This document shows, piece after piece, positions 1 through 51,304 of a stretch of 51,304 nt of DNA. Source of the DNA: Candidatus Anaerostipes excrementavium (GTDB lineage: Bacteria > Bacillota > Clostridia > Lachnospirales > Lachnospiraceae); assembly GCA_019114985.1 (NCBI GenBank), contig DXEM01000025.1:1-51304 (forward strand), in the 5' to 3' direction. The translations under genes were made by a program, and so were the position numbers. Position 1 is the first letter of the stretch. Every line of letters begins with the position of its first letter. Under the pieces are notes generated by a model, which searched no databases, was not told where the DNA came from, and was given only the letters and a program-made list of their open reading frames with translations.

Positions 1-48
1 CTGCAGGATGAGCAGTTCCTCAAAGGCCAGCCGCCGCCGCGCGACCCT
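1..48 (-). pseudogene. recG: recG remnant at the left edge
   Basis: Read on the minus strand, the first 48 bases encode RVARRRLAFEELLILQ. The ARRRLAFEEL core is the signature at the end of the wedge domain of the ATP-dependent DNA helicase RecG. A complete gene would need more than 200 codons upstream, at higher coordinates, but that space is taken by another gene and the frame loses all similarity above about base 55. So only an internal or C-terminal part can be present, continuing past the window edge. The stretch is far richer in GC than its surroundings. Too short for certainty; a chance match or an assembly join at the PstI site CTGCAG (bases 1-6) is possible. Confidence 0.4.
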
Positions 49-83
49 GCACCGGAATCCTCCTGCAAAAATGAGCCTTTTCG

Positions 84-419
84 TCACTGTATCTGTTTCA
101 TCAATTCCTCTGGAGATATCTCCTGCCGGAAAAGTCCCAGACCGCTTAATAGAAGGATGCAGTCTACATATCCTTGGCAGTATGCCTTCTGCCCCTCCAT
201 AGAATTCATATCTTCCAGCTTTGCCATCCACTCCAACAGCGTTTGCCACTGATCTTTAGGAAGACTACGAACTATCTCCTCACACGTTCCTCGCATCTCC
301 TCCAATTCCTGCTGTGTTTCTCTATATCCCGGCACCTCAACTGCGGTGTCCCTCGTCACATTTTCACAGCGGAGCTTATTCAAAAAATCCCCAACCTGTT
401 CCCATACTTTGTTCTGCAT
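84..419 (-). CDS. Small hypothetical protein, helical
   Basis: A protein of 111 residues with no confident family; its pattern (helical, Glu-rich, with SLPKDQWQTLLEWMAKLED and then KAYCQGYVDCILLL) resembles the short DUF6809-like proteins scattered through gut Clostridia, often near mobile elements. The ATG at 419 was chosen over an upstream in-frame start because GGAGG lies about nine bases before it. No signal peptide or membrane helix is evident. It lies alone between the recG scrap and a terminator. Function unknown. Confidence 0.6.
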   Translation of the reverse strand: MQNKVWEQVGDFLNKLRCENVTRDTAVEVPGYRETQQELEEMRGTCEEIVRSLPKDQWQTLLEWMAKLEDMNSMEGQKAYCQGYVDCILLLSGLGLFRQEISPEELMKQIQ

Positions 420-495
420 ATTCCATTCCTCCAGTCTGATAATATGAATAACATATCTGCAGATATTACACCATGCCAAATCCTACCCGTTCCTT

Positions 496-553
496 AAAAA
501 GGAATAGGCAGTATTCCAAGCATTACGCTACAGAACACTGCCTATTCCTTTTT
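496..553 (-). terminator. Rho-independent terminator of the winged-helix gene
   Basis: A perfect 17-base inverted repeat (AAAAAGGAATAGGCAGT at 496-512, its complement at 537-553) with a 24-base loop. The stem begins just at the stop codon of the minus-strand winged-helix gene, and the minus-strand 3' arm ends in five T. The symmetric A/T flanks mean it could also act on the plus strand. Confidence 0.8.
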
Positions 554-970
554 TACCATGTTCATCCGATAACCAACCCCTCGCACTGTCTGAATATACT
601 CAGGCCGGCTGGGATCATCTTCTATTTTCTTTCGAAGGCGGCGGACATGAGAAGTGATATTGCTGTCATCCCGGAGGTATTCTCCGTTCCAGACGAAGTT
701 GTAAATCTGCTCTTTGGAAAGAATACTGCCTTGATGAAGAGCCAGTACATAAAGGATACGGAACTCAATATTTGTCAAGCTCACTTCCTGGTCTCGTTTC
801 AGAACTTTATGCTGGTTCGGCTGAATTATTAACTCACCATTATGTATTTCCTCGTGATCTTCATCTAATTTCTTCTCAATGCTGATGCCAGCACAATCAA
901 CGATTTTCATAATCTTATCATAGACCTGCTGTTCCGATTCATCCAATGAAAGAACAATCAGTTTTCCCAT
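542..970 (-). CDS. Orphan OmpR-type winged-helix DNA-binding protein
   Basis: A 142-residue protein whose last 95 residues are a typical OmpR/PhoB effector domain: LTNIEFRILYVLALHQG, then the recognition helix region DDSNITSHVRRLRKKIED, and the closing YIQTVRGVGYRM wing. The first about 50 residues are too short for a receiver domain and carry no phosphorylatable aspartate motif, so this is a DNA-binding domain without a conventional input. The ATG at 970 follows GGGGGTG at good spacing; the TTG eight codons upstream has none. It is followed by a strong terminator and preceded by a 10-base inverted repeat that could be its own operator. It probably regulates transcription, but its targets and signal are unknown. 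Confidence 0.8.
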   Translation of the reverse strand: MGKLIVLSLDESEQQVYDKIMKIVDCAGISIEKKLDEDHEEIHNGELIIQPNQHKVLKRDQEVSLTNIEFRILYVLALHQGSILSKEQIYNFVWNGEYLRDDSNITSHVRRLRKKIEDDPSRPEYIQTVRGVGYRMNMVKKE

Positions 971-1000
971 ATCATTCACCCCCTTAATACTCAAAAAATA

Positions 1001-1030
1001 TATTATTAATCACTGTATCTATTAATAATA
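1001..1030. promoter_or_regulatory. 10-bp inverted repeat upstream of the winged-helix gene
   Basis: TATTATTAAT (1001-1010) and its exact complement (1021-1030) flank a 10-base spacer, so equivalent points are 20 bases apart, about two helical turns. It lies about 30-60 bases before the winged-helix start and just after the MATE gene. It may be an operator; it lacks a T-run and is too AT-rich to be a good terminator. Confidence 0.4.
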
Positions 1031-1053
1031 AAAAATCTGCGTCACCCCAACTT

Positions 1054-2394
1054 TCACAAATATTGATAATATTTGCGATGCCTAAATATCAAGTATATCG
1101 TCAGCATAAGGGTGAGCAGTTCTGCAATGGGAATGGCTAACCATACACCTGTTACCTCTAAAAATCTCGGTAAAACCAAAAGAAAAATCAAAATAAACCC
1201 AAATGTCCGTAAGAAAGAAATTGTTGCGGAAACTTTTCCATTTGATAATGCCGTAAATAAAGCAGAAGCGAAAATGTTGCAGCCAGAGAACAGAAACCCA
1301 AATGAAAAGATAGAAAATCCATTCTTGGTAATTTCAAAAACATTCTCATTGTTTTCAGCAAATATCTTAGCAATGCTTTCTCCTGCAAAAAAGGAAAGCA
1401 GAAATACGAAAACGGAAATCACCAATATAAAGCAGAAACAAATACGGACTACTTTCTTTAGTTGTTTTACATTCTCGCTTCCATAGTTATAGCTTATAAT
1501 GGGAGCTACCCCCATAGAAAACCCGATATAAAGAGTCGTCAACAGGAACTGTGAATATATGATAACCGTAATCGCTGCCACACCGTCCTCGCCCAATAGC
1601 TTCATCATTGTCGCATTGAACAGAAATGTGGTAACGGCAGTTGATAACTGGCTGACCATTTCAGATGCACCGTTGGAACAACTTTTTAATAAAACATCGG
1701 CATCCATTTTGGGCTTGCAAAAATGAAGTTCACTCCTGCCAGTCAGAAAGAATATTGTACCAATAACGGTTGGTATCATATACCCGATACCCGTACCGAG
1801 GGCGGCTCCCTGTATTCCCATATGCAACAAAACGATAAAAATGTAATCAAAGACAATATTGGCAAGCCCCGCCAAAACGGAAAGTATCAATCCCAAAGTC
1901 GGTTTCCCAGCGGTCACAAACAGATTTTGATACAGCACCTGCATGATATTACCGATGACAAAAATAAGCTGTATCGCCAGATAATCCCTGCAATAAGGGA
2001 ATAGAATCTCACTTGCACCCAGGCCCCAGACAATTTTATCAAGAAATAACAGTCCGATTACAGTAATAGCCAGACCTGTAATAATCCCTGTAATAATGAT
2101 GAGCGTAAAATTGCTTCGGGCTTCTTCTGTATTTCCGCTCCCCATTTTTTTGGCAACAATCGCACTCCCGCCCGTTGCAAGCATCGTCCCTAATCCAACA
2201 ATGATGTTAATAACAGGGCAGACGATATTGATAGAGGATAAAGCGTTTGTATCAACAAACCGGGCTACAAAAATGGTATCCATTATGGTGTAGAGTCCCA
2301 TAAAAACCATCATAACCATACTCGGAAATGCAAATTTGATAAGTGATAGAGTATGAAACTCTTTTGCCAGTGGATTCCTCTCAGCTTCAGTCAT
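1054..2394 (-). CDS. MATE family multidrug efflux transporter
   Basis: A 446-residue integral membrane protein with the two-half, 12-helix arrangement of MATE (MatE) cation-coupled exporters. Visible landmarks are the N-terminal FPSMVMMVFMGLYTIMDTIFVARFV segment, GSAIVAKKMGSGNTEEARSNF after helix 2, and the matching second-half GVAPIISYNYGSENVKQLKK. These proteins use a sodium or proton gradient to expel drugs or metabolites. The ATG at 2394 has AAGGAGG nine bases upstream; the longer frame upstream overlaps the preceding gene and has no ribosome site. The start overlaps the end of the AraC-GNAT gene by eight bases, so the two are translationally coupled and the regulator probably controls the pump. 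Substrate cannot be told from sequence. Confidence 0.9.
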   Translation of the reverse strand: MTEAERNPLAKEFHTLSLIKFAFPSMVMMVFMGLYTIMDTIFVARFVDTNALSSINIVCPVINIIVGLGTMLATGGSAIVAKKMGSGNTEEARSNFTLIIITGIITGLAITVIGLLFLDKIVWGLGASEILFPYCRDYLAIQLIFVIGNIMQVLYQNLFVTAGKPTLGLILSVLAGLANIVFDYIFIVLLHMGIQGAALGTGIGYMIPTVIGTIFFLTGRSELHFCKPKMDADVLLKSCSNGASEMVSQLSTAVTTFLFNATMMKLLGEDGVAAITVIIYSQFLLTTLYIGFSMGVAPIISYNYGSENVKQLKKVVRICFCFILVISVFVFLLSFFAGESIAKIFAENNENVFEITKNGFSIFSFGFLFSGCNIFASALFTALSNGKVSATISFLRTFGFILIFLLVLPRFLEVTGVWLAIPIAELLTLMLTIYLIFRHRKYYQYL

Positions 2395-3241
2395 TATGTG
2401 TGTCCTCCTTGTCTTTCGGAAGAAGCACGAAACGCTGTGTTGGATACCCATATTCTACAAGCAGTTCCCTTTCTGCAAAACCAAGATGGCAATATTCTTC
2501 ACGGTATCCGGTATCTGCTTTATCACCTGCGCGGTATGTAGTCAAACTGATTTCTTTTCCGTAAAGCAGCTCGTCAACCAGTTTATCAAGAAACAGCTTT
2601 GTGATTCCAAGATTTCGATATTGTGGGTGTACAGCAAAAAAATCGATACTCCCCGTGTCGGCTGAAAATCCCATGATACCGATTGCCATACCCTCGTCCC
2701 GTAATATCAAAGCCTTATTGTCCGCAATATATTGATGCAGATTTTCCATATATTCTGCTTCATTCAGGCACGGGTATCCATCAATCGTAAGGCTTACCAA
2801 CTCCATCCAATCATCAATATCCGCAGATGTAGCAAAGTGTATATCATCTTTCGTAAAGTCCATTTTCACAAGTTCCTCCTTCAGATAGATTTCCAGTTGC
2901 AACGGGTAAAATTCCTCTGTTTCCCGAAAGTGTGCAGGAGTAGTCTTGTACATTGCTTTGAAAATACCTGTAAACGCCTGTTGGCTTTCATATCCGCTGA
3001 TGAGGGCAATTTCAATAATCGGTTTTTGTGAAAACACCAATAGTTTTGCCGCTTCGGTAAGCTGCCTTCTTTGCGCATAATCGTGGATCGTCAATCCGAT
3101 TGTTTTGGTAAAAATCCGGTGCAGGTGGAATTTCGAATAGTGTAATGCAGCCGCTACGATATCTAATTCCAACTTATCATTCAGATGATCTTCAATATAT
3201 CGGATCGCTTGAAAAACAATGTGTACTGTCTGACCTTGCAT
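2387..3241 (-). CDS. AraC-type regulator fused to a GNAT acetyltransferase domain
   Basis: A protein of 284 residues. Residues about 8-108 form an AraC/XylS double helix-turn-helix (IEDHLNDKLELDIVAAALHY, then ALISGYESQQAFTGIFKAMY and the closing TTPAHFRE). Residues about 130-275 look like a GNAT fold: FFAVHPQYRNLGITKLFLDK corresponds to the acetyl-CoA binding motif A. AraC at the N-terminus followed by an enzyme or ligand-binding domain is seen in drug-responsive regulators, where the second domain senses a small molecule. Here the GNAT part could either sense or acetylate a compound exported by the neighbouring MATE pump, which overlaps its 3' end. GAAAGGAGGAAG precedes the ATG. The Q/R-x-x-G-x-G/A loop reads QYRNLGI, so catalytic competence is uncertain. 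Confidence 0.85.
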   Translation of the reverse strand: MQGQTVHIVFQAIRYIEDHLNDKLELDIVAAALHYSKFHLHRIFTKTIGLTIHDYAQRRQLTEAAKLLVFSQKPIIEIALISGYESQQAFTGIFKAMYKTTPAHFRETEEFYPLQLEIYLKEELVKMDFTKDDIHFATSADIDDWMELVSLTIDGYPCLNEAEYMENLHQYIADNKALILRDEGMAIGIMGFSADTGSIDFFAVHPQYRNLGITKLFLDKLVDELLYGKEISLTTYRAGDKADTGYREEYCHLGFAERELLVEYGYPTQRFVLLPKDKEDTHND

Positions 3242-3283
3242 TAAGCTTCCTCCTTTCTGCTATACTTCCCATGTTCTTTGGGC

Positions 3284-3312
3284 ATAATGGTACACCCTTG
3301 TGGTGCTTCCAA
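3284..3312 (-). promoter_or_regulatory. Possible promoter of the AraC-GNAT / MATE operon
   Basis: On the minus strand a -35-like TTGGAA (3307-3312) and -10-like CATTAT (3284-3289) are 17 bases apart, about 45 bases upstream of the AraC-GNAT start. The hexamers are only partial matches to the sigma-A consensus, so this is tentative. Confidence 0.35.
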
Positions 3313-3358
3313 CGAAATATAATAGCACAAAGAGATTCCTATCTTTTCATCATTCTTG

Positions 3359-4273
3359 CTATCTTTTGAAACTGGCGGGTACTTCCTCACACGGCAGGAG
3401 AAGGTAAATATATAGTTTGCCTTCCTTATATTCTGCCGTTATCGTTCCATTCATTTGCAGGGTCAATATTCTGGCTATCGACAAACCAAGTCCCGTCGAT
3501 TTCCTTGCATTTTCAAGCGTATAAAAACGGTCGAATAGTCTTTCAACCTGTACTTCAGTCATGTCTGACGCTGTATTTGAAAATGTTATCTTTCCATTAT
3601 CATCCAGAATAATATCCAAATTCCCATCACTGTACTTTATCGCATTGTTCAAAAGATTAGAAAAGATGCGTGACAAGGATGCCTGGTCAAGATTTCTTAC
3701 TATCCTCTTCCCGGTTATATTAATGTTAGGCGTTATATTTTTCTCCTGCAAGGCCGCATAAAAACCTAAAATGCTTTCCTCTAGAACCCGATTCACCACT
3801 ACAGGCTGCACTTTCATTTCGCACTCTGGTGATGTAATGACGGAATAGCGGAATAGTTCTTCTGTAAGCTGACTTAAAGCTTCTGTACGACTTCTTATAA
3901 TCTCAATATACCGCTCTGATTTTTCACTCTGCTCAGTTTTATCAAGCAGGTCTAAATAACTGCTGATTGCTGTAAGTGGTGTGCGTAAATCGTGAGAAAT
4001 ATTCGTAATTGCATTTTTTAATTCTATGTCTCCTTGCTGAAAGTGCAGCCGTCTTTTACGCAATTCTTTAAGCTGAAGATTTATATTGTTTGCAAGGCAG
4101 CACATTATTTTATCTTCGGTAGATATAGAAATCAGCGTGTTGGTATCGCTCATTAACTTTTCTGAAAGCTCCATGCAAATTTCTTTTGCAGCCTTACGCA
4201 TGACAAATACTTTTATTCCAAGTGCGATAACAGATATTAATAAAATGATGCAAAGCAGAACAAGCCAAATCAC
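3359..4273 (-). CDS. Sensor histidine kinase
   Basis: A two-transmembrane-class sensor kinase that shows one clear N-terminal helix (WLVLLCIILLISVIALGIKV), then a linker, a HisKA dimerisation domain with the phospho-acceptor in NISHDLRTPL (His about residue 94), and a HATPase domain with N-box NLLNNAIKYS and G2 box KSTGLGLSIAR. About 304 residues. It should phosphorylate the response regulator encoded at 6137-6802. A GTG start at 4273 is preferred because AGGAAG lies seven bases before it and the protein then begins directly with its membrane helix; an ATG ten codons upstream (4303) lacks a good ribosome site. The short extracellular part suggests intramembrane or transporter-mediated sensing, as in BceS/BcrS-like kinases next to ABC exporters. 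Confidence 0.9.
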   Translation of the reverse strand: MIWLVLLCIILLISVIALGIKVFVMRKAAKEICMELSEKLMSDTNTLISISTEDKIMCCLANNINLQLKELRKRRLHFQQGDIELKNAITNISHDLRTPLTAISSYLDLLDKTEQSEKSERYIEIIRSRTEALSQLTEELFRYSVITSPECEMKVQPVVVNRVLEESILGFYAALQEKNITPNINITGKRIVRNLDQASLSRIFSNLLNNAIKYSDGNLDIILDDNGKITFSNTASDMTEVQVERLFDRFYTLENARKSTGLGLSIARILTLQMNGTITAEYKEGKLYIYLLLPCEEVPASFKR

Positions 4274-4337
4274 GATACCACTTCCTTTCCTTAATCTGTA
4301 CATGCTCTTTGTACATAAAGGGATACCCGCAGGGTAT

Positions 4338-5141
4338 TTACTTCATATCCTTTTTGCTAAAAATCAGAACGCCGCATATCACTGTTATTACAGTAAAGAA
4401 TGCTGAATATGCCGGCAATCTATATGGGTGGAAAACAGTATTACTTGTGATCTGTAAACACTGTCCCATAGGAATAAAATCATATAAAAATTCTAATGCA
4501 GGTTGCGAAACCATATCGCCCGATAAAAAAGGAAACACATCAGATATGGATTCTCCATTATAAAAGCTAAACACTAATCTCCGAATTACGCCTGCTATCA
4601 TATAACTCATAAGGAAAGTAATGATAGAGGTCACTGTTGAAATTGTTTTATTATGGATTATCATCGCAACCAGGGTAAAAAATCCGGAAAATGCAATCAG
4701 CATCATGATCCCGCTTAAGTAATGCAAAAGGAACAACATAGGATCTGTCATGTGCCATCCAAACATTCCTATTCCCAAGAGGCTCACAATTACGCTTGAA
4801 ATAATGGTAATGAAAACATTTGCCAAACATATCGTTATAAAATTTGCCAAATAGATATTTTTTCTCGTATGTCCCACGATAAGCCTGTTCCTCATCGTCC
4901 CATCGCTGTATTCTGTCCCAATAAAAATGCCGCTGAAAATAGGGCAGAAAAAACTTATAATCGAGAGGGGAGACAGTAAATAATAATTTATTTGTACGAT
5001 GGAGTTTCCGATATAGGAAATTTTTTCAATATAATTCATGAGCAACAAAAAAACACTGTATCCTATTGTTGCAAACAATCCAATCCAAAAAAATTTGCTT
5101 TTTTGCAGCCGTATTCTATTTGCAGATAACAATTTAAGCAT
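4338..5141 (-). CDS. ABC-2 type transporter permease
   Basis: A 267-residue membrane protein with about six hydrophobic segments, starting MLKLLSANRIRLQKSKFFW and including the ABC-2 feature SGIFIGTEYSDGTMRNRLIVGHTR in a cytoplasmic loop. This loop (GTEYSDGTMRN) is typical of permeases of the BcrB / lantibiotic immunity type. It forms a transporter with the ATPase encoded immediately upstream; its ATG (5141) lies within the last codons of that gene, an eight-base overlap, with GGGAGGTG as ribosome site. The long N-terminal extension of the open frame overlaps the ATPase gene in another frame and is not coding. Likely role: removal of, or immunity to, membrane-active peptides. Confidence 0.88.
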   Translation of the reverse strand: MLKLLSANRIRLQKSKFFWIGLFATIGYSVFLLLMNYIEKISYIGNSIVQINYYLLSPLSIISFFCPIFSGIFIGTEYSDGTMRNRLIVGHTRKNIYLANFITICLANVFITIISSVIVSLLGIGMFGWHMTDPMLFLLHYLSGIMMLIAFSGFFTLVAMIIHNKTISTVTSIITFLMSYMIAGVIRRLVFSFYNGESISDVFPFLSGDMVSQPALEFLYDFIPMGQCLQITSNTVFHPYRLPAYSAFFTVITVICGVLIFSKKDMK

Positions 5142-6048
5142 TGCTGACACCTCCCACAAGATTGATATAGTAATTTTCGAGATTTTCGTCACGTTCCTGC
5201 ATTGACAGAACCTCGCAGTTTTCTGCGGAAAGCTTTGATACCAGTTTTGTGATGTTAATTTTTCCAAAAACATCCGCTTCGGTATCGGACAGGATTGTGT
5301 AATCCATTCCAATTTCATCTAGCACTTTGCTTAGTGCTTTTACATCTGATACAACCAGGTGCATACATTTACGACAGGCTGCTTCCAGTTCGGATGCGCT
5401 AATTTCTTTCACCATCCGCCCATTATCAATAAAGCCAAAATAGGTCGCCAACCGGGATAATTCATCCAGAATGTGACTTGAAATCAGCACGGTAATTCCA
5501 TATTCCCGATTAAGTTTTAGAATGATTTCCCGCATTTCTACAATTCCCTGTGGGTCTAATCCGTTGATAGGCTCATCCAAAATGAGGAAATCTGGATCGC
5601 CAACAATCGCAACAGCAATTCCTAACCTTTGCCGCATACCAAGAGAAAAATCCTTTACCTTTTTCCTGCCTGTATTTTCAAGACCAACCATCTTCAAAAC
5701 ATCCTCTATTCCCTCAAAAGACGGCAATCCAAGAACACGATATTGCATCCTTAAATTATCCTCTGCTGTCATATCCAAATAGATGGACGGCGTTTCTACA
5801 ACAGCACCAATTCGGCGGCGGGCCTTTATGATCTCCTTTTGCTTATTGCTGATTCCATAAATGGAATATTCGCCGCCTGTCGGTTTCTGCAGCCCGCAAA
5901 TCAAGCGAATAAGAGTTGTCTTTCCCGCACCGTTTTTTCCGACAAGCCCGTAGATCTCGCCTTTCGGAACACTCATAGTAAGTCCATTCAATGCCTTGTA
6001 GTGTCCATAGCTCTTCTTCAAAGCATTTGTTTTGAGAACATATTCCAT
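5134..6048 (-). CDS. ABC transporter ATP-binding protein (bacitracin/lantibiotic resistance type)
   Basis: A 304-residue nucleotide-binding protein. Walker A GKNGAGKTT lies at residues 37-45, the signature motif is the divergent SLGMRQRLG around residue 144, Walker B is FLILDEP, and the switch histidine lies in ISSHILDEL. The last 80 residues form an accessory C-terminal domain, as in BcrA and lantibiotic immunity ATPases. The ATG follows AAAGGAGG. It energises the permease encoded next. Order in the unit is response regulator, ATPase, permease, kinase, all on one strand with short gaps, so the kinase pair probably induces the transporter. Confidence 0.92.
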   Translation of the reverse strand: MEYVLKTNALKKSYGHYKALNGLTMSVPKGEIYGLVGKNGAGKTTLIRLICGLQKPTGGEYSIYGISNKQKEIIKARRRIGAVVETPSIYLDMTAEDNLRMQYRVLGLPSFEGIEDVLKMVGLENTGRKKVKDFSLGMRQRLGIAVAIVGDPDFLILDEPINGLDPQGIVEMREIILKLNREYGITVLISSHILDELSRLATYFGFIDNGRMVKEISASELEAACRKCMHLVVSDVKALSKVLDEIGMDYTILSDTEADVFGKINITKLVSKLSAENCEVLSMQERDENLENYYINLVGGVSNA

Positions 6049-6136
6049 AGTCTGACCTCCTTTTCTTTGATGCTGTTACCTTACAGCAAAATCGTTGAGA
6101 AAGCCGTTATACAAATGTTGAGATTTTGTTGAGAAT

Positions 6137-6802
6137 CTAACTCTTCTTCATTCTGAATCCAATTCCCCATACTGTTTCTACGTACTCTTTGCCATTCATC
6201 TCGTATAACTTTGCCCTCAGATGACTTATATGGGTTCTTAATGAACTCTCCGTACAGTCTGGCGTATCCTCTCCAATAAGGTCAAGAAGCATGGACTTTG
6301 ATACGATCTGTGCCTGGTTTTGAATCAGCAATTTCAAAATGGCGTATTCCGTTCTTGTAAGGCCAGTTTTGACAGTTCCAATTTGAACTTCATGTGTATC
6401 AGTATAAAGCTCCATATCTTCAAAAGATAAAACTCTTGACTTTCCACAGGAATCATAAGTGCGAAGATGCGCCGTAATACGAGCTAATAACTCATCCATG
6501 TGAAAGGGTTTTGTTACATAATCCACTGCACCTTCCAGCAAAAGTTCAACCTTGTTATTTATATCTGTTTTTGCACTTAAAACGATAACAGGGATTCCTT
6601 TGATATGTGGAAGCACTTCCTCGCCGCTTAATCCCGGCAACATTAAGTCAAGCAAAACGAGGTCAGGTTTTGCCTGCGACAAAACAAATACAGCTTCCGT
6701 TCCGGAATATGCCCGGGAAACACGATACCCCTCATTTGTAAGAGTTTCTTCCAGTGCATTTCCAATATGCACATCATCGTCAATAACCAATATATTTTTC
6801 AA
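6137..6802 (-). CDS. OmpR-family response regulator
   Basis: A protein of 221 residues with an N-terminal receiver (acidic pocket IDDD at residues 7-10, phospho-acceptor Asp52 in LVLLDLMLPG, Lys98 in VTKPF) and a C-terminal winged helix ending in YVETVWGIGFRM. The start is TTG at 6802: a stop codon lies two codons upstream in frame, GGAG sits ten bases before the TTG, and an ATG nearby is in a different frame. It heads the unit with the ABC transporter and the kinase, and presumably activates it in response to a cell-envelope signal. Confidence 0.92.
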   Translation of the reverse strand: MKNILVIDDDVHIGNALEETLTNEGYRVSRAYSGTEAVFVLSQAKPDLVLLDLMLPGLSGEEVLPHIKGIPVIVLSAKTDINNKVELLLEGAVDYVTKPFHMDELLARITAHLRTYDSCGKSRVLSFEDMELYTDTHEVQIGTVKTGLTRTEYAILKLLIQNQAQIVSKSMLLDLIGEDTPDCTESSLRTHISHLRAKLYEMNGKEYVETVWGIGFRMKKS

Positions 6803-7098
6803 AATTTTTCATCTCCTCTACATTCTTAGCTGCTTGCTGCATATACTCCTCAGTGCCAGTCAAACAAATCTTCTTTTACCAGCAATCTCTTTATCAGAAA
6901 TTACCATCATATTACCTCTTATTTTTGTACATAGCAAGTTTCCTCAAAATGCTCCGATCCCATCATTCTGTCAGCAAAGTTATCAACTCGACACCCCTTT
7001 TAATAATCCTGTCTCCACAACATACCCAATATCCAACCTGTCAACTCAACTATACGCCATTTTCGCTGTAGACCAGTTCCCACAGTCCTCATAAAAGC
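6803..7098. other. Non-coding stretch upstream of the response-regulator unit
   Basis: About 300 bases with no supported gene. Open frames on the plus strand here have no ribosome site and no family resemblance. It should hold the promoter of the response-regulator unit, but I see no convincing -35/-10 pair at proper spacing. Confidence 0.4.
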
Positions 7099-7147
7099 AA
7101 AAAATCCGAGAATCAGAGCTATCGCCAAAACAACCCTAACTCTCGGA
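7099..7147 (-). terminator. Rho-independent terminator after the rRNA methyltransferase gene
   Basis: On the minus strand CCGAGAGTTAGGGTT pairs with AGCTCTGATTCTCGG (15 pairs, some G-U) around an 11-base loop and is followed by six T. It lies about 30 bases after the stop codon at 7179. Confidence 0.8.
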
Positions 7148-7178
7148 AATCCCTTGTATTCTACACTTTTTCAGTTCT

Positions 7179-8558
7179 TTATTTCTCCACCCGTGACATC
7201 AATACGACCGTCTCCACATGTCCGCTGTGACTAAATTGGTCTACAACGCTGACCTTGCTGACCTGATAACCGTTTTCCCCTAAGATTTTCACATCTCTGG
7301 CCAGCGTTGCCGGATCGCAGCTTACATAGACGATTCGTTTCGGTTTCATCTGTACCATAGTATCCAGCAGTTTTTTATCGCAGCCTTTTCTCGGAGGATC
7401 TACCACAATGACGTCTGCGTAGACTCCATTTCTTTCATATTCCCGCGGCAGTACTTCCTCTGCTTTTCCAACAAAGAATTCTGCGTTTGTAATGTTGTTG
7501 ATTTTGGCATTTATCTTGGCATCATCAATCGCCGCCGGAACAATTTCTACACCATACACCTGCTTCGCCTTTTGTGCCAGAAACAAGGATATTGTACCAA
7601 TTCCACAGTACAGATCCCACACCGTCTCATCTCCGGTCAGCCCGGCATATTCCATTGCCTTTTCATATAAAACTTTCGTCTGCTTTGGATTCACCTGGAA
7701 AAATGACAACGGTCCAATCTGATAGCGTACATTGCCAATATCATCATAAATATAGGGCGGTCCGTACACTTCCTGAATCTGATCTCCCAGTATCTTGTTG
7801 GTTCTCTCACGATTCACATTGACACAAATGCTTGTCATTCCCTCGATCTCAAGCAGCGAATCCGTCAGCTGATCTAGGTTACGAAATTTCTTTTTGGTTC
7901 CATTGAGCACCAAACATACCATAACCTCTCCGGTAGAAAATCCAACTCTCGTTACGATATGACGAACCAGACCGTTTCCTGTCTTCTCATCATATGCTTG
8001 TATATGATTCTTTTCCATATGATCCAGAATCTTTTTCAAAATCCGCTGATTCACAGGATGCTGAATCGCACAATCAATACACGGAATAATCTGATGAGAT
8101 TTCCCTGCATAAAATCCTGCCACCAAATCACCTGCTTTGTTTACTCCTACCGGAAACTGGGCTTTATTGCGGTAATGATACGGTTCCTCCATGCCATAGA
8201 TCGGTTCCATCTTATCCTCAATATCTTTCAGACCTCCGATGCGTTCCAGGCAGTTCTTTACCTTACGAAATTTAAACTCCAATTGTTTTTCATAAGAAAG
8301 ATGCTGCAGGGTACAGCCGCCGCAGGGTCTTGCCACCGGACAAACCGGCGTCACACGGTCTTTGGATGGTTCTAATACCTTTTCTACGCGGGCATAGCCA
8401 TAATTTTTCTTTGTCTTTATGATTTTGGCCTGAACTCGGTCCCCAACCACAGCATTCTTTAAAAAGAGAGCATAGCCATCCACATGGCCGATGCCCTCTC
8501 CTTCATTTCCCATATCATCAATATAAACTTCTGCCATTTGATTTTTCTTAAATTCCAT
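7179..8558 (-). CDS. rlmD: 23S rRNA (uracil-C5) methyltransferase, RlmD/RumA family
   Basis: A 459-residue enzyme that transfers a methyl group from S-adenosylmethionine to C5 of a uridine in 23S rRNA. Domains: N-terminal TRAM RNA-binding domain (about 1-60), a 4Fe-4S cluster site with Cys73-x5-Cys79-x2-Cys82 and a later cysteine in IPCIDC, and a Rossmann methyltransferase domain with WDLYCGIGTISLFLA, VVDPPRKGCD and the nucleophile cysteine in YVSCDPATLARD; the catalytic glutamate is in SGHVETVVLM. The ATG at 8558 is preferred over a GTG two codons upstream because AGAGGTG is better placed. Gram-positive homologues may modify two sites (RlmCD), so the exact uridine is not settled. Lies eight bases after the exoribonuclease gene, probably one operon. 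Confidence 0.93.
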   Translation of the reverse strand: MEFKKNQMAEVYIDDMGNEGEGIGHVDGYALFLKNAVVGDRVQAKIIKTKKNYGYARVEKVLEPSKDRVTPVCPVARPCGGCTLQHLSYEKQLEFKFRKVKNCLERIGGLKDIEDKMEPIYGMEEPYHYRNKAQFPVGVNKAGDLVAGFYAGKSHQIIPCIDCAIQHPVNQRILKKILDHMEKNHIQAYDEKTGNGLVRHIVTRVGFSTGEVMVCLVLNGTKKKFRNLDQLTDSLLEIEGMTSICVNVNRERTNKILGDQIQEVYGPPYIYDDIGNVRYQIGPLSFFQVNPKQTKVLYEKAMEYAGLTGDETVWDLYCGIGTISLFLAQKAKQVYGVEIVPAAIDDAKINAKINNITNAEFFVGKAEEVLPREYERNGVYADVIVVDPPRKGCDKKLLDTMVQMKPKRIVYVSCDPATLARDVKILGENGYQVSKVSVVDQFSHSGHVETVVLMSRVEK

Positions 8559-8566
8559 ATCCACCT

Positions 8567-9508
8567 CTAAATTGATGTTTTTCGGATCCTAGTATCCAGC
8601 AGTCTCTGGAATCCGGACCATTCCTGGTCTTCCTTTTGCTTCTCAATAATCTCCGCGAATGTCTCCATTCTGGCATCTAAATTGTCAGCCTGGCTCAGGG
8701 CAATCGCTTCTAAAAGCGCCGGCTTCTTCGGTGAGCCAAATTCCAATTCTCCATGATGTGCCAGCATACAATGCTTCACTTCATTTGCCAGTTTCGGCGG
8801 AAATCCCGGTATCTGACGGATCAGACGGTCCAATTTCATAGCTCCCATAACAATATGTCCTACCAGCTGCCCTTCATCTGTATAATCATTTTCCGGGAAG
8901 CCGGACAGTTCTTCCACTTTTCCCATGTCATGCCAAAGAGCGCTCATAACGATCAGATCCCGGTTGATCTGAGGATAAAGAGCGGCGTAACTTTCACATA
9001 CTTTGGCCACAGACAGGCTATGCTCCAGCAGTCCTCCAATATAACCGTGATGGACACTCTTGGCTGCGGAATGTACCTTGAATTCCATCGCAAATTTTTT
9101 ATCTTCCACGAAGATCATCTCCGCAAGCTTCCTAAGATGCGGTTCCTTCGTTCTCTTTATCATACCAATTAATTCCTCGTACATGCCATCCATATCTTTT
9201 TTGGTGCTCGGCATGTAATCCGTCATCTGATATTCCCCATCCTGGGCTTTTCGGATTCTCTGAATATTCAGCTGATTGGAACCTTGATAGCTAGTTACCT
9301 GTCCTCTGACATGAATATAATCCATGGCTTCAAAATGTCCGATCGCATTGGTCAGCTCCCATACTTTCCCGTCAATCACTCCGGTCTTATCCTGCAAAGT
9401 CAAAGAATAATAGGACTTTCCATATTTTGATGTTCCCGGCGATTTGGTCTTGCACAAAAACACCTCAGAAACCTGATCGCCTTCCCTTAATTCACTAATA
9501 TATCTCAT
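8567..9508 (-). CDS. yhaM: YhaM-like 3'-5' exoribonuclease (OB-fold plus HD domain)
   Basis: A 313-residue protein, close to the 314 of Bacillus YhaM. Residues about 1-95 are an OB-fold nucleic-acid binding domain (YSLTLQDKTGVIDGKVWE, YIHVRGQVTSYQG), and residues about 140-300 an HD phosphohydrolase domain with GYIGGLLEHSLSV, the metal-binding LWHDMGKVEEL, and HCMLAHHGELEFGSP. The family degrades RNA, and can act on single-stranded DNA, from the 3' end in a metal-dependent way. The ATG at 9508 has AGAGAGG upstream; earlier frame residues overlap the divergent promoter region. Transcribed away from the TetR cassette and towards the rRNA methyltransferase gene. Confidence 0.9.
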   Translation of the reverse strand: MRYISELREGDQVSEVFLCKTKSPGTSKYGKSYYSLTLQDKTGVIDGKVWELTNAIGHFEAMDYIHVRGQVTSYQGSNQLNIQRIRKAQDGEYQMTDYMPSTKKDMDGMYEELIGMIKRTKEPHLRKLAEMIFVEDKKFAMEFKVHSAAKSVHHGYIGGLLEHSLSVAKVCESYAALYPQINRDLIVMSALWHDMGKVEELSGFPENDYTDEGQLVGHIVMGAMKLDRLIRQIPGFPPKLANEVKHCMLAHHGELEFGSPKKPALLEAIALSQADNLDARMETFAEIIEKQKEDQEWSGFQRLLDTRIRKTSI

Positions 9509-9656
9509 AATACTGCCTCTCTCATGTATAATCATTTCGTACTTTTATGCACGCTTTTACATTTCATTATGCCACAGATTCCTGCCAAAATCCATATGAA
9601 AAGGCACGAATCTTCTCCCTGTCAAAAAATATTTCCATACGGACACTTCCTTTCAC

Positions 9657-9685
9657 TTGACAAACTCCATTTCCCGTATTATATT
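9657..9685 (+). promoter_or_regulatory. Promoter of the first TetR gene
   Basis: A perfect -35 TTGACA (9657-9662), 17-base spacer and -10 TATATT (9680-9685), 48 bases before the TetR start. The -10 overlaps the large palindrome at 9682-9719, which suits repression by the TetR protein itself. Confidence 0.8.
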
Positions 9686-9719
9686 GATAATAAGATTATC
9701 GATAATCTCATTATCAATA
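9682..9719. promoter_or_regulatory. Near-perfect 38-bp palindrome, probable TetR operator
   Basis: The left arm TATTGATAATAAGATTATC and the right arm GATAATCTCATTATCAATA are complementary except for one symmetric pair; the centre is ATCGAT at 9698-9703. It covers the -10 hexamer and the transcription start and ends two bases before the AGGAGG of the TetR gene. Its position and length suit binding of one or two TetR dimers for autorepression. Confidence 0.75.
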
Positions 9720-9733
9720 GGAGGAAAGATTTT

Positions 9734-10357
9734 ATGGCTGTACCAGACCATTCCATTGATCCCAAAATTTTAGAAAGTGCCAGAAACGAATTTCTTTCCA
9801 AGGGATTTCAAAAAGCTTCCTTAAAAGAAATCTGCGGCAGCGCCGGTGTAACAACCGGTGCTCTTTATAAACGGTATAAGGGCAAAGAAGACCTATTCTG
9901 TGCTGTTGTAGAACAAACAGTCGATGACTTATACGCCGTAGCTAATAAACGCGGAGGCAAAGATCCGTCTTCCATGACCGACGCAGAACTTATCAAAGCC
10001 TGGGACATGGACAGCTCGGATATGATGTGGTGGTTCCAATTTCTCTACGAACGAAACGATGATTTTGTCCTGCTGCTTACTTGTGCGCAGGGCACGCGCT
10101 ATTCTAACTTTCAGCATGACTGGGTAGAGATCCTGACCAAAGCCACCAGCGCGTTTCTTGCAGAAGCCCAGCGCCGAGGTCTTTGCCGAAAGGACATGGA
10201 TGACACAGAACTTCACATCCTGCTTTCTGCCTTTTGGACCACGATCTATGAACCTTTCATCCACCATTTTACCTGGGAGCAAATAGAAGCCCACTGCCGC
10301 GTTGTTTGCCGTTTGTTCAATTGGTACGATGCGCTGGAATTTCGACTCCCTGAATAA
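9734..10357 (+). CDS. TetR/AcrR family regulator (cassette 1)
   Basis: A 207-residue regulator. The helix-turn-helix is in residues about 12-60: ILESARNEFLSKGFQKASLK, then AGVTTGALYKRYKGKEDLF. The rest is the ligand-binding, dimerising domain, rich in aromatic residues (MMWWFQFLYERNDDF, SAFWTTIYEPFIHHFTW). The ATG at 9734 has AGGAGG upstream; the open frame continues far upstream but without a ribosome site and across the promoter. It is expected to repress itself through the palindrome over its promoter and to control the ABC pair downstream. A second TetR gene of the same layout lies before the second ABC pair. Confidence 0.92.
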   Translation: MAVPDHSIDPKILESARNEFLSKGFQKASLKEICGSAGVTTGALYKRYKGKEDLFCAVVEQTVDDLYAVANKRGGKDPSSMTDAELIKAWDMDSSDMMWWFQFLYERNDDFVLLLTCAQGTRYSNFQHDWVEILTKATSAFLAEAQRRGLCRKDMDDTELHILLSAFWTTIYEPFIHHFTWEQIEAHCRVVCRLFNWYDALEFRLPE

Positions 10358-10384
10358 ACCCTCGCTGCTATCGGGGGTTTTTCT
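10358..10384 (+). terminator. Terminator between TetR 1 and ABC pair 1
   Basis: ACCCTCG and CGGGGGT form a seven-pair stem (one G-U) with loop CTGCTAT, then TTTTTC. It starts directly after the TetR stop codon, so only part of the transcripts may reach the ABC genes. Confidence 0.7.
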
Positions 10385-10395
10385 TTCCACAATCA

Positions 10396-10411
10396 GTTAG
10401 TTATTTCTAAC
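10396..10411. promoter_or_regulatory. GTTAG-N6-CTAAC inverted repeat before ABC pair 1
   Basis: GTTAG (10396-10400) and CTAAC (10407-10411) within CAGTTAGTTATTTCTAACC. Nearly the same element stands at 14713-14728 before the second ABC pair, also after a terminator and just upstream of the ribosome site. The conservation suggests a shared operator. The half-sites resemble those of DtxR/IdeR iron boxes, but the spacing is wider, so this link is only a guess. Confidence 0.5.
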
Positions 10412-10437
10412 CCACAGCAATAAAGGAGGTTACCACT

Positions 10438-12186
10438 GTGTTCAAAAAAGTTTTAGAATATGCAGGCGACGAACGGAAGACTACTTATGTTTCCATGGTC
10501 GTTATGCTTCTTGGCATTATGATGAGCGTTCTTCCCTTTTTATTTATCTATCAGCTGATTCGTCCGCTGCTGCTTCATGAAATGATCGATGCTTCCTATA
10601 TTTTCCGAAGAGTTTTTGCCATTGCAGCATGCGGTATCCTGTATGCCATATTTTATGTAAAAGGGTTATCTCTTTCTCATCGCGCAGCTTACAACACTCT
10701 AAAAAATCTGCGTCTTTCTCTTCAGGAGAAAATGGAAAAACAACCTTTAGGTGTAATCCAGGAAACAGGTGTCGGCGCGCTCAAAAAAAGATTAATCGAT
10801 GACATCGATTCGATTGAACTTCTCCTGGCTCATGCACTTCCGGAAGGTCTCGCCAATCTGGCAGTGCCGCTTTTCGTCTTTCTTGCTATGTTTTTTACAG
10901 ACTGGAAGCTGGCTCTCTTATCTCTCTGCTCCCTGCCTTTGGGATTGGTCGCTATGATGGCCATGTACAGAGCAGGAACCAGCAAAATGGGGGCTTATTA
11001 TACCGCCGCACAAAAAATGAATAATACCATTGTAGAATACATCAACGGCATGGAAGTCGTTAAAGTCTTTAACCGAGACGGGGACTCCTACAAACGTTTT
11101 GAGCAGGATGTCCGCGGCTATCGGGACTTTACTCTGGAATGGTATAAAGTCTGCTGGCCATGGATGGCGCTTTATAACAGCATCCTGCCTTGCGTCGCTC
11201 TTTTTACCCTGCCAATTGGTTCTTATCTGGTTCTTTGCGGAGATTCTTCTCTGCCGGATCTGGCTCTGATGCTGTGCATGTCTTTTGGAATCGGCGCACC
11301 TCTTTTACGAGCTCTGAGTTTTATGTCTACCTTGCCTCAGATCAACTATAAGATCACAGCTCTGGAAGAGCTGATGAGTGCGCCGCCTCTGAAACAGACA
11401 GCAGCGCCTTTTATTGGAAACCGCCATGATATCAAATTCCACAACATTCATTTTGCTTACAAGGAAGAGGAAGTCCTCCATGGCATTTCACTTACCATCC
11501 CCAAAGGCAGTTTCACCGCGCTGGTTGGAGAATCCGGCAGCGGAAAATCCACACTAGCCAAACTCTTGGTACACTATTACGATCCCACCGGCGGAACTGT
11601 TCAGATTGGCGGTCAGGACATCCAACAGATGAGTTTAGAAGCTTTAAATGACCAAATTTCTTATGTCTCTCAAGAACAATTTTTGTTTCACATGAGCTTG
11701 TTGGAAAATATTCGTCTAGGCAAACCGAATGCTTCTGACGAAGAAGTAATGCAGGCTGCCGAAAAAGCACAATGCCGGGAATTTCTTGACCGCCTTCCCG
11801 AAGGCATCCATACCATTGCCGGAGACGGCGGCAAACAGCTTTCCGGAGGAGAACGCCAGCGCATCTCCATTGCCCGTGCTATCTTAAAAGATGCCCCAAT
11901 CATCGTCTTGGATGAAGCTACCGCATTTATGGACCCCGAGAATGAAGAAAAAATGAATCGAGCTATTGCAGAAATCATTCGCGGAAAGACTGTGATCGTA
12001 ATCGCTCACCGCCTTCCTTCTATTGTGGGAGCAAATCAAATCTGCGTACTAAACAAGGGAAAAATTGCTGACACAGGTACTCATGAAGAACTGCTGAAAC
12101 GCTGCCCGGAATATCAAAAATTATGGCGTGCAGCGAAAGACAGCGCTCAGTGGAGCGTCAATGTGAAAGGAGGTCACACATTATGA
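10438..12186 (+). CDS. ABC exporter half-transporter, ATPase-permease (cassette 1, subunit A)
   Basis: A 582-residue fusion of a six-helix type IV (exporter-fold) membrane domain (about 1-315) and an ATPase domain (about 330-575). Motifs: Walker A GESGSGKSTLA, Q-loop YVSQEQFLF, signature LSGGERQRISIARA, Walker B IIVLDEAT with catalytic glutamate, D-loop as FMDPEN, and H-loop IAHRL. The membrane domain has the IrtA/YbtP flavour (NNTIVEYINGMEVVKVFNRD). Start is GTG at 10438 behind AAAGGAGG. Its stop overlaps the start of the second half-transporter by four bases, so the two form a heterodimer. Substrate unknown; relatives include siderophore importers built on the exporter fold as well as drug and peptide exporters. 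Confidence 0.93.
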   Translation: MFKKVLEYAGDERKTTYVSMVVMLLGIMMSVLPFLFIYQLIRPLLLHEMIDASYIFRRVFAIAACGILYAIFYVKGLSLSHRAAYNTLKNLRLSLQEKMEKQPLGVIQETGVGALKKRLIDDIDSIELLLAHALPEGLANLAVPLFVFLAMFFTDWKLALLSLCSLPLGLVAMMAMYRAGTSKMGAYYTAAQKMNNTIVEYINGMEVVKVFNRDGDSYKRFEQDVRGYRDFTLEWYKVCWPWMALYNSILPCVALFTLPIGSYLVLCGDSSLPDLALMLCMSFGIGAPLLRALSFMSTLPQINYKITALEELMSAPPLKQTAAPFIGNRHDIKFHNIHFAYKEEEVLHGISLTIPKGSFTALVGESGSGKSTLAKLLVHYYDPTGGTVQIGGQDIQQMSLEALNDQISYVSQEQFLFHMSLLENIRLGKPNASDEEVMQAAEKAQCREFLDRLPEGIHTIAGDGGKQLSGGERQRISIARAILKDAPIIVLDEATAFMDPENEEKMNRAIAEIIRGKTVIVIAHRLPSIVGANQICVLNKGKIADTGTHEELLKRCPEYQKLWRAAKDSAQWSVNVKGGHTL

Positions 12187-13931
12187 TTTCATTGTTGAGA
12201 CGTATTTTGGCAGTATCCGGACGCTATAAGAAACGAATCCAGATTGCCTTTTTATTTTCTTTCTTAAAATCTCTGATGTCCAAGGCTCCGATTATGCTGG
12301 CTTTCCTTGCCCTGTCAGACTTTTATCATCATACAATTTCTGTCTCTGACTGCTTCCGGTACGGCATTGGAATGGTCGTTTGTGTTTTGCTGCAGGTGAT
12401 CTTCCACCACATTGCCGACCGTCTTCAATCCGCAGCAGGATTTATGGTATTTTCTGACATGCGAATGGATTTGGGCGCACACCTGCGCCGCATGCCTATG
12501 GGTTATTTTACGGAAGGAAATATCGGAAAAATCAGTTCCGTCCTTTCTTCTGATATGGTATTTATCGAGGAAAACTGTATGACAGTGCTGGCCGACATGA
12601 TGAGCTATCTTTTTGCCGAAACCATCATGGTCGTATTCCTGCTCTTTTTTAACATTTGGATTGGCCTTGCCGCTTTGATCATAATCGGCATCATCCTGCT
12701 GATCTCCAAAGGCATGAAGAAAGAAGCCCTGCAGGATTCCAAAGACCGGCAGGAACAAAATGAACACCTTACCGACGCAGTTTTAGATTTCCTAGAAGGC
12801 TTCGCTATCATGAAATCGTATAATCTTCTGGGGGAGAAATCCAAACAGCTTACGGAAAATTTCAAAAACAGCTGTGAAACTAATATTCAGTTTGAGGAAA
12901 ATCATTCGCCGTGGCAGCGGTGGCTGAATATTATATACGGACTCGGTGCGGCAGTTATTGCCGGTTTAACCATGTATCTGGGCTGCCGGTCTTTACTGGA
13001 CGTTGTATCTCAGATAGGAATCATGCTGTTCGTTTTCGATTTATTCGGACCTTTAAAAGCTTTTTACTCCCAGGCTACCAGACTAACCGTAATGAATAGC
13101 TGTATGGATCGAATTGAAGAAGTATTTGCCGAGCAGGAACTTCCAAATACCGGAATAGAGACGATTCCAAAAGCCGGACAAATGCCGGAAGCAGAATTTC
13201 AAAATGTTTGTTTTGCCTACGGAGAAAAAGAAGTGCTGCATCATATCTCCTTCCGTCTTGAAAAAAATCAAATGACAGCCCTAATCGGTCCTTCCGGAGG
13301 CGGCAAATCAACCGTTGCCAATCTTCTGACTCGTTTTTGGGATGTAAAATCCGGCCGGGTTCTGGTACGTGGAAAAGATATCCGTAATGTCAAACTCGCG
13401 GATCTGATGGATCACATCAGTATGGTCTTCCAACGTGTATATCTCTTTCAGGACACAATCTACAACAACATCGCTATGGGGCACGCCAGCCGGGAAGAAG
13501 TTCTGGAGGCTGCCAGAAAAGCTCGCTGTTATGATTTTATCATGAATCTTCCAAAAGGATTCGATACCGTAATCGGCGAGGGCGGAGAAAGCTTGTCCGG
13601 CGGAGAAAAACAGCGAATTTCCATCGCCAGATGCATTTTAAAAGACGCCCCGATCGTCATTTTGGATGAAGCGACTTCCAGTGTAGATGCCGATAATGAA
13701 AGCTATATCCAGCAGGCCATCACAGAACTCTGCAAAGGAAAAACTTTGCTGGTCATTGCCCACCGGCTCAATACTGTCCGAGATGCAGATCAGATACTGG
13801 CAGTCGCCAACGGAAGAATCGTACAATCCGGTACCCACGAAGAATTAATGAACGCAGGAGGACTATACCGAGATTTTGTTACTGCGCGAAAACACAGCCA
13901 AGGATGGAGCCAGACGTATTTGTTATCTTAA
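12183..13931 (+). CDS. ABC exporter half-transporter, ATPase-permease (cassette 1, subunit B)
   Basis: Also 582 residues, with the same membrane-ATPase layout. Motifs: Walker A GPSGGGKSTVA, Q-loop MVFQRVYLFQ, signature LSGGEKQRISIARC, Walker B IVILDEATSSVD, H-loop IAHRL. The membrane domain carries MRMDLGAHLRRMPMGYFTEGNIGKI, typical of the partner subunit in such pairs. The ATG at 12183 shares ATGA with the upstream stop and has AAAGGAGG before it; the longer open frame upstream lies within the first gene. Both subunits keep a catalytic glutamate, so both ATP sites may be active. Confidence 0.93.
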   Translation: MISLLRRILAVSGRYKKRIQIAFLFSFLKSLMSKAPIMLAFLALSDFYHHTISVSDCFRYGIGMVVCVLLQVIFHHIADRLQSAAGFMVFSDMRMDLGAHLRRMPMGYFTEGNIGKISSVLSSDMVFIEENCMTVLADMMSYLFAETIMVVFLLFFNIWIGLAALIIIGIILLISKGMKKEALQDSKDRQEQNEHLTDAVLDFLEGFAIMKSYNLLGEKSKQLTENFKNSCETNIQFEENHSPWQRWLNIIYGLGAAVIAGLTMYLGCRSLLDVVSQIGIMLFVFDLFGPLKAFYSQATRLTVMNSCMDRIEEVFAEQELPNTGIETIPKAGQMPEAEFQNVCFAYGEKEVLHHISFRLEKNQMTALIGPSGGGKSTVANLLTRFWDVKSGRVLVRGKDIRNVKLADLMDHISMVFQRVYLFQDTIYNNIAMGHASREEVLEAARKARCYDFIMNLPKGFDTVIGEGGESLSGGEKQRISIARCILKDAPIVILDEATSSVDADNESYIQQAITELCKGKTLLVIAHRLNTVRDADQILAVANGRIVQSGTHEELMNAGGLYRDFVTARKHSQGWSQTYLLS

Positions 13932-13947
13932 CTGATTCTTTTTCTCC

Positions 13948-13976
13948 TTGACAACTTTTACAAGCTGTTCTATAAT
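13948..13976 (+). promoter_or_regulatory. Consensus promoter of the second TetR gene
   Basis: Perfect -35 TTGACA (13948-13953) and -10 TATAAT (13971-13976) with the ideal 17-base spacer, 17 bases after the stop of ABC 1B. Such a strong promoter fits a gene held down by a repressor. Confidence 0.85.
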
Positions 13977-13985
13977 CAAAACAGT

Positions 13986-14006
13986 GTTATGAAACAACGT
14001 TATGAA
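13986..14006. promoter_or_regulatory. Direct repeat GTTATGAA, possible operator of TetR 2
   Basis: GTTATGAA occurs at 13986-13993 and 13999-14006, 13 bases apart, right after the -10 box. Small palindromes AACAGTGTT and AACGTT overlap it. Nothing like the 38-bp palindrome of cassette 1 is present, so the two TetR proteins probably see different sites. Confidence 0.4.
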
Positions 14007-14022
14007 TGAAGGAGGGAGTCCT

Positions 14023-14652
14023 TTGGCAAAGCAGATCAAGGGTGTTTATGAGGCGGTGCTGGCGTGCGCCAAAAAAGAATTTTTAGAAAAAGGCTTTAAA
14101 GATGCTTCTCTTCGTACCATCGCACAAAATGCCCATACCAGCACTGGATCCATTTATACAAGATTCCATGATAAAGAAGGACTGTTCCAAGCTGTCGCGG
14201 AACCGGCAGCTACGGAACTAAAGAAAATGTTCCTTGATATTCAAGAGACTTTTCATCAGTTTGGCGAAGATGAACAACGCGCTGAGATGGGGCAGTACAC
14301 TGCACGGGAAATGGGTCATATGCTGGATTATATTTATGATCATTTTGACGAATTCAAGATTCTGCTGGATGCCTCTTACGGCACTCGCTTTGATAAATTT
14401 ATCGATGAGCTGGTGGAAATCGAGGTCGACTACACCTACAAATACATGGAAGTCATCGGATGTGAAAGCGTAACATCCGGTCTGGTGACAGAAGAATTTG
14501 TTCACATCGTTGTCACCGCTTATTTCAACGGCATGTTCGAGATCGTACGCCACAACATGTCTAAGACAGACGCCCAAAAATATATTCATTTACTCAACCA
14601 ATACCATATGCAAGGTTTCTCCGTTATTTTCAATGCGGGGAAAGAATCCTGA
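14023..14652 (+). CDS. TetR/AcrR family regulator (cassette 2)
   Basis: About 209 residues. The helix-turn-helix region reads VLACAKKEFLEKGFKDASLR followed by AHTSTGSIYTRFHDKEGLF; the remainder is the variable ligand-binding domain. A TTG start at 14023 is preferred because AAGGAGGGAG lies about eight bases before it; an ATG seven codons upstream (14002) has no ribosome site and would lie in the repeat after the promoter. Similar in layout to the first TetR protein but clearly diverged outside the DNA-binding part. Expected to regulate itself and the following ABC pair. Confidence 0.9.
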   Translation: MAKQIKGVYEAVLACAKKEFLEKGFKDASLRTIAQNAHTSTGSIYTRFHDKEGLFQAVAEPAATELKKMFLDIQETFHQFGEDEQRAEMGQYTAREMGHMLDYIYDHFDEFKILLDASYGTRFDKFIDELVEIEVDYTYKYMEVIGCESVTSGLVTEEFVHIVVTAYFNGMFEIVRHNMSKTDAQKYIHLLNQYHMQGFSVIFNAGKES

Positions 14653-14661
14653 CAGATCATC

Positions 14662-14700
14662 AGACCGCTTCCCTTTCGGGCCCACGGATGCGGTCTTTTT
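14662..14700 (+). terminator. Terminator between TetR 2 and ABC pair 2
   Basis: AGACCGC (14662-14668) pairs with GCGGTCT (14690-14696), followed by TTTTT; a smaller CCC-tttc-GGG hairpin lies within the loop. It matches the position of the terminator in cassette 1. Confidence 0.75.
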
Positions 14701-14712
14701 ATAAAATCATCA

Positions 14713-14728
14713 GTTAGTTTTATCTAAC
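14713..14728. promoter_or_regulatory. GTTAG-N6-CTAAC inverted repeat before ABC pair 2
   Basis: GTTAG (14713-14717) and CTAAC (14724-14728) within CAGTTAGTTTTATCTAACC, ending just before AAAGGAGG. Second copy of the element at 10396-10411; only the spacer differs noticeably. Confidence 0.5.
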
Positions 14729-14745
14729 CAAAGGAGGGATATTTT

Positions 14746-16488
14746 ATGCAGCAACAAACTCCTCTGCTTCGCTTATGGGAGCTTGGGGAAAATTATCACA
14801 GCGGTTTGAGCCGCGCAATCTTGTCGGCGTTTATTGGCGTTCTAGGCGGTATGGCGCCTTATTTCGCGGCAGCACAAATGATTATTGGGCTTATCGGCGA
14901 AAATGATGATCTATCTTTCTATTTCAAATGGTGTATCATCGCTTTGATTGGATTTGCAATCCGTTCCGTGCTCTACGCACTGGCATTGTCCATGTCCCAT
15001 AAAGCCACTTTTTCTATTTTAAAACAGATTCGAGAACGAATTTTAGAAAAACTCCCAAAGATGCCTCTGGGAACCGTTATGGATATTTCCAGCGGACAAT
15101 TAAAGCAGATCATTGTAGATCAGGTAGAAAGTATGGAACGCCCTCTGGCTCATCTTCTCCCGGAAATGACTTCCAATCTTCTTGTTCCGCTGTGTATTTT
15201 TCTATATTTGCTTTTTCTTGATTGGAGAATGGCGCTTTTAAGCCTGGTTTCCATTCCAGTGGGGATGATTTTTATGATGGCTGTCATGAAAAATTACGGC
15301 AAACAATATGAAGGTTCTGTCAAAGTCAATCAACAGATGAATTCTAATATTGTAGAGTACATCGGCGGTATCGAGGTTATTAAAACATTTAATCAAGGCA
15401 AGGCATCCTATGCCAAGTTTGCGGACAGCGTCCGAGCCAATGCCTCCTATTTCTATCATTGGATGAAGAGCTGCCAGATGCCGGTTTCTCTTTCCCGCGC
15501 CATTTCACCTACCACAATGATTACGATCCTGCCGATCGGATGGATAATGTATCAAAATCATAGTTTGAGTATAGAAACGTTTATCACAACAATCATTCTT
15601 TCTCTGGGAATTGCAGGCCCTTTGCTGGCCGCAATGGATTTTGTTGACAGTCTGGCAAAAGTAGGCACTATCGTCAATGAGGTCGATTCCATTTTAAATG
15701 GAGAAGAACAAGATCACGGAAATCAGATCGTAATTTTTGATTCCATGGATATCCGTGCAGAACACGTTTCCTTTGGGTATCACGAAGAAAAAGAAGTTCT
15801 TCATGACATCAGTCTATCCATCCCTGAAGGCACTGTAACGGCTTTCGTAGGTCCCAGCGGATCCGGCAAATCCACGATTGCAAAATTAATTGGTGGTTTC
15901 TGGGATGTAAAGCAGGGAACAATTACTTTGGGCGGACACAAGCTGACAGAGATTCCCCTTCCGCAGCTTTATGATCAAATCGCTTTTGTCTCTCAGGACA
16001 ACTATTTGTTTGATGAAACTGTACGGGAAAATATTCGAATGGGAAAGCCAGATGCCAGCGACGCTCAGGTAGAAGCGGCTGCAAAAGCTTCCGGATGCGA
16101 TGATTTCATTCGCAGCCTGGAAAATGGGTATGATACAATCATAGGAGGAGGCGGCGCTCATCTTTCCGGAGGAGAACGCCAGCGCATTGCGATCGCAAGA
16201 GCCATGTTAAAAGATGCCCCTATCATTATTTTAGATGAAGCGACAGCCTACATCGATCCGGAAAACGAAGCCGTTATTCAGCAGGCAACAGCAAAACTTT
16301 TGGAAGGCAAAACCGTCATTGTCATTGCCCATCGTCTATCCACGATCACAGATGCAGATCAAATCTTCCTGATCCGTGACGGGCGTATCGACGGAAAAGG
16401 CACGCATCAAGAACTTTTACAGCAAAATACACTTTATCAAAAGATGTGGATGGCTCACATTGGAGCAAAGGATGGTGATGCAGCATGA
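14746..16488 (+). CDS. ABC exporter half-transporter, ATPase-permease (cassette 2, subunit A)
   Basis: A 580-residue membrane-ATPase fusion. Motifs: Walker A GPSGSGKSTIA, Q-loop FVSQDNYLFD, signature LSGGERQRIAIARA, Walker B IIILDEAT, D-loop YIDPEN, H-loop IAHRL. The membrane domain contains NSNIVEYIGGIEVIKTFNQG, which matches the equivalent segment of cassette 1 subunit A (NTIVEYINGMEVVKVFN) closely, so the two A subunits are paralogues. ATG follows AAAGGAGGG. Its end overlaps the next gene by four bases. Substrate unknown. Confidence 0.93.
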   Translation: MQQQTPLLRLWELGENYHSGLSRAILSAFIGVLGGMAPYFAAAQMIIGLIGENDDLSFYFKWCIIALIGFAIRSVLYALALSMSHKATFSILKQIRERILEKLPKMPLGTVMDISSGQLKQIIVDQVESMERPLAHLLPEMTSNLLVPLCIFLYLLFLDWRMALLSLVSIPVGMIFMMAVMKNYGKQYEGSVKVNQQMNSNIVEYIGGIEVIKTFNQGKASYAKFADSVRANASYFYHWMKSCQMPVSLSRAISPTTMITILPIGWIMYQNHSLSIETFITTIILSLGIAGPLLAAMDFVDSLAKVGTIVNEVDSILNGEEQDHGNQIVIFDSMDIRAEHVSFGYHEEKEVLHDISLSIPEGTVTAFVGPSGSGKSTIAKLIGGFWDVKQGTITLGGHKLTEIPLPQLYDQIAFVSQDNYLFDETVRENIRMGKPDASDAQVEAAAKASGCDDFIRSLENGYDTIIGGGGAHLSGGERQRIAIARAMLKDAPIIILDEATAYIDPENEAVIQQATAKLLEGKTVIVIAHRLSTITDADQIFLIRDGRIDGKGTHQELLQQNTLYQKMWMAHIGAKDGDAA

Positions 16489-18215
16489 TCGAAGTATTAA
16501 GAAAAATCTGGCGTTTTGCCGGCGCAGAACAAAGGAACATTAAGAAATCTATCTTCTGGGGCTTTTTCTATGCAATCTTTTACATGTTCCAAGTAAGCGC
16601 AATCTATTTTATAGTGTTGGCACTGACCGGAGAAAGCGACGGCAGCCATACGGCTCTGACAGCCTTCATCCTCATTACAGCAAGTATCATTGGAAGAGCA
16701 GTCATCAATCGCTTCACACAGCTTTGGCAAACCCACGCCGGTTATTTTATGGTGGCCGACCGCAGAATTGCCATAGGTGATAAAATGAAACGTATCCCCA
16801 TGGGTTATTTTAATGATAAAAGCCTGGGAGAGATCACCGGTGTTACTACTACCGTTTTAGATGTAGTTGAAATGATGGGACCTGTGGTTCTCGTAGGAAT
16901 CCTAGGCGGCCTTATGAATTCGGTAGTATTTGTACTTTGTATTTTCATTTTTGACTGGCGCATTGGATTGATTTCTTTGGTCGGAATGATCCTTTATCTT
17001 TTGATTACTTCTGCCATGGAGAAAAAATCAGCTCAAGTTACACCTCATCGACAGAAAGCAGAAGCTCGATTGGTAGAAACGATTTTGGAACAGATTCAGG
17101 GCATGGGCATCATTAAATCTTTTCATTTGACAGGAAAGGGAGATCAGCGGGTACGAGAGGCATTAGAAGACAGCAGAAAAAGCAATCTTGCCATTGAAAG
17201 ACTATTTACGCCTTATACGATTGCTCAAGAATTGACGCTCCATCTATTTTCCGTATTGATTATGGGAGCGGCTGCTTTCTTCTATCTGCATGGATCTATG
17301 ACGCTGGCTGATGCTTTGATGACGATCATTATCTCTTTTACGGTGTTTTCTCAGATTCAATCTGCAGGAAGCTCCATGTCAGGTTTAAGAGTCGTTGGAA
17401 GTTCCATCGATCATGCAGATCAGCTAAATAAAATCCCGGAAATGGATCTTCAAGGCAGACAAATTCAGCCACAAGATCATACCATTGCCTTTCGCCATGT
17501 AGATTTTTCTTATGACAGGAAACCAATTCTTCAAGATATTTCCTTCGACATCCCGGATAAGACTACCACTGCGGTCATTGGTCCCAGCGGTTCCGGAAAG
17601 TCAACGATGTGCAGCCTAATTTCCCGGTTCTGGGATACAGACAGCGGAACAATCACAATCGGAGGCACTGATGTAAAAGAATATACGCTAGAATCCTTGA
17701 TGGACCAAATTAGTATGGTATTTCAGAAAGTCTATCTCTTTGCAGACACAATTGAAAATAATATCAAATTCGGACAGCCAAATGCTTCCCATGAAGAAGT
17801 AGTTTCCGCCGCAAAAAAGGCCTGCTGCCATGAGTTCATTGAATCACTTCCTGACGGCTACGCCACAAAGATCGGAGAAGGCGGAGCAACTCTTTCCGGG
17901 GGCGAGAAACAGAGGATCTCTATCGCAAGAGCCATTCTAAAAGATGCTCCGATCATTATTTTCGACGAGGCAACAGCAAACGTCGATCCAGAAAATGAAG
18001 ATAAACTTCAAAAAGCAATGGAAGAATTAATGAAAAATAAGACCATACTTATGATCGCTCATCGGCTGAAAACCGTGCAAAAAGCCGACCAGATTCTAGT
18101 CTTGGATCACGGCCGTATTATACAGCAGGGCTCTCATCAGGAATTAATGGCAGAGCCTGGATTGTATCAGGATTTCTTAAATGTCAGAAGACAGGCTTCC
18201 AGCTGGAAGCTTTGA
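16485..18215 (+). CDS. ABC exporter half-transporter, ATPase-permease (cassette 2, subunit B)
   Basis: A 576-residue partner subunit. Motifs: Walker A GPSGSGKSTMC, Q-loop MVFQKVYLFAD, signature LSGGEKQRISIARA, Walker B IIIFDEATANVD, H-loop IAHRL. The membrane domain has RRIAIGDKMKRIPMGYFNDK, matching MRMDLGAHLRRMPMGYFTE of cassette 1 subunit B, so the B subunits are also paralogues and the cassette arose by duplication or by two gains of one family. ATG within ATGA overlap. A terminator follows about 30 bases downstream. Confidence 0.93.
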   Translation: MIEVLRKIWRFAGAEQRNIKKSIFWGFFYAIFYMFQVSAIYFIVLALTGESDGSHTALTAFILITASIIGRAVINRFTQLWQTHAGYFMVADRRIAIGDKMKRIPMGYFNDKSLGEITGVTTTVLDVVEMMGPVVLVGILGGLMNSVVFVLCIFIFDWRIGLISLVGMILYLLITSAMEKKSAQVTPHRQKAEARLVETILEQIQGMGIIKSFHLTGKGDQRVREALEDSRKSNLAIERLFTPYTIAQELTLHLFSVLIMGAAAFFYLHGSMTLADALMTIIISFTVFSQIQSAGSSMSGLRVVGSSIDHADQLNKIPEMDLQGRQIQPQDHTIAFRHVDFSYDRKPILQDISFDIPDKTTTAVIGPSGSGKSTMCSLISRFWDTDSGTITIGGTDVKEYTLESLMDQISMVFQKVYLFADTIENNIKFGQPNASHEEVVSAAKKACCHEFIESLPDGYATKIGEGGATLSGGEKQRISIARAILKDAPIIIFDEATANVDPENEDKLQKAMEELMKNKTILMIAHRLKTVQKADQILVLDHGRIIQQGSHQELMAEPGLYQDFLNVRRQASSWKL

Positions 18216-18219
18216 TATC

Positions 18220-18680
18220 TTAGCGATACTGCAAGTACTCTAAAAACCGTTTCACCGCAAGGGAAGCGGTTTTTTTGCTGCGCAGGGCAGCTCCGGTTTT
18301 TCGAAAAGCAGAAGTCTCCAATTCCCTTGTGATAATCCGATATCTCCGTCTTCTCTCCCTTCTCCAAAAACATAAACGGTTCATCACATAAGGCTGCCAC
18401 AGGAATTTTTTCTAAATGTGTAAGCACATGACCTTCCGGCAAAACGGCCAGCAGCCGATCTTGTTCCAAAAAAATCGTTTCAAATTCTGCATGATCCGGC
18501 AGGCGCAAAAAACCACAATCCACCCGTCCTTCCATAATCCATTTTTCAATTTCTGTATAATCGCCTAACAGCAGCTCATAATCGATATTCGGATATGTTT
18601 ACTGAAATTCTTTGATGATTTTCGGCAGCCAATGGGTCGCCACACTGGAAAACGATCTTCCATTCCTTTTCCAGATCGTT
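18220..18680 (-). pseudogene. Broken LysR-family regulator (substrate-binding domain only)
   Basis: Read on the minus strand, SFSSVATHWLPKIIKEFQ is followed by an in-frame TAA (18599-18601) where a lysine codon is expected, then TYPNIDYELLLGDYTEIEKW and GRVDCGFLRLP, the typical LysR effector-binding domain. After GEKTEISD the frame loses similarity, but another frame continues with TRELETSAFRKTGAALRSKK and ASLAVKRFLEYLQ to a TAA at 18220-18222, the usual LysR C-terminus. The helix-turn-helix domain is absent. So the gene has lost its 5' end, gained a nonsense mutation, and suffered an internal deletion with frameshift. It cannot make a functional regulator. Confidence 0.8.
18244..18277 (+). 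terminator. Terminator of ABC cassette 2
   Basis: AAACCGTTTC (18244-18253) pairs with GAAGCGGTTT (18263-18272), nine-base loop, then a run of T to 18276. It lies inside the 3' remnant of the LysR pseudogene on the opposite strand. Confidence 0.8.
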
Positions 18681-18695
18681 GATCATTCATCTGCT

Positions 18696-19139
18696 TTATT
18701 CAATGACAGTTCCTGCCTTGTAGCATTCATAAATATAATCCCGTGATTGATAATAAAAGTCCGTATTATAATTAGAAATTGCCGCATCAATCCAAGAAGC
18801 ATATATCTCCATCAGACAATCTATGATATGCTCTTCATCATCTCCAGCAACATCTTCTATTAATCTTTCATAAACCTCTCCTATTGTCCAATAATCCGGC
18901 ACGGTATAACGGCAATCGGCCACATTATCGAAATGACCTTTGGGGATACTCAGATTTACGATAAAATCGTCTGCCGTTTTTTCTATCGGCTCACAGTGAA
19001 ATACATCCGCATAACAGTAGATACGGTCAATGGTTTCTTTTCCCATAAGCTGAATTAATTCCGAACGTCTCTGCTTTTGCTGTCGTCCGATAAATTCTAT
19101 TAAACTGCAGGTATAAAACAATGCACTATTATTTTTCAT
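18696..19139 (-). CDS. DUF3791-like protein, partner of the DUF3990 gene
   Basis: A 147-residue soluble protein. Its first 70 residues (LFYTCSLIEFIGRQQKQRRS, then LIQLMGKETIDRIYCYADVF) resemble DUF3791, a small domain often encoded beside DUF3990 genes. The second half, with PDYWTIGEVYERLIEDVAGD and IYASWIDAAISNYNTDFYYQ, I do not recognise; usual DUF3791 proteins are about half this length. GGGAG precedes the ATG at 19139, and the start overlaps the end of the DUF3990 gene by 11 bases, so the two are coupled. Role as antitoxin or accessory to the DUF3990 protein is inference from context. Confidence 0.7.
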   Translation of the reverse strand: MKNNSALFYTCSLIEFIGRQQKQRRSELIQLMGKETIDRIYCYADVFHCEPIEKTADDFIVNLSIPKGHFDNVADCRYTVPDYWTIGEVYERLIEDVAGDDEEHIIDCLMEIYASWIDAAISNYNTDFYYQSRDYIYECYKAGTVIE

Positions 19140-19593
19140 TTCTTACTTCACTCCCTTTTATAAAAGATAACGTAGCCAATGCCCGCGCTGTATGAAAACT
19201 AATCTGATGGGTCGGCTTTTTGAACCTTGCCAATGCCCAGAAAGCTTCTCTGCTAATTTTTCCATCCACAAAGTTCTGAACATAGTTAAAAATTGTATCA
19301 TTGGCCATTGGACCTTCTACGATATCATATTCATGTGATTGTCCCATTCTGCATGCAACAATAAAATCCAGCCATTCTTCTGTCATTTCTGAAAATCTTT
19401 TCACCTTCAAATTGTCATCCGGTGTGTAGACATATTCGTTCAAATAACCAACCCCATCGAACCGAGTTGCCCAGCGGATTGCTTGATCTGAAAATAATGT
19501 ACAGTAAAATCCGAAATAAAAATCTTTATGATATTTTTGGATTCTAATCTCTGGCGACTCAACGATCATTTTACTTCCATGATATAAAATCAA
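19129..19593 (-). CDS. DUF3990 protein, probable ADP-ribosyltransferase-fold toxin
   Basis: A 154-residue protein with the DUF3990 pattern: LYHGSKMIVESPEIR near the start, DFYFGFYCTLFSDQAIRWA, then EGPMANDTIFNYVQNFVDGK and THQISFHTARALATLSFI. The order His (YHGS), Tyr (GFYCT) and a Gln in the C-terminal strand (HQISF) fits the H-Y-Q/E triad of ADP-ribosyltransferase-like folds. The TTG at 19593 is chosen as start: a perfect AGGAGG lies eight bases before it and the protein then begins MILYHGS as in relatives; the ATGs 10-12 codons upstream lack a ribosome site. Together with the overlapping DUF3791-like gene it looks like a toxin-antitoxin or defence pair; activity is not shown. Confidence 0.75.
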   Translation of the reverse strand: MILYHGSKMIVESPEIRIQKYHKDFYFGFYCTLFSDQAIRWATRFDGVGYLNEYVYTPDDNLKVKRFSEMTEEWLDFIVACRMGQSHEYDIVEGPMANDTIFNYVQNFVDGKISREAFWALARFKKPTHQISFHTARALATLSFIKGSEVRNEK

Positions 19594-19729
19594 GTTTGCT
19601 TCCTCCTGTCTTAATATTTTCATTATCATTCTTTGTCTATTATTATTTAATAATGTGCCCTATTTCGCAAGCTCTTTTCCTAAAATAAATCTTTCCATTC
19701 CTGCATAATTTTCTCCCTTTTGCAATATA

Positions 19730-19772
19730 GACAAAGAGCACACATATTTTGATATGCATGCTCATCTGGTCT
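19730..19772. other. Long stem-loop between ppk1 and the DUF3990 gene
   Basis: GAGCA-n2-CATAT and ATATG-n2-TGCTC (around 19735-19763) fold around a four-base loop, with flanking GAC/GTC also pairing. No T-run follows on either strand, so it is not a standard terminator. It could protect the ppk1 mRNA end. The rest of the gap (19594-19808) shows nothing firm. Confidence 0.35.
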
Positions 19773-19808
19773 TTCATTACTATATTTCCTTTTGATAAAA
19801 TTGCTGTT

Positions 19809-21866
19809 CTATGAGTTCCTGCGTTCCATTGCCTGATCATATGCCTGCTGATAGAAAAACTCCTGAGAATTCAGTGGTGTATCCTGATTCTTTGGCAAAC
19901 GATAAATTCCGTCGGAACCTTCTTCTTTTCCTTTTTGATTATCGCTCAGCATGGTGATAAACATCTCGCTGATCTGCATCTTAAGATCCGGATCATAAAC
20001 CGGTGCGGCAACCTCGACTCGGCGCCGTGTATTTCTGGTCATAAAGTCCGCAGATGCAATGTAAATCTTTTCTCTTCCTTTTGTTCCAAATATATAGATA
20101 CGAGAGTGTTCCAAAAATCTGCCGACGATACTGCGCACTCTGATATTTTCTGTCTTTCCTTTGATACCAGGAACCAAGCAGCAAATGCCTCGAATAATCA
20201 TATCGATCTGAACGCCGGCGCAGGATGCTTCGACTAATTTTTCCATGATCTTCTTATCCGTCAAAGAGTTCATTTTAAGTCCAATATAAGCTTCTTCTCC
20301 GGCCTTTGCTTGTTCAATCTCCTCATCGATCATCTGCAGTACGCGGTTTTGCAGACAATTCGGCGCCACCAGAAGATGCTCTGTCTCTTGAACTGTTTCG
20401 CCCATGGACAACGCCTGGAATACCTCTCCTGCTTCCTCTGCGATTCGCTCATCTGCAGTCATCAAAGATAAATCCGTGTACAAACGGCTGGTCTTTTCGT
20501 TATAGTTTCCGGTACCGATCTGGGTAATATAACGAACATGCCCTTTTGTTCGTCTGGTAATCAAGCACAGTTTGGAATGTACCTTATAGCCGTCCAATCC
20601 ATAGATGACACGGCACCCGGCATCCTCTAATCTTCTGGACCACCGAATATTGTTTTCTTCATCAAAACGGGCTTTCAGCTCCATTAAAATCGTGACTTCT
20701 TTTCCATTATCTGCCGCTTCAATCAGCGCTGCCGCAACCTGGCTTTGCTTTGCCACGCGATAAAGGGTCATCTTAATCGAAACCACATCATCATCTTCCG
20801 CCGCTTCCCGCAAAAGATTCAAAAACGGCCGCATACTTTCATATGGATAAGATAAAAGCTTATCTTTCTTCTCGATTTGTTTGATGATTGATTTATGATC
20901 TTTGAACTGCGGAGATTTCTGCGGCACTCTGCGCTCGTAGAAAAGCTCAGATTCTTTTCTCAGACAGTCTCTCACAATTCCGACAAATGATAAGTCCAGA
21001 GGAGATCTGCTCGGGAATACATATTCGGTGTCCAAATGCAGATATCCACACAAAGTCTCAATCAATTCGCCGTCGATATCTTTCGTATATTCTAAACGAA
21101 CCGGCGCCAGCTTTCTTCTTTTCCTAATCAGATCCTCCATAAAATCCCGGTAATCCAGATCTTCATCATACAGCGCATCCGCGTCGATGTCTGCATTCCT
21201 TGTCACACGAATCAGGCATTTAGCTTTCACATGGTATCCTTTAAATACTCTAGGCACATAATGCAGGATAATCTCTTCTGAAAGCATATACTCATCTTTA
21301 CCCGGAATGCGGATTAATCGAGGAAATACACCATTCCCGCATGGAATCAGCGCCAGCTTTTCTTTTCCGTTCTTTGTCTCCAGAACTGCTACTGCATAGA
21401 TCTCTTTATTCTTAAGGAACGGAAATGGCTGTCTTTTAGCAATAATCGTTGGAGAGATCAACGGAGCAATCTCTGCCTTAAAATATTTCCTAAGGTACTC
21501 GCTTTCCTTCTTGGAAATCTTCTGGAAGTTTACCAGTTTCATTCCGTATGGCTCCAATTTTTCCATTAGATCTTCATAGATTGTATCTTTCTTTCGATTC
21601 AGCTGTCTTACAACAGGAACGATAGCATCCAGCTGCTCCTGTGCTGTCATCTTCGTTTTATTCTCCCGGATCTCCCGGTCAATCAGCAATTGATCGATTA
21701 ACGTACCCACACGTACCATAAAAAATTCATCCAGATTGCTTTGATAGATCGAAGCAAAGGAAAGCCTCTCCCCCAAAGGAACCTGAGGATTCTCGGCTTC
21801 GTCCAGAACCCTTTCATTGAACTTCAGCCAGGATAATTCCCTGTTCATAAAAATCTTTTGTTTCAT
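19809..21866 (-). CDS. ppk1: Polyphosphate kinase 1
   Basis: A 685-residue enzyme that transfers the terminal phosphate of ATP to polyphosphate. It shows the full four-domain layout: N-terminal FMNRELSWLKFNERVLDEAE and ASIYQSNLDEFFMVRVG, and the two phospholipase-D-like C-terminal domains with catalytic histidines in GYKVHSKLCLITRR and GRFLEHSRIYIFG. The conserved MELKARFDEENNIRW and DLSLMT segments are present. The ATG at 21866 follows AGGTGAAG; a GTG three codons upstream has poorer spacing. It stands alone, with a strong promoter about 180 bases upstream. Confidence 0.95.
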   Translation of the reverse strand: MKQKIFMNRELSWLKFNERVLDEAENPQVPLGERLSFASIYQSNLDEFFMVRVGTLIDQLLIDREIRENKTKMTAQEQLDAIVPVVRQLNRKKDTIYEDLMEKLEPYGMKLVNFQKISKKESEYLRKYFKAEIAPLISPTIIAKRQPFPFLKNKEIYAVAVLETKNGKEKLALIPCGNGVFPRLIRIPGKDEYMLSEEIILHYVPRVFKGYHVKAKCLIRVTRNADIDADALYDEDLDYRDFMEDLIRKRRKLAPVRLEYTKDIDGELIETLCGYLHLDTEYVFPSRSPLDLSFVGIVRDCLRKESELFYERRVPQKSPQFKDHKSIIKQIEKKDKLLSYPYESMRPFLNLLREAAEDDDVVSIKMTLYRVAKQSQVAAALIEAADNGKEVTILMELKARFDEENNIRWSRRLEDAGCRVIYGLDGYKVHSKLCLITRRTKGHVRYITQIGTGNYNEKTSRLYTDLSLMTADERIAEEAGEVFQALSMGETVQETEHLLVAPNCLQNRVLQMIDEEIEQAKAGEEAYIGLKMNSLTDKKIMEKLVEASCAGVQIDMIIRGICCLVPGIKGKTENIRVRSIVGRFLEHSRIYIFGTKGREKIYIASADFMTRNTRRRVEVAAPVYDPDLKMQISEMFITMLSDNQKGKEEGSDGIYRLPKNQDTPLNSQEFFYQQAYDQAMERRNS

Positions 21867-22054
21867 TCCCTTCACCTTTCCAGCCTTTTTCGGTTCTACT
21901 TCTACATCATACGATTCCTATGTAAAATATAGGTGCCTCTTATGTTAATTTCTTGTAAATCCATCCCTTTTGGAATCAGAGATCGACTTCCTCTTTTGCC
22001 TGCATTTACACAAAAAATAATATATGTTACACTTTTATTAGTAATTATGTTTAT

Positions 22055-22083
22055 ATTATAATATGTAATTTTTTTAATTTCAA
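22055..22083 (-). promoter_or_regulatory. Promoter of ppk1, in the gap before mutS2
   Basis: On the minus strand TTGAAA (22078-22083), 17-base spacer and TATAAT (22055-22060). It would give a leader of about 180 bases before ppk1. The whole gap 21867-22176 is AT-rich; a divergent promoter for mutS2 must also lie here but no clean hexamer pair is visible. A possible 89-codon minus-strand frame across it has no ribosome site or family. Confidence 0.65.
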
Positions 22084-22176
22084 TATTATGATACCAGGGC
22101 TGCATCAGCAATCCGGTATCAGGAGCTAATATACCGATTGACCCCAATATTATATTACGAAAAAGGAACATGAATT

Positions 22177-24576
22177 ATGAATCGAAAAGTTTTTCAAACC
22201 TTAGAATTTGACAAAATCATAAATATTTTGACAAGTTATGCGACAACCGATATGGGAAAGGACTTATGCCGCAATTTGTCTCCAATGACAGAAGAGATTG
22301 ATATTTTAAATGCCCAGGATCATACACAGGACGCCCTCACCAGGATCTTTCGGCGTGGCAGCATTTCCTTTTCCGGAGTGTCCGACTTAAAACCGTCCAT
22401 TGCTCGTTTGCATATGAAAGGAGCTTTGGGCGCAGGAGAGCTTTTAAGCATCGCCAAGCAGCTGGAAACTGTTAAAAACGCTGCCGCTTACGGACGAACA
22501 GAGGATATTGAAACAGAACCCGATTCTCTGGATGAATTCTTCGAGTCTCTTATGCCTCTTAGCGATCTTCTCCGAGAGATTCGGCGATGCATCATTTCCG
22601 AGGAAGAAATCAGCGATGACGCTTCTTCTGCCTTAAAGAGTATTCGTCGTTCGATGAAGCAGACAAACCAGAAGATCCACAATCAGCTGACTTCCATGGT
22701 AAGTGCAGCCTCCAACCAAGACAAGCTGCAGGATGCTATCGTTACCATGCGAAATGGACGTTACTGCATTCCGGTCAAACAAGAATATCGGAATTCTTTT
22801 CAGGGTATGATCCACGATCAGTCTGCCTCCGGCAATACTTTATTTATTGAGCCAATGTCTGTGGTTGCTCTTAATAACGAGTTAAAAGAATTGGAAGGCA
22901 GAGAACAGGCAGAGATCGAGCATATTTTATCTCTGTTAAGCGAGCAGGCATCTTTTGCATCCGAAGATCTCACAAGGAATCAGGAAATCCTGGTTGGGCT
23001 GGATTTTATTTTTGCAAAGGCCAAATACGCGAAGGATCTGGACGCATCCCGTCCGATTTTTCGCAAAGACGGAGTCATCAATATAAAGCAGGGACGACAT
23101 CCGCTCCTGGATCAGAAAAAAGTCGTTCCGATTAATGTTTCCCTTGGACAGGATTTTTCTATGCTGATCGTTACCGGTCCGAATACCGGCGGCAAAACCG
23201 TTTCTCTGAAGACCGTAGGACTTTTAACACTGATGGGACAGTCGGGACTTCATATTCCGGCATTCCAGGGCTCTTGTCTCGGTATTTTCCGAGAAGTCTT
23301 TGCAGATATCGGAGATGAACAAAGCATTGAACAGAATCTGAGTACTTTCTCCTCCCATATGACCAATATCGTATCCATCATCCGTCAGGCACACCGGGAT
23401 TCTCTGGTGCTTCTGGATGAGTTGTGCGGAGGAACCGATCCGATTGAAGGAGCCGCACTGGCAATCTCAATCCTCTCAGATCTTCATGACCGCGGTATTA
23501 AAACGATGGCGACGACCCATTACAGTGAACTGAAGATGTTTGCCCTCTCAACCGATGATATTGAAAACGCATCCTGTGAATTTGACGTAGATACTTTATC
23601 TCCAACCTACCGTCTGATGATTGGGATTCCTGGAAAAAGCAATGCATTTGCCATCTCCAGAAAACTGGGACTGGATGAACATATTATTGAGGGCGCTTCC
23701 GGTCAGATCGATGAGTCCGTAAAAGATTTTGAAACGATTCTTGCAGACCTGGAGAAAAGTAAGCAGACAATCGAACAGGAACAAGAAGAAATCCTTGCAT
23801 ATCGTAAGGAAATCGAATCCCTGCGTCAAAGTTTAAAAGCACGGCAGGATAATATCAAAGAGAAGCGGGAAAAAACACTGAGAAATGCCAGAGAAGAAGC
23901 ACATCGCATCATTTCTGAGGCAAAAGAAGTGGCGGATCAGACGATACGTGAATATAATCAGCTGAAAAAGCAGACAAATAAAGATACCAATAAGAAAATG
24001 GAACATATGCGCAGCGATCTTCGCGGCCGCATGAACAAGCTGGAAAACCAGATGACGCAGAAGAAGAAAAAACGTTCCGGAAAGCATCATGATGCCGGTG
24101 ATTTCCATATAGGAGACGAAGTATATGTATCCAGTCTCTCTTTGAACGGTACCGTCCAGACTCTGCCAAATGCAAAAGGTGACCTTTATGTGCAGATGGG
24201 TATGATGCGCTCCCTGGTCAATATCCGAGATTTGGAGATCACCAAAACCGCCGGGGAAGTAAAGAGAGAAAATCAGCGAAGCGAAAGCCGCAGCAGAATG
24301 CGTACATCGATCGGCAAATCTTCTACGATCAAACCGGAAATCAATGTTATGGGAATGACCGTAGATGAAGCCATCGCTCAGCTGGATAAATACATCGATG
24401 ATGCCTGTCTCGCAAATTTAAGCCAAATTACCGTGGTTCACGGCAAAGGAACCGGAGCTTTGCGAAAGGGCCTGCATACCTATTTCAAATCATTAAAAAA
24501 ACAACGGCGTATCTCCGGTTACCGAGACGGAGAATACGGAGAAGGGGATCTTGGAGTTACCATCGTGATTTTATAA
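22177..24576 (+). CDS. mutS2: Endonuclease MutS2
   Basis: A 799-residue protein of the MutS2 family, which lacks the mismatch-recognition domain of MutS and acts on branched DNA and, in some bacteria, on collided ribosomes. Core and clamp helices fill residues about 1-310. The ATPase domain has Walker A GPNTGGKT (334-341), Walker B LVLLDELCGGTDP and ATTHYSELK. A long charged coiled coil lies at about 520-630. The C-terminal Smr nuclease domain (about 720-799) has INVMGMTVDEAIAQLDKYID and the catalytic-loop VVHGKGTGALRKG. Start ATG has AAGGAAC upstream. First gene of an operon with the EAL and DUF3783 genes. Confidence 0.95.
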   Translation: MNRKVFQTLEFDKIINILTSYATTDMGKDLCRNLSPMTEEIDILNAQDHTQDALTRIFRRGSISFSGVSDLKPSIARLHMKGALGAGELLSIAKQLETVKNAAAYGRTEDIETEPDSLDEFFESLMPLSDLLREIRRCIISEEEISDDASSALKSIRRSMKQTNQKIHNQLTSMVSAASNQDKLQDAIVTMRNGRYCIPVKQEYRNSFQGMIHDQSASGNTLFIEPMSVVALNNELKELEGREQAEIEHILSLLSEQASFASEDLTRNQEILVGLDFIFAKAKYAKDLDASRPIFRKDGVINIKQGRHPLLDQKKVVPINVSLGQDFSMLIVTGPNTGGKTVSLKTVGLLTLMGQSGLHIPAFQGSCLGIFREVFADIGDEQSIEQNLSTFSSHMTNIVSIIRQAHRDSLVLLDELCGGTDPIEGAALAISILSDLHDRGIKTMATTHYSELKMFALSTDDIENASCEFDVDTLSPTYRLMIGIPGKSNAFAISRKLGLDEHIIEGASGQIDESVKDFETILADLEKSKQTIEQEQEEILAYRKEIESLRQSLKARQDNIKEKREKTLRNAREEAHRIISEAKEVADQTIREYNQLKKQTNKDTNKKMEHMRSDLRGRMNKLENQMTQKKKKRSGKHHDAGDFHIGDEVYVSSLSLNGTVQTLPNAKGDLYVQMGMMRSLVNIRDLEITKTAGEVKRENQRSESRSRMRTSIGKSSTIKPEINVMGMTVDEAIAQLDKYIDDACLANLSQITVVHGKGTGALRKGLHTYFKSLKKQRRISGYRDGEYGEGDLGVTIVIL

Positions 24577-24583
24577 AAGGAGC

Positions 24584-25906
24584 ATGATTAAGCCAATGAA
24601 AAAACGAAGCCGAACAAAAAGAAATCAATTATATAACATCCATCAGGCGAACGAAATTCACCTTTTTTCCCACAAATTAGATAGAATACTCAGCGGTCAA
24701 TCCCCAGGATGTCTGGTGGCTATGAACATCCGAAAGTTCAAATTTATCAACGAAATTTTCGGCCGGGAGTTTGCGGATCAGCTTCTTGTGGATACAAAAA
24801 GAATCATAAAAAGTCTTTTGAAACCCAATGAATTTTGCTGCCGCGATCATGCGGATCTCTTTTACATCTACTTAGAAGACAGTCAGCCAGAAGGTGCAAA
24901 ACAACGAATCGAGGACATGATGAATCACATCAGCAGCCAGTTCGTTGTTTCTGTTGACAGCCGCTACCAGATTCTGTTCTATGCCGGAATCGTTCTGTAT
25001 AGTAAAGAGACCGCCAGTCATGACCTTCATGCCCATAATCTCATGACTTCTTCCCATTTTGCCTTGGCAAGCGCCCGGGATCTTGCGCCTAACCATGCCT
25101 GGATCTACGATGCCGAACTTCATAAGAAAGAAGAGTTGGAGTATTATGTGGAAAGTCGGATGCACCGAGCATTAGAAGATCAGGAATTCCTCATGTTTTT
25201 GCAGCCTAAGATTGATTTAAAACGCCGTGCTGCGGCAGGAGCGGAAGCCCTTGTTCGTTGGAAGTCTTCCGAAGGCAAAATGCTCTTTCCAAATGATTTT
25301 ATCCCCGTTTTTGAGCGAAATGGATTTTGTACCCAGCTGGATCCTTACATGGTCCATCAGGCCTGCAAACTTTTAAGACAGTGGATTGACGACGGGAAAC
25401 ATGTTCTTCCTATCTCTGTCAATCAATCAAAAACTACAATTTTCCAAACTGGGTATGTACGGTGTATTCAGCAGCTCCTGCAGGAATATCAAATTCCTCC
25501 TGGATTAATTACAATAGAAATCTTAGAAGACGCAGCATTATATGGCTCTGATGCACTCAGTGAATTGATTCGTGAACTGAGAGCGTTGGGAGTCCGTACC
25601 TCTATGGATGATTTTGGAACCGGATATTCATCTTTGACACTGCTTGGCAATCTTCCAATCAATGAATTAAAACTTGACTGGAAATTTTTACGAAAGGCTT
25701 CTGAAAATCCACGGTCTCGAATTATCATGGAATATGTCCTTCAATTAGCCAAACAACTCGATCTCTCTACCGTAGTAGAAGGCATCGAAACACAAGCACA
25801 ATCTGAGATGGTTCGGACGTTAGGCGGTGATTACGGACAAGGTTATCTGTACAGCAAGCCTATTCCTGCTGAAGAATTTACCGCCCAATACACAGATCAT
25901 ATATAG
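24584..25906 (+). CDS. EAL-domain phosphodiesterase with degenerate GGDEF domain
   Basis: About 440 residues, soluble. The N-terminal 170 residues have the GGDEF fold (LVAMNIRKFKFINEIFGREF) but the active-site loop reads RDHADLF instead of GGDEF, so no cyclase activity is expected. The EAL domain (about 185-435) keeps its metal and substrate residues: EALVRW, SVNQSK, ITIEILED, DDFGTGYSSL, ELKLDW, VVEGIET and GYLYSKP. It should hydrolyse cyclic di-GMP, with the GGDEF part possibly sensing GTP. ATG at 24584 lies very close to AAGGAG; a second ATG four codons on (24596) is the alternative. Lies eight bases after mutS2. Confidence 0.9.
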   Translation: MIKPMKKRSRTKRNQLYNIHQANEIHLFSHKLDRILSGQSPGCLVAMNIRKFKFINEIFGREFADQLLVDTKRIIKSLLKPNEFCCRDHADLFYIYLEDSQPEGAKQRIEDMMNHISSQFVVSVDSRYQILFYAGIVLYSKETASHDLHAHNLMTSSHFALASARDLAPNHAWIYDAELHKKEELEYYVESRMHRALEDQEFLMFLQPKIDLKRRAAAGAEALVRWKSSEGKMLFPNDFIPVFERNGFCTQLDPYMVHQACKLLRQWIDDGKHVLPISVNQSKTTIFQTGYVRCIQQLLQEYQIPPGLITIEILEDAALYGSDALSELIRELRALGVRTSMDDFGTGYSSLTLLGNLPINELKLDWKFLRKASENPRSRIIMEYVLQLAKQLDLSTVVEGIETQAQSEMVRTLGGDYGQGYLYSKPIPAEEFTAQYTDHI

Positions 25907-25946
25907 ATGAAGATTTTTGAGTGAAGCGAAAGGAATGAATACCACC

Positions 25947-26321
25947 ATGAAAAAGCAAATTTTATTATATAACATCAAAGACCGAAAAAGAGCCATGGAA
26001 ATCCGACGGGTTCTTATGCCTTTAAAGCTTCGGATCAAAAATATTCTGTCAGATGATTTTGCACACCCTATCGGGTATTTATTAGGTATGGAAGGGTATG
26101 CACCATCCGATCAGATCCCAGATGACTGTTATTTTGAAGACGAAATGATGATTATGGCCGGACTAACCAGTTACGAGATCGATCAGATCATCCATGGATT
26201 CCATAAGCGAAGAATTCCCGGCATCCCTTTAAAAGCTATTGTTACCCCTCATAATCAGGAATGGAATTCCTATAAGCTATATGGAGATTTGAAAAAAGAA
26301 CACGAAAAGATGTCAAAATAG
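25947..26321 (+). CDS. DUF3783 family protein
   Basis: A protein of 124 residues from the ATG at 25947 (MKKQILLYNI). The pattern RVLMPLKLRIKNILSDDF, MMIMAGLTSYEIDQIIHGFH and IPGIPLKAIVTPHNQEWNSY is that of DUF3783, a family of small Clostridial proteins of unknown function. Earlier in-frame starts (ATG 25935, TTG 25917) lie on or before the AAAGGA ribosome site. Third gene of the mutS2 operon, followed by a terminator. Confidence 0.75.
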   Translation: MKKQILLYNIKDRKRAMEIRRVLMPLKLRIKNILSDDFAHPIGYLLGMEGYAPSDQIPDDCYFEDEMMIMAGLTSYEIDQIIHGFHKRRIPGIPLKAIVTPHNQEWNSYKLYGDLKKEHEKMSK

Positions 26322-26328
26322 CGAATAA

Positions 26329-26381
26329 TGCCTTTGAAATAGATTCATCGTTTTTCATCCGTTTCAAAGGCACTTTTCTTT
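26329..26381 (+). terminator. Terminator of the mutS2 operon
   Basis: TGCCTTTGAAA (26329-26339) pairs perfectly with TTTCAAAGGCA (26362-26372), followed by CTTTTCTTTTT. It lies between converging operons; the minus-strand tail is less T-rich. Confidence 0.8.
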
Positions 26382-26400
26382 TTAAATAGCTTCCATCAAA

Positions 26401-27222
26401 TTAAAAAATCCCCAAAAATGCACCTGCCAGTGAAACGGCAACAATCATCAACATAATAACGACCATGTTTTGATTTTTTTTGCTCAGCCACCAATAAACG
26501 CCTAATACAGCTAATAAAGGCAGCAATCCCGGAACAATTCCATCCAAAATATTCTGGATAACATAAGGCTCATTTCCTTCTCCGAATGAAAATTTCAATG
26601 GTGTAGATAAGGATACATAGGTAGAAGATAATGCTCCCATCATATAAATTCCAAGCGCGCTGGCTGCTGTCAGTAACTGTTTGATTTTTCCTGATCCCAG
26701 AATACTTCTAACAGAAGATCGTCCCTTTCGGTAACCCAACGCTGCCAGATTCGTTCCGATTACAATCTGTATGATTGGTAAAAGCAAAAGCACAAAACAC
26801 CCAATTGGATTTCCCTGTGCAGACAAAGTAGCTCCTAATGCAAAAATGATTGGTTTTAAGGTTGCCCAGTCCAGAGAATCCCCAATCCCAGCCATGGGAC
26901 CCATAAGACCTGATTTAACACTGGTAATCGTTTCATCCTCAATAGGAGCTCCTTTGGCTTTTTGCTCTTCCATTGCGATCGTAATTCCGTTAATCACAGA
27001 TCCAAATACTGCTTCTGTGTTATAAAACACCATATGACGTTTTAAAGCTGCTGCAAAGTCTTCTTTTTTCTTATATAACTTTTTTAAAATTGGTATCAAC
27101 GCCATGCAAAATCCCAGAGCCTGCAAACGTTCATAAGAAATCCCTGTCTCCGCGAAAAAATAATATCTTAGCCAGCTTTTTTTCACATCTTTTTCCGTAA
27201 TTAGATTTTTCTCTTCTGCCAT
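26401..27222 (-). CDS. PTS system, mannose/fructose/sorbose family, IID component
   Basis: A 273-residue membrane subunit of the mannose-class phosphotransferase system. It begins MAEEKNLITEKDVKKSWLRY and contains FNTEPxxG-like YNTEAVFGSVINGITIAMEE and GLMGPMAGIGDSLDWATLKPI, hallmarks of family IID, with hydrophobic segments to the C-terminus. With IIC it forms the sugar channel. GGAGGAGG precedes the ATG; the few upstream residues overlap the IIC gene. Last gene of the operon. Confidence 0.93.
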   Translation of the reverse strand: MAEEKNLITEKDVKKSWLRYYFFAETGISYERLQALGFCMALIPILKKLYKKKEDFAAALKRHMVFYNTEAVFGSVINGITIAMEEQKAKGAPIEDETITSVKSGLMGPMAGIGDSLDWATLKPIIFALGATLSAQGNPIGCFVLLLLPIIQIVIGTNLAALGYRKGRSSVRSILGSGKIKQLLTAASALGIYMMGALSSTYVSLSTPLKFSFGEGNEPYVIQNILDGIVPGLLPLLAVLGVYWWLSKKNQNMVVIMLMIVAVSLAGAFLGIF

Positions 27223-27226
27223 AGAT

Positions 27227-27970
27227 CTATGCCTCCTCCACTTTCTTATCTGCAAATGCCATAATTAGCAAAATAACACACACTCCAAAAATCGCTGCTT
27301 CAAATACCGTAATACCGCTTACGATTACAAGGAAATAACCAATGAAAAATAATGGCATTAATTCTCTCTTTCCGATGACAAACAACGTAAGAGCAAATCC
27401 GAGTGCCGGCAGCAAGCCGCCTGCCACAGTAAATCCATGCGTCAGCCAATCCGGTATTGAGTTCATGAAGTTCTGCACGGCTCCTGCTCCATACATATTT
27501 GCTAAGAATGGTACCGGAAATCTCATAAAAAAGCTTAAAATCGTGGGAAACACCAGATTGCAAAGAAGAATCCCTTTCGCATCTCCCTCTTCCGCATATT
27601 TGTCTCCCATATGGACAAATACAACATTCACCGTCTTTCTTAGCTGGTCTAAGAAGACTCCTAATACTCCGACTGGAACCGCTAGCGTAATTGCCTGCTG
27701 TGTTGTCATTCCTGCGCTCAATGCAATTGGAACAGCAATCAAACCTGCCAGACAATCGTCCGCCGGAAGGTTAGACCCTGCCGCAACCAAACCGATATAA
27801 AGGATCTGAACCGCAGCTCCAATGATAACCGCCTGTTTCACATCTCCCATAATCAAGCCAATAAATAGTGCTGAAAACAATGGTTGTCTCATAGCGTGGG
27901 TGAAAGCATAACCCACATCTGTTTTCATGATCCAGTAGTAAATTCCTGTAAAAATGCTTACTCCTAACAT
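27227..27970 (-). CDS. PTS system, mannose/fructose/sorbose family, IIC component
   Basis: A 247-residue polytopic membrane protein with the family IIC features RQPLFSALFIGLIMGDVKQA, AAVQILYIGLVAAGSNLPAD and TLAVPVGVLGVFLDQLRKT. It forms the substrate-specific translocation unit with IID. GAGAGGATAGAT precedes the ATG. Two bases separate it from the IIB gene. Confidence 0.93.
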   Translation of the reverse strand: MLGVSIFTGIYYWIMKTDVGYAFTHAMRQPLFSALFIGLIMGDVKQAVIIGAAVQILYIGLVAAGSNLPADDCLAGLIAVPIALSAGMTTQQAITLAVPVGVLGVFLDQLRKTVNVVFVHMGDKYAEEGDAKGILLCNLVFPTILSFFMRFPVPFLANMYGAGAVQNFMNSIPDWLTHGFTVAGGLLPALGFALTLFVIGKRELMPLFFIGYFLVIVSGITVFEAAIFGVCVILLIMAFADKKVEEA

Positions 27971-27972
27971 AT

Positions 27973-28464
27973 CTATCCTCTCACTTTCTTTATCGCATTC
28001 TCTAAAGATAATTTCTTTTCTTCCGGCGTTACCTGAAACGTCACCTTTGCTCCTGTATTCTCTATAAATGACAAATCTTTAGCGTCTTTTTGATCAATAG
28101 AAATCCCTTTTACTACCGAAGTCCTTCCATCTCCGCTTCCAAGTCCTCCGACTTGTATTTGCTCGAATTTAATTCCCCGTTCAACTGCCGCTCTTGCGTC
28201 TTGGATTCCTCGGAACAATATCAGGATATTTCCATTCTCATATTCTCCCGATCTCGCATTTTCCTGAAATGTATCTAATGATATCACATCTACCGTAATT
28301 CCCGGCGGTGCTGCCATGACATAGATATCCGCCATAAATTCATCTTCCGCTAATTCATCATTGACCACCACAATACGAGTCGCAGCAATCTTATTGCTCC
28401 ACTTTGTTATGACTTGTCCATGAATTAAACGAAAATCAATACGAACCAATTTTACTCCTTGCAT
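27973..28464 (-). CDS. PTS system, mannose/fructose/sorbose family, IIB component
   Basis: A 163-residue cytoplasmic phosphocarrier. The active-site histidine is His15 in RIDFRLIHGQV. It takes phosphate from IIA and passes it to the incoming sugar. AAAGGAGT precedes the ATG, which directly follows the stop codon of IIA. Confidence 0.93.
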   Translation of the reverse strand: MQGVKLVRIDFRLIHGQVITKWSNKIAATRIVVVNDELAEDEFMADIYVMAAPPGITVDVISLDTFQENARSGEYENGNILILFRGIQDARAAVERGIKFEQIQVGGLGSGDGRTSVVKGISIDQKDAKDLSFIENTGAKVTFQVTPEEKKLSLENAIKKVRG

Positions 28465-28884
28465 CTAAGACTCCTTTCTCTGTTTTATCATGCTTCTTAT
28501 ATTTTTTACTCCATCTTTTGCCGCCTGCATAAGATCCTGTGCCAACTCTTCTCCTTCTAGGATCCCTCTCTGCATTTCCGCCTCAATCAGCATCGGCAAA
28601 TTTAATCCTGACAACACCGTATATCTCTTCTGCAAGGCAATCGCTGCCGATGTATTAGAAGGCGTGCCGCCAAATAAATCAGACAAAATAAGCGTATCAT
28701 CCGGCGCTTTCTCTAATAAAGTTTTCAAATCCTCCACAAAGTTTCGTGGATCCATCCCCTCCATCAAGGAAAGACAATAGACATTTTCCAATTCTCCTGC
28801 TATCATTTCTGCGCTTCTTTTTACTTCCTGTCCAAAATTCCCATGAGTCATTAATATAATCCATGGTTTCTTCTTTTCACTCAT
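28465..28884 (-). CDS. PTS system, mannose/fructose/sorbose family, IIA component
   Basis: A 139-residue cytoplasmic phosphocarrier with active-site His14 in ILMTHGNFG and the characteristic SDLFGGTPSNTSAAIAL. It receives phosphate from HPr. Separate IIA and IIB genes (rather than a fused IIAB) suit sorbose, sorbitol or amino-sugar systems better than the general mannose system. GGGGG lies before the ATG. Confidence 0.93.
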   Translation of the reverse strand: MSEKKKPWIILMTHGNFGQEVKRSAEMIAGELENVYCLSLMEGMDPRNFVEDLKTLLEKAPDDTLILSDLFGGTPSNTSAAIALQKRYTVLSGLNLPMLIEAEMQRGILEGEELAQDLMQAAKDGVKNIRSMIKQRKES

Positions 28885-28907
28885 CTTTTGTCCCCCTGCC
28901 TGTTGAT

Positions 28908-29708
28908 CTAGCCTCTTGATTTTCCTCCGGTAATATTCATGATTGTACCCGTAATATAGGAAGCGTGATCCGACAAAAGATACAGGATCAGATCTGCAAT
29001 CTCATCCAGCTTCCCGACTCTTCCCAAGGGAATAACCTTCTGGTAGTCAGAAGAAATGTTTCCAGCTTCCTGTCCTCTTGTATAAGCCAGTTCTGCAACA
29101 TGTTCCGGATTGCCCATCGGCGTAGGTTCATTGATTCCAGGGGCTACCGCAACGACTCTGATATTATATGCTCCCAGCTCTTTTGCCCAGGATAAAGTAA
29201 AAGAATTCACTGCCCCTTTTGTTGCAGAATAAATATTCTGTCCTTTTGATCCCTCCATTCCTGCCTCCGAACTAACATTTAATATGACGCCACTGTTTTG
29301 CTGGATCATAACTCTCGCGGCCGCCTGTGCACAAAGCATGACTCCCTTTACATTAACATCCATCATAAAATCAAAATCATCGATGCTATTCTCATGATCC
29401 GGATCATGGTGATAATAATCCACAAGCAGACGCGGTCTGTTGACCCCAGCATTATTTACAAGTCCATCAATTCTGCCAAATTTTTTCAGTGTCTGTTCTA
29501 CCATGGATTCCACATCTTCCTTTTTCGTTACATCACATTTTACAAACATTAAATTCTCATCTTGTTTGGATTCTTTCTCTGTCATATCAGCAACAACGAC
29601 CTTTGCATGATTTTTCAACAGCGTCTCCGTTATATGTGACCCGATTCCCATACTTCCTCCGGTTACAATTACAACTTTTCCATTTAAATTCGTCCATTCT
29701 TTGCCCAT
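28908..29708 (-). CDS. Short-chain dehydrogenase, probable sorbitol-6-phosphate 2-dehydrogenase
   Basis: A 266-residue SDR enzyme: cofactor loop TGGSMGIG (16-23), NNAG, and catalytic Ser146, Tyr160 and Lys164 (YSATK). The segments EAGMEGSKGQNIYSATKGA and APGINEPTPMGNPEHVAELA, and the C-terminal ITGGKSRG, are those I associate with sorbitol-6-phosphate dehydrogenases of Lactobacillus-type sorbose/sorbitol operons, which convert sorbitol 6-phosphate to fructose 6-phosphate with NAD. First gene of the PTS operon, so the imported, phosphorylated sugar is its likely substrate. The ATG at 29708 follows AAAGGAGG; the 39 extra codons of the open frame cover the promoter and operator. Confidence 0.85.
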   Translation of the reverse strand: MGKEWTNLNGKVVIVTGGSMGIGSHITETLLKNHAKVVVADMTEKESKQDENLMFVKCDVTKKEDVESMVEQTLKKFGRIDGLVNNAGVNRPRLLVDYYHHDPDHENSIDDFDFMMDVNVKGVMLCAQAAARVMIQQNSGVILNVSSEAGMEGSKGQNIYSATKGAVNSFTLSWAKELGAYNIRVVAVAPGINEPTPMGNPEHVAELAYTRGQEAGNISSDYQKVIPLGRVGKLDEIADLILYLLSDHASYITGTIMNITGGKSRG

Positions 29709-29756
29709 TTTTTCCTCCTTTGCTTTTGGTACATAATCTATTTTCACTTTTTGTAT

Positions 29757-29772
29757 AGACGTCCTTACGTCT
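29757..29772. promoter_or_regulatory. Operator of the PTS operon, probable GntR site
   Basis: AGACGT-cctt-ACGTCT, a perfect six-base inverted repeat placed at the expected transcription start, seven bases downstream (minus strand) of the -10 box. The GTATAGAC half resembles sites of HutC-subfamily GntR regulators, and such a regulator is encoded divergently. Confidence 0.6.
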
Positions 29773-29779
29773 TGACATA

Positions 29780-29808
29780 ATGATATCATCGGAGCATAAT
29801 GAATGCAA
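29780..29808 (-). promoter_or_regulatory. Promoter of the PTS operon
   Basis: On the minus strand TTGCAT (29803-29808), 17-base spacer and TATCAT (29780-29785), about 70 bases before the SDR start. The operator follows directly, so a bound repressor would block initiation. Confidence 0.55.
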
Positions 29809-29902
29809 GATGGAATATTCTCCAAAAAAATGACTGAATTTTTCTGAAAACCTCTTATATTTTTGGTAATTTTTAATGATTTTGTGTATTTTTGTTGGAT
29901 TT

Positions 29903-29916
29903 TTGCAATATTGCAA
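29903..29916. promoter_or_regulatory. Perfect 14-bp palindrome in the divergent intergenic region
   Basis: TTGCAATATTGCAA is exactly self-complementary. It lies about 120 bases before the GntR start and 195 before the SDR start in an otherwise very AT-rich 325-base gap (29709-30033). Possibly a second regulator site; no partner is known. Confidence 0.35.
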
Positions 29917-30033
29917 CATTTTAATCTGTTAGAATTTATTGATTCATATAAACTTAAAACATGTTAAAATAAGAATAGAAAATCTTTCCATTTTATAAAA
30001 ACAAGAAATGATAAACACTGAAAGGATATGCCC

Positions 30034-30810
30034 ATGAAAAAAAATGTTAACTCTTCTTTTGTATCTACAAATAATCCCCTTCCGCTCTATTTTCAGATTA
30101 AAGAAGATCTTCGCAGCAAAATTGAATCTGGACAGCTAAAAGAAGGGACTTATCTTCCCTCTGAATTCAAACTGATGGAACAATACAATGTCAGCCGCCC
30201 CACAATACGGCAGGCAGTTGATTTATTATGTCAAGAAAACTATGTAGAAAAGCAAAGAGGTATTGGAACTCTGATCAAAGGAGTTCACCCTGTCTTCCGC
30301 AATTTGAATGATTTGCTCAACTTCAACGAGGAAGCACAAGAAAAATCTTTTAGTTTTTCCACTGAGGTTCTGGATTTTCAAGTAGTTCCTGCTAATAAAA
30401 TTCTGGAAGATATCTTTGGAAAAAAAGAATCCTCTTTCTATAAAATCAAGCGTCTCCGCTTCCTTGAACAAAAACCAGCTGAATTAGTTACGACCTATAT
30501 TCCAAAAAGCCTGATTTCTAACCTTGAAGATTTTGATCTGTCCAAGCGGTCTTTATTTGAGGTTCTTGCAGAGGAAGAAGGCATTCAAATCGGTCATGCC
30601 GAAAAAATGCTGAAAGCTGTAAATGCGGCTGATGAAGATGCACATCTTTTAAAAGTAGAACCAAATGCGGCAGTTCAATTCGTGAAGACTATCACATATA
30701 ATACAGATGGACGTCCTATTGAATTTTCCTACGCAATGGATACCAATATGTTTTCACACTTTAAAATTACCGTAACCAGAAATCCGATAGACAGCAGTAA
30801 AGTTAAATAG
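30034..30810 (+). CDS. GntR family regulator, HutC subfamily (UTRA domain)
   Basis: A 258-residue regulator with an N-terminal winged helix (about 10-78: LYFQIKEDLRSKIESGQLKE, MEQYNVSRPTIRQAVDLL, RGIGTLIKG) and a C-terminal UTRA effector-binding domain (about 95-250) ending in the usual beta-strand pattern (PIEFSYAMDTNMFSHFKI). UTRA proteins bind a phosphorylated sugar or similar metabolite that releases them from DNA. It is divergent from the PTS operon and most likely its repressor. The ATG at 30034 is chosen because AAAGG lies eight bases before it; the ATG two codons earlier is too close. A terminator follows. Confidence 0.9.
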   Translation: MKKNVNSSFVSTNNPLPLYFQIKEDLRSKIESGQLKEGTYLPSEFKLMEQYNVSRPTIRQAVDLLCQENYVEKQRGIGTLIKGVHPVFRNLNDLLNFNEEAQEKSFSFSTEVLDFQVVPANKILEDIFGKKESSFYKIKRLRFLEQKPAELVTTYIPKSLISNLEDFDLSKRSLFEVLAEEEGIQIGHAEKMLKAVNAADEDAHLLKVEPNAAVQFVKTITYNTDGRPIEFSYAMDTNMFSHFKITVTRNPIDSSKVK

Positions 30811-30823
30811 CGGACCATATAAG

Positions 30824-30874
30824 AAAGACGAGGACTTTAGATCATAGTGATCTTTTGTCTCTCGTCTTTTTTGA
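30824..30874 (+). terminator. Terminator of the GntR gene
   Basis: AAAGACGAG (30824-30832) pairs with CTCGTCTTT (30861-30869); an inner stem AGATCA/TGATCT extends it. T-run follows to 30872. It may also serve the converging GNAT gene. Confidence 0.8.
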
Positions 30875-30901
30875 ATTCAAATTTTTCAATTATCTAAAAC
30901 T

Positions 30902-31465
30902 CTACGGTCTTCGGTTCTTTTGTAAAATAGGTTTTACTTGCATCTTTTGAAACTCTTCTCTGCCGAGGACAGAAGACAATACACTGATATATTCCTGATA
31001 TGTAAGGTCTCCTTCCGGCACCAAAAGTTCAAAATCCGTATCGTAAGCATTGACAAACAAGTTCGTCTCTTTCAATCCATTCCTTAGATAAAATCTTTTT
31101 CTGTTGGCTCGCTGCTCTGCATTCGGTGCAGACGCATCCTGTTTTTCAATTTCCAGGATCAATTTTTTCCCGCGAAATCGATCCATAATCTTTTGGATTC
31201 CTTTGCTTCCATATCCGCCGCTCCGTTTTTCCGGAAGAATTGCATAATAATCCAAGATCGCCAGATCCCCTGCCAGCATATTAATATTCAATCCTATCAA
31301 CTCATTTTTTTCCATCAAAGATAAGATTTCCATTCTTCCTGCCTGCTCTAATTTCCGCATAGATTCAAATGGCTTCTTCTCCTTAGATGGAAATGCTTCC
31401 TCATACAAATTCCTCAAACGATTTGCTGTTTCTTCTCCCAAATCATCAAATCGTATCAGATCCAT
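30902..31465 (-). CDS. GNAT family N-acetyltransferase
   Basis: A 187-residue protein with the GNAT pattern: AILDYYAILPEKRSGGYGSKGIQ gives beta-4 and the acetyl-CoA pyrophosphate loop (KRSGGYGSK), and RKRFYLRNGLKETNLFV the beta-5 to beta-7 end. Members with NRKRFYLRNGLKET act on varied small substrates; the substrate is unknown here. The ATG at 31465 has GAGGAG ten bases upstream; a TTG three codons earlier is too close to it. Lies 30 bases after the hydrolase gene and may be the last gene of that operon. Confidence 0.85.
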   Translation of the reverse strand: MDLIRFDDLGEETANRLRNLYEEAFPSKEKKPFESMRKLEQAGRMEILSLMEKNELIGLNINMLAGDLAILDYYAILPEKRSGGYGSKGIQKIMDRFRGKKLILEIEKQDASAPNAEQRANRKRFYLRNGLKETNLFVNAYDTDFELLVPEGDLTYQEYISVLSSVLGREEFQKMQVKPILQKNRRP

Positions 31466-31495
31466 GCTATCCAAACTCCTCTTTCTATCAAATTT

Positions 31496-32032
31496 TTATG
31501 ACTGTACCTCAATCTGGCACACCTTCATGGCTTCCAATGCATTATTATGACTTTCCGGAGTCACCCCTGCACAGCATGACGCATCTACCGTGATCTTTGC
31601 CTCCGGCAGTACAGATTTCAAAATCATCGCATTAGAAATCACACAGATATCTGTGCAGACACCAATCATCTCGATTGTACATTCCTCCGCACCGCATTCT
31701 GCTGCCAGCAAGTCTCCCAATTCTTTGGAACCGAATGCGCCTTTTTTACAAAAATCATGGACTTCTGCCTGAGTTTCTGCCAAAGCCTGCAGAATCTCAC
31801 CATTCAGTCCCCAGCCATCTTCTCCGTAAATACAGTGGGTCACCGGAAGATTCCTGCCTTCCTGGGTCGTCAAATAATCTTCCCCATGGGTATCCAAGGT
31901 TCCGTAGATATCTCCTTTAAAATTCCGGATCTTGTCTGCCACATTTTCGACGATCTCCTGGGCTTCTTTCGTGCCAAGAGCGCCGTCGATAAAATCGTTC
32001 TGCATATCGACTACAATTAAAATATGTTTCAT
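31496..32032 (-). CDS. Isochorismatase-fold cysteine hydrolase, possibly nicotinamidase
   Basis: A 178-residue protein with the catalytic triad of the family: Asp9 (VVDMQNDF), Lys97 (CKKGAFGS) and Cys130 (GVCTDICVIS). Relatives deaminate nicotinamide to nicotinic acid or hydrolyse related amides. The metal-binding region is DTHGEDY, in the position of the DxHxxxH motif, with only one clear His visible and a second further on (THC). Starts within an ATGA overlap with the YqeY gene, so the two are coupled. Nicotinamidase is the likeliest activity but others in the superfamily cannot be excluded. Confidence 0.85.
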   Translation of the reverse strand: MKHILIVVDMQNDFIDGALGTKEAQEIVENVADKIRNFKGDIYGTLDTHGEDYLTTQEGRNLPVTHCIYGEDGWGLNGEILQALAETQAEVHDFCKKGAFGSKELGDLLAAECGAEECTIEMIGVCTDICVISNAMILKSVLPEAKITVDASCCAGVTPESHNNALEAMKVCQIEVQS

Positions 32033-32475
32033 TGAAGTTTTTCTCCTACCAGCTGATTGACCAGTTTCCCATCTGCCTTTCCTTTGACTCTAGGCATCAG
32101 ATTTTTCATGACATTTCCTTTATCCTTCATCGTCGGAGCATCAATTCCAAGCTCGGATAATACAGCGTCGATCTCTGCCCTAATCTGTTCTTCATTCATC
32201 TGCTCCGGTGCAAATTCTTCCAAGACCGCAAGTCTTGCTTTGCACTCATCAATGATGTCTGTACGATCAGCCGGACAGGAATCCATTGTCTCTTTTGTCT
32301 GCTTGATCTCCTTTGCGATAATTCCGTTTTCCTCAGCCTCTGTCAGTTCTTCTCTCTTATCAATCTGGGCGTTTTTCAACGCTGTAAGCAGCATAGAAAG
32401 AGCATTTTTCCTTTCTTTATCCTTATTCTTCATCGCTGCTATCATTTCTTTGCGAATTACATCGATCATCCTCAT
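32029..32475 (-). CDS. yqeY: GatB/YqeY domain protein
   Basis: A 148-residue protein matching stand-alone YqeY proteins in full length: MIDVIRKEMIAAMKNKDKER, MLLTALKNAQIDKREELTEA, LAVLEEFAPEQMNEEQIRAE and MKDKGNVMKNLMPRVKGKAD. The domain also forms the tail of GatB, where it contacts tRNA; the free protein's role is not well defined. GGAGGAAAG precedes the ATG at 32475. Confidence 0.92.
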   Translation of the reverse strand: MRMIDVIRKEMIAAMKNKDKERKNALSMLLTALKNAQIDKREELTEAEENGIIAKEIKQTKETMDSCPADRTDIIDECKARLAVLEEFAPEQMNEEQIRAEIDAVLSELGIDAPTMKDKGNVMKNLMPRVKGKADGKLVNQLVGEKLQ

Positions 32476-32539
32476 CGTATCTTTCCTCCTCTTTGCAAAT
32501 CTGCTGTTGTGCTTATCTTATCACACACACAAAAGTTCT

Positions 32540-33148
32540 TCAAATCTCCCAGGAATACATGGCTCCCTCCAGATCCCGCCTTGGGCTTCCTACCAGCCAA
32601 ACATCTTTATATCTGCGTATCTCTTTCATATCCCCTCCTGGAATCTTATAAAAGCTTTTATCTTGGAAAACATAGACATAAAGCGGGTCTTTTTTCTCTT
32701 TTTGCTCCACGATTTCGCCCGCATCCACATAGGCACTTCCAATATCCAGACGTTTTCCCTGTACAGAACAAACAGACGTCTGCTCATAGACGTCGATCCC
32801 TTCTGTCATAAACAAAAACAGTTTCACCGGATGGACCCATAAACAATCTTCGGAAATGATCTCCATTTCACACGGAATTCCTCTGCCTAAAATATAATCT
32901 CGAATCCGATGCAGATTCCTGCGTTCTTCGATATCCCGCGCGCGAAGAATTCCCATTCCTCCAAGCTCCGGCATCTGCGAAATGATCTTTTCTTCCAGCA
33001 TCATCACCGCAGCTCCCTGCTTCTGGCGAAAATGGGCCTCCACCGCATTCTGTAAAGTTGCTCCCAGATATAAAACGTCACATTTCTTATCCCTTTTTAA
33101 AATCGGATAGGATGGGAAATCTATTTTTTCCTGCCAAATAGAATGCAT
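32540..33148 (-). CDS. Hypothetical protein, possibly a decayed FAD oxidoreductase N-terminus
   Basis: A protein of 202 residues with no firm family. The beginning (MHSIWQEKIDFPSYPILKRD then KCDVLYLGATLQNAVEAHF) resembles the N-terminus of YhfW-type FAD-dependent oxidoreductases, which start SIW-x-FP-x-L and continue DVLIIGGGIAG; here the glycine-rich nucleotide loop is lost and the protein is far too short. The rest (MMLEEKIISQMPELGGMGIL, YVDAGEI) is compatible with that idea but not decisive. AGAGAGG lies nine bases before the ATG. Nothing indicates a membrane segment. Lies upstream of yqeY in the same direction. Confidence 0.65.
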   Translation of the reverse strand: MHSIWQEKIDFPSYPILKRDKKCDVLYLGATLQNAVEAHFRQKQGAAVMMLEEKIISQMPELGGMGILRARDIEERRNLHRIRDYILGRGIPCEMEIISEDCLWVHPVKLFLFMTEGIDVYEQTSVCSVQGKRLDIGSAYVDAGEIVEQKEKKDPLYVYVFQDKSFYKIPGGDMKEIRRYKDVWLVGSPRRDLEGAMYSWEI

Positions 33149-33217
33149 GCATACTGCCTCTCTTTCTTTTCCCTTAAATTCCTAAGAGATAGTATCTGCA
33201 TCTTTCACGGCCATATT

Positions 33218-33637
33218 CTAGAAATCAAAAAGATTCAGTCCGATCTCCTCATCAAACTTCCGATCTACCGTTCCATCGATCTCTGTCAGAACCAATTCGC
33301 CGGTTCCGCTGATCACCGCTTCCTGCAAATGACCTCCAAAGACATTTCCCTGTTCATCCGCAGCACTGATATGGAAGTGTACATAAGTTTCTCCATTCAT
33401 CGTATTAATGTTTCCGCCAATGGATACGACCTCAAGATCTCCCTCCCAGGTATGTCCTTTAAATACTTTTTCTTTTGTATCAAACACACCTGCCGTTACT
33501 TTTCCAACGGCTCCGATTCCCGTCAGATAAGCTAACTTTATATTCTCCTTATCCGCGATTTTCTTTAAGCTTTCGACGATCTCTTCGCCTCGATCCAATC
33601 GGATCACATATTGATTCTTAAATTTCCGATAATCCAT
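33218..33637 (-). CDS. PPC (DUF296) domain protein
   Basis: A 139-residue protein that is almost exactly one PPC domain: YVIRLDRGEEIVESLKKIAD, AYLTGIGAVGKVTAGVFD, EVVSIGGNINTMNGETYVHF and HISAADEQGNVFGGHLQEAV. The histidines in HFH and GGHL are the usual metal ligands. Plant members are AT-hook DNA-binding proteins, while bacterial single-domain forms are trimers of uncertain role, sometimes annotated as DNA-binding. GGAGGAAG lies before the ATG. Confidence 0.88.
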   Translation of the reverse strand: MDYRKFKNQYVIRLDRGEEIVESLKKIADKENIKLAYLTGIGAVGKVTAGVFDTKEKVFKGHTWEGDLEVVSIGGNINTMNGETYVHFHISAADEQGNVFGGHLQEAVISGTGELVLTEIDGTVDRKFDEEIGLNLFDF

Positions 33638-33666
33638 TTTCTTCCTCCTTGCAAGCCGGTTAAAAT

Positions 33667-35634
33667 CTATTCCGCTGTAATTGCTGTCCTTCTCCGATCA
33701 TAGGCTTTCTGCTCGTAGTACCGCATCTTTTTTATGTACATTTTTTTCTCTGCTGCCTTCACCAGTTCGGACATGGATACAACATCTGTTTCGCACTGTA
33801 TTCCTACTGAGATATGATAATCTTTTTCTGACAATACCGCCGATAACTTCTCTTCCAACACTTCCATCTCGGCCATATCTGCTCCCGGCTTAAATACAAC
33901 GAACTCATCACCGCCGATGCGATATATATACTCTCCTCTAAACTGTTTCACAATCTCCTGTGCCACTGTCTGCAGCATGATATCTCCTTGTTCATGCCCT
34001 TCTGTATTGTTCTTCTCATGCAGACCATTCACATCAATATAGATGCATGTCAGAGCTTCTCTATATTCTGCATAGAGCTTAGGCAGATCCCATTCATAAC
34101 GATTCCGATTAAAAAGTCCGGTAAGAACATCTCTGTCCCTCTGCTTTCTGATTGCGTTAAAGCTGCTCAGATTATGGCAAAACATACCAAAGCTAAATTT
34201 CATAGTTTTCATCAGTGTGATTGCATCTTTGTCTTTCACATTAAATCCTGCCATAATGCCGCAAATCTTTCCGTCTGTATCTTTTAACGGAACTGCCATC
34301 AGACTATGAATCTTCGGCGAAATATTTTCCCCGAATATTTTCTCAACGGCAGATCTGCTAAATAAAACCAATTCCTTATGATTTTGTTTAAAATACTGTG
34401 CCATAATATGAATGTACTGCTCCTCGTCCCTCTTAGCCACAGATGCACTCTTCTCTGTATTTTCTTCCGAGATTCCTTCCTTTTCCCAGTAAAATGAAAT
34501 ATGCCCTCCGGATGGAACAAAAGCCCATAGTGTCACTCGTTCTGCTAAAATAATATTCCCGGCTTTATGAAGTGCCTCCGTAATATTTTGCTGCTTATGA
34601 TGTGCATTGAACAGCTTCCTTTCCACATCATACATGTCATTCAGAGTTTCCAGCTGACGCTGTTTATCCTCTGTCGTTTTCCGTACAAATCGAAGCATCC
34701 ACAGAAAATATCCAATAAAACAGATTGCCTCAAACAACATAAAAAAATTTAAAACCTTTCGAATCCCGTCTGATCCTTCAAAGACAACACTTTCCGGCAC
34801 AGACAGCGCAATTCTCCATTCATTGATTTCCATAGGCTGGTAATAAAAATAAAGATACCCCCCGATTGTTTTGGAAGTAAACACCGCATATCCACTGTCT
34901 CCGTTAAGAATTCCTTGTTTTACCTGGTCAGATTCATATCCTGACGCCGGATCTCGCCCTTTTAAATTCCTTATATTTCTATCCTTGCCTGAATGCCATG
35001 TGTCCATCAGGAAATCTCCACTGTCCCCATCTATAATATATAAAGCCGCCTTCCCGCCGTAAGGGTGCAGATTCATCTTTTCTGCCAGATTCGAAATGTC
35101 AGCCACACCTCTCAATATAGCAACTACCTGAGAATCTCTATACACCGGTACACACTGCCGCACAATATATTTCTCACTGTCCTCCGTATCTGTCTCACGA
35201 TCAGTAATATAACTCCCTTTTTTCGCTTCCTCCTCAAAGGATACCTCTTCTTCCGTCTCCAGACGCTCTCCCCCTTTGCCCAGCACCGTATTATCCGGAA
35301 GAAGGAGCTCAATCTTGGTTATCATTCCGACATCCGAGCAGGAATCCAATAACTTCCATAATTTTTCCGAGTGCATATCATCATATGTGGCAACTACCGT
35401 TGCCAGCGTTTTTAAGGTTTCCTCATCACTTTTTGCATACATTTCAATCGTATCCGCCAAACCATCTGCTTCTTCATAAAGACGATCAAAACTTTTTTCT
35501 TCTTCCTTTTGATTAATATAATTTATTACAGCAAAAGATACCGCCACGATCAGAATGATCATTACGCCTGTTACCAGCATGGAACTGCCCCAGCGGAATT
35601 TATTTCTCTGTTTTCTGTTCTTCCATATTCTCAT
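33667..35634 (-). CDS. Membrane diguanylate cyclase with extracellular Cache-type sensor
   Basis: A protein of 655 residues. A first membrane helix (about 18-42, MLVTGVMIILIVAVSFAVIN) is followed by an extracellular domain (about 45-290) of Cache type with CVPVYRDSQVVAILRGVADI and YLYFYYQPMEINEWRIALSV, a second helix (about 297-317), a GAF-like region (about 345-480) and a GGDEF domain (about 500-640) with RDVLTGLFNRNRYEWDL and the intact RIGGDEFVVF. It should make cyclic di-GMP from GTP on sensing an external ligand. The residues eight to five before GGDEF are FRGE, so the usual RxxD inhibitory site is absent. The ATG at 35634 has only a weak ribosome site. Confidence 0.9.
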   Translation of the reverse strand: MRIWKNRKQRNKFRWGSSMLVTGVMIILIVAVSFAVINYINQKEEEKSFDRLYEEADGLADTIEMYAKSDEETLKTLATVVATYDDMHSEKLWKLLDSCSDVGMITKIELLLPDNTVLGKGGERLETEEEVSFEEEAKKGSYITDRETDTEDSEKYIVRQCVPVYRDSQVVAILRGVADISNLAEKMNLHPYGGKAALYIIDGDSGDFLMDTWHSGKDRNIRNLKGRDPASGYESDQVKQGILNGDSGYAVFTSKTIGGYLYFYYQPMEINEWRIALSVPESVVFEGSDGIRKVLNFFMLFEAICFIGYFLWMLRFVRKTTEDKQRQLETLNDMYDVERKLFNAHHKQQNITEALHKAGNIILAERVTLWAFVPSGGHISFYWEKEGISEENTEKSASVAKRDEEQYIHIMAQYFKQNHKELVLFSRSAVEKIFGENISPKIHSLMAVPLKDTDGKICGIMAGFNVKDKDAITLMKTMKFSFGMFCHNLSSFNAIRKQRDRDVLTGLFNRNRYEWDLPKLYAEYREALTCIYIDVNGLHEKNNTEGHEQGDIMLQTVAQEIVKQFRGEYIYRIGGDEFVVFKPGADMAEMEVLEEKLSAVLSEKDYHISVGIQCETDVVSMSELVKAAEKKMYIKKMRYYEQKAYDRRRTAITAE

Positions 35635-35779
35635 AAACACACTGCTTTCTCAAAATAAAATCGATTCGTAAATTCATGTCTGCTAATAATAGATTTCTTT
35701 TATTAAAAATTCTAATATACTTCATTATACGCCTAGAATTTTCTATCCACAAGTGCTTTTCCATTCCTTTAAAAACAGC

Positions 35780-35810
35780 AAAACTGCCGGCAGATTAGAT
35801 CCGCCGGCAG
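35780..35810 (-). terminator. Terminator of the six-gene DUF6603 operon
   Basis: CTGCCGGC (35784-35791) and GCCGGCAG (35803-35810) form an eight-pair GC-rich stem with an 11-base loop, then TTTTG on the minus strand. It lies 15 bases after the last gene and closes the operon. Confidence 0.8.
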
Positions 35811-35825
35811 AAATCATTTATTCTT

Positions 35826-38315
35826 TTACTGCTTCTTTTTCAGTTTCTTCATTTCCTCGATCAAAGCCCTTATCTCTTCCTCAATTGGATTGGGCTCTTT
35901 CTCCTGCGGCTCATTCTGTGCATAGAAATCTCCGGACCAGTATCCGTTTGCTTCCAGGTAATTTCCACAATCCTCATCTTCAAAAATAAAGTTGTAAACA
36001 TAATCTTCGTATGGTTCCTCAATCACTTCTGTTATTTCGGCAGTACCGTTTGGCATCATCAGTCTGTCACCCGGTTTTAATGCTCTTGCGGTCACTCTTT
36101 TGCCTTTCCAATGATTTTCGTCATATACTTTCATTGCATGCCCTCCGGAAACTCTAATGCTATTTCCGTCGGCCGTCATAATTTTAAATATGGTCGGGTC
36201 CATTCCTTTTAATATATCTTTTACCTCGAGAATTCTATCTCCGAATACTGGAATTCTGTCTTTGATCCTGATTTCATTCGCCCGTTTGCAGCTTCCGTCT
36301 TCTGTGCGAATAAGCGTTTCTTTTGCATAACATCCCCAATAAATTACGATTGGCGGAATATAGACGTTGACCTTCCCTTCTGTACTGATATAATATTCAT
36401 TTCCTTCCGGCACTTCATCGTCGCTGATGATAGAAATATAATATCTGTCATTTGTTCTTCCCACCCGCGGTTCATGCTCAACGTTCAGAACAAATCCGCC
36501 ATTCAAATAGCATTTATGAGAACTGTCATCCAGAAATCCGCCTGAAATATCGCAATCCCAATCATAAGGACTGATACCGGAATCATTCGGATATTCCATA
36601 TTAAAATCTGCACAATTTGAACCAGCATCAAATTTGATGTCTCCATGCTCATTTAGGATTCCGCCCAGCTCCTCGATCTTTGTATTGTTATGGAACGCTG
36701 CCACACAGCTCCTGCCGCTTGAAATATTGTAATCAAGGTAAAACGGCTGATACTTACTCTCGCCGTCTACATAGGAGTCAATCGTCGCATTGAGGACTTT
36801 CTTTTCTGTCTTATGGAAGGTGATTTTCCCGGAGATTGGAAGAATGGTACGCAGTTTTCCTCCCTGAAACTTATTATGAAAGTAATAACCGTTCTCATCA
36901 TAATAATCCGCATCAGAATATACCTGAGATGAGCTAGGCGTCCTTCCATACAGGAAAATAATATTCCCCGCTTTTTTGCTATGCTGCCAATGAGGATTTG
37001 TAAGCTCTATCTTATCAATATAAGATTCCTGTTCTGTATTGTCAAAACGGAACAGGCTTTCGGCCAGCTCCGCATAAGTGATGGAGCCATCCTGGTTTTC
37101 GTAAGTTACATCCGCTGTCAATTTAAATTCCCTTCCGTTGAGTTTTTCTGCCGGAAATACATCGGTTTTGATCTTATTCAGCGTATGCATAACATCCCCT
37201 TCTCCATATAGGGAATTATTATAAATCACTTCCTTTGTCTTTTCGTCTTTTATCTTAACCGTGACTTGATATGCGACCGGAACCGGAAGATTCGGACTTT
37301 CCTGATACGAGATAATATTGGTAGATGAGTTTGCATAAGACAAACTAATATCGGCAAACATCCGGTAAAAATTATACACCTTATTTTGTCCTTCTCTTGC
37401 CGCTCTGTTTTTTTCACTCTTAGATACACCTCCGACTCCAACCCGGTCGACCTGTGTAATGTTTCCGTATACTTTTACCTCTTCCTCTCCGCAGTCATTG
37501 GTATTCCTAATTTTAGCTTTTTGTCTTGTTTTCAGCGCTGCATTCCATATATGCGGATATTTTTTCAGCTCATTTTCGCCGCCATGGTTTTGAATGAATC
37601 TCCTGAAGTCTCCGGCATCCGCAAAATTTAATGTACGGGCGCCTGTCCTTAGATCTTCCTGAGATTCTTCGATAACCTCATTATCATTCATCGTACATCC
37701 TCCATCCGGATGATGAATCGTGATCACGGCATCTTTCCCCTGTGGACCGCCGTCTCCTCCGTCTCCAAACTTCCCGCCGGCAGTTCCTTTCTGTCCGCAT
37801 TCTCCGCCTGTTCCGCATCCGCCTGTACTGATTCCGCCGCTTCCGCCTTTTCCTCCGATTCCCCCTTGGAAGGAATAAACATATGCATAGCTTGTTGATT
37901 CCGGATCTTTTCTTTCATAAGTGAAATCTACTTTAGCTCCGTCGCCGCCTGCTCCTCCGTTGCCGCCTCTGCCGCCGTCTGTTCCTTCTTTTCCTTTGCC
38001 TCCTCTGCCCCCATTGCCGCCGGAAGCTTTGATGTGAATATCTCCCACCAGATCGGATACAATGATTTTGACATTTCCTCCGGCTTCGCCGTCTGTTCCG
38101 TTCTCTCCCGAACCATAGGCTCCGTCCTTGCCATCTGCTCCGGTTACTAAAATATCGAAATCACGATGTCCCGGATATTCCTTATGATTGATCAGACAAT
38201 CAATTCGAAGTTCTTTCAGAGTATTTGGAACTACGATACATCCGCTTTCTCTTAACTCGACACATTCCAGATTTTTTTCGATCTCAACCATATCTGTAAT
38301 TACTTTTTTCTCCAT
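35826..38315 (-). CDS. Glycine-rich collagen-like protein with C-terminal Hint domain
   Basis: An 829-residue protein with no recognised function. Residues 59-80, 98-128 and 150-195 are glycine-rich blocks (GADGKDGAYGSG, GGNGGRGGKGKEG, GGIGGKGGSGG) separated by short beta-like strands (NVKIIVSDLVGDIHIKA, AKVDFTYERK). Residues about 330-655 look beta-rich. Residues about 661-801 form a Hint (hedgehog/intein) domain: Cys662 in GCYAKETLIRTEDG, His726 in RVSGGHAMKV, LKPGDRLMMPNG, and the closing NYLEANGYWSGDFYAQN; a 28-residue Glu/Lys tail follows. The Hint part may cleave the chain or attach it to another molecule. ATG at 38315 has AAGGAGGG. Last gene of the operon, 13 bases after the previous one. 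No signal peptide. Confidence 0.85.
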   Translation of the reverse strand: MEKKVITDMVEIEKNLECVELRESGCIVVPNTLKELRIDCLINHKEYPGHRDFDILVTGADGKDGAYGSGENGTDGEAGGNVKIIVSDLVGDIHIKASGGNGGRGGKGKEGTDGGRGGNGGAGGDGAKVDFTYERKDPESTSYAYVYSFQGGIGGKGGSGGISTGGCGTGGECGQKGTAGGKFGDGGDGGPQGKDAVITIHHPDGGCTMNDNEVIEESQEDLRTGARTLNFADAGDFRRFIQNHGGENELKKYPHIWNAALKTRQKAKIRNTNDCGEEEVKVYGNITQVDRVGVGGVSKSEKNRAAREGQNKVYNFYRMFADISLSYANSSTNIISYQESPNLPVPVAYQVTVKIKDEKTKEVIYNNSLYGEGDVMHTLNKIKTDVFPAEKLNGREFKLTADVTYENQDGSITYAELAESLFRFDNTEQESYIDKIELTNPHWQHSKKAGNIIFLYGRTPSSSQVYSDADYYDENGYYFHNKFQGGKLRTILPISGKITFHKTEKKVLNATIDSYVDGESKYQPFYLDYNISSGRSCVAAFHNNTKIEELGGILNEHGDIKFDAGSNCADFNMEYPNDSGISPYDWDCDISGGFLDDSSHKCYLNGGFVLNVEHEPRVGRTNDRYYISIISDDEVPEGNEYYISTEGKVNVYIPPIVIYWGCYAKETLIRTEDGSCKRANEIRIKDRIPVFGDRILEVKDILKGMDPTIFKIMTADGNSIRVSGGHAMKVYDENHWKGKRVTARALKPGDRLMMPNGTAEITEVIEEPYEDYVYNFIFEDEDCGNYLEANGYWSGDFYAQNEPQEKEPNPIEEEIRALIEEMKKLKKKQ

Positions 38316-38328
38316 ATCAGAACCCTCC

Positions 38329-39897
38329 TTAAAATTGATATTCCCAGACAGAAGTTCCTTCCTCTGTCCAAAATGCAGCTGCCATCGTCTGCTCATCCAC
38401 TGCTCCTGCCACAGGATGCGTTCCCGCCTGAAAATCAGGGAAGAAGTGCGTATCCGTAAATTTCTCCCTGTCGCTTACCTCAAACACATATCCATTCAAA
38501 ACAATATAGACTGCATTGGTCTTGACCAGATAAATGTTATCGTCTTTGACGCCCGGGCATTCAAATATATTATTTTTATAATCATCTTCCATATCATAGA
38601 AAAATACCCAGTCATTATCGTACAGAACCGCAGCGCATCCCTTGGCTCCATTTGACAAAACGTCCATTGCCCTGATTTTCGTCCCTTTCGGCTTTTTTAA
38701 ATATCTGCCATTCATCCATTTGCCTCCGATTAGATCAAAGAAGCCAATGTCTTCTTCGGACGCGAGCACAATAACCGGCGGATTGCCTGCGGAAAGTATC
38801 ACATGGGCAGAAATCAGTCCTTCTGCATCATCTTCATACTTTTTCCATGATTTTTCTCCAAAATCCATTTCACAGTAAGTCACACGATCACTGCTTACAT
38901 AACATACGCAAAACTTCTGCTCAGAGAAAGAAGAAGAATAGAACTTAAATCTTTGGGGCGGGCAGGGATTCACAGAATAGATCTTCCACGTTTTCAAATC
39001 CTGACTGATATACAAATCAGGGTGAATGTAAAGAAAGTAATCGCCCCCATAGCTTTCATAAAATTTGTAACGTCCGAATTCATCTGTCTGCGGGAAATTT
39101 TTCGTCCCTGTTTTCTGTTTCCAAAGCGTACGATATACATACAGTTCTTTTGTAATGGAACAGAAATCATTGTACGCCGTTAATGTGAATTTTTTATCCT
39201 TATCTATTTTGGTAATATACGGAGGAAGATTGGCGGCCAACGCTCCGTGTTCATCATATAAAAAGGCAGATGCTTTTTCATTTTCTTGTATTTCCCATGA
39301 TATATACGCTGTATCCCCTTTATGTACCGCACTCACAGGATGAAGCAGATCCTCCTGCGTATAGGCTCCAAATCTTTCAATATACACGGCAAATCCTCTT
39401 TCCAGACGAATCTGATATGAAATCCTGCTGTCAAGGTCAGGAAAGAAATAATCGAAATCATCCACATAGACCTGAAGGGTAATCGGGCTCCCCGTATCCG
39501 GTATTTCCGTAAAAGCACACTTATCCGAAAGCTGAAATCCCACAGAAAAATCGGCAGCAAGAGCATCGGCAGCTGTGATGATTACCGCACAACGTTCTTC
39601 CGTATCCCTGAACCTTCCGTAGGAAATACTCCAATCCATATCTCCATTGGAGTGGAACATTTTAAAAAAAGCATCCAACTGAATCTCTTGTGTCCCATCG
39701 TTTTTAAAAAGCTGTTCAAAACCTTTGATATAAATCGTCGGATAAGCCTCACCGCCCTTCTTCTCGTACATCTTCTTATCCTCTTTTTCCACCGAGTCTT
39801 TATAAATTGTAAAATAGAAATCATTTTTTACAATATACTCTCTGGGATCATTGGAAAAAAACACTTTTTCAGGTATCCTAACGCTTATTCCTTCCAT
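38329..39897 (-). CDS. Unknown 522-residue beta-rich protein, part of DUF6603 operon
   Basis: Not assigned to a family. The N-terminal 240 residues look like beta-sandwich segments, including GFAVYIERFGAYTQED and an Ig-like stretch (AYISWEIQENEKASAFLYDE then YITKIDKDKKFTLTAYNDF) typical of fibronectin/Ig domains in bacterial surface or tail proteins. Residues about 255-520 carry repeated strand-turn-strand units (YFLYIHPDLYISQDLKTWKI, CAAVLYDNDWVFFYDMEDDY, GTSVWEYQF), suggesting a beta-propeller with sialidase-like S-x-D-x-x-x-W turns. ATG at 39897 follows GAGGTG; the start overlaps the preceding gene by 20 bases. No signal peptide or membrane helix. Confidence 0.8.
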   Translation of the reverse strand: MEGISVRIPEKVFFSNDPREYIVKNDFYFTIYKDSVEKEDKKMYEKKGGEAYPTIYIKGFEQLFKNDGTQEIQLDAFFKMFHSNGDMDWSISYGRFRDTEERCAVIITAADALAADFSVGFQLSDKCAFTEIPDTGSPITLQVYVDDFDYFFPDLDSRISYQIRLERGFAVYIERFGAYTQEDLLHPVSAVHKGDTAYISWEIQENEKASAFLYDEHGALAANLPPYITKIDKDKKFTLTAYNDFCSITKELYVYRTLWKQKTGTKNFPQTDEFGRYKFYESYGGDYFLYIHPDLYISQDLKTWKIYSVNPCPPQRFKFYSSSFSEQKFCVCYVSSDRVTYCEMDFGEKSWKKYEDDAEGLISAHVILSAGNPPVIVLASEEDIGFFDLIGGKWMNGRYLKKPKGTKIRAMDVLSNGAKGCAAVLYDNDWVFFYDMEDDYKNNIFECPGVKDDNIYLVKTNAVYIVLNGYVFEVSDREKFTDTHFFPDFQAGTHPVAGAVDEQTMAAAFWTEEGTSVWEYQF

Positions 39898-42800
39898 CTG
39901 CTTCACCTCGTTCTATCAATACGCCGTCCGTGATTAAAGTTTCTCCGATCTCTCCTATGGATACCGAAGAGTCTTCCACATTCATACATTCATACGCCAC
40001 CTGTCCGTTTTTCAGTTTTGGATAATATCTCACAAAATCTGCATCGCCGGCAAACGGCGGCAGAATCGCTCGATCTGCTTCCGAAATCATCGTATGGAAC
40101 TCCGATGACAACAACTGATATTTTGAAAAATCTGCATGCTCCCCCATCAGCTCAATTTGTTTTACCGGCAGAAATCCCGTATTAATCGTTACTTTCAATG
40201 CCGGATCGAAAAGGAGGGTAACATTTTTGATTCCATCTGCAGAACTGATTGTAAATGGTTCCTTGTTTAAATACCCGGCACCCTCTTGTTCTGCTCCAAA
40301 CATTGGAAATCCACCGGAAAATCCATCATAAAACCCACAGCACACGCCGTCTGTCTCTCTGTTCATATCTCCGAACCAAACTGCAAATTGCTGCTTGGCA
40401 AGCCCCGCATCATGAAATTTTCCGACTTCATCATCTTTTTTTGACCATTCCGGTGCTCCGAAAAATTCCAGTTCCATGGAAACCTCTGCCAGTACAAGAG
40501 CCCGGCCGAATATGAAATGATTTTCTGACAAAGGAAGGGTCTTATTCAGCTTCTGATCAATCATACTCATTACTTCTGCAAACGCAGTGTCATCCTGTGT
40601 CACTGCGGAAATAAAACTTTTGATCCGTGGATCCGTCTCATCCGGCACGTTCGGAGATGGCACAAACCTGCCAACCGCCCTCTTCTGTCCTCCCGAATAC
40701 CGATAAACCGTCCTGATCACACCGAGATTGACCCCGGAATTCGAAAATACATTTAAATTTCGATTCAGCATATCCGGCAGAAAAATGCCGATTACAGGTG
40801 TTTCTCCCGGCAGCGGAGAAGAACGCACACGACAATCCTCTACTGTAGCGAAATCTGCCGAAAGTCTCGCTGACGAGGTCAGAGCAAGCGGCAAAAAACA
40901 CAGATCCTTATCCTTTGGCTGCAAATTCTCTGATATATATCTTTTTCCCTTAAATGCAAGTTCATCGTCAAGAATTCTCCTTTGCTTTCCAAAAGAAGAT
41001 ACCAAAGCCAATTTCGAAATCCCGAAAAATCCTTCCCGGAGCGGAAAAATCGGCATATTATTACGAACTGCCAGCCGATCGATGGACGGTTCCTGAAAAC
41101 TTAGAATGGTTGGATCCAGGCATTCTGCTATCGCTTTTGCATCATCATCCTGAGGATCGATATCAATCGGATACTGAAATGCATGTTCTAACCCAGTGAG
41201 ACTGATATGAAATCCTCCCAAATTCTGGGATACGGCAGCTAAATCTTTGATTTTCCCGGCAGTCTGAGCCGCATCTGGTAAGTCAGAATGATACTTCAAA
41301 TACTTTTCCAGCTTATCCTGCAGATTATAGACTCCATGAGGCGTCAAAACCGTCGCTCCGCTGCATCGAATCTCCTGTTCCGGCCTCGTCCCATCATACA
41401 CATAGTCGGTATTTCCATATACAAAACGACTCTCTTTTGGTTCCGAATCTTCATAGTCCGGATAAAAAGCAGTCTCCCACTGCAGCAGCAAAGTCACTTC
41501 TTCCATAGGATCTCCGTTATACATGACCGGAGAAAATTTTTCTTTTATAACCGGGATTGGCTTCAGCTGCGGTTTTATATTTTTTTCATCTAATAATACC
41601 GCCGTGACCAGATACTCCCTATAATTTTTCCATACATTTTCTATTCCGCTGATATCCCCGAAATATTCCAGGATCTTCTCCTCAGATATATCTGCGGTCA
41701 AATAGGAAGTTAAGCAAAAAAGGGTTTGATCTTTTTCAAATCTTCCCTCTTCTCCAAAAGCATATGTTCTCTCCATCCCTTTTCCGCACAGCATAAGCGC
41801 AGGATCTTTCGGCAGATAAAACGGCTCTGAAGATGCAGTCTGCAGCTCACCGTTTTGGTCGGCAAGCAGTTTCCCCAGTGTATTTCTTTTTTCTTCTCTG
41901 GCAGTCACAGCTTTTGAGATCTGCTGCCGCAGCGCAGCTATTTCCTCCATAAGAGAAGTCATATATTTCTTGATTTCTCCTTGTTGATTCCGGGCTGCTC
42001 CTTCGTAGATTTCCCACAGATAATACAGGGACTTCTTTTTGTATTCTAATGTGCGGCGAAGTTTTCCCGCCTCCCGTTCCAAAACATCCAGCTCCAAATA
42101 CTGTTTTTTCATTTCCGTCCGGCTGTCTGTCTTAAGATCTTTCGGCAGTTTCAGAGAAAATCTATCCTCCATGGGATCCATACGGGAAAATCCCCGGTAA
42201 TGAATATCATCGTCAATTTTAAAATTGCCGTCTGGCTGCGCTGCTTCATCTGCAGTGTCATATTGGATCGAAGTTAGGAAACGCTCTTTGGAGGAGTCCG
42301 GTCCGTAAAAACGTTCGCTTATAATCGCAGACAACGCCTCGGCAGAAGTTTTTCCGATTCCTACATCGATCTCCCCTGCAGGCAGCGGCTCCTCTTTCGC
42401 AAGATCAATGCCTCCGATTTCCCCGAACAGCACACTGGTATTACAGGCTGTCATCTTTTCATCGGAAACAGATAAATGATATTTCTCTAATACGATCTTC
42501 ATATCGTCGATTGTTTTCACACCATTTAGGATATCATTTGCCGAATTTGAATAATATCCCAGAACAAAATATGTAAGAACCGCATCGGACGGCACTCCTT
42601 CCAAATCATCATAGAAACCGAATACACTAGAACAGCTGGGATAATAAGCAGAAAACATAGGATCTCCTCCGCCTACTGCGGTAATCTTGTCAAAATATCC
42701 CCATTCTCCCACAGGTTCCGGCACAGGAGAAGACGCCGGATAAGTCCTTCCCATATAGCGGAAACGATGCCTTTGCCGAAGATCATCAAATTTTGGAATC

Positions 42801-43174
42801 GTTATGCTGTCGCTGTAACTGCCGTCAAGGGAATAAAAATTACTTTCTACAATGCTGCAGGCTGTATCAATTTCTCCGTTTTTCCAATACATCCTCGTTA
42901 CGATGAAACGATCCGGAACCGCCGGATATTCCAAATGCTTTCTCCCATTGCGATCCTCTGTTTCATACCCATTCTTTAACGCGGACGGAAGGACAAAATG
43001 AAGGTGAACACCTTTTTTTAGAAGGATATTTTTGTTAAATGCTCCGGGAGTTGCATCCTTTCCGAGATAAGACTTTAAAGCGGTCTTATAGTTGGGATTC
43101 ATTGCCGGCACCTGAAGCGGAGTCCTGAAATGCCGGGCAAGAACAATCATTGGTATCATAAGCTGATCAGACAT
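39878..43174 (-). CDS. Unknown 1098-residue protein with central coiled coil, part of DUF6603 operon
   Basis: Not assigned to a named family. It contains LKKGVHLHFVLPSALKNGYE and YPAVPDRFIVTRMYW near the N-terminus; from memory, a G-h-HLHW-x-LP-x-AL ... FP-x-VP-x-RW pattern occurs in large uncharacterised proteins of several phyla, encoded near DUF6603 genes. Residues about 335-440 are a long charged coiled coil (EMKKQYLELDVLEREAGKLR, MEEIAALRQQISKAVTAREE). After it come LPKDPALMLCGKGMERTY and, near the end, LLSSEFHTMISEADRAILPP. The coiled coil suggests a structural, oligomeric part. ATG at 43174 follows GAGGAGGTG and is one base from the previous stop codon. No signal peptide or membrane helix. 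Confidence 0.85.
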   Translation of the reverse strand: MSDQLMIPMIVLARHFRTPLQVPAMNPNYKTALKSYLGKDATPGAFNKNILLKKGVHLHFVLPSALKNGYETEDRNGRKHLEYPAVPDRFIVTRMYWKNGEIDTACSIVESNFYSLDGSYSDSITIPKFDDLRQRHRFRYMGRTYPASSPVPEPVGEWGYFDKITAVGGGDPMFSAYYPSCSSVFGFYDDLEGVPSDAVLTYFVLGYYSNSANDILNGVKTIDDMKIVLEKYHLSVSDEKMTACNTSVLFGEIGGIDLAKEEPLPAGEIDVGIGKTSAEALSAIISERFYGPDSSKERFLTSIQYDTADEAAQPDGNFKIDDDIHYRGFSRMDPMEDRFSLKLPKDLKTDSRTEMKKQYLELDVLEREAGKLRRTLEYKKKSLYYLWEIYEGAARNQQGEIKKYMTSLMEEIAALRQQISKAVTAREEKRNTLGKLLADQNGELQTASSEPFYLPKDPALMLCGKGMERTYAFGEEGRFEKDQTLFCLTSYLTADISEEKILEYFGDISGIENVWKNYREYLVTAVLLDEKNIKPQLKPIPVIKEKFSPVMYNGDPMEEVTLLLQWETAFYPDYEDSEPKESRFVYGNTDYVYDGTRPEQEIRCSGATVLTPHGVYNLQDKLEKYLKYHSDLPDAAQTAGKIKDLAAVSQNLGGFHISLTGLEHAFQYPIDIDPQDDDAKAIAECLDPTILSFQEPSIDRLAVRNNMPIFPLREGFFGISKLALVSSFGKQRRILDDELAFKGKRYISENLQPKDKDLCFLPLALTSSARLSADFATVEDCRVRSSPLPGETPVIGIFLPDMLNRNLNVFSNSGVNLGVIRTVYRYSGGQKRAVGRFVPSPNVPDETDPRIKSFISAVTQDDTAFAEVMSMIDQKLNKTLPLSENHFIFGRALVLAEVSMELEFFGAPEWSKKDDEVGKFHDAGLAKQQFAVWFGDMNRETDGVCCGFYDGFSGGFPMFGAEQEGAGYLNKEPFTISSADGIKNVTLLFDPALKVTINTGFLPVKQIELMGEHADFSKYQLLSSEFHTMISEADRAILPPFAGDADFVRYYPKLKNGQVAYECMNVEDSSVSIGEIGETLITDGVLIERGEADGRNKR

Positions 43175-43175
43175 T

Positions 43176-44060
43176 TTACACCTCCTCGGAAGATCGTTTG
43201 AATTTCGCTCGATGTGCCACGGCAATCATTTCAAAAGCAAAACGTGACGGCGAAATTTTATCAGTTCCAAGTTTTTTGCAGCTTTTTAGCTGCGCTTCGA
43301 CAGAATCTGCAAGTTTTTTTGCGTGAATTCTTCCGTTATCATCTGTAAAATCATCCATACAAAAAGATTGGATTCTTTCCCCCAGATCAGAATCATCCAG
43401 AACAGATCTGAGATCCATGCTCCTTGATATACGATTGTCTTGCCGATCTACGGTTGATGCTCCAAAACGCAGTCCTGTTTTCGGTTCTTCCACTAAAATC
43501 TCCTGCACATCGCCGGAGAAAAGACAAAGCATCACATCATCTGCAATTGTCTCCATCCTAAGGATGGGGAGCGGCTCGCCCTTTTCTCCCTCCTGCACGC
43601 CATTTTTATCAAATCCATACAGATGCAGCCCCTTCATCCTGCTCACAAGCTGAGAATGCATGATAAAACCGCTTATGAGCGTGTATTCTTCTGACTTCCC
43701 ATGGAAATTTTTTAAATATTTCTTTTTATGATTGGGATGCATTCGTTTCATTCTTGGTGTTTCCGAATAATCCCTGGCTTCTGCTGCCTTATGAAGCAGC
43801 ACTCTGTCTGACATACCTTCCTGCCTGCATACTCTCCCAATGGAAAATGCCCCGTCCAGCAGCGCATCTGTCCAATTAATATCCACATAAAAGAAACGGA
43901 TACTTTCTTTTGGCAGCTCTGATACATCCGAAATCAAATAAGTCAGCGGAACCCCTTTTAATAATCTTATTTCATCCGCATAATCTTTTAAATGATCGGG
44001 TACTTCAACCGGCACAAAATTCATTCGATTGCATGGTTCTTCCACAAAACGCCTCTTCAT
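43176..44060 (-). CDS. Unknown 294-residue protein, part of DUF6603 operon
   Basis: Not assigned to a named family. The most striking stretch is LKGVPLTYLISDVSELPKES followed by IRFFYVDINWTDALLDGAFSIGR; I recall near-identical patterns (GVPFNYLVPD, LP-x-ESIRFF, WxDALxDGAxSIGR) in uncharacterised proteins from other phyla next to DUF6603 genes. Later segments include LISGFIMHSQLVSRMKGLHL and ILVEEPKTGLRFGAS. Soluble; no catalytic motif seen. ATG at 44060 has GGAGGGG and shares ATGA with the previous gene. Its conservation with its neighbours argues for a shared complex. Confidence 0.82.
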   Translation of the reverse strand: MKRRFVEEPCNRMNFVPVEVPDHLKDYADEIRLLKGVPLTYLISDVSELPKESIRFFYVDINWTDALLDGAFSIGRVCRQEGMSDRVLLHKAAEARDYSETPRMKRMHPNHKKKYLKNFHGKSEEYTLISGFIMHSQLVSRMKGLHLYGFDKNGVQEGEKGEPLPILRMETIADDVMLCLFSGDVQEILVEEPKTGLRFGASTVDRQDNRISRSMDLRSVLDDSDLGERIQSFCMDDFTDDNGRIHAKKLADSVEAQLKSCKKLGTDKISPSRFAFEMIAVAHRAKFKRSSEEV

Positions 44061-45232
44061 AGTTTCCCCTCCGATAAAAATCTGCAAAGTTCCTGTAAAT
44101 CTGATACCGAGAAACCAATTGCAGCTTTTTGCTTATTTAAATGTTTTTTCACCGCCTGATCCTTTCTCCACGTCACGATCTTTTCTGCTTCTGAACGCCG
44201 GCTTAACGTGATTAATCTTCCAAGCTGAAAAGCAGCCGAATAACTAACATCAAATATCCCATTTTCAGAATCATATATCATTCTTCCATCTGCCGTAAAT
44301 TTTTCTTCTCCGTTGATTTCGTCATATCGTTCTGAATGATATGGAAGCAGAGGACCATGATAGAAGGAAAAGGTCTTCTCTCCTGTCCGCAGATGATGAG
44401 ATTTTAGATCTTTCTCTTTCACAATCCCGGAATGTTCCGCTAAGCCGTTTACCAAGGACACAAAAGACTGATCCTGCGTTTTCTCCGAATAGACATTCCA
44501 ATGATAGATAGAAATAAAGCGTACAAAATCGCAGTCATTTGGAATCTTTGCATTCAGATATCCTTCCGCCGAGACAAGATGCACGGTGCTTTTCACCGCA
44601 TGATCTTCGGAAGAGGGGACAAATCTGTTGGCTATGACTGTGGAAAACCATCCGTCTTGTTGTGCGATGGAATCCTCTGCGGCGGATAAATTGACAAATT
44701 TAGCATGGGCAAGCCACGGCAGGTCTTCCGCATCCGGCATGATTGAATCGTAAGTCTCTTTTGGAATCGTAAGTATATGTACATTGTCATCATCCTTGCA
44801 GCATGCAGCGGTTTTTTCCTTATATGGGAAAAATACTCCTTCCTCTTTTAGATTTTTCAACTCTTTGTACTTCACATCCATCTCTCTTGGGCCTTCATCT
44901 TCTGAAACAACAATCAGCGCAGTCCAAGGAACTCTATGTCCATCGATATCTTCCATCCATCGTTTGATCCACGGATATGTCTTATTTTTTAAAACAATGA
45001 ATGGCAGGGTTCCCGCAAAATCTCCTTGCTGTTCCGGAGCCGGATACACGCTAAACACCTCATCTGTCGCCATTGTTTCCGTATTTGCAGCAACGTAAAA
45101 ATCTTTTTTCACCGAAAATGTATCATTTTGCGGCAGAGTCACCGTCTGGATTCCCTCTGCGGTATACCTCCCCTCTTCAAGACCGGGAACACAGCTGTCT
45201 GCCAGCTTAAACTCCTTTTCATTTTCACCCAC
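44057..45232 (-). CDS. Unknown 391-residue protein, part of DUF6603 operon
   Basis: Not assigned to a named family. The region FYVAANTETMATDEVFSVYPAPEQQGDF, GTLPFIVLKNKTYPWIKRWM and VPWTALIVVSEDEG resembles a pattern (FxVxGPRF, VHSVYPP, LPHVVL-x-R-x-TLPWER, PWLALL) I associate with uncharacterised proteins encoded near DUF6603 genes elsewhere. Further on are FVRFISIYHWNVYS and FDVSYSAAFQLGRLITLSRR. Soluble. A GTG start at 45232 is preferred since AAGGAGG lies six bases before it; the ATG at 45238 abuts the ribosome site. Overlaps the next gene by four bases. Confidence 0.82.
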   Translation of the reverse strand: MGENEKEFKLADSCVPGLEEGRYTAEGIQTVTLPQNDTFSVKKDFYVAANTETMATDEVFSVYPAPEQQGDFAGTLPFIVLKNKTYPWIKRWMEDIDGHRVPWTALIVVSEDEGPREMDVKYKELKNLKEEGVFFPYKEKTAACCKDDDNVHILTIPKETYDSIMPDAEDLPWLAHAKFVNLSAAEDSIAQQDGWFSTVIANRFVPSSEDHAVKSTVHLVSAEGYLNAKIPNDCDFVRFISIYHWNVYSEKTQDQSFVSLVNGLAEHSGIVKEKDLKSHHLRTGEKTFSFYHGPLLPYHSERYDEINGEEKFTADGRMIYDSENGIFDVSYSAAFQLGRLITLSRRSEAEKIVTWRKDQAVKKHLNKQKAAIGFSVSDLQELCRFLSEGKL

Positions 45233-45262
45233 AAGCATCCTCCTTCCTACTTTTTCTTGCTC

Positions 45263-48200
45263 CTATAATATCAAGATATCTTCCGATAACCAGTTCTCTG
45301 CATTTTCGGCAAAAAGCCGGATATCCGTCCTTTCTGTAATTCCATACGTTTCCAGGAATTTCTTTCTGCGTTCTGCTAACTCAGTTTCAGCTTCATTTTG
45401 CGAAAATTTATGAATCGAATCTTCCTCCGATAAATCCATCCGCACATCCTGCATGAAACCGTAACAATTCTCAAACTCCAATGTATTCTTTTTGTACAGT
45501 TCGTCCAGAGAAATATATCGTGTTCTCGGAAACAATTCCGGCTGCCCTGTCTCCGTATGAAGCTGCAGCAAAACTCCGCATACTGCATCTTGTACGACAG
45601 ACTCCTCTTTTAAACTGCCTCCAGGCCCTGGATCACTTTTCCACAAAGCGGCCGGAACATTTTGAGTCAGCGGTGTTTTTGTGAACTTATCCTTCATATC
45701 TCTTCCGCTGCTGTCCGTAATTTTAACTTTTGTTTCTGCCTGCAGCTTGGCGCTGTTTACCGGACGGATATTTCCGTTTTCCGGTATTTGTGAACGGAGA
45801 GAAACCGCAAAAGAACTTCCGTCAATGATATCTGTTCCATCTAAAGTTTTCCCAGTGCTGCCCTCCACTGAAAGTGTAAGGATATCCGTATCACCGCTTC
45901 CATCATCCCGTCTCTTATCTCCATTGTCCGTTAAAAAGGATTCCTTGAATCTGTTCCAGTCCATCGCTTCTTTCGAATGATCCTTCCCGGTCGAGAAAGC
46001 AATGGTAAAAGAAATGATAAACCAGGAAATATGGACTCTGCCCTGCACCTCAGGTCCCCACAGAGTCAATTCTGCTGCCAGCTCAATGGAAAATGTTTTA
46101 TGGATAAACCACCAATCAATCCGATAGGAAGCTCCAAGAGTCACACCAATGGAGGCCCTGTAAGAAAACGGCTTCCACGCGATGATGAAATCTGCATATG
46201 CGATAAACCAGGCTTTTAAATTTCCCAGAGAATAGACTGCGCTTAGTTTCCCTCCCGCCATGACTGCTGCCGGGGTAAGCGCAAAATACAATTCTCCGGA
46301 TATCTTCAAATGGGAATCTACGTTCCAATCCAGTCCGAGGCGCGGAACCACCGGATAATGTTCTGGTTTTTGAAAGGCCGGATGATATCCTCCAAGGGTA
46401 ACTACAAAATCGCCGCTGTGCCCGCTGTTTCCAAACCAGAAGTATGCCGCAAAACCGCCGGTCAGCCGGCAGGAGCGGTGGAATATATAGGATTCTGAGG
46501 TCAGCTGGGCTTCTACACTGACGACTCCTTCCGAAGGATTATAGTATGCTTTTACAGCAAGCTGTGCTTTAGCGATTGGATTCGCCGATACATTTGGCGG
46601 AACAGAAACCTCCGCAATTCCAAGTACGCCTACCTCAAAATGATTTCCGAAAGAAACATCCAACAGCAAAAAACCATGGATCATCTGAAATGAGGTAAAC
46701 TTCACTCCTGCAGTCAAGAAGTTTTGTTTCTCCTCATTACGGATATATTCCTTAAAATCGCTCAAAATCTGCGAGTGAAACCCGGAAACCGCTGCGGTAA
46801 TCAATGGGTATTTCGGTACCTCTTCTATCCGGGGAAGCACAAGCTTTTTATTATATCCAAATCCTAACGCCAAACCTGTTACAAAAAAGGCCGGCGGCCC
46901 TCCGATTGGCGCTGAAAGTGCAAGATATGCCATCAGCGAACCGGAAGAATATTCCCCAATTGCTTCCGCAGTGAATGTTCTAAATTTTATTAGAATCGAA
47001 CCGGCATAAGCAATTGTTTGAGCCTCCTGTGTCCTGGAAAAGCTTCCTCCGATGGCAAGTATTCCATTATCAAATGCAATTCCAAACCCGGAAAGATAAA
47101 ATTGGATATCAGAAAGCTTTGTAAGGTTCGCTCCAACACCTGCCTCTGTCAGCGCAAAAGAAAACGGTGAAACATTGAGCGAAGCATCCAGAAGAATCAC
47201 CGCTTGATTTCCGTCCAGACCAACCCCTATTTTCGGTATGGATAAAATAGCAAAAGTTTTGTCAATCGGGAACCATTTCATGGTCTCCGTGCCTCCGGAA
47301 GCAGTCAAAAGATTTCTCTTCTGTGAAGTGTCCGGATGATAAAGATCCAGACGGCAGACAGTTCCAAATGCCATACATCCAAACACGACTCCCTGCTCGG
47401 AAGATGCACAAATCTCAAAATCCTTCACTGAAAAATCGGAGGTCTCTGTCAAAAGCGGTCTCACCAGCTCTCCTGCAAGAGGCAATTCCAGCATATTAAC
47501 AGAAACGGACGGCGCTGTTTTGTAAGCAACATAAAAACCGTTCTGATCCCCGGATACGATCTCTGCCAAAATCCGCCCGGCGCTTGTATTGACCACGACA
47601 GAAAACATCTTTTTTGTGAAGTTATATTTCAGTTCCAATTTTAATACAGAGAATTCTTTCACAAACTCCGGCAGGTGTTTTGTATCAATTCCAAATTCAT
47701 CGGCTATTTTTTGGAACGAAAGATTTGTAAATTCCGCATTTCCCGAAATGATAAATTCCTCGTCTTCTTTTGACAGGAGTAATGATACTTCCGATCCGCA
47801 CACAGACAATTCTGCTGTGATTTCAAATGACAGCGGTTTGTCTGCCGAAGATACAATTTCCAAAGAAAATGCCCGAATAGAAAAATCATCTGAAATCTTC
47901 AAAATATTTTCCAGAGAAACATAGGCCGAAAGTTCCCTGTCTTTTGACTGATAAGAGACAGTAACATTTCGAATACAAACTGTAAGCAGTTCCTCAGGAA
48001 ATGCCGCAGGATCATAGTGTTCTGAAAACTCTTCTGCAATTTGTTTCAAAAAGTCTCCCAAGCTGTAATCATTTTCTGAATATGCCGCTGCCTCGAAAGA
48101 AAATGAACCATCCTCATAATAGGAACCGCTCAGATGGAGAAAAAGTCCGCCGAATGTCAGCGTTCCGGACAACAAAAGATCATCGAATCTGCCATCTCGA

Positions 48201-51106
48201 AAATCAAGAGCAAAGGAAACATCTTCGATGGCTGCTTCTCCCTTCCCCAGAGAGAACTTAAACAGCTCCTCTGCTTGTAAATACAGGGAATAATTGCCCC
48301 TGGCAGCATCCGCCGTCATCTCCATACCGCCTAGCTTTATCTCCGGAAATTTAATGTCTTTCGCAAACAGCTCAGCAACCTCTGCAAAATTCAATACAGA
48401 ATCATCTGCAAGCCGGGCGTTTATGATCTGATCGGAACGATAGGAAATATCAAAAACCGTTTTGCCTAACGTCCATTTCCCTAAGACCGTATAATCAATT
48501 TCTCTATATTTGTTATCAAATGGATATTCTATCTCAATTTCAAAATATGGCTGAAGTGTTATCTTATTCTCGAAAATATTCCATGGATTTTCTGCGGTAA
48601 TTGTGAAATTCATTTGGGAGATCTCAAAATGGTCCATTGAGACTGTCATAGAAATATCTCTAAGTCCCAAAGACCCAAAAATACTTTCTTCATCCGGAAG
48701 AACAGCTGAAATCGGTATGACGTCATCGATTCCCAGAAGCGAGAAAAGCCGAGTCATCGTAAGAACTTTTCCGTCCCTATACTCACCGCTGATATACAAA
48801 AGTCCGCTTGAAGGAGAGATTACCATGGTGACAGCTAACCGATCTGTCCCGCTGCCAATCTCCGCCAGAGCGAAAACATATGGATCGGAAAAATCTCCTT
48901 CCAAGCCACTTTTGATTCCGATCCTGTCTGCACGAAACGCAAGTCTATCCGTAATCCCAATCAAGAAATCTGTTTCTATGATTCCGGTAAACTCAAATCC
49001 ATTCTCATCTTCTATTACGGTACAGAAAATCTCCTGGATATCTTTTACCGGCATAATCATTCGAAGCGCTTCCCAAAACCGTGCATCTGATGCAGACATC
49101 GCTGTAAATGTGAATCCGTTTCCTTCCAGACTGACATTCTTTATATCCGTAAAAGTCACAGCAGATAAAAACGGGATTCTCTCCGTTCCAAGAATCCATG
49201 TCGGAAGACATGAGAAATCCTCTGAAAAACAGTATCTCTCTGCAGACATTATCTTCCGGTACAAATCCATAAGTTTTTCAGATGCCGCACCGCTGCAGAC
49301 CATCCTGCCAAGAACAGCATCCGGAGAATGAAATGTCCGAACATCCAAATTCGAAAAACTGCGGATCACCAACCCTCCAAAAGCCTGTTCATAGGCAGCT
49401 TCTTTTAATGCAGGATCCATAATCACAGGCTTTGACCATTGGGGAACTTCATAGCCCTCTTTTTCAAGATTTCCACGCATCTGATCAATTTGGCTGTCCA
49501 GATCCAAGATAGCTTTCATCGGTTCAAGCTCTCCATGATAATGCTTTTGTTTGATCTGAGCCATAATGCGCACAGAGTTTACAATCCCGGTCACATTAGG
49601 TGTGCCATCCGGGTATTTCATCAGAGTCTCAAAAGGATCTCCATAAGCAGGCATGAGAGCAGAAATCCATTGTTCCTCAAATCTTGTACTTTCATTTCTG
49701 GTCGTTTGGACGACAGCGGAAAGCTTGGCAGCTGCATTATGAAGCCCCAATGAATAGGCCGCTTCATAGGTTTCCGCAAGTGTATGGACTCCCGAAATCC
49801 TTTTATCATAATATAACCGCCAAAACGAGAACATCGTGGGAAGGATAATATAACTGACCGGTATTTCCTGTCCATCACTATCTATTTTTTCGCCAAGATG
49901 ATGCGTGTAAAACTCGATCAAACCGGTCGTATGGCCTGACGGACCTGCCCAAAGAGGCATAAGATAATGCCGGTAGGTCATGGTCGCAATATGCTTTTCA
50001 TTTCGGTTCCAACTCCAAAGCAGCGCACGTTTTTTCAGTGTAATGACAAGCTCCGGAATGAAATTCTTCCCCGCCGCTTCTCTGACAGTACAAGGTATCA
50101 AAAAGTCCTGATTAGCTGCAAAATCAAAATTTTGCGGAACCGTCAGGGAATACCGATTGACAGCAACGCTGCCTCCCGCTTTTCTTATATAGTTGATAAA
50201 CATCGCACAACGCATCGTTGGAGGAATTTTATGAAATTGATCACATGCGGCTCCTATCGTTTGACGATCATTAAGATCTGTCGGAACAACATAAGGCAGC
50301 CCACTTTTCTCTTTGATTGTATCTTCCAACAGCAGCACAAACGCCGACCATTGCATTTCTTTATCCAACTTTTCTAGAGTTGGCAAATAGAAATAAATAT
50401 ATTCTGTTTGAAGGAAATTAAATATGTCTTTTAATTGAATTTTTGTCAGAATTGCTTTGATTAACTGCTTCTGCACTTGAAACAGTACAGGAGATGAACA
50501 TAATTCCAAAGCGTAGATTTTCTCCAGTTTTTTCGTTGCCCAGGTGGAGATTTCTCCCATGACAGCTCTTGCAAGTTCTGTCATATCTCTGCAGATTCGA
50601 ACTTGATCCCGACTGGATTTCGCCAGATCCTTCAGTCCCACGCTGCTCAGATTTGTCATCATCGCGTGGATCCTTTGTTTTGTTTCGGAATTCATATATT
50701 TAGCGGGGAATGACTGCCAGTTATGTGCATACTGGTCTCCCGTCGTTTGCGGTCTCATCCCGGAGCTGACTAAAATATTTCCGATCATGGGATGTGCCCA
50801 AAACTCAAAAACATGATCAATCACAGGATGAAATGCATGTGCCGGATCAGCATAAGCTGCAAAAATATCAATTCCATACTGTGTCATAAACTGACAATTG
50901 ATATTGATGCAAAGTGAATCTGATTCTGCCACAAGAAACACAGTTTCTTTCAGTTTATTAAGATTTTGAAATTGGACTACAGAACCATCCGGCTTGGTAT
51001 AGCATGCCTCATTCCATGATATGAGCTGTATATTCCCCGCTGTAATTTCTTCCTCTGAGTACAGTGGAATGGTATACGATTCTTGTTTTTGGGGACCTTT
51101 TATCAT
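45263..51106 (-). CDS. Giant DUF6603 domain protein, first gene of the operon
   Basis: A protein of 1947 residues. The DUF6603 region spans about 1270-1720 and includes SAPIGGPPAFFVTGLALGFG, TLGGYHPAFQKPEHYPVVPR, LGLDWNVDSHLKISGELYFA and AYADFIIAWKPFSYRASIGV; the tail has NVPAALWKSDP. Residues about 675-1200 show an approximate 110-residue periodicity of a short helix followed by amphipathic strands. The N-terminal 650 residues are different, with a helical part (130-250) and a conserved-looking stretch YLMPLWAGPSGHTTGLIEFY (381-400) and ISGVHTLAETYEAA. No signal peptide or clear membrane helix. DUF6603 has no known function. The ATG at 51106 has only a poor ribosome site. A gap of about 30 bases separates it from the next gene. 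Confidence 0.87.
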   Translation of the reverse strand: MIKGPQKQESYTIPLYSEEEITAGNIQLISWNEACYTKPDGSVVQFQNLNKLKETVFLVAESDSLCININCQFMTQYGIDIFAAYADPAHAFHPVIDHVFEFWAHPMIGNILVSSGMRPQTTGDQYAHNWQSFPAKYMNSETKQRIHAMMTNLSSVGLKDLAKSSRDQVRICRDMTELARAVMGEISTWATKKLEKIYALELCSSPVLFQVQKQLIKAILTKIQLKDIFNFLQTEYIYFYLPTLEKLDKEMQWSAFVLLLEDTIKEKSGLPYVVPTDLNDRQTIGAACDQFHKIPPTMRCAMFINYIRKAGGSVAVNRYSLTVPQNFDFAANQDFLIPCTVREAAGKNFIPELVITLKKRALLWSWNRNEKHIATMTYRHYLMPLWAGPSGHTTGLIEFYTHHLGEKIDSDGQEIPVSYIILPTMFSFWRLYYDKRISGVHTLAETYEAAYSLGLHNAAAKLSAVVQTTRNESTRFEEQWISALMPAYGDPFETLMKYPDGTPNVTGIVNSVRIMAQIKQKHYHGELEPMKAILDLDSQIDQMRGNLEKEGYEVPQWSKPVIMDPALKEAAYEQAFGGLVIRSFSNLDVRTFHSPDAVLGRMVCSGAASEKLMDLYRKIMSAERYCFSEDFSCLPTWILGTERIPFLSAVTFTDIKNVSLEGNGFTFTAMSASDARFWEALRMIMPVKDIQEIFCTVIEDENGFEFTGIIETDFLIGITDRLAFRADRIGIKSGLEGDFSDPYVFALAEIGSGTDRLAVTMVISPSSGLLYISGEYRDGKVLTMTRLFSLLGIDDVIPISAVLPDEESIFGSLGLRDISMTVSMDHFEISQMNFTITAENPWNIFENKITLQPYFEIEIEYPFDNKYREIDYTVLGKWTLGKTVFDISYRSDQIINARLADDSVLNFAEVAELFAKDIKFPEIKLGGMEMTADAARGNYSLYLQAEELFKFSLGKGEAAIEDVSFALDFRDGRFDDLLLSGTLTFGGLFLHLSGSYYEDGSFSFEAAAYSENDYSLGDFLKQIAEEFSEHYDPAAFPEELLTVCIRNVTVSYQSKDRELSAYVSLENILKISDDFSIRAFSLEIVSSADKPLSFEITAELSVCGSEVSLLLSKEDEEFIISGNAEFTNLSFQKIADEFGIDTKHLPEFVKEFSVLKLELKYNFTKKMFSVVVNTSAGRILAEIVSGDQNGFYVAYKTAPSVSVNMLELPLAGELVRPLLTETSDFSVKDFEICASSEQGVVFGCMAFGTVCRLDLYHPDTSQKRNLLTASGGTETMKWFPIDKTFAILSIPKIGVGLDGNQAVILLDASLNVSPFSFALTEAGVGANLTKLSDIQFYLSGFGIAFDNGILAIGGSFSRTQEAQTIAYAGSILIKFRTFTAEAIGEYSSGSLMAYLALSAPIGGPPAFFVTGLALGFGYNKKLVLPRIEEVPKYPLITAAVSGFHSQILSDFKEYIRNEEKQNFLTAGVKFTSFQMIHGFLLLDVSFGNHFEVGVLGIAEVSVPPNVSANPIAKAQLAVKAYYNPSEGVVSVEAQLTSESYIFHRSCRLTGGFAAYFWFGNSGHSGDFVVTLGGYHPAFQKPEHYPVVPRLGLDWNVDSHLKISGELYFALTPAAVMAGGKLSAVYSLGNLKAWFIAYADFIIAWKPFSYRASIGVTLGASYRIDWWFIHKTFSIELAAELTLWGPEVQGRVHISWFIISFTIAFSTGKDHSKEAMDWNRFKESFLTDNGDKRRDDGSGDTDILTLSVEGSTGKTLDGTDIIDGSSFAVSLRSQIPENGNIRPVNSAKLQAETKVKITDSSGRDMKDKFTKTPLTQNVPAALWKSDPGPGGSLKEESVVQDAVCGVLLQLHTETGQPELFPRTRYISLDELYKKNTLEFENCYGFMQDVRMDLSEEDSIHKFSQNEAETELAERRKKFLETYGITERTDIRLFAENAENWLSEDILIL

Positions 51107-51304
51107 AAAACCAACTAAAAATCTGATTGTCCGCTAAAACACTGTATCTATCAGCATTTTCAAGGGTTGAAATACTTCAAATTACTACGATTTTACTACC
51201 ATTGAATGAGCCTTGATACGTTAGAAATCCCAGATTTGCAAAGATATGGTACAGCACATCAGTATTGATAAACTAAAAATTGAATATCGCAAGTAGATTA
51301 TGGA
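51107..51304. other. Upstream region of the DUF6603 operon at the right edge
   Basis: No gene is supported in these 198 bases. TTACTAC occurs twice, 11 bases apart (51182-51188, 51193-51199), in a stretch that reminds me of sequences near integrase genes or attachment sites of gut Firmicute elements, but nothing decisive is present. The operon's promoter should lie here or beyond; a minus-strand TTGAAA at about 51158-51163 has no good -10 partner. Confidence 0.3.

Follow-up and report, generated by a model that had tools for sequence, protein, structure and literature searches.

Evidence for a conserved four-gene module around DUF6603 proteins in unrelated bacterial phyla

The closest described systems are of several kinds. 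Repeating-beta-groove proteins, a group whose definition is given in PMC11014939, include the AsmA-TamB conduits. Outer-membrane beta-barrels (LptD, ushers, porins) and the lipid belt of ApoB100 are built of long amphipathic antiparallel strands, and phage tail fibres and other receptor-binding proteins combine a conserved anchor with varied ends. For Hint domains, the roles of the nucleophile and the histidine are described in PMC4031507, and matching residues were found in protein A (see below); PMC12892980 describes Gly-rich motifs in gp38 tail-fibre tip adhesins. Literature on Hint domains, Gly-rich tips, lipid bridges and gene clusters that combine collar and LamG otherwise offered background only. 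Here we compare these systems with a six-gene locus (F, E, D, C, B and A) in the window, that is, the whole analysed stretch of 51,304 nucleotides from Candidatus Anaerostipes excrementavium. F, E, D and C almost certainly form a conserved module, the function of which we infer rather than observed.

The original prediction described six minus-strand genes with short gaps and overlaps. An ORF check confirmed six minus-strand ORFs at 35826-51106 and reproduced both coordinates and junction numbers: F and E are separated by 30 (or 24) bases, E and D overlap by 4, D and C lie 1 base apart, C and B overlap by 20, and B and A have a gap of 13. Counted from starts preceded by a Shine-Dalgarno-like leader (the start of F is without a clear one), the proteins comprise 1947 (F), 391 (E), 294 (D), 1098 (C), 522 (B) and 829 (A) residues. 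A candidate for the terminator predicted at the end of the operon was also found: an intrinsic-terminator-like site directly after A (35784-35810, minus strand) consists of a strong-looking 12-pair stem with a T tail. This is the longest stem among 15 terminator-like sites in the scanned stretch, a total at shuffle level (13.6 ± 3.9). Promoter-like sites in the stretch scanned were no commoner than in shuffles (27 versus 32.8 ± 5.9), and GC content gave no mark of an island (0.431 versus 0.418). As predicted, Pfam provided a family above cut-off for one product only, DUF6603 in F, and none for the other five. Profile searches of all six proteins with NCBIfam, PHROGs and PADLOC yielded no useful match; PADLOC-DB 2.0 returned 0 families at E-values up to 1.

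Conservation was analysed in two draws. A genome scan provided 96 F relatives, 80 of which were kept as loci spanning ten NCBI phyla and three candidate phyla. All of F, E, D and C were present in 66 of these 80 F-selected loci. Among 26 loci of a second draw, analysed with HMMs, F was accompanied by E in 25, by D in 16 and by C in 13; in the remaining locus (L111), the start of an E'-like frame was visible by eye at the contig end. One sub-cut-off match without any core protein (L125) was excluded from the 26, L101 (one of the 26) and L052 are one record, and L090 duplicates L008/L009. Thus the original prediction that E, D and C recur beside DUF6603 genes in unrelated phyla proved correct, in 80 loci and 26 more, and a check of DUF6603 loci for missing neighbours, and of the partners for clear matches to enzymes or phage proteins, left it standing for F and E. 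The core genes are tightly packed, since 141 of 158 adjacent core junctions overlap or have a gap of at most 50 bases. Of the predicted conserved multi-protein system, four proteins (F-E-D-C) stood; B and A occur in close relatives only, and a six-gene conserved unit was rejected because wide conservation covers four genes only.

The module is rare and scattered. In the window's phylum, F and E/D matched in the same 2 of 398 genomes, while DUF6603 was found in 5 of 292, 9 of 296 and 13 of 296 genomes of other phyla, which together gives a range of about 0.5-4%, the genome at the centre of each draw being counted in all four cases. The DUF6603 profile had matches in 0 of 14 control genomes. On a tree of F we counted 21 phylum-label changes against a minimum of 9. 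The tree rows represent the window and 82 of the 85 loci L014-L098 (three are without a core row of more than 350 residues), and the alignments A6-A9 were built from length-filtered rows. This mixing of phyla suggests transfer and, together with 11 plasmid records that carry F relatives, agrees with the mobility that had been predicted.

A second architecture was present in 9 of the 26 second-draw loci, with C replaced and D not recognised. The front of its E' is related to E (E-value 1.9e-10 over 204 columns); homology of its C' to C was tested and not found. A small family of 180-262 aa beside the core was rejected as a general part, as it comprised 6 ORFs only and none was found in the window's genome.

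F (45263..51106, minus strand; 1947 aa) contains DUF6603 (PF20248) at residues 1281-1725 (45932..47266, minus strand; E-value 1e-139, 466.9 bits versus a gathering score of 27), which profile match and model together present as a long amphipathic antiparallel beta structure. Upstream of this core, an iterated HMM with loose inclusion detected five tandem modules (47495..49009, minus strand) with matches of 62-145 residues each, beginning at residues 700, 808, 920, 1004 and 1143. The model of residues 941-1947 (pLDDT 82, pTM 0.61) predicts several strands and one helix for each module it covers, with a strand number that varies between modules. F comprises 42 strands of at least 7 residues, and their polar and non-polar faces alternate with a z of 7.5 over shuffles. 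Amphipathic strands of this kind occur in ordinary sandwiches too. When the model was compared to the PDB with Foldseek, ApoB100 and LptD were among the best matches, with porins and VDAC lower among the 50 listed; the TM-scores of the ten best were only 0.04-0.19, and such low-scoring matches may reflect any long antiparallel sheet. In a viral structure library, three matches reached 0.001 or lower; their TM-scores were 0.09-0.14, and one was named a tail fibre. A PDB profile search with F revealed nothing beyond coiled-coil-type or chance matches. By hydropathy scan, the window's F is without a membrane anchor, and an internal hydrophobic stretch is present in 16 of 86 F ORFs.

E (44057..45238, minus strand) starts with GTG, giving 391 aa, or with an ATG two codons upstream, giving 393 aa. 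D (294 aa, 43176..44060, minus strand, ATG at 44060) and C (1098 aa, 39878..43174, minus strand, ATG at 43174) follow. A single gene encodes both E and D in 41 of the 66 loci with all four core proteins, and a fused relative allowed E/D to be modelled confidently. Foldseek analysis of this model against the PDB gave a best E-value of 0.037 and none at or below 0.001, and PDB profile searches with E/D and with C returned nothing, or coiled-coil-type or chance matches. The long coiled coil predicted for C was recovered as an approximate stretch (41816..42127, minus strand) of weak coiled-coil-type profile matches only. Since 24 of 85 strongly conserved E/D positions are polar, E/D may be an enzyme. 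A 19-residue hydropathy window above 1.9 occurred in no E (0/79), D (0/76) or C (0/76), and the hydropathy scan detected no signal peptide in F, E, D or C. For Tc-type toxin complexes, the general profiles of Pfam and NCBIfam gave no credible match for B to E.

In many relatives there is a fifth protein, which has a conserved anchor and ends that vary between LamG, propeller, Kelch, tail-collar and S74 modules. Scan A4 covered 49 rows, namely 39 of 45 CL0 ORFs (at least 400 aa), six CL5, three CL12 and window B, and detected LamG in 12, a lactonase propeller in 8, Kelch in 5, Peptidase_S74 in 4, phage tail collar in 3 and Gp10_C in 2. Several PHROGs tail-fibre or virion families matched 3 to 8 fifth proteins each. 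Among seven cyanobacterial relatives, mean identity was 67% for the anchor, 39% for the part before and 28% for the part after it, compared to 74% for E and 58% for F of the same relatives. In five loci (L051, L056, L059, L062 and L087), C ends in a fused part of the anchor, and in one fifth protein (L079) LamG and anchor are followed by an ALK_LTK_GRD match. None of 45 fifth-group proteins contained a 19-residue hydropathy window above 1.9. In the window, the anchor HMM missed both B and A, and neither showed any of the end modules of the fifth proteins or a tail-fibre or collar family in Pfam or PHROGs.

B was detected in 8 loci and A in 12, of which two are one record; all loci bearing B or A are close Bacillota or MAGs, and A additionally occurs in L112. 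B (522 aa, 38329..39897, minus strand, ATG at 39897) is known only from close relatives, and its C-terminal part varies more than its N-terminal part. A propeller-like part had been predicted for B; profile searches did not confirm it, and Kelch kinship was rejected, as profile comparison did not link B to fifth proteins of the Kelch type. The PDB profile search with B gave nothing, or coiled-coil-type or chance matches.

A (829 aa, 35826..38315, minus strand, ATG at 38315) consists of a Gly-rich part, a variable middle, a Hint domain and a charged tail. The Gly-rich part (37722..38141, minus strand; residues 79-235 of the 856-codon ORF) contains 33% Gly and 3 Pro, with 23, 11 and 18 Gly of 52 by register. 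Because there is no clean Gly-X-Y register, this is not an ordinary collagen; the collagen identity originally suggested was rejected, as continuous Gly-X-Y with proline is missing. Of the predicted Hint part (35913..36332, minus strand), the domain itself is visible, with a Gly-Cys junction and a block-B-type His, but its scores are below the Pfam cut-off (Intein_splicing 24.3 versus 35.8 bits). The junction Cys is residue 689 of the 856-codon ORF and residue 662 of the 829-residue protein. The Anaerostipes homologue matches Vint, Intein_splicing, PT-HINT and Hint_2, each with a score under the cut-off. Trp-Gly-Cys is present in 11 of the 13 sequences listed, including the window, and the other two end before it; the block-B His is present in those that reach that block. 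A splicing intein was rejected, since neither window A nor any homologue complete at this end has the C-terminal His-Asn.

We tentatively propose, as the reading we prefer while giving it less than even weight, that F, E, D and C form the body of an undescribed, horizontally moving, cytoplasm-made machine with exchangeable recognition proteins that contacts lipid or membrane. The fifth protein would dock on the C side of this body and recognise a surface. F would then contact lipid, serving a membrane as pore, belt or conduit. In the window's version, recognition would fall to B and A, and Hint could cleave after Gly688 (856-codon ORF numbering), so that the front of A would be released or ester-linked to an acceptor. 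The particle would have to leave the cell by lysis or through some exporter. Against the proposal stand window B and A without anchor domain or tail-fibre family, the low Foldseek TM-scores of F, the 16 F ORFs with an internal hydrophobic stretch, the polar E/D positions that would suit an enzyme, and the 9 of 26 loci without recognisable C and D. The large structural assembly with surface contact that had been predicted is plausible, its best evidence being the tail-fibre-like fifth proteins of relatives and not the window. The injection device suggested as one form of it found no match to sheath, tube, spike or baseplate in Pfam, NCBIfam or PHROGs, and no F in phage records. Unlikely is a bolder version, in which F-E-D-C is a new phage-independent class of particle assembled in the cytoplasm, with the repeat-bearing, amphipathic F as lipid conduit or very large pore, interchangeable fibre-, lectin- and propeller-type aimers, Hedgehog-like processing in some Bacillota and transfer among at least ten phyla.

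The strand-plus-helix modules (detected 1 to 6 times per protein in 57 of 78 F proteins), the amphipathic strands with ApoB100 and LptD among the best Foldseek matches, and the lack of a signal peptide by hydropathy would also suit an intracellular lipid-handling machine, with F as a repeating-beta-groove-like bridge or belt, E/D and C as scaffolds, and the propeller and LamG proteins as internal adaptors. We consider this rather unlikely: Pfam gave no AsmA, chorein or TamB family match, no recognisable title of the VPS13 or TamB kind appeared among the 50 listed PDB matches of F, tail-collar, S74 and LamG modules are unusual for the cell interior, and a patchy distribution with transfer is ill-suited to a housekeeping lipid role. 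Rarity (2/398, 5/292, 9/296 and 13/296 genomes), transfer and cytosolic location by hydropathy are in turn what a system of defence or conflict directed at phages or rivals might display, its core sensing or containing an invader and nuclease- or metallo-beta-lactamase (MBL)-like neighbours acting as effectors. Neighbour scan A5, covering 61 hand-chosen of 232 neighbour ORFs, detected MBL folds in at least 6 (among the first 25 of 69 Pfam families listed), the PADLOC LmuA and RTasMBL models matched 7 each, and CL6 neighbours, which may be nuclease-like, share an invariant His/Cys/Asn motif. We nevertheless judge defence improbable, because MBL and CL6 genes occur in a minority of loci, the CL6 reading found no support in Pfam and nothing, or coiled-coil-type or chance matches, in a PDB profile search, no window protein matched PADLOC, and the core is without a Pfam ATPase, cyclase or sensor.

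Strongly conserved positions are mostly non-polar, Gly or Pro in F (88 of 100) and C (52 of 63), as in structural proteins, and the fifth proteins have recognition-type ends. Both observations would fit an assembly in which F serves as a structural beta rod, either a surface adhesin or fibre complex that does not inject, or a coat used in sporulation, capsule or storage. This seems improbable as well, given six proteins without a wall-anchor or S-layer family in Pfam, no signal sequence by hydropathy, and the occurrence of F in single-membrane as well as two-membrane phyla, as the F tree presumably includes both envelope types. That one product alone has a family above a curated cut-off might suggest unrelated genes that cluster by chance, or the decayed remains of a prophage. 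We regard this as highly improbable: co-occurrence is conserved over ten phyla, F relatives were absent from the phage records searched and, by two peptide patterns, from viral contigs, and the best PHROGs E-value among the six proteins was 0.088. The data already refute this reading for F and E and, in most loci, for D and C as well.

We could not match the four-protein set to any described system; the family name DUF6603, the only name searched, was absent from an open library of 5.39 million papers (preprints and closed journals lay outside this scope). The conserved block holds a well-modelled component, E/D, without a Foldseek match in the PDB. Should the module prove to be a particle whose recognition proteins can be swapped, gut Clostridia, cyanobacteria and soil bacteria would have a new kind of machine that acts from cell to cell or from cell to surface; should it prove to be a lipid machine, it would represent an unrecognised lipid-transfer route. 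With the repeating-beta-groove and AsmA-TamB conduits, F may share tandem strand-plus-helix modules with amphipathic strands, but differs in having no AsmA or chorein family and, in the window, no membrane anchor by hydropathy. Outer-membrane barrels and ApoB100 resemble F in their long amphipathic antiparallel strands and are its best Foldseek matches, whereas its ten best TM-scores are low, a signal peptide is lacking and monoderm phyla carry it too. A shares the Gly-Cys junction and block-B-type His with Hedgehog/intein (Hint) autoprocessing domains and bacterial intein-like domains, yet is without the C-terminal His-Asn for splicing and scores below the Pfam cut-offs. It likewise has a Gly-rich part, as do gp38-type tip adhesins and the ALK/LTK Gly-rich domain, although window A matches neither family in sequence. 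While the F-E-D-C body matched no sheath, tube, baseplate or capsid family in PHROGs and window B and A are without tail-fibre domains, the fifth proteins of relatives share with phage tail fibres and receptor-binding proteins the plan of a conserved anchor with varied ends, in some cases with collar, Gp10_C or S74 domains.

The six minus-strand ORFs at 35826-51106 of the window encode F (the DUF6603 protein), E, D, C, B and A. Choosing as starts those with a Shine-Dalgarno-like leader, we obtained the same junctions as the original prediction, namely a gap of 30 bases (24 with ATG), an overlap of 4, a gap of 1, an overlap of 20 and a gap of 13. A terminator-like stem of 12 pairs is located 3' of A, and the first gene beyond it (33667-35640, minus strand) encodes a GGDEF protein whose N-terminus is hydrophobic and whose dCache match scores below the cut-off. 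The window is one whole contig (51,304 bases) of a 2.69 Mb genome. Pfam placed DUF6603 at residues 1281-1725 of F and a weak Hint domain in A; B, C, D and E gave no credible match in Pfam, NCBIfam, PHROGs or PADLOC. A full-text literature search with the name DUF6603 alone found no paper mentioning it.

Scanning 84,980 species genomes with an alignment of DUF6603 yielded 96 relatives, and 80 loci were kept. Of these loci, iterated HMMs seeded by the window proteins labelled 79 for F, 76 for E, 74 for D and 71 for C, with the complete set in 66. Among these 66 loci, C lies downstream of F in 53 and upstream in 13, and E and D form a single gene in 41. Core genes are tightly packed, 141 of 158 adjacent pairs having junctions of 50 bases or less. 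In 11 of the 14 incomplete loci the absent gene could sit past the end of the contig or stretch; in the others (L085, L093 and L096) we read parts as unlabelled or fused.

Since all 80 loci had been selected by F and had also served to grow the HMMs, we added a draw of genomes by phylum. Within the window's phylum DUF6603 occurred in 2 of 398 genomes, the window's own counted. In the phyla of Westiellopsis, Streptomyces and Chitinophaga it occurred in 5 of 292, 9 of 296 and 13 of 296 (12 above the cut-off) genomes, these three counts each containing the positive genome that seeded the draw. Among 61 near relatives there were five positives, again including the window's genome. The E/D profile, covering E and D together, detected exactly the two DUF6603-positive genomes among the 398. 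With unchanged HMMs, E was labelled beside 25, D beside 16 and C beside 13 of 26 F genes above the cut-off from these draws, a set that holds one repeat (L101 duplicates L052).

Nine of these 26 loci (L105-L108, L119-L121, L123 and L124) display a second architecture, made up of F, a longer protein, E' (926-1247 aa), and a third gene of 1563-1995 codons, some cut by the stretch, that replaces C. The front of E' shows kinship to E by hhalign (E 1.9e-10); no kinship of the third gene to C was detectable. In L111, the sole locus of this draw without an E label, the contig stops inside a frame overlapping the end of F, and the start of this frame resembles E' as judged by eye. In L054, L066, L070 and L082 (Moraxellaceae and Hydrogenophaga) F itself is close to double the length of the window's F, at about 3600 aa.

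A quick maximum-likelihood tree was built from 83 DUF6603 cores, six of them on long branches. On this tree the ten NCBI phyla required 21 label changes (minimum 9, shuffled mean 45), bearing in mind that more than one change does not prove transfer. Cyanobacteriota, Bacteroidota, Chloroflexota, Actinomycetota and candidate phyla were interleaved. The window's F is placed nearest to other Lachnospiraceae MAGs (identity up to 70%), and the Anaerostipes hominis copy lies far from it. F relatives were found in 11 plasmid records, in no phage records and, within reach of two peptide patterns, in no viral contigs. On the Paenibacillus polymyxa plasmid p-YT9A (L015), the DUF6603 gene is preceded at a distance of about 8-14 kb by Baseplate V, DUF4280, pentapeptide and GH-E nuclease genes, and spore germination genes lie downstream of it; on a Streptomyces plasmid, CATRA conflict-system and CHAT-domain genes (L017:9074-14130) lie 5-10 kb upstream of a DUF6603 locus.

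A 19-residue hydrophobic stretch above 1.9 was absent from all E (79), D (76), C (76) and fifth-group (45) ORFs, the last being variable ORFs near C in relatives, and from the first 60 residues of all these and of F. Internal stretches of this kind occur in 16 of 86 F ORFs, the window's F not among them. That F-E-D-C is a conserved, mobile module made in the cytoplasm is near certain.

The model of F residues 941-1947 (69 rows, pLDDT 82, pTM 0.61) consists of long antiparallel strands, with helices separating modules. Its 42 strands of at least 7 residues alternate between hydrophobic and polar residues (z 7.5 over shuffles, 0 of 1000). Nine PDB entries passed E 0.001 in Foldseek: three of ApoB100, four LptD complexes, an S-layer deinoxanthin-binding complex and the outer-membrane protein SlpA. 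Ushers, VDAC and porins ranked later, and TM-scores of the best ten were 0.04-0.19. A loosely inclusive HMM detected one to six copies of the module in 57 of the 78 F proteins; the window's F has five matches N-terminal to its DUF6603 core. The E/D model, from a fused relative (L029, 640 residues, 44 rows, pLDDT 87, pTM 0.74), had no Foldseek match in the PDB at E ≤0.001. Non-polar residues, Gly and Pro account for most of the positions conserved to at least 85% in F (88 of 100) and C (52 of 63). In E/D, 24 of 85 such positions are polar, and an enzymatic role is therefore possible.

Between the window and close relatives, identity is lowest for A (44%; middle 24-38%), followed by F (51%; core up to 79%), B (53%; C-terminal part down to 29-50%), D (57%), C (59%) and E (62%). 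Relatives of A were labelled solely in Bacillota or MAGs. A Gly-rich 391-aa ORF of Thioclava (L095:4687-5862), two genes upstream of F, pairs with one of them at E 1.4e-6, a match that may be compositional. At the Hint junction, Trp-Gly-Cys occurs in all 11 sequences reaching it (13 listed), and His occupies the block-B place in every listed sequence extending there. None of the A sequences that extend to this end has the C-terminal His-Asn typical of splicing inteins; PMC4031507 describes what Cys1, the block-B His and the terminal Asn do. Given these residues, A would be expected to be cut, or transferred to a nucleophile, after Gly688 (numbering of the 856-codon ORF).

Among 61 other neighbours scanned, six had an MBL fold and four DUF4135, which we take to be LanM-like; our guess is that the latter are Chitinophaga proteins of about 660 aa, perhaps those upstream of F in L051, L056 and L059. 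Six proteins (CL6), encoded directly upstream of F in L042, L044, L045, L050, L052 and L071, share the invariant motif QEWCHLxGHGxGG...CNTEQLxIE. We assume this motif to be nuclease-like and the proteins perhaps to be nuclease-type effectors; Pfam and PDB searches neither supported nor named such an identity. These neighbours are possible cargo, though seen in a minority of loci. A small family of 180-262 aa also adjoins the core (L006:7384-8004, L009:12719-13333, L010:5577-6191, L027:1995-2537, L079:2605-3237 and L112:8302-9090). The genomes that carry it are three from the window's genus, an Oscillospiraceae MAG, Algicola and one further Bacillota; a search of the window's genome did not find it.

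The fifth group itself is large and variable (45 ORFs); many relatives have one or two of its genes, either following C or lying between it and F. A domain of about 330 residues, the anchor, is present in complete or partial form in 37 ORFs from 31 loci. In seven cyanobacterial relatives mean identity is 67% within the anchor, 39% before it and 28% (19 to 81%) after it, compared with 74% for E and 58% for F, and the tips are unlike one another (collar, S74-like and others). In L051, L056, L059, L062 and L087, C ends in a fused portion of the anchor, a hint that the fifth protein docks in its vicinity.

Most observations are joined by reading the module as a particle that contacts lipid or membrane and uses interchangeable recognition proteins. 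F-E-D-C may instead be a lipid machine, a conflict system or a fibre that does not inject. It speaks against the analogy with phage tail fibres that the window's own B and A carry neither the anchor nor any fibre domain. Among 49 fifth-slot proteins scanned, LamG (12), lactonase propeller (8), Kelch (5), S74 endosialidase chaperone (4) and phage tail collar (3) domains were found, and several tail-fibre, tail-collar-fibre and virion families of PHROGs each match 3 to 8 fifth proteins.
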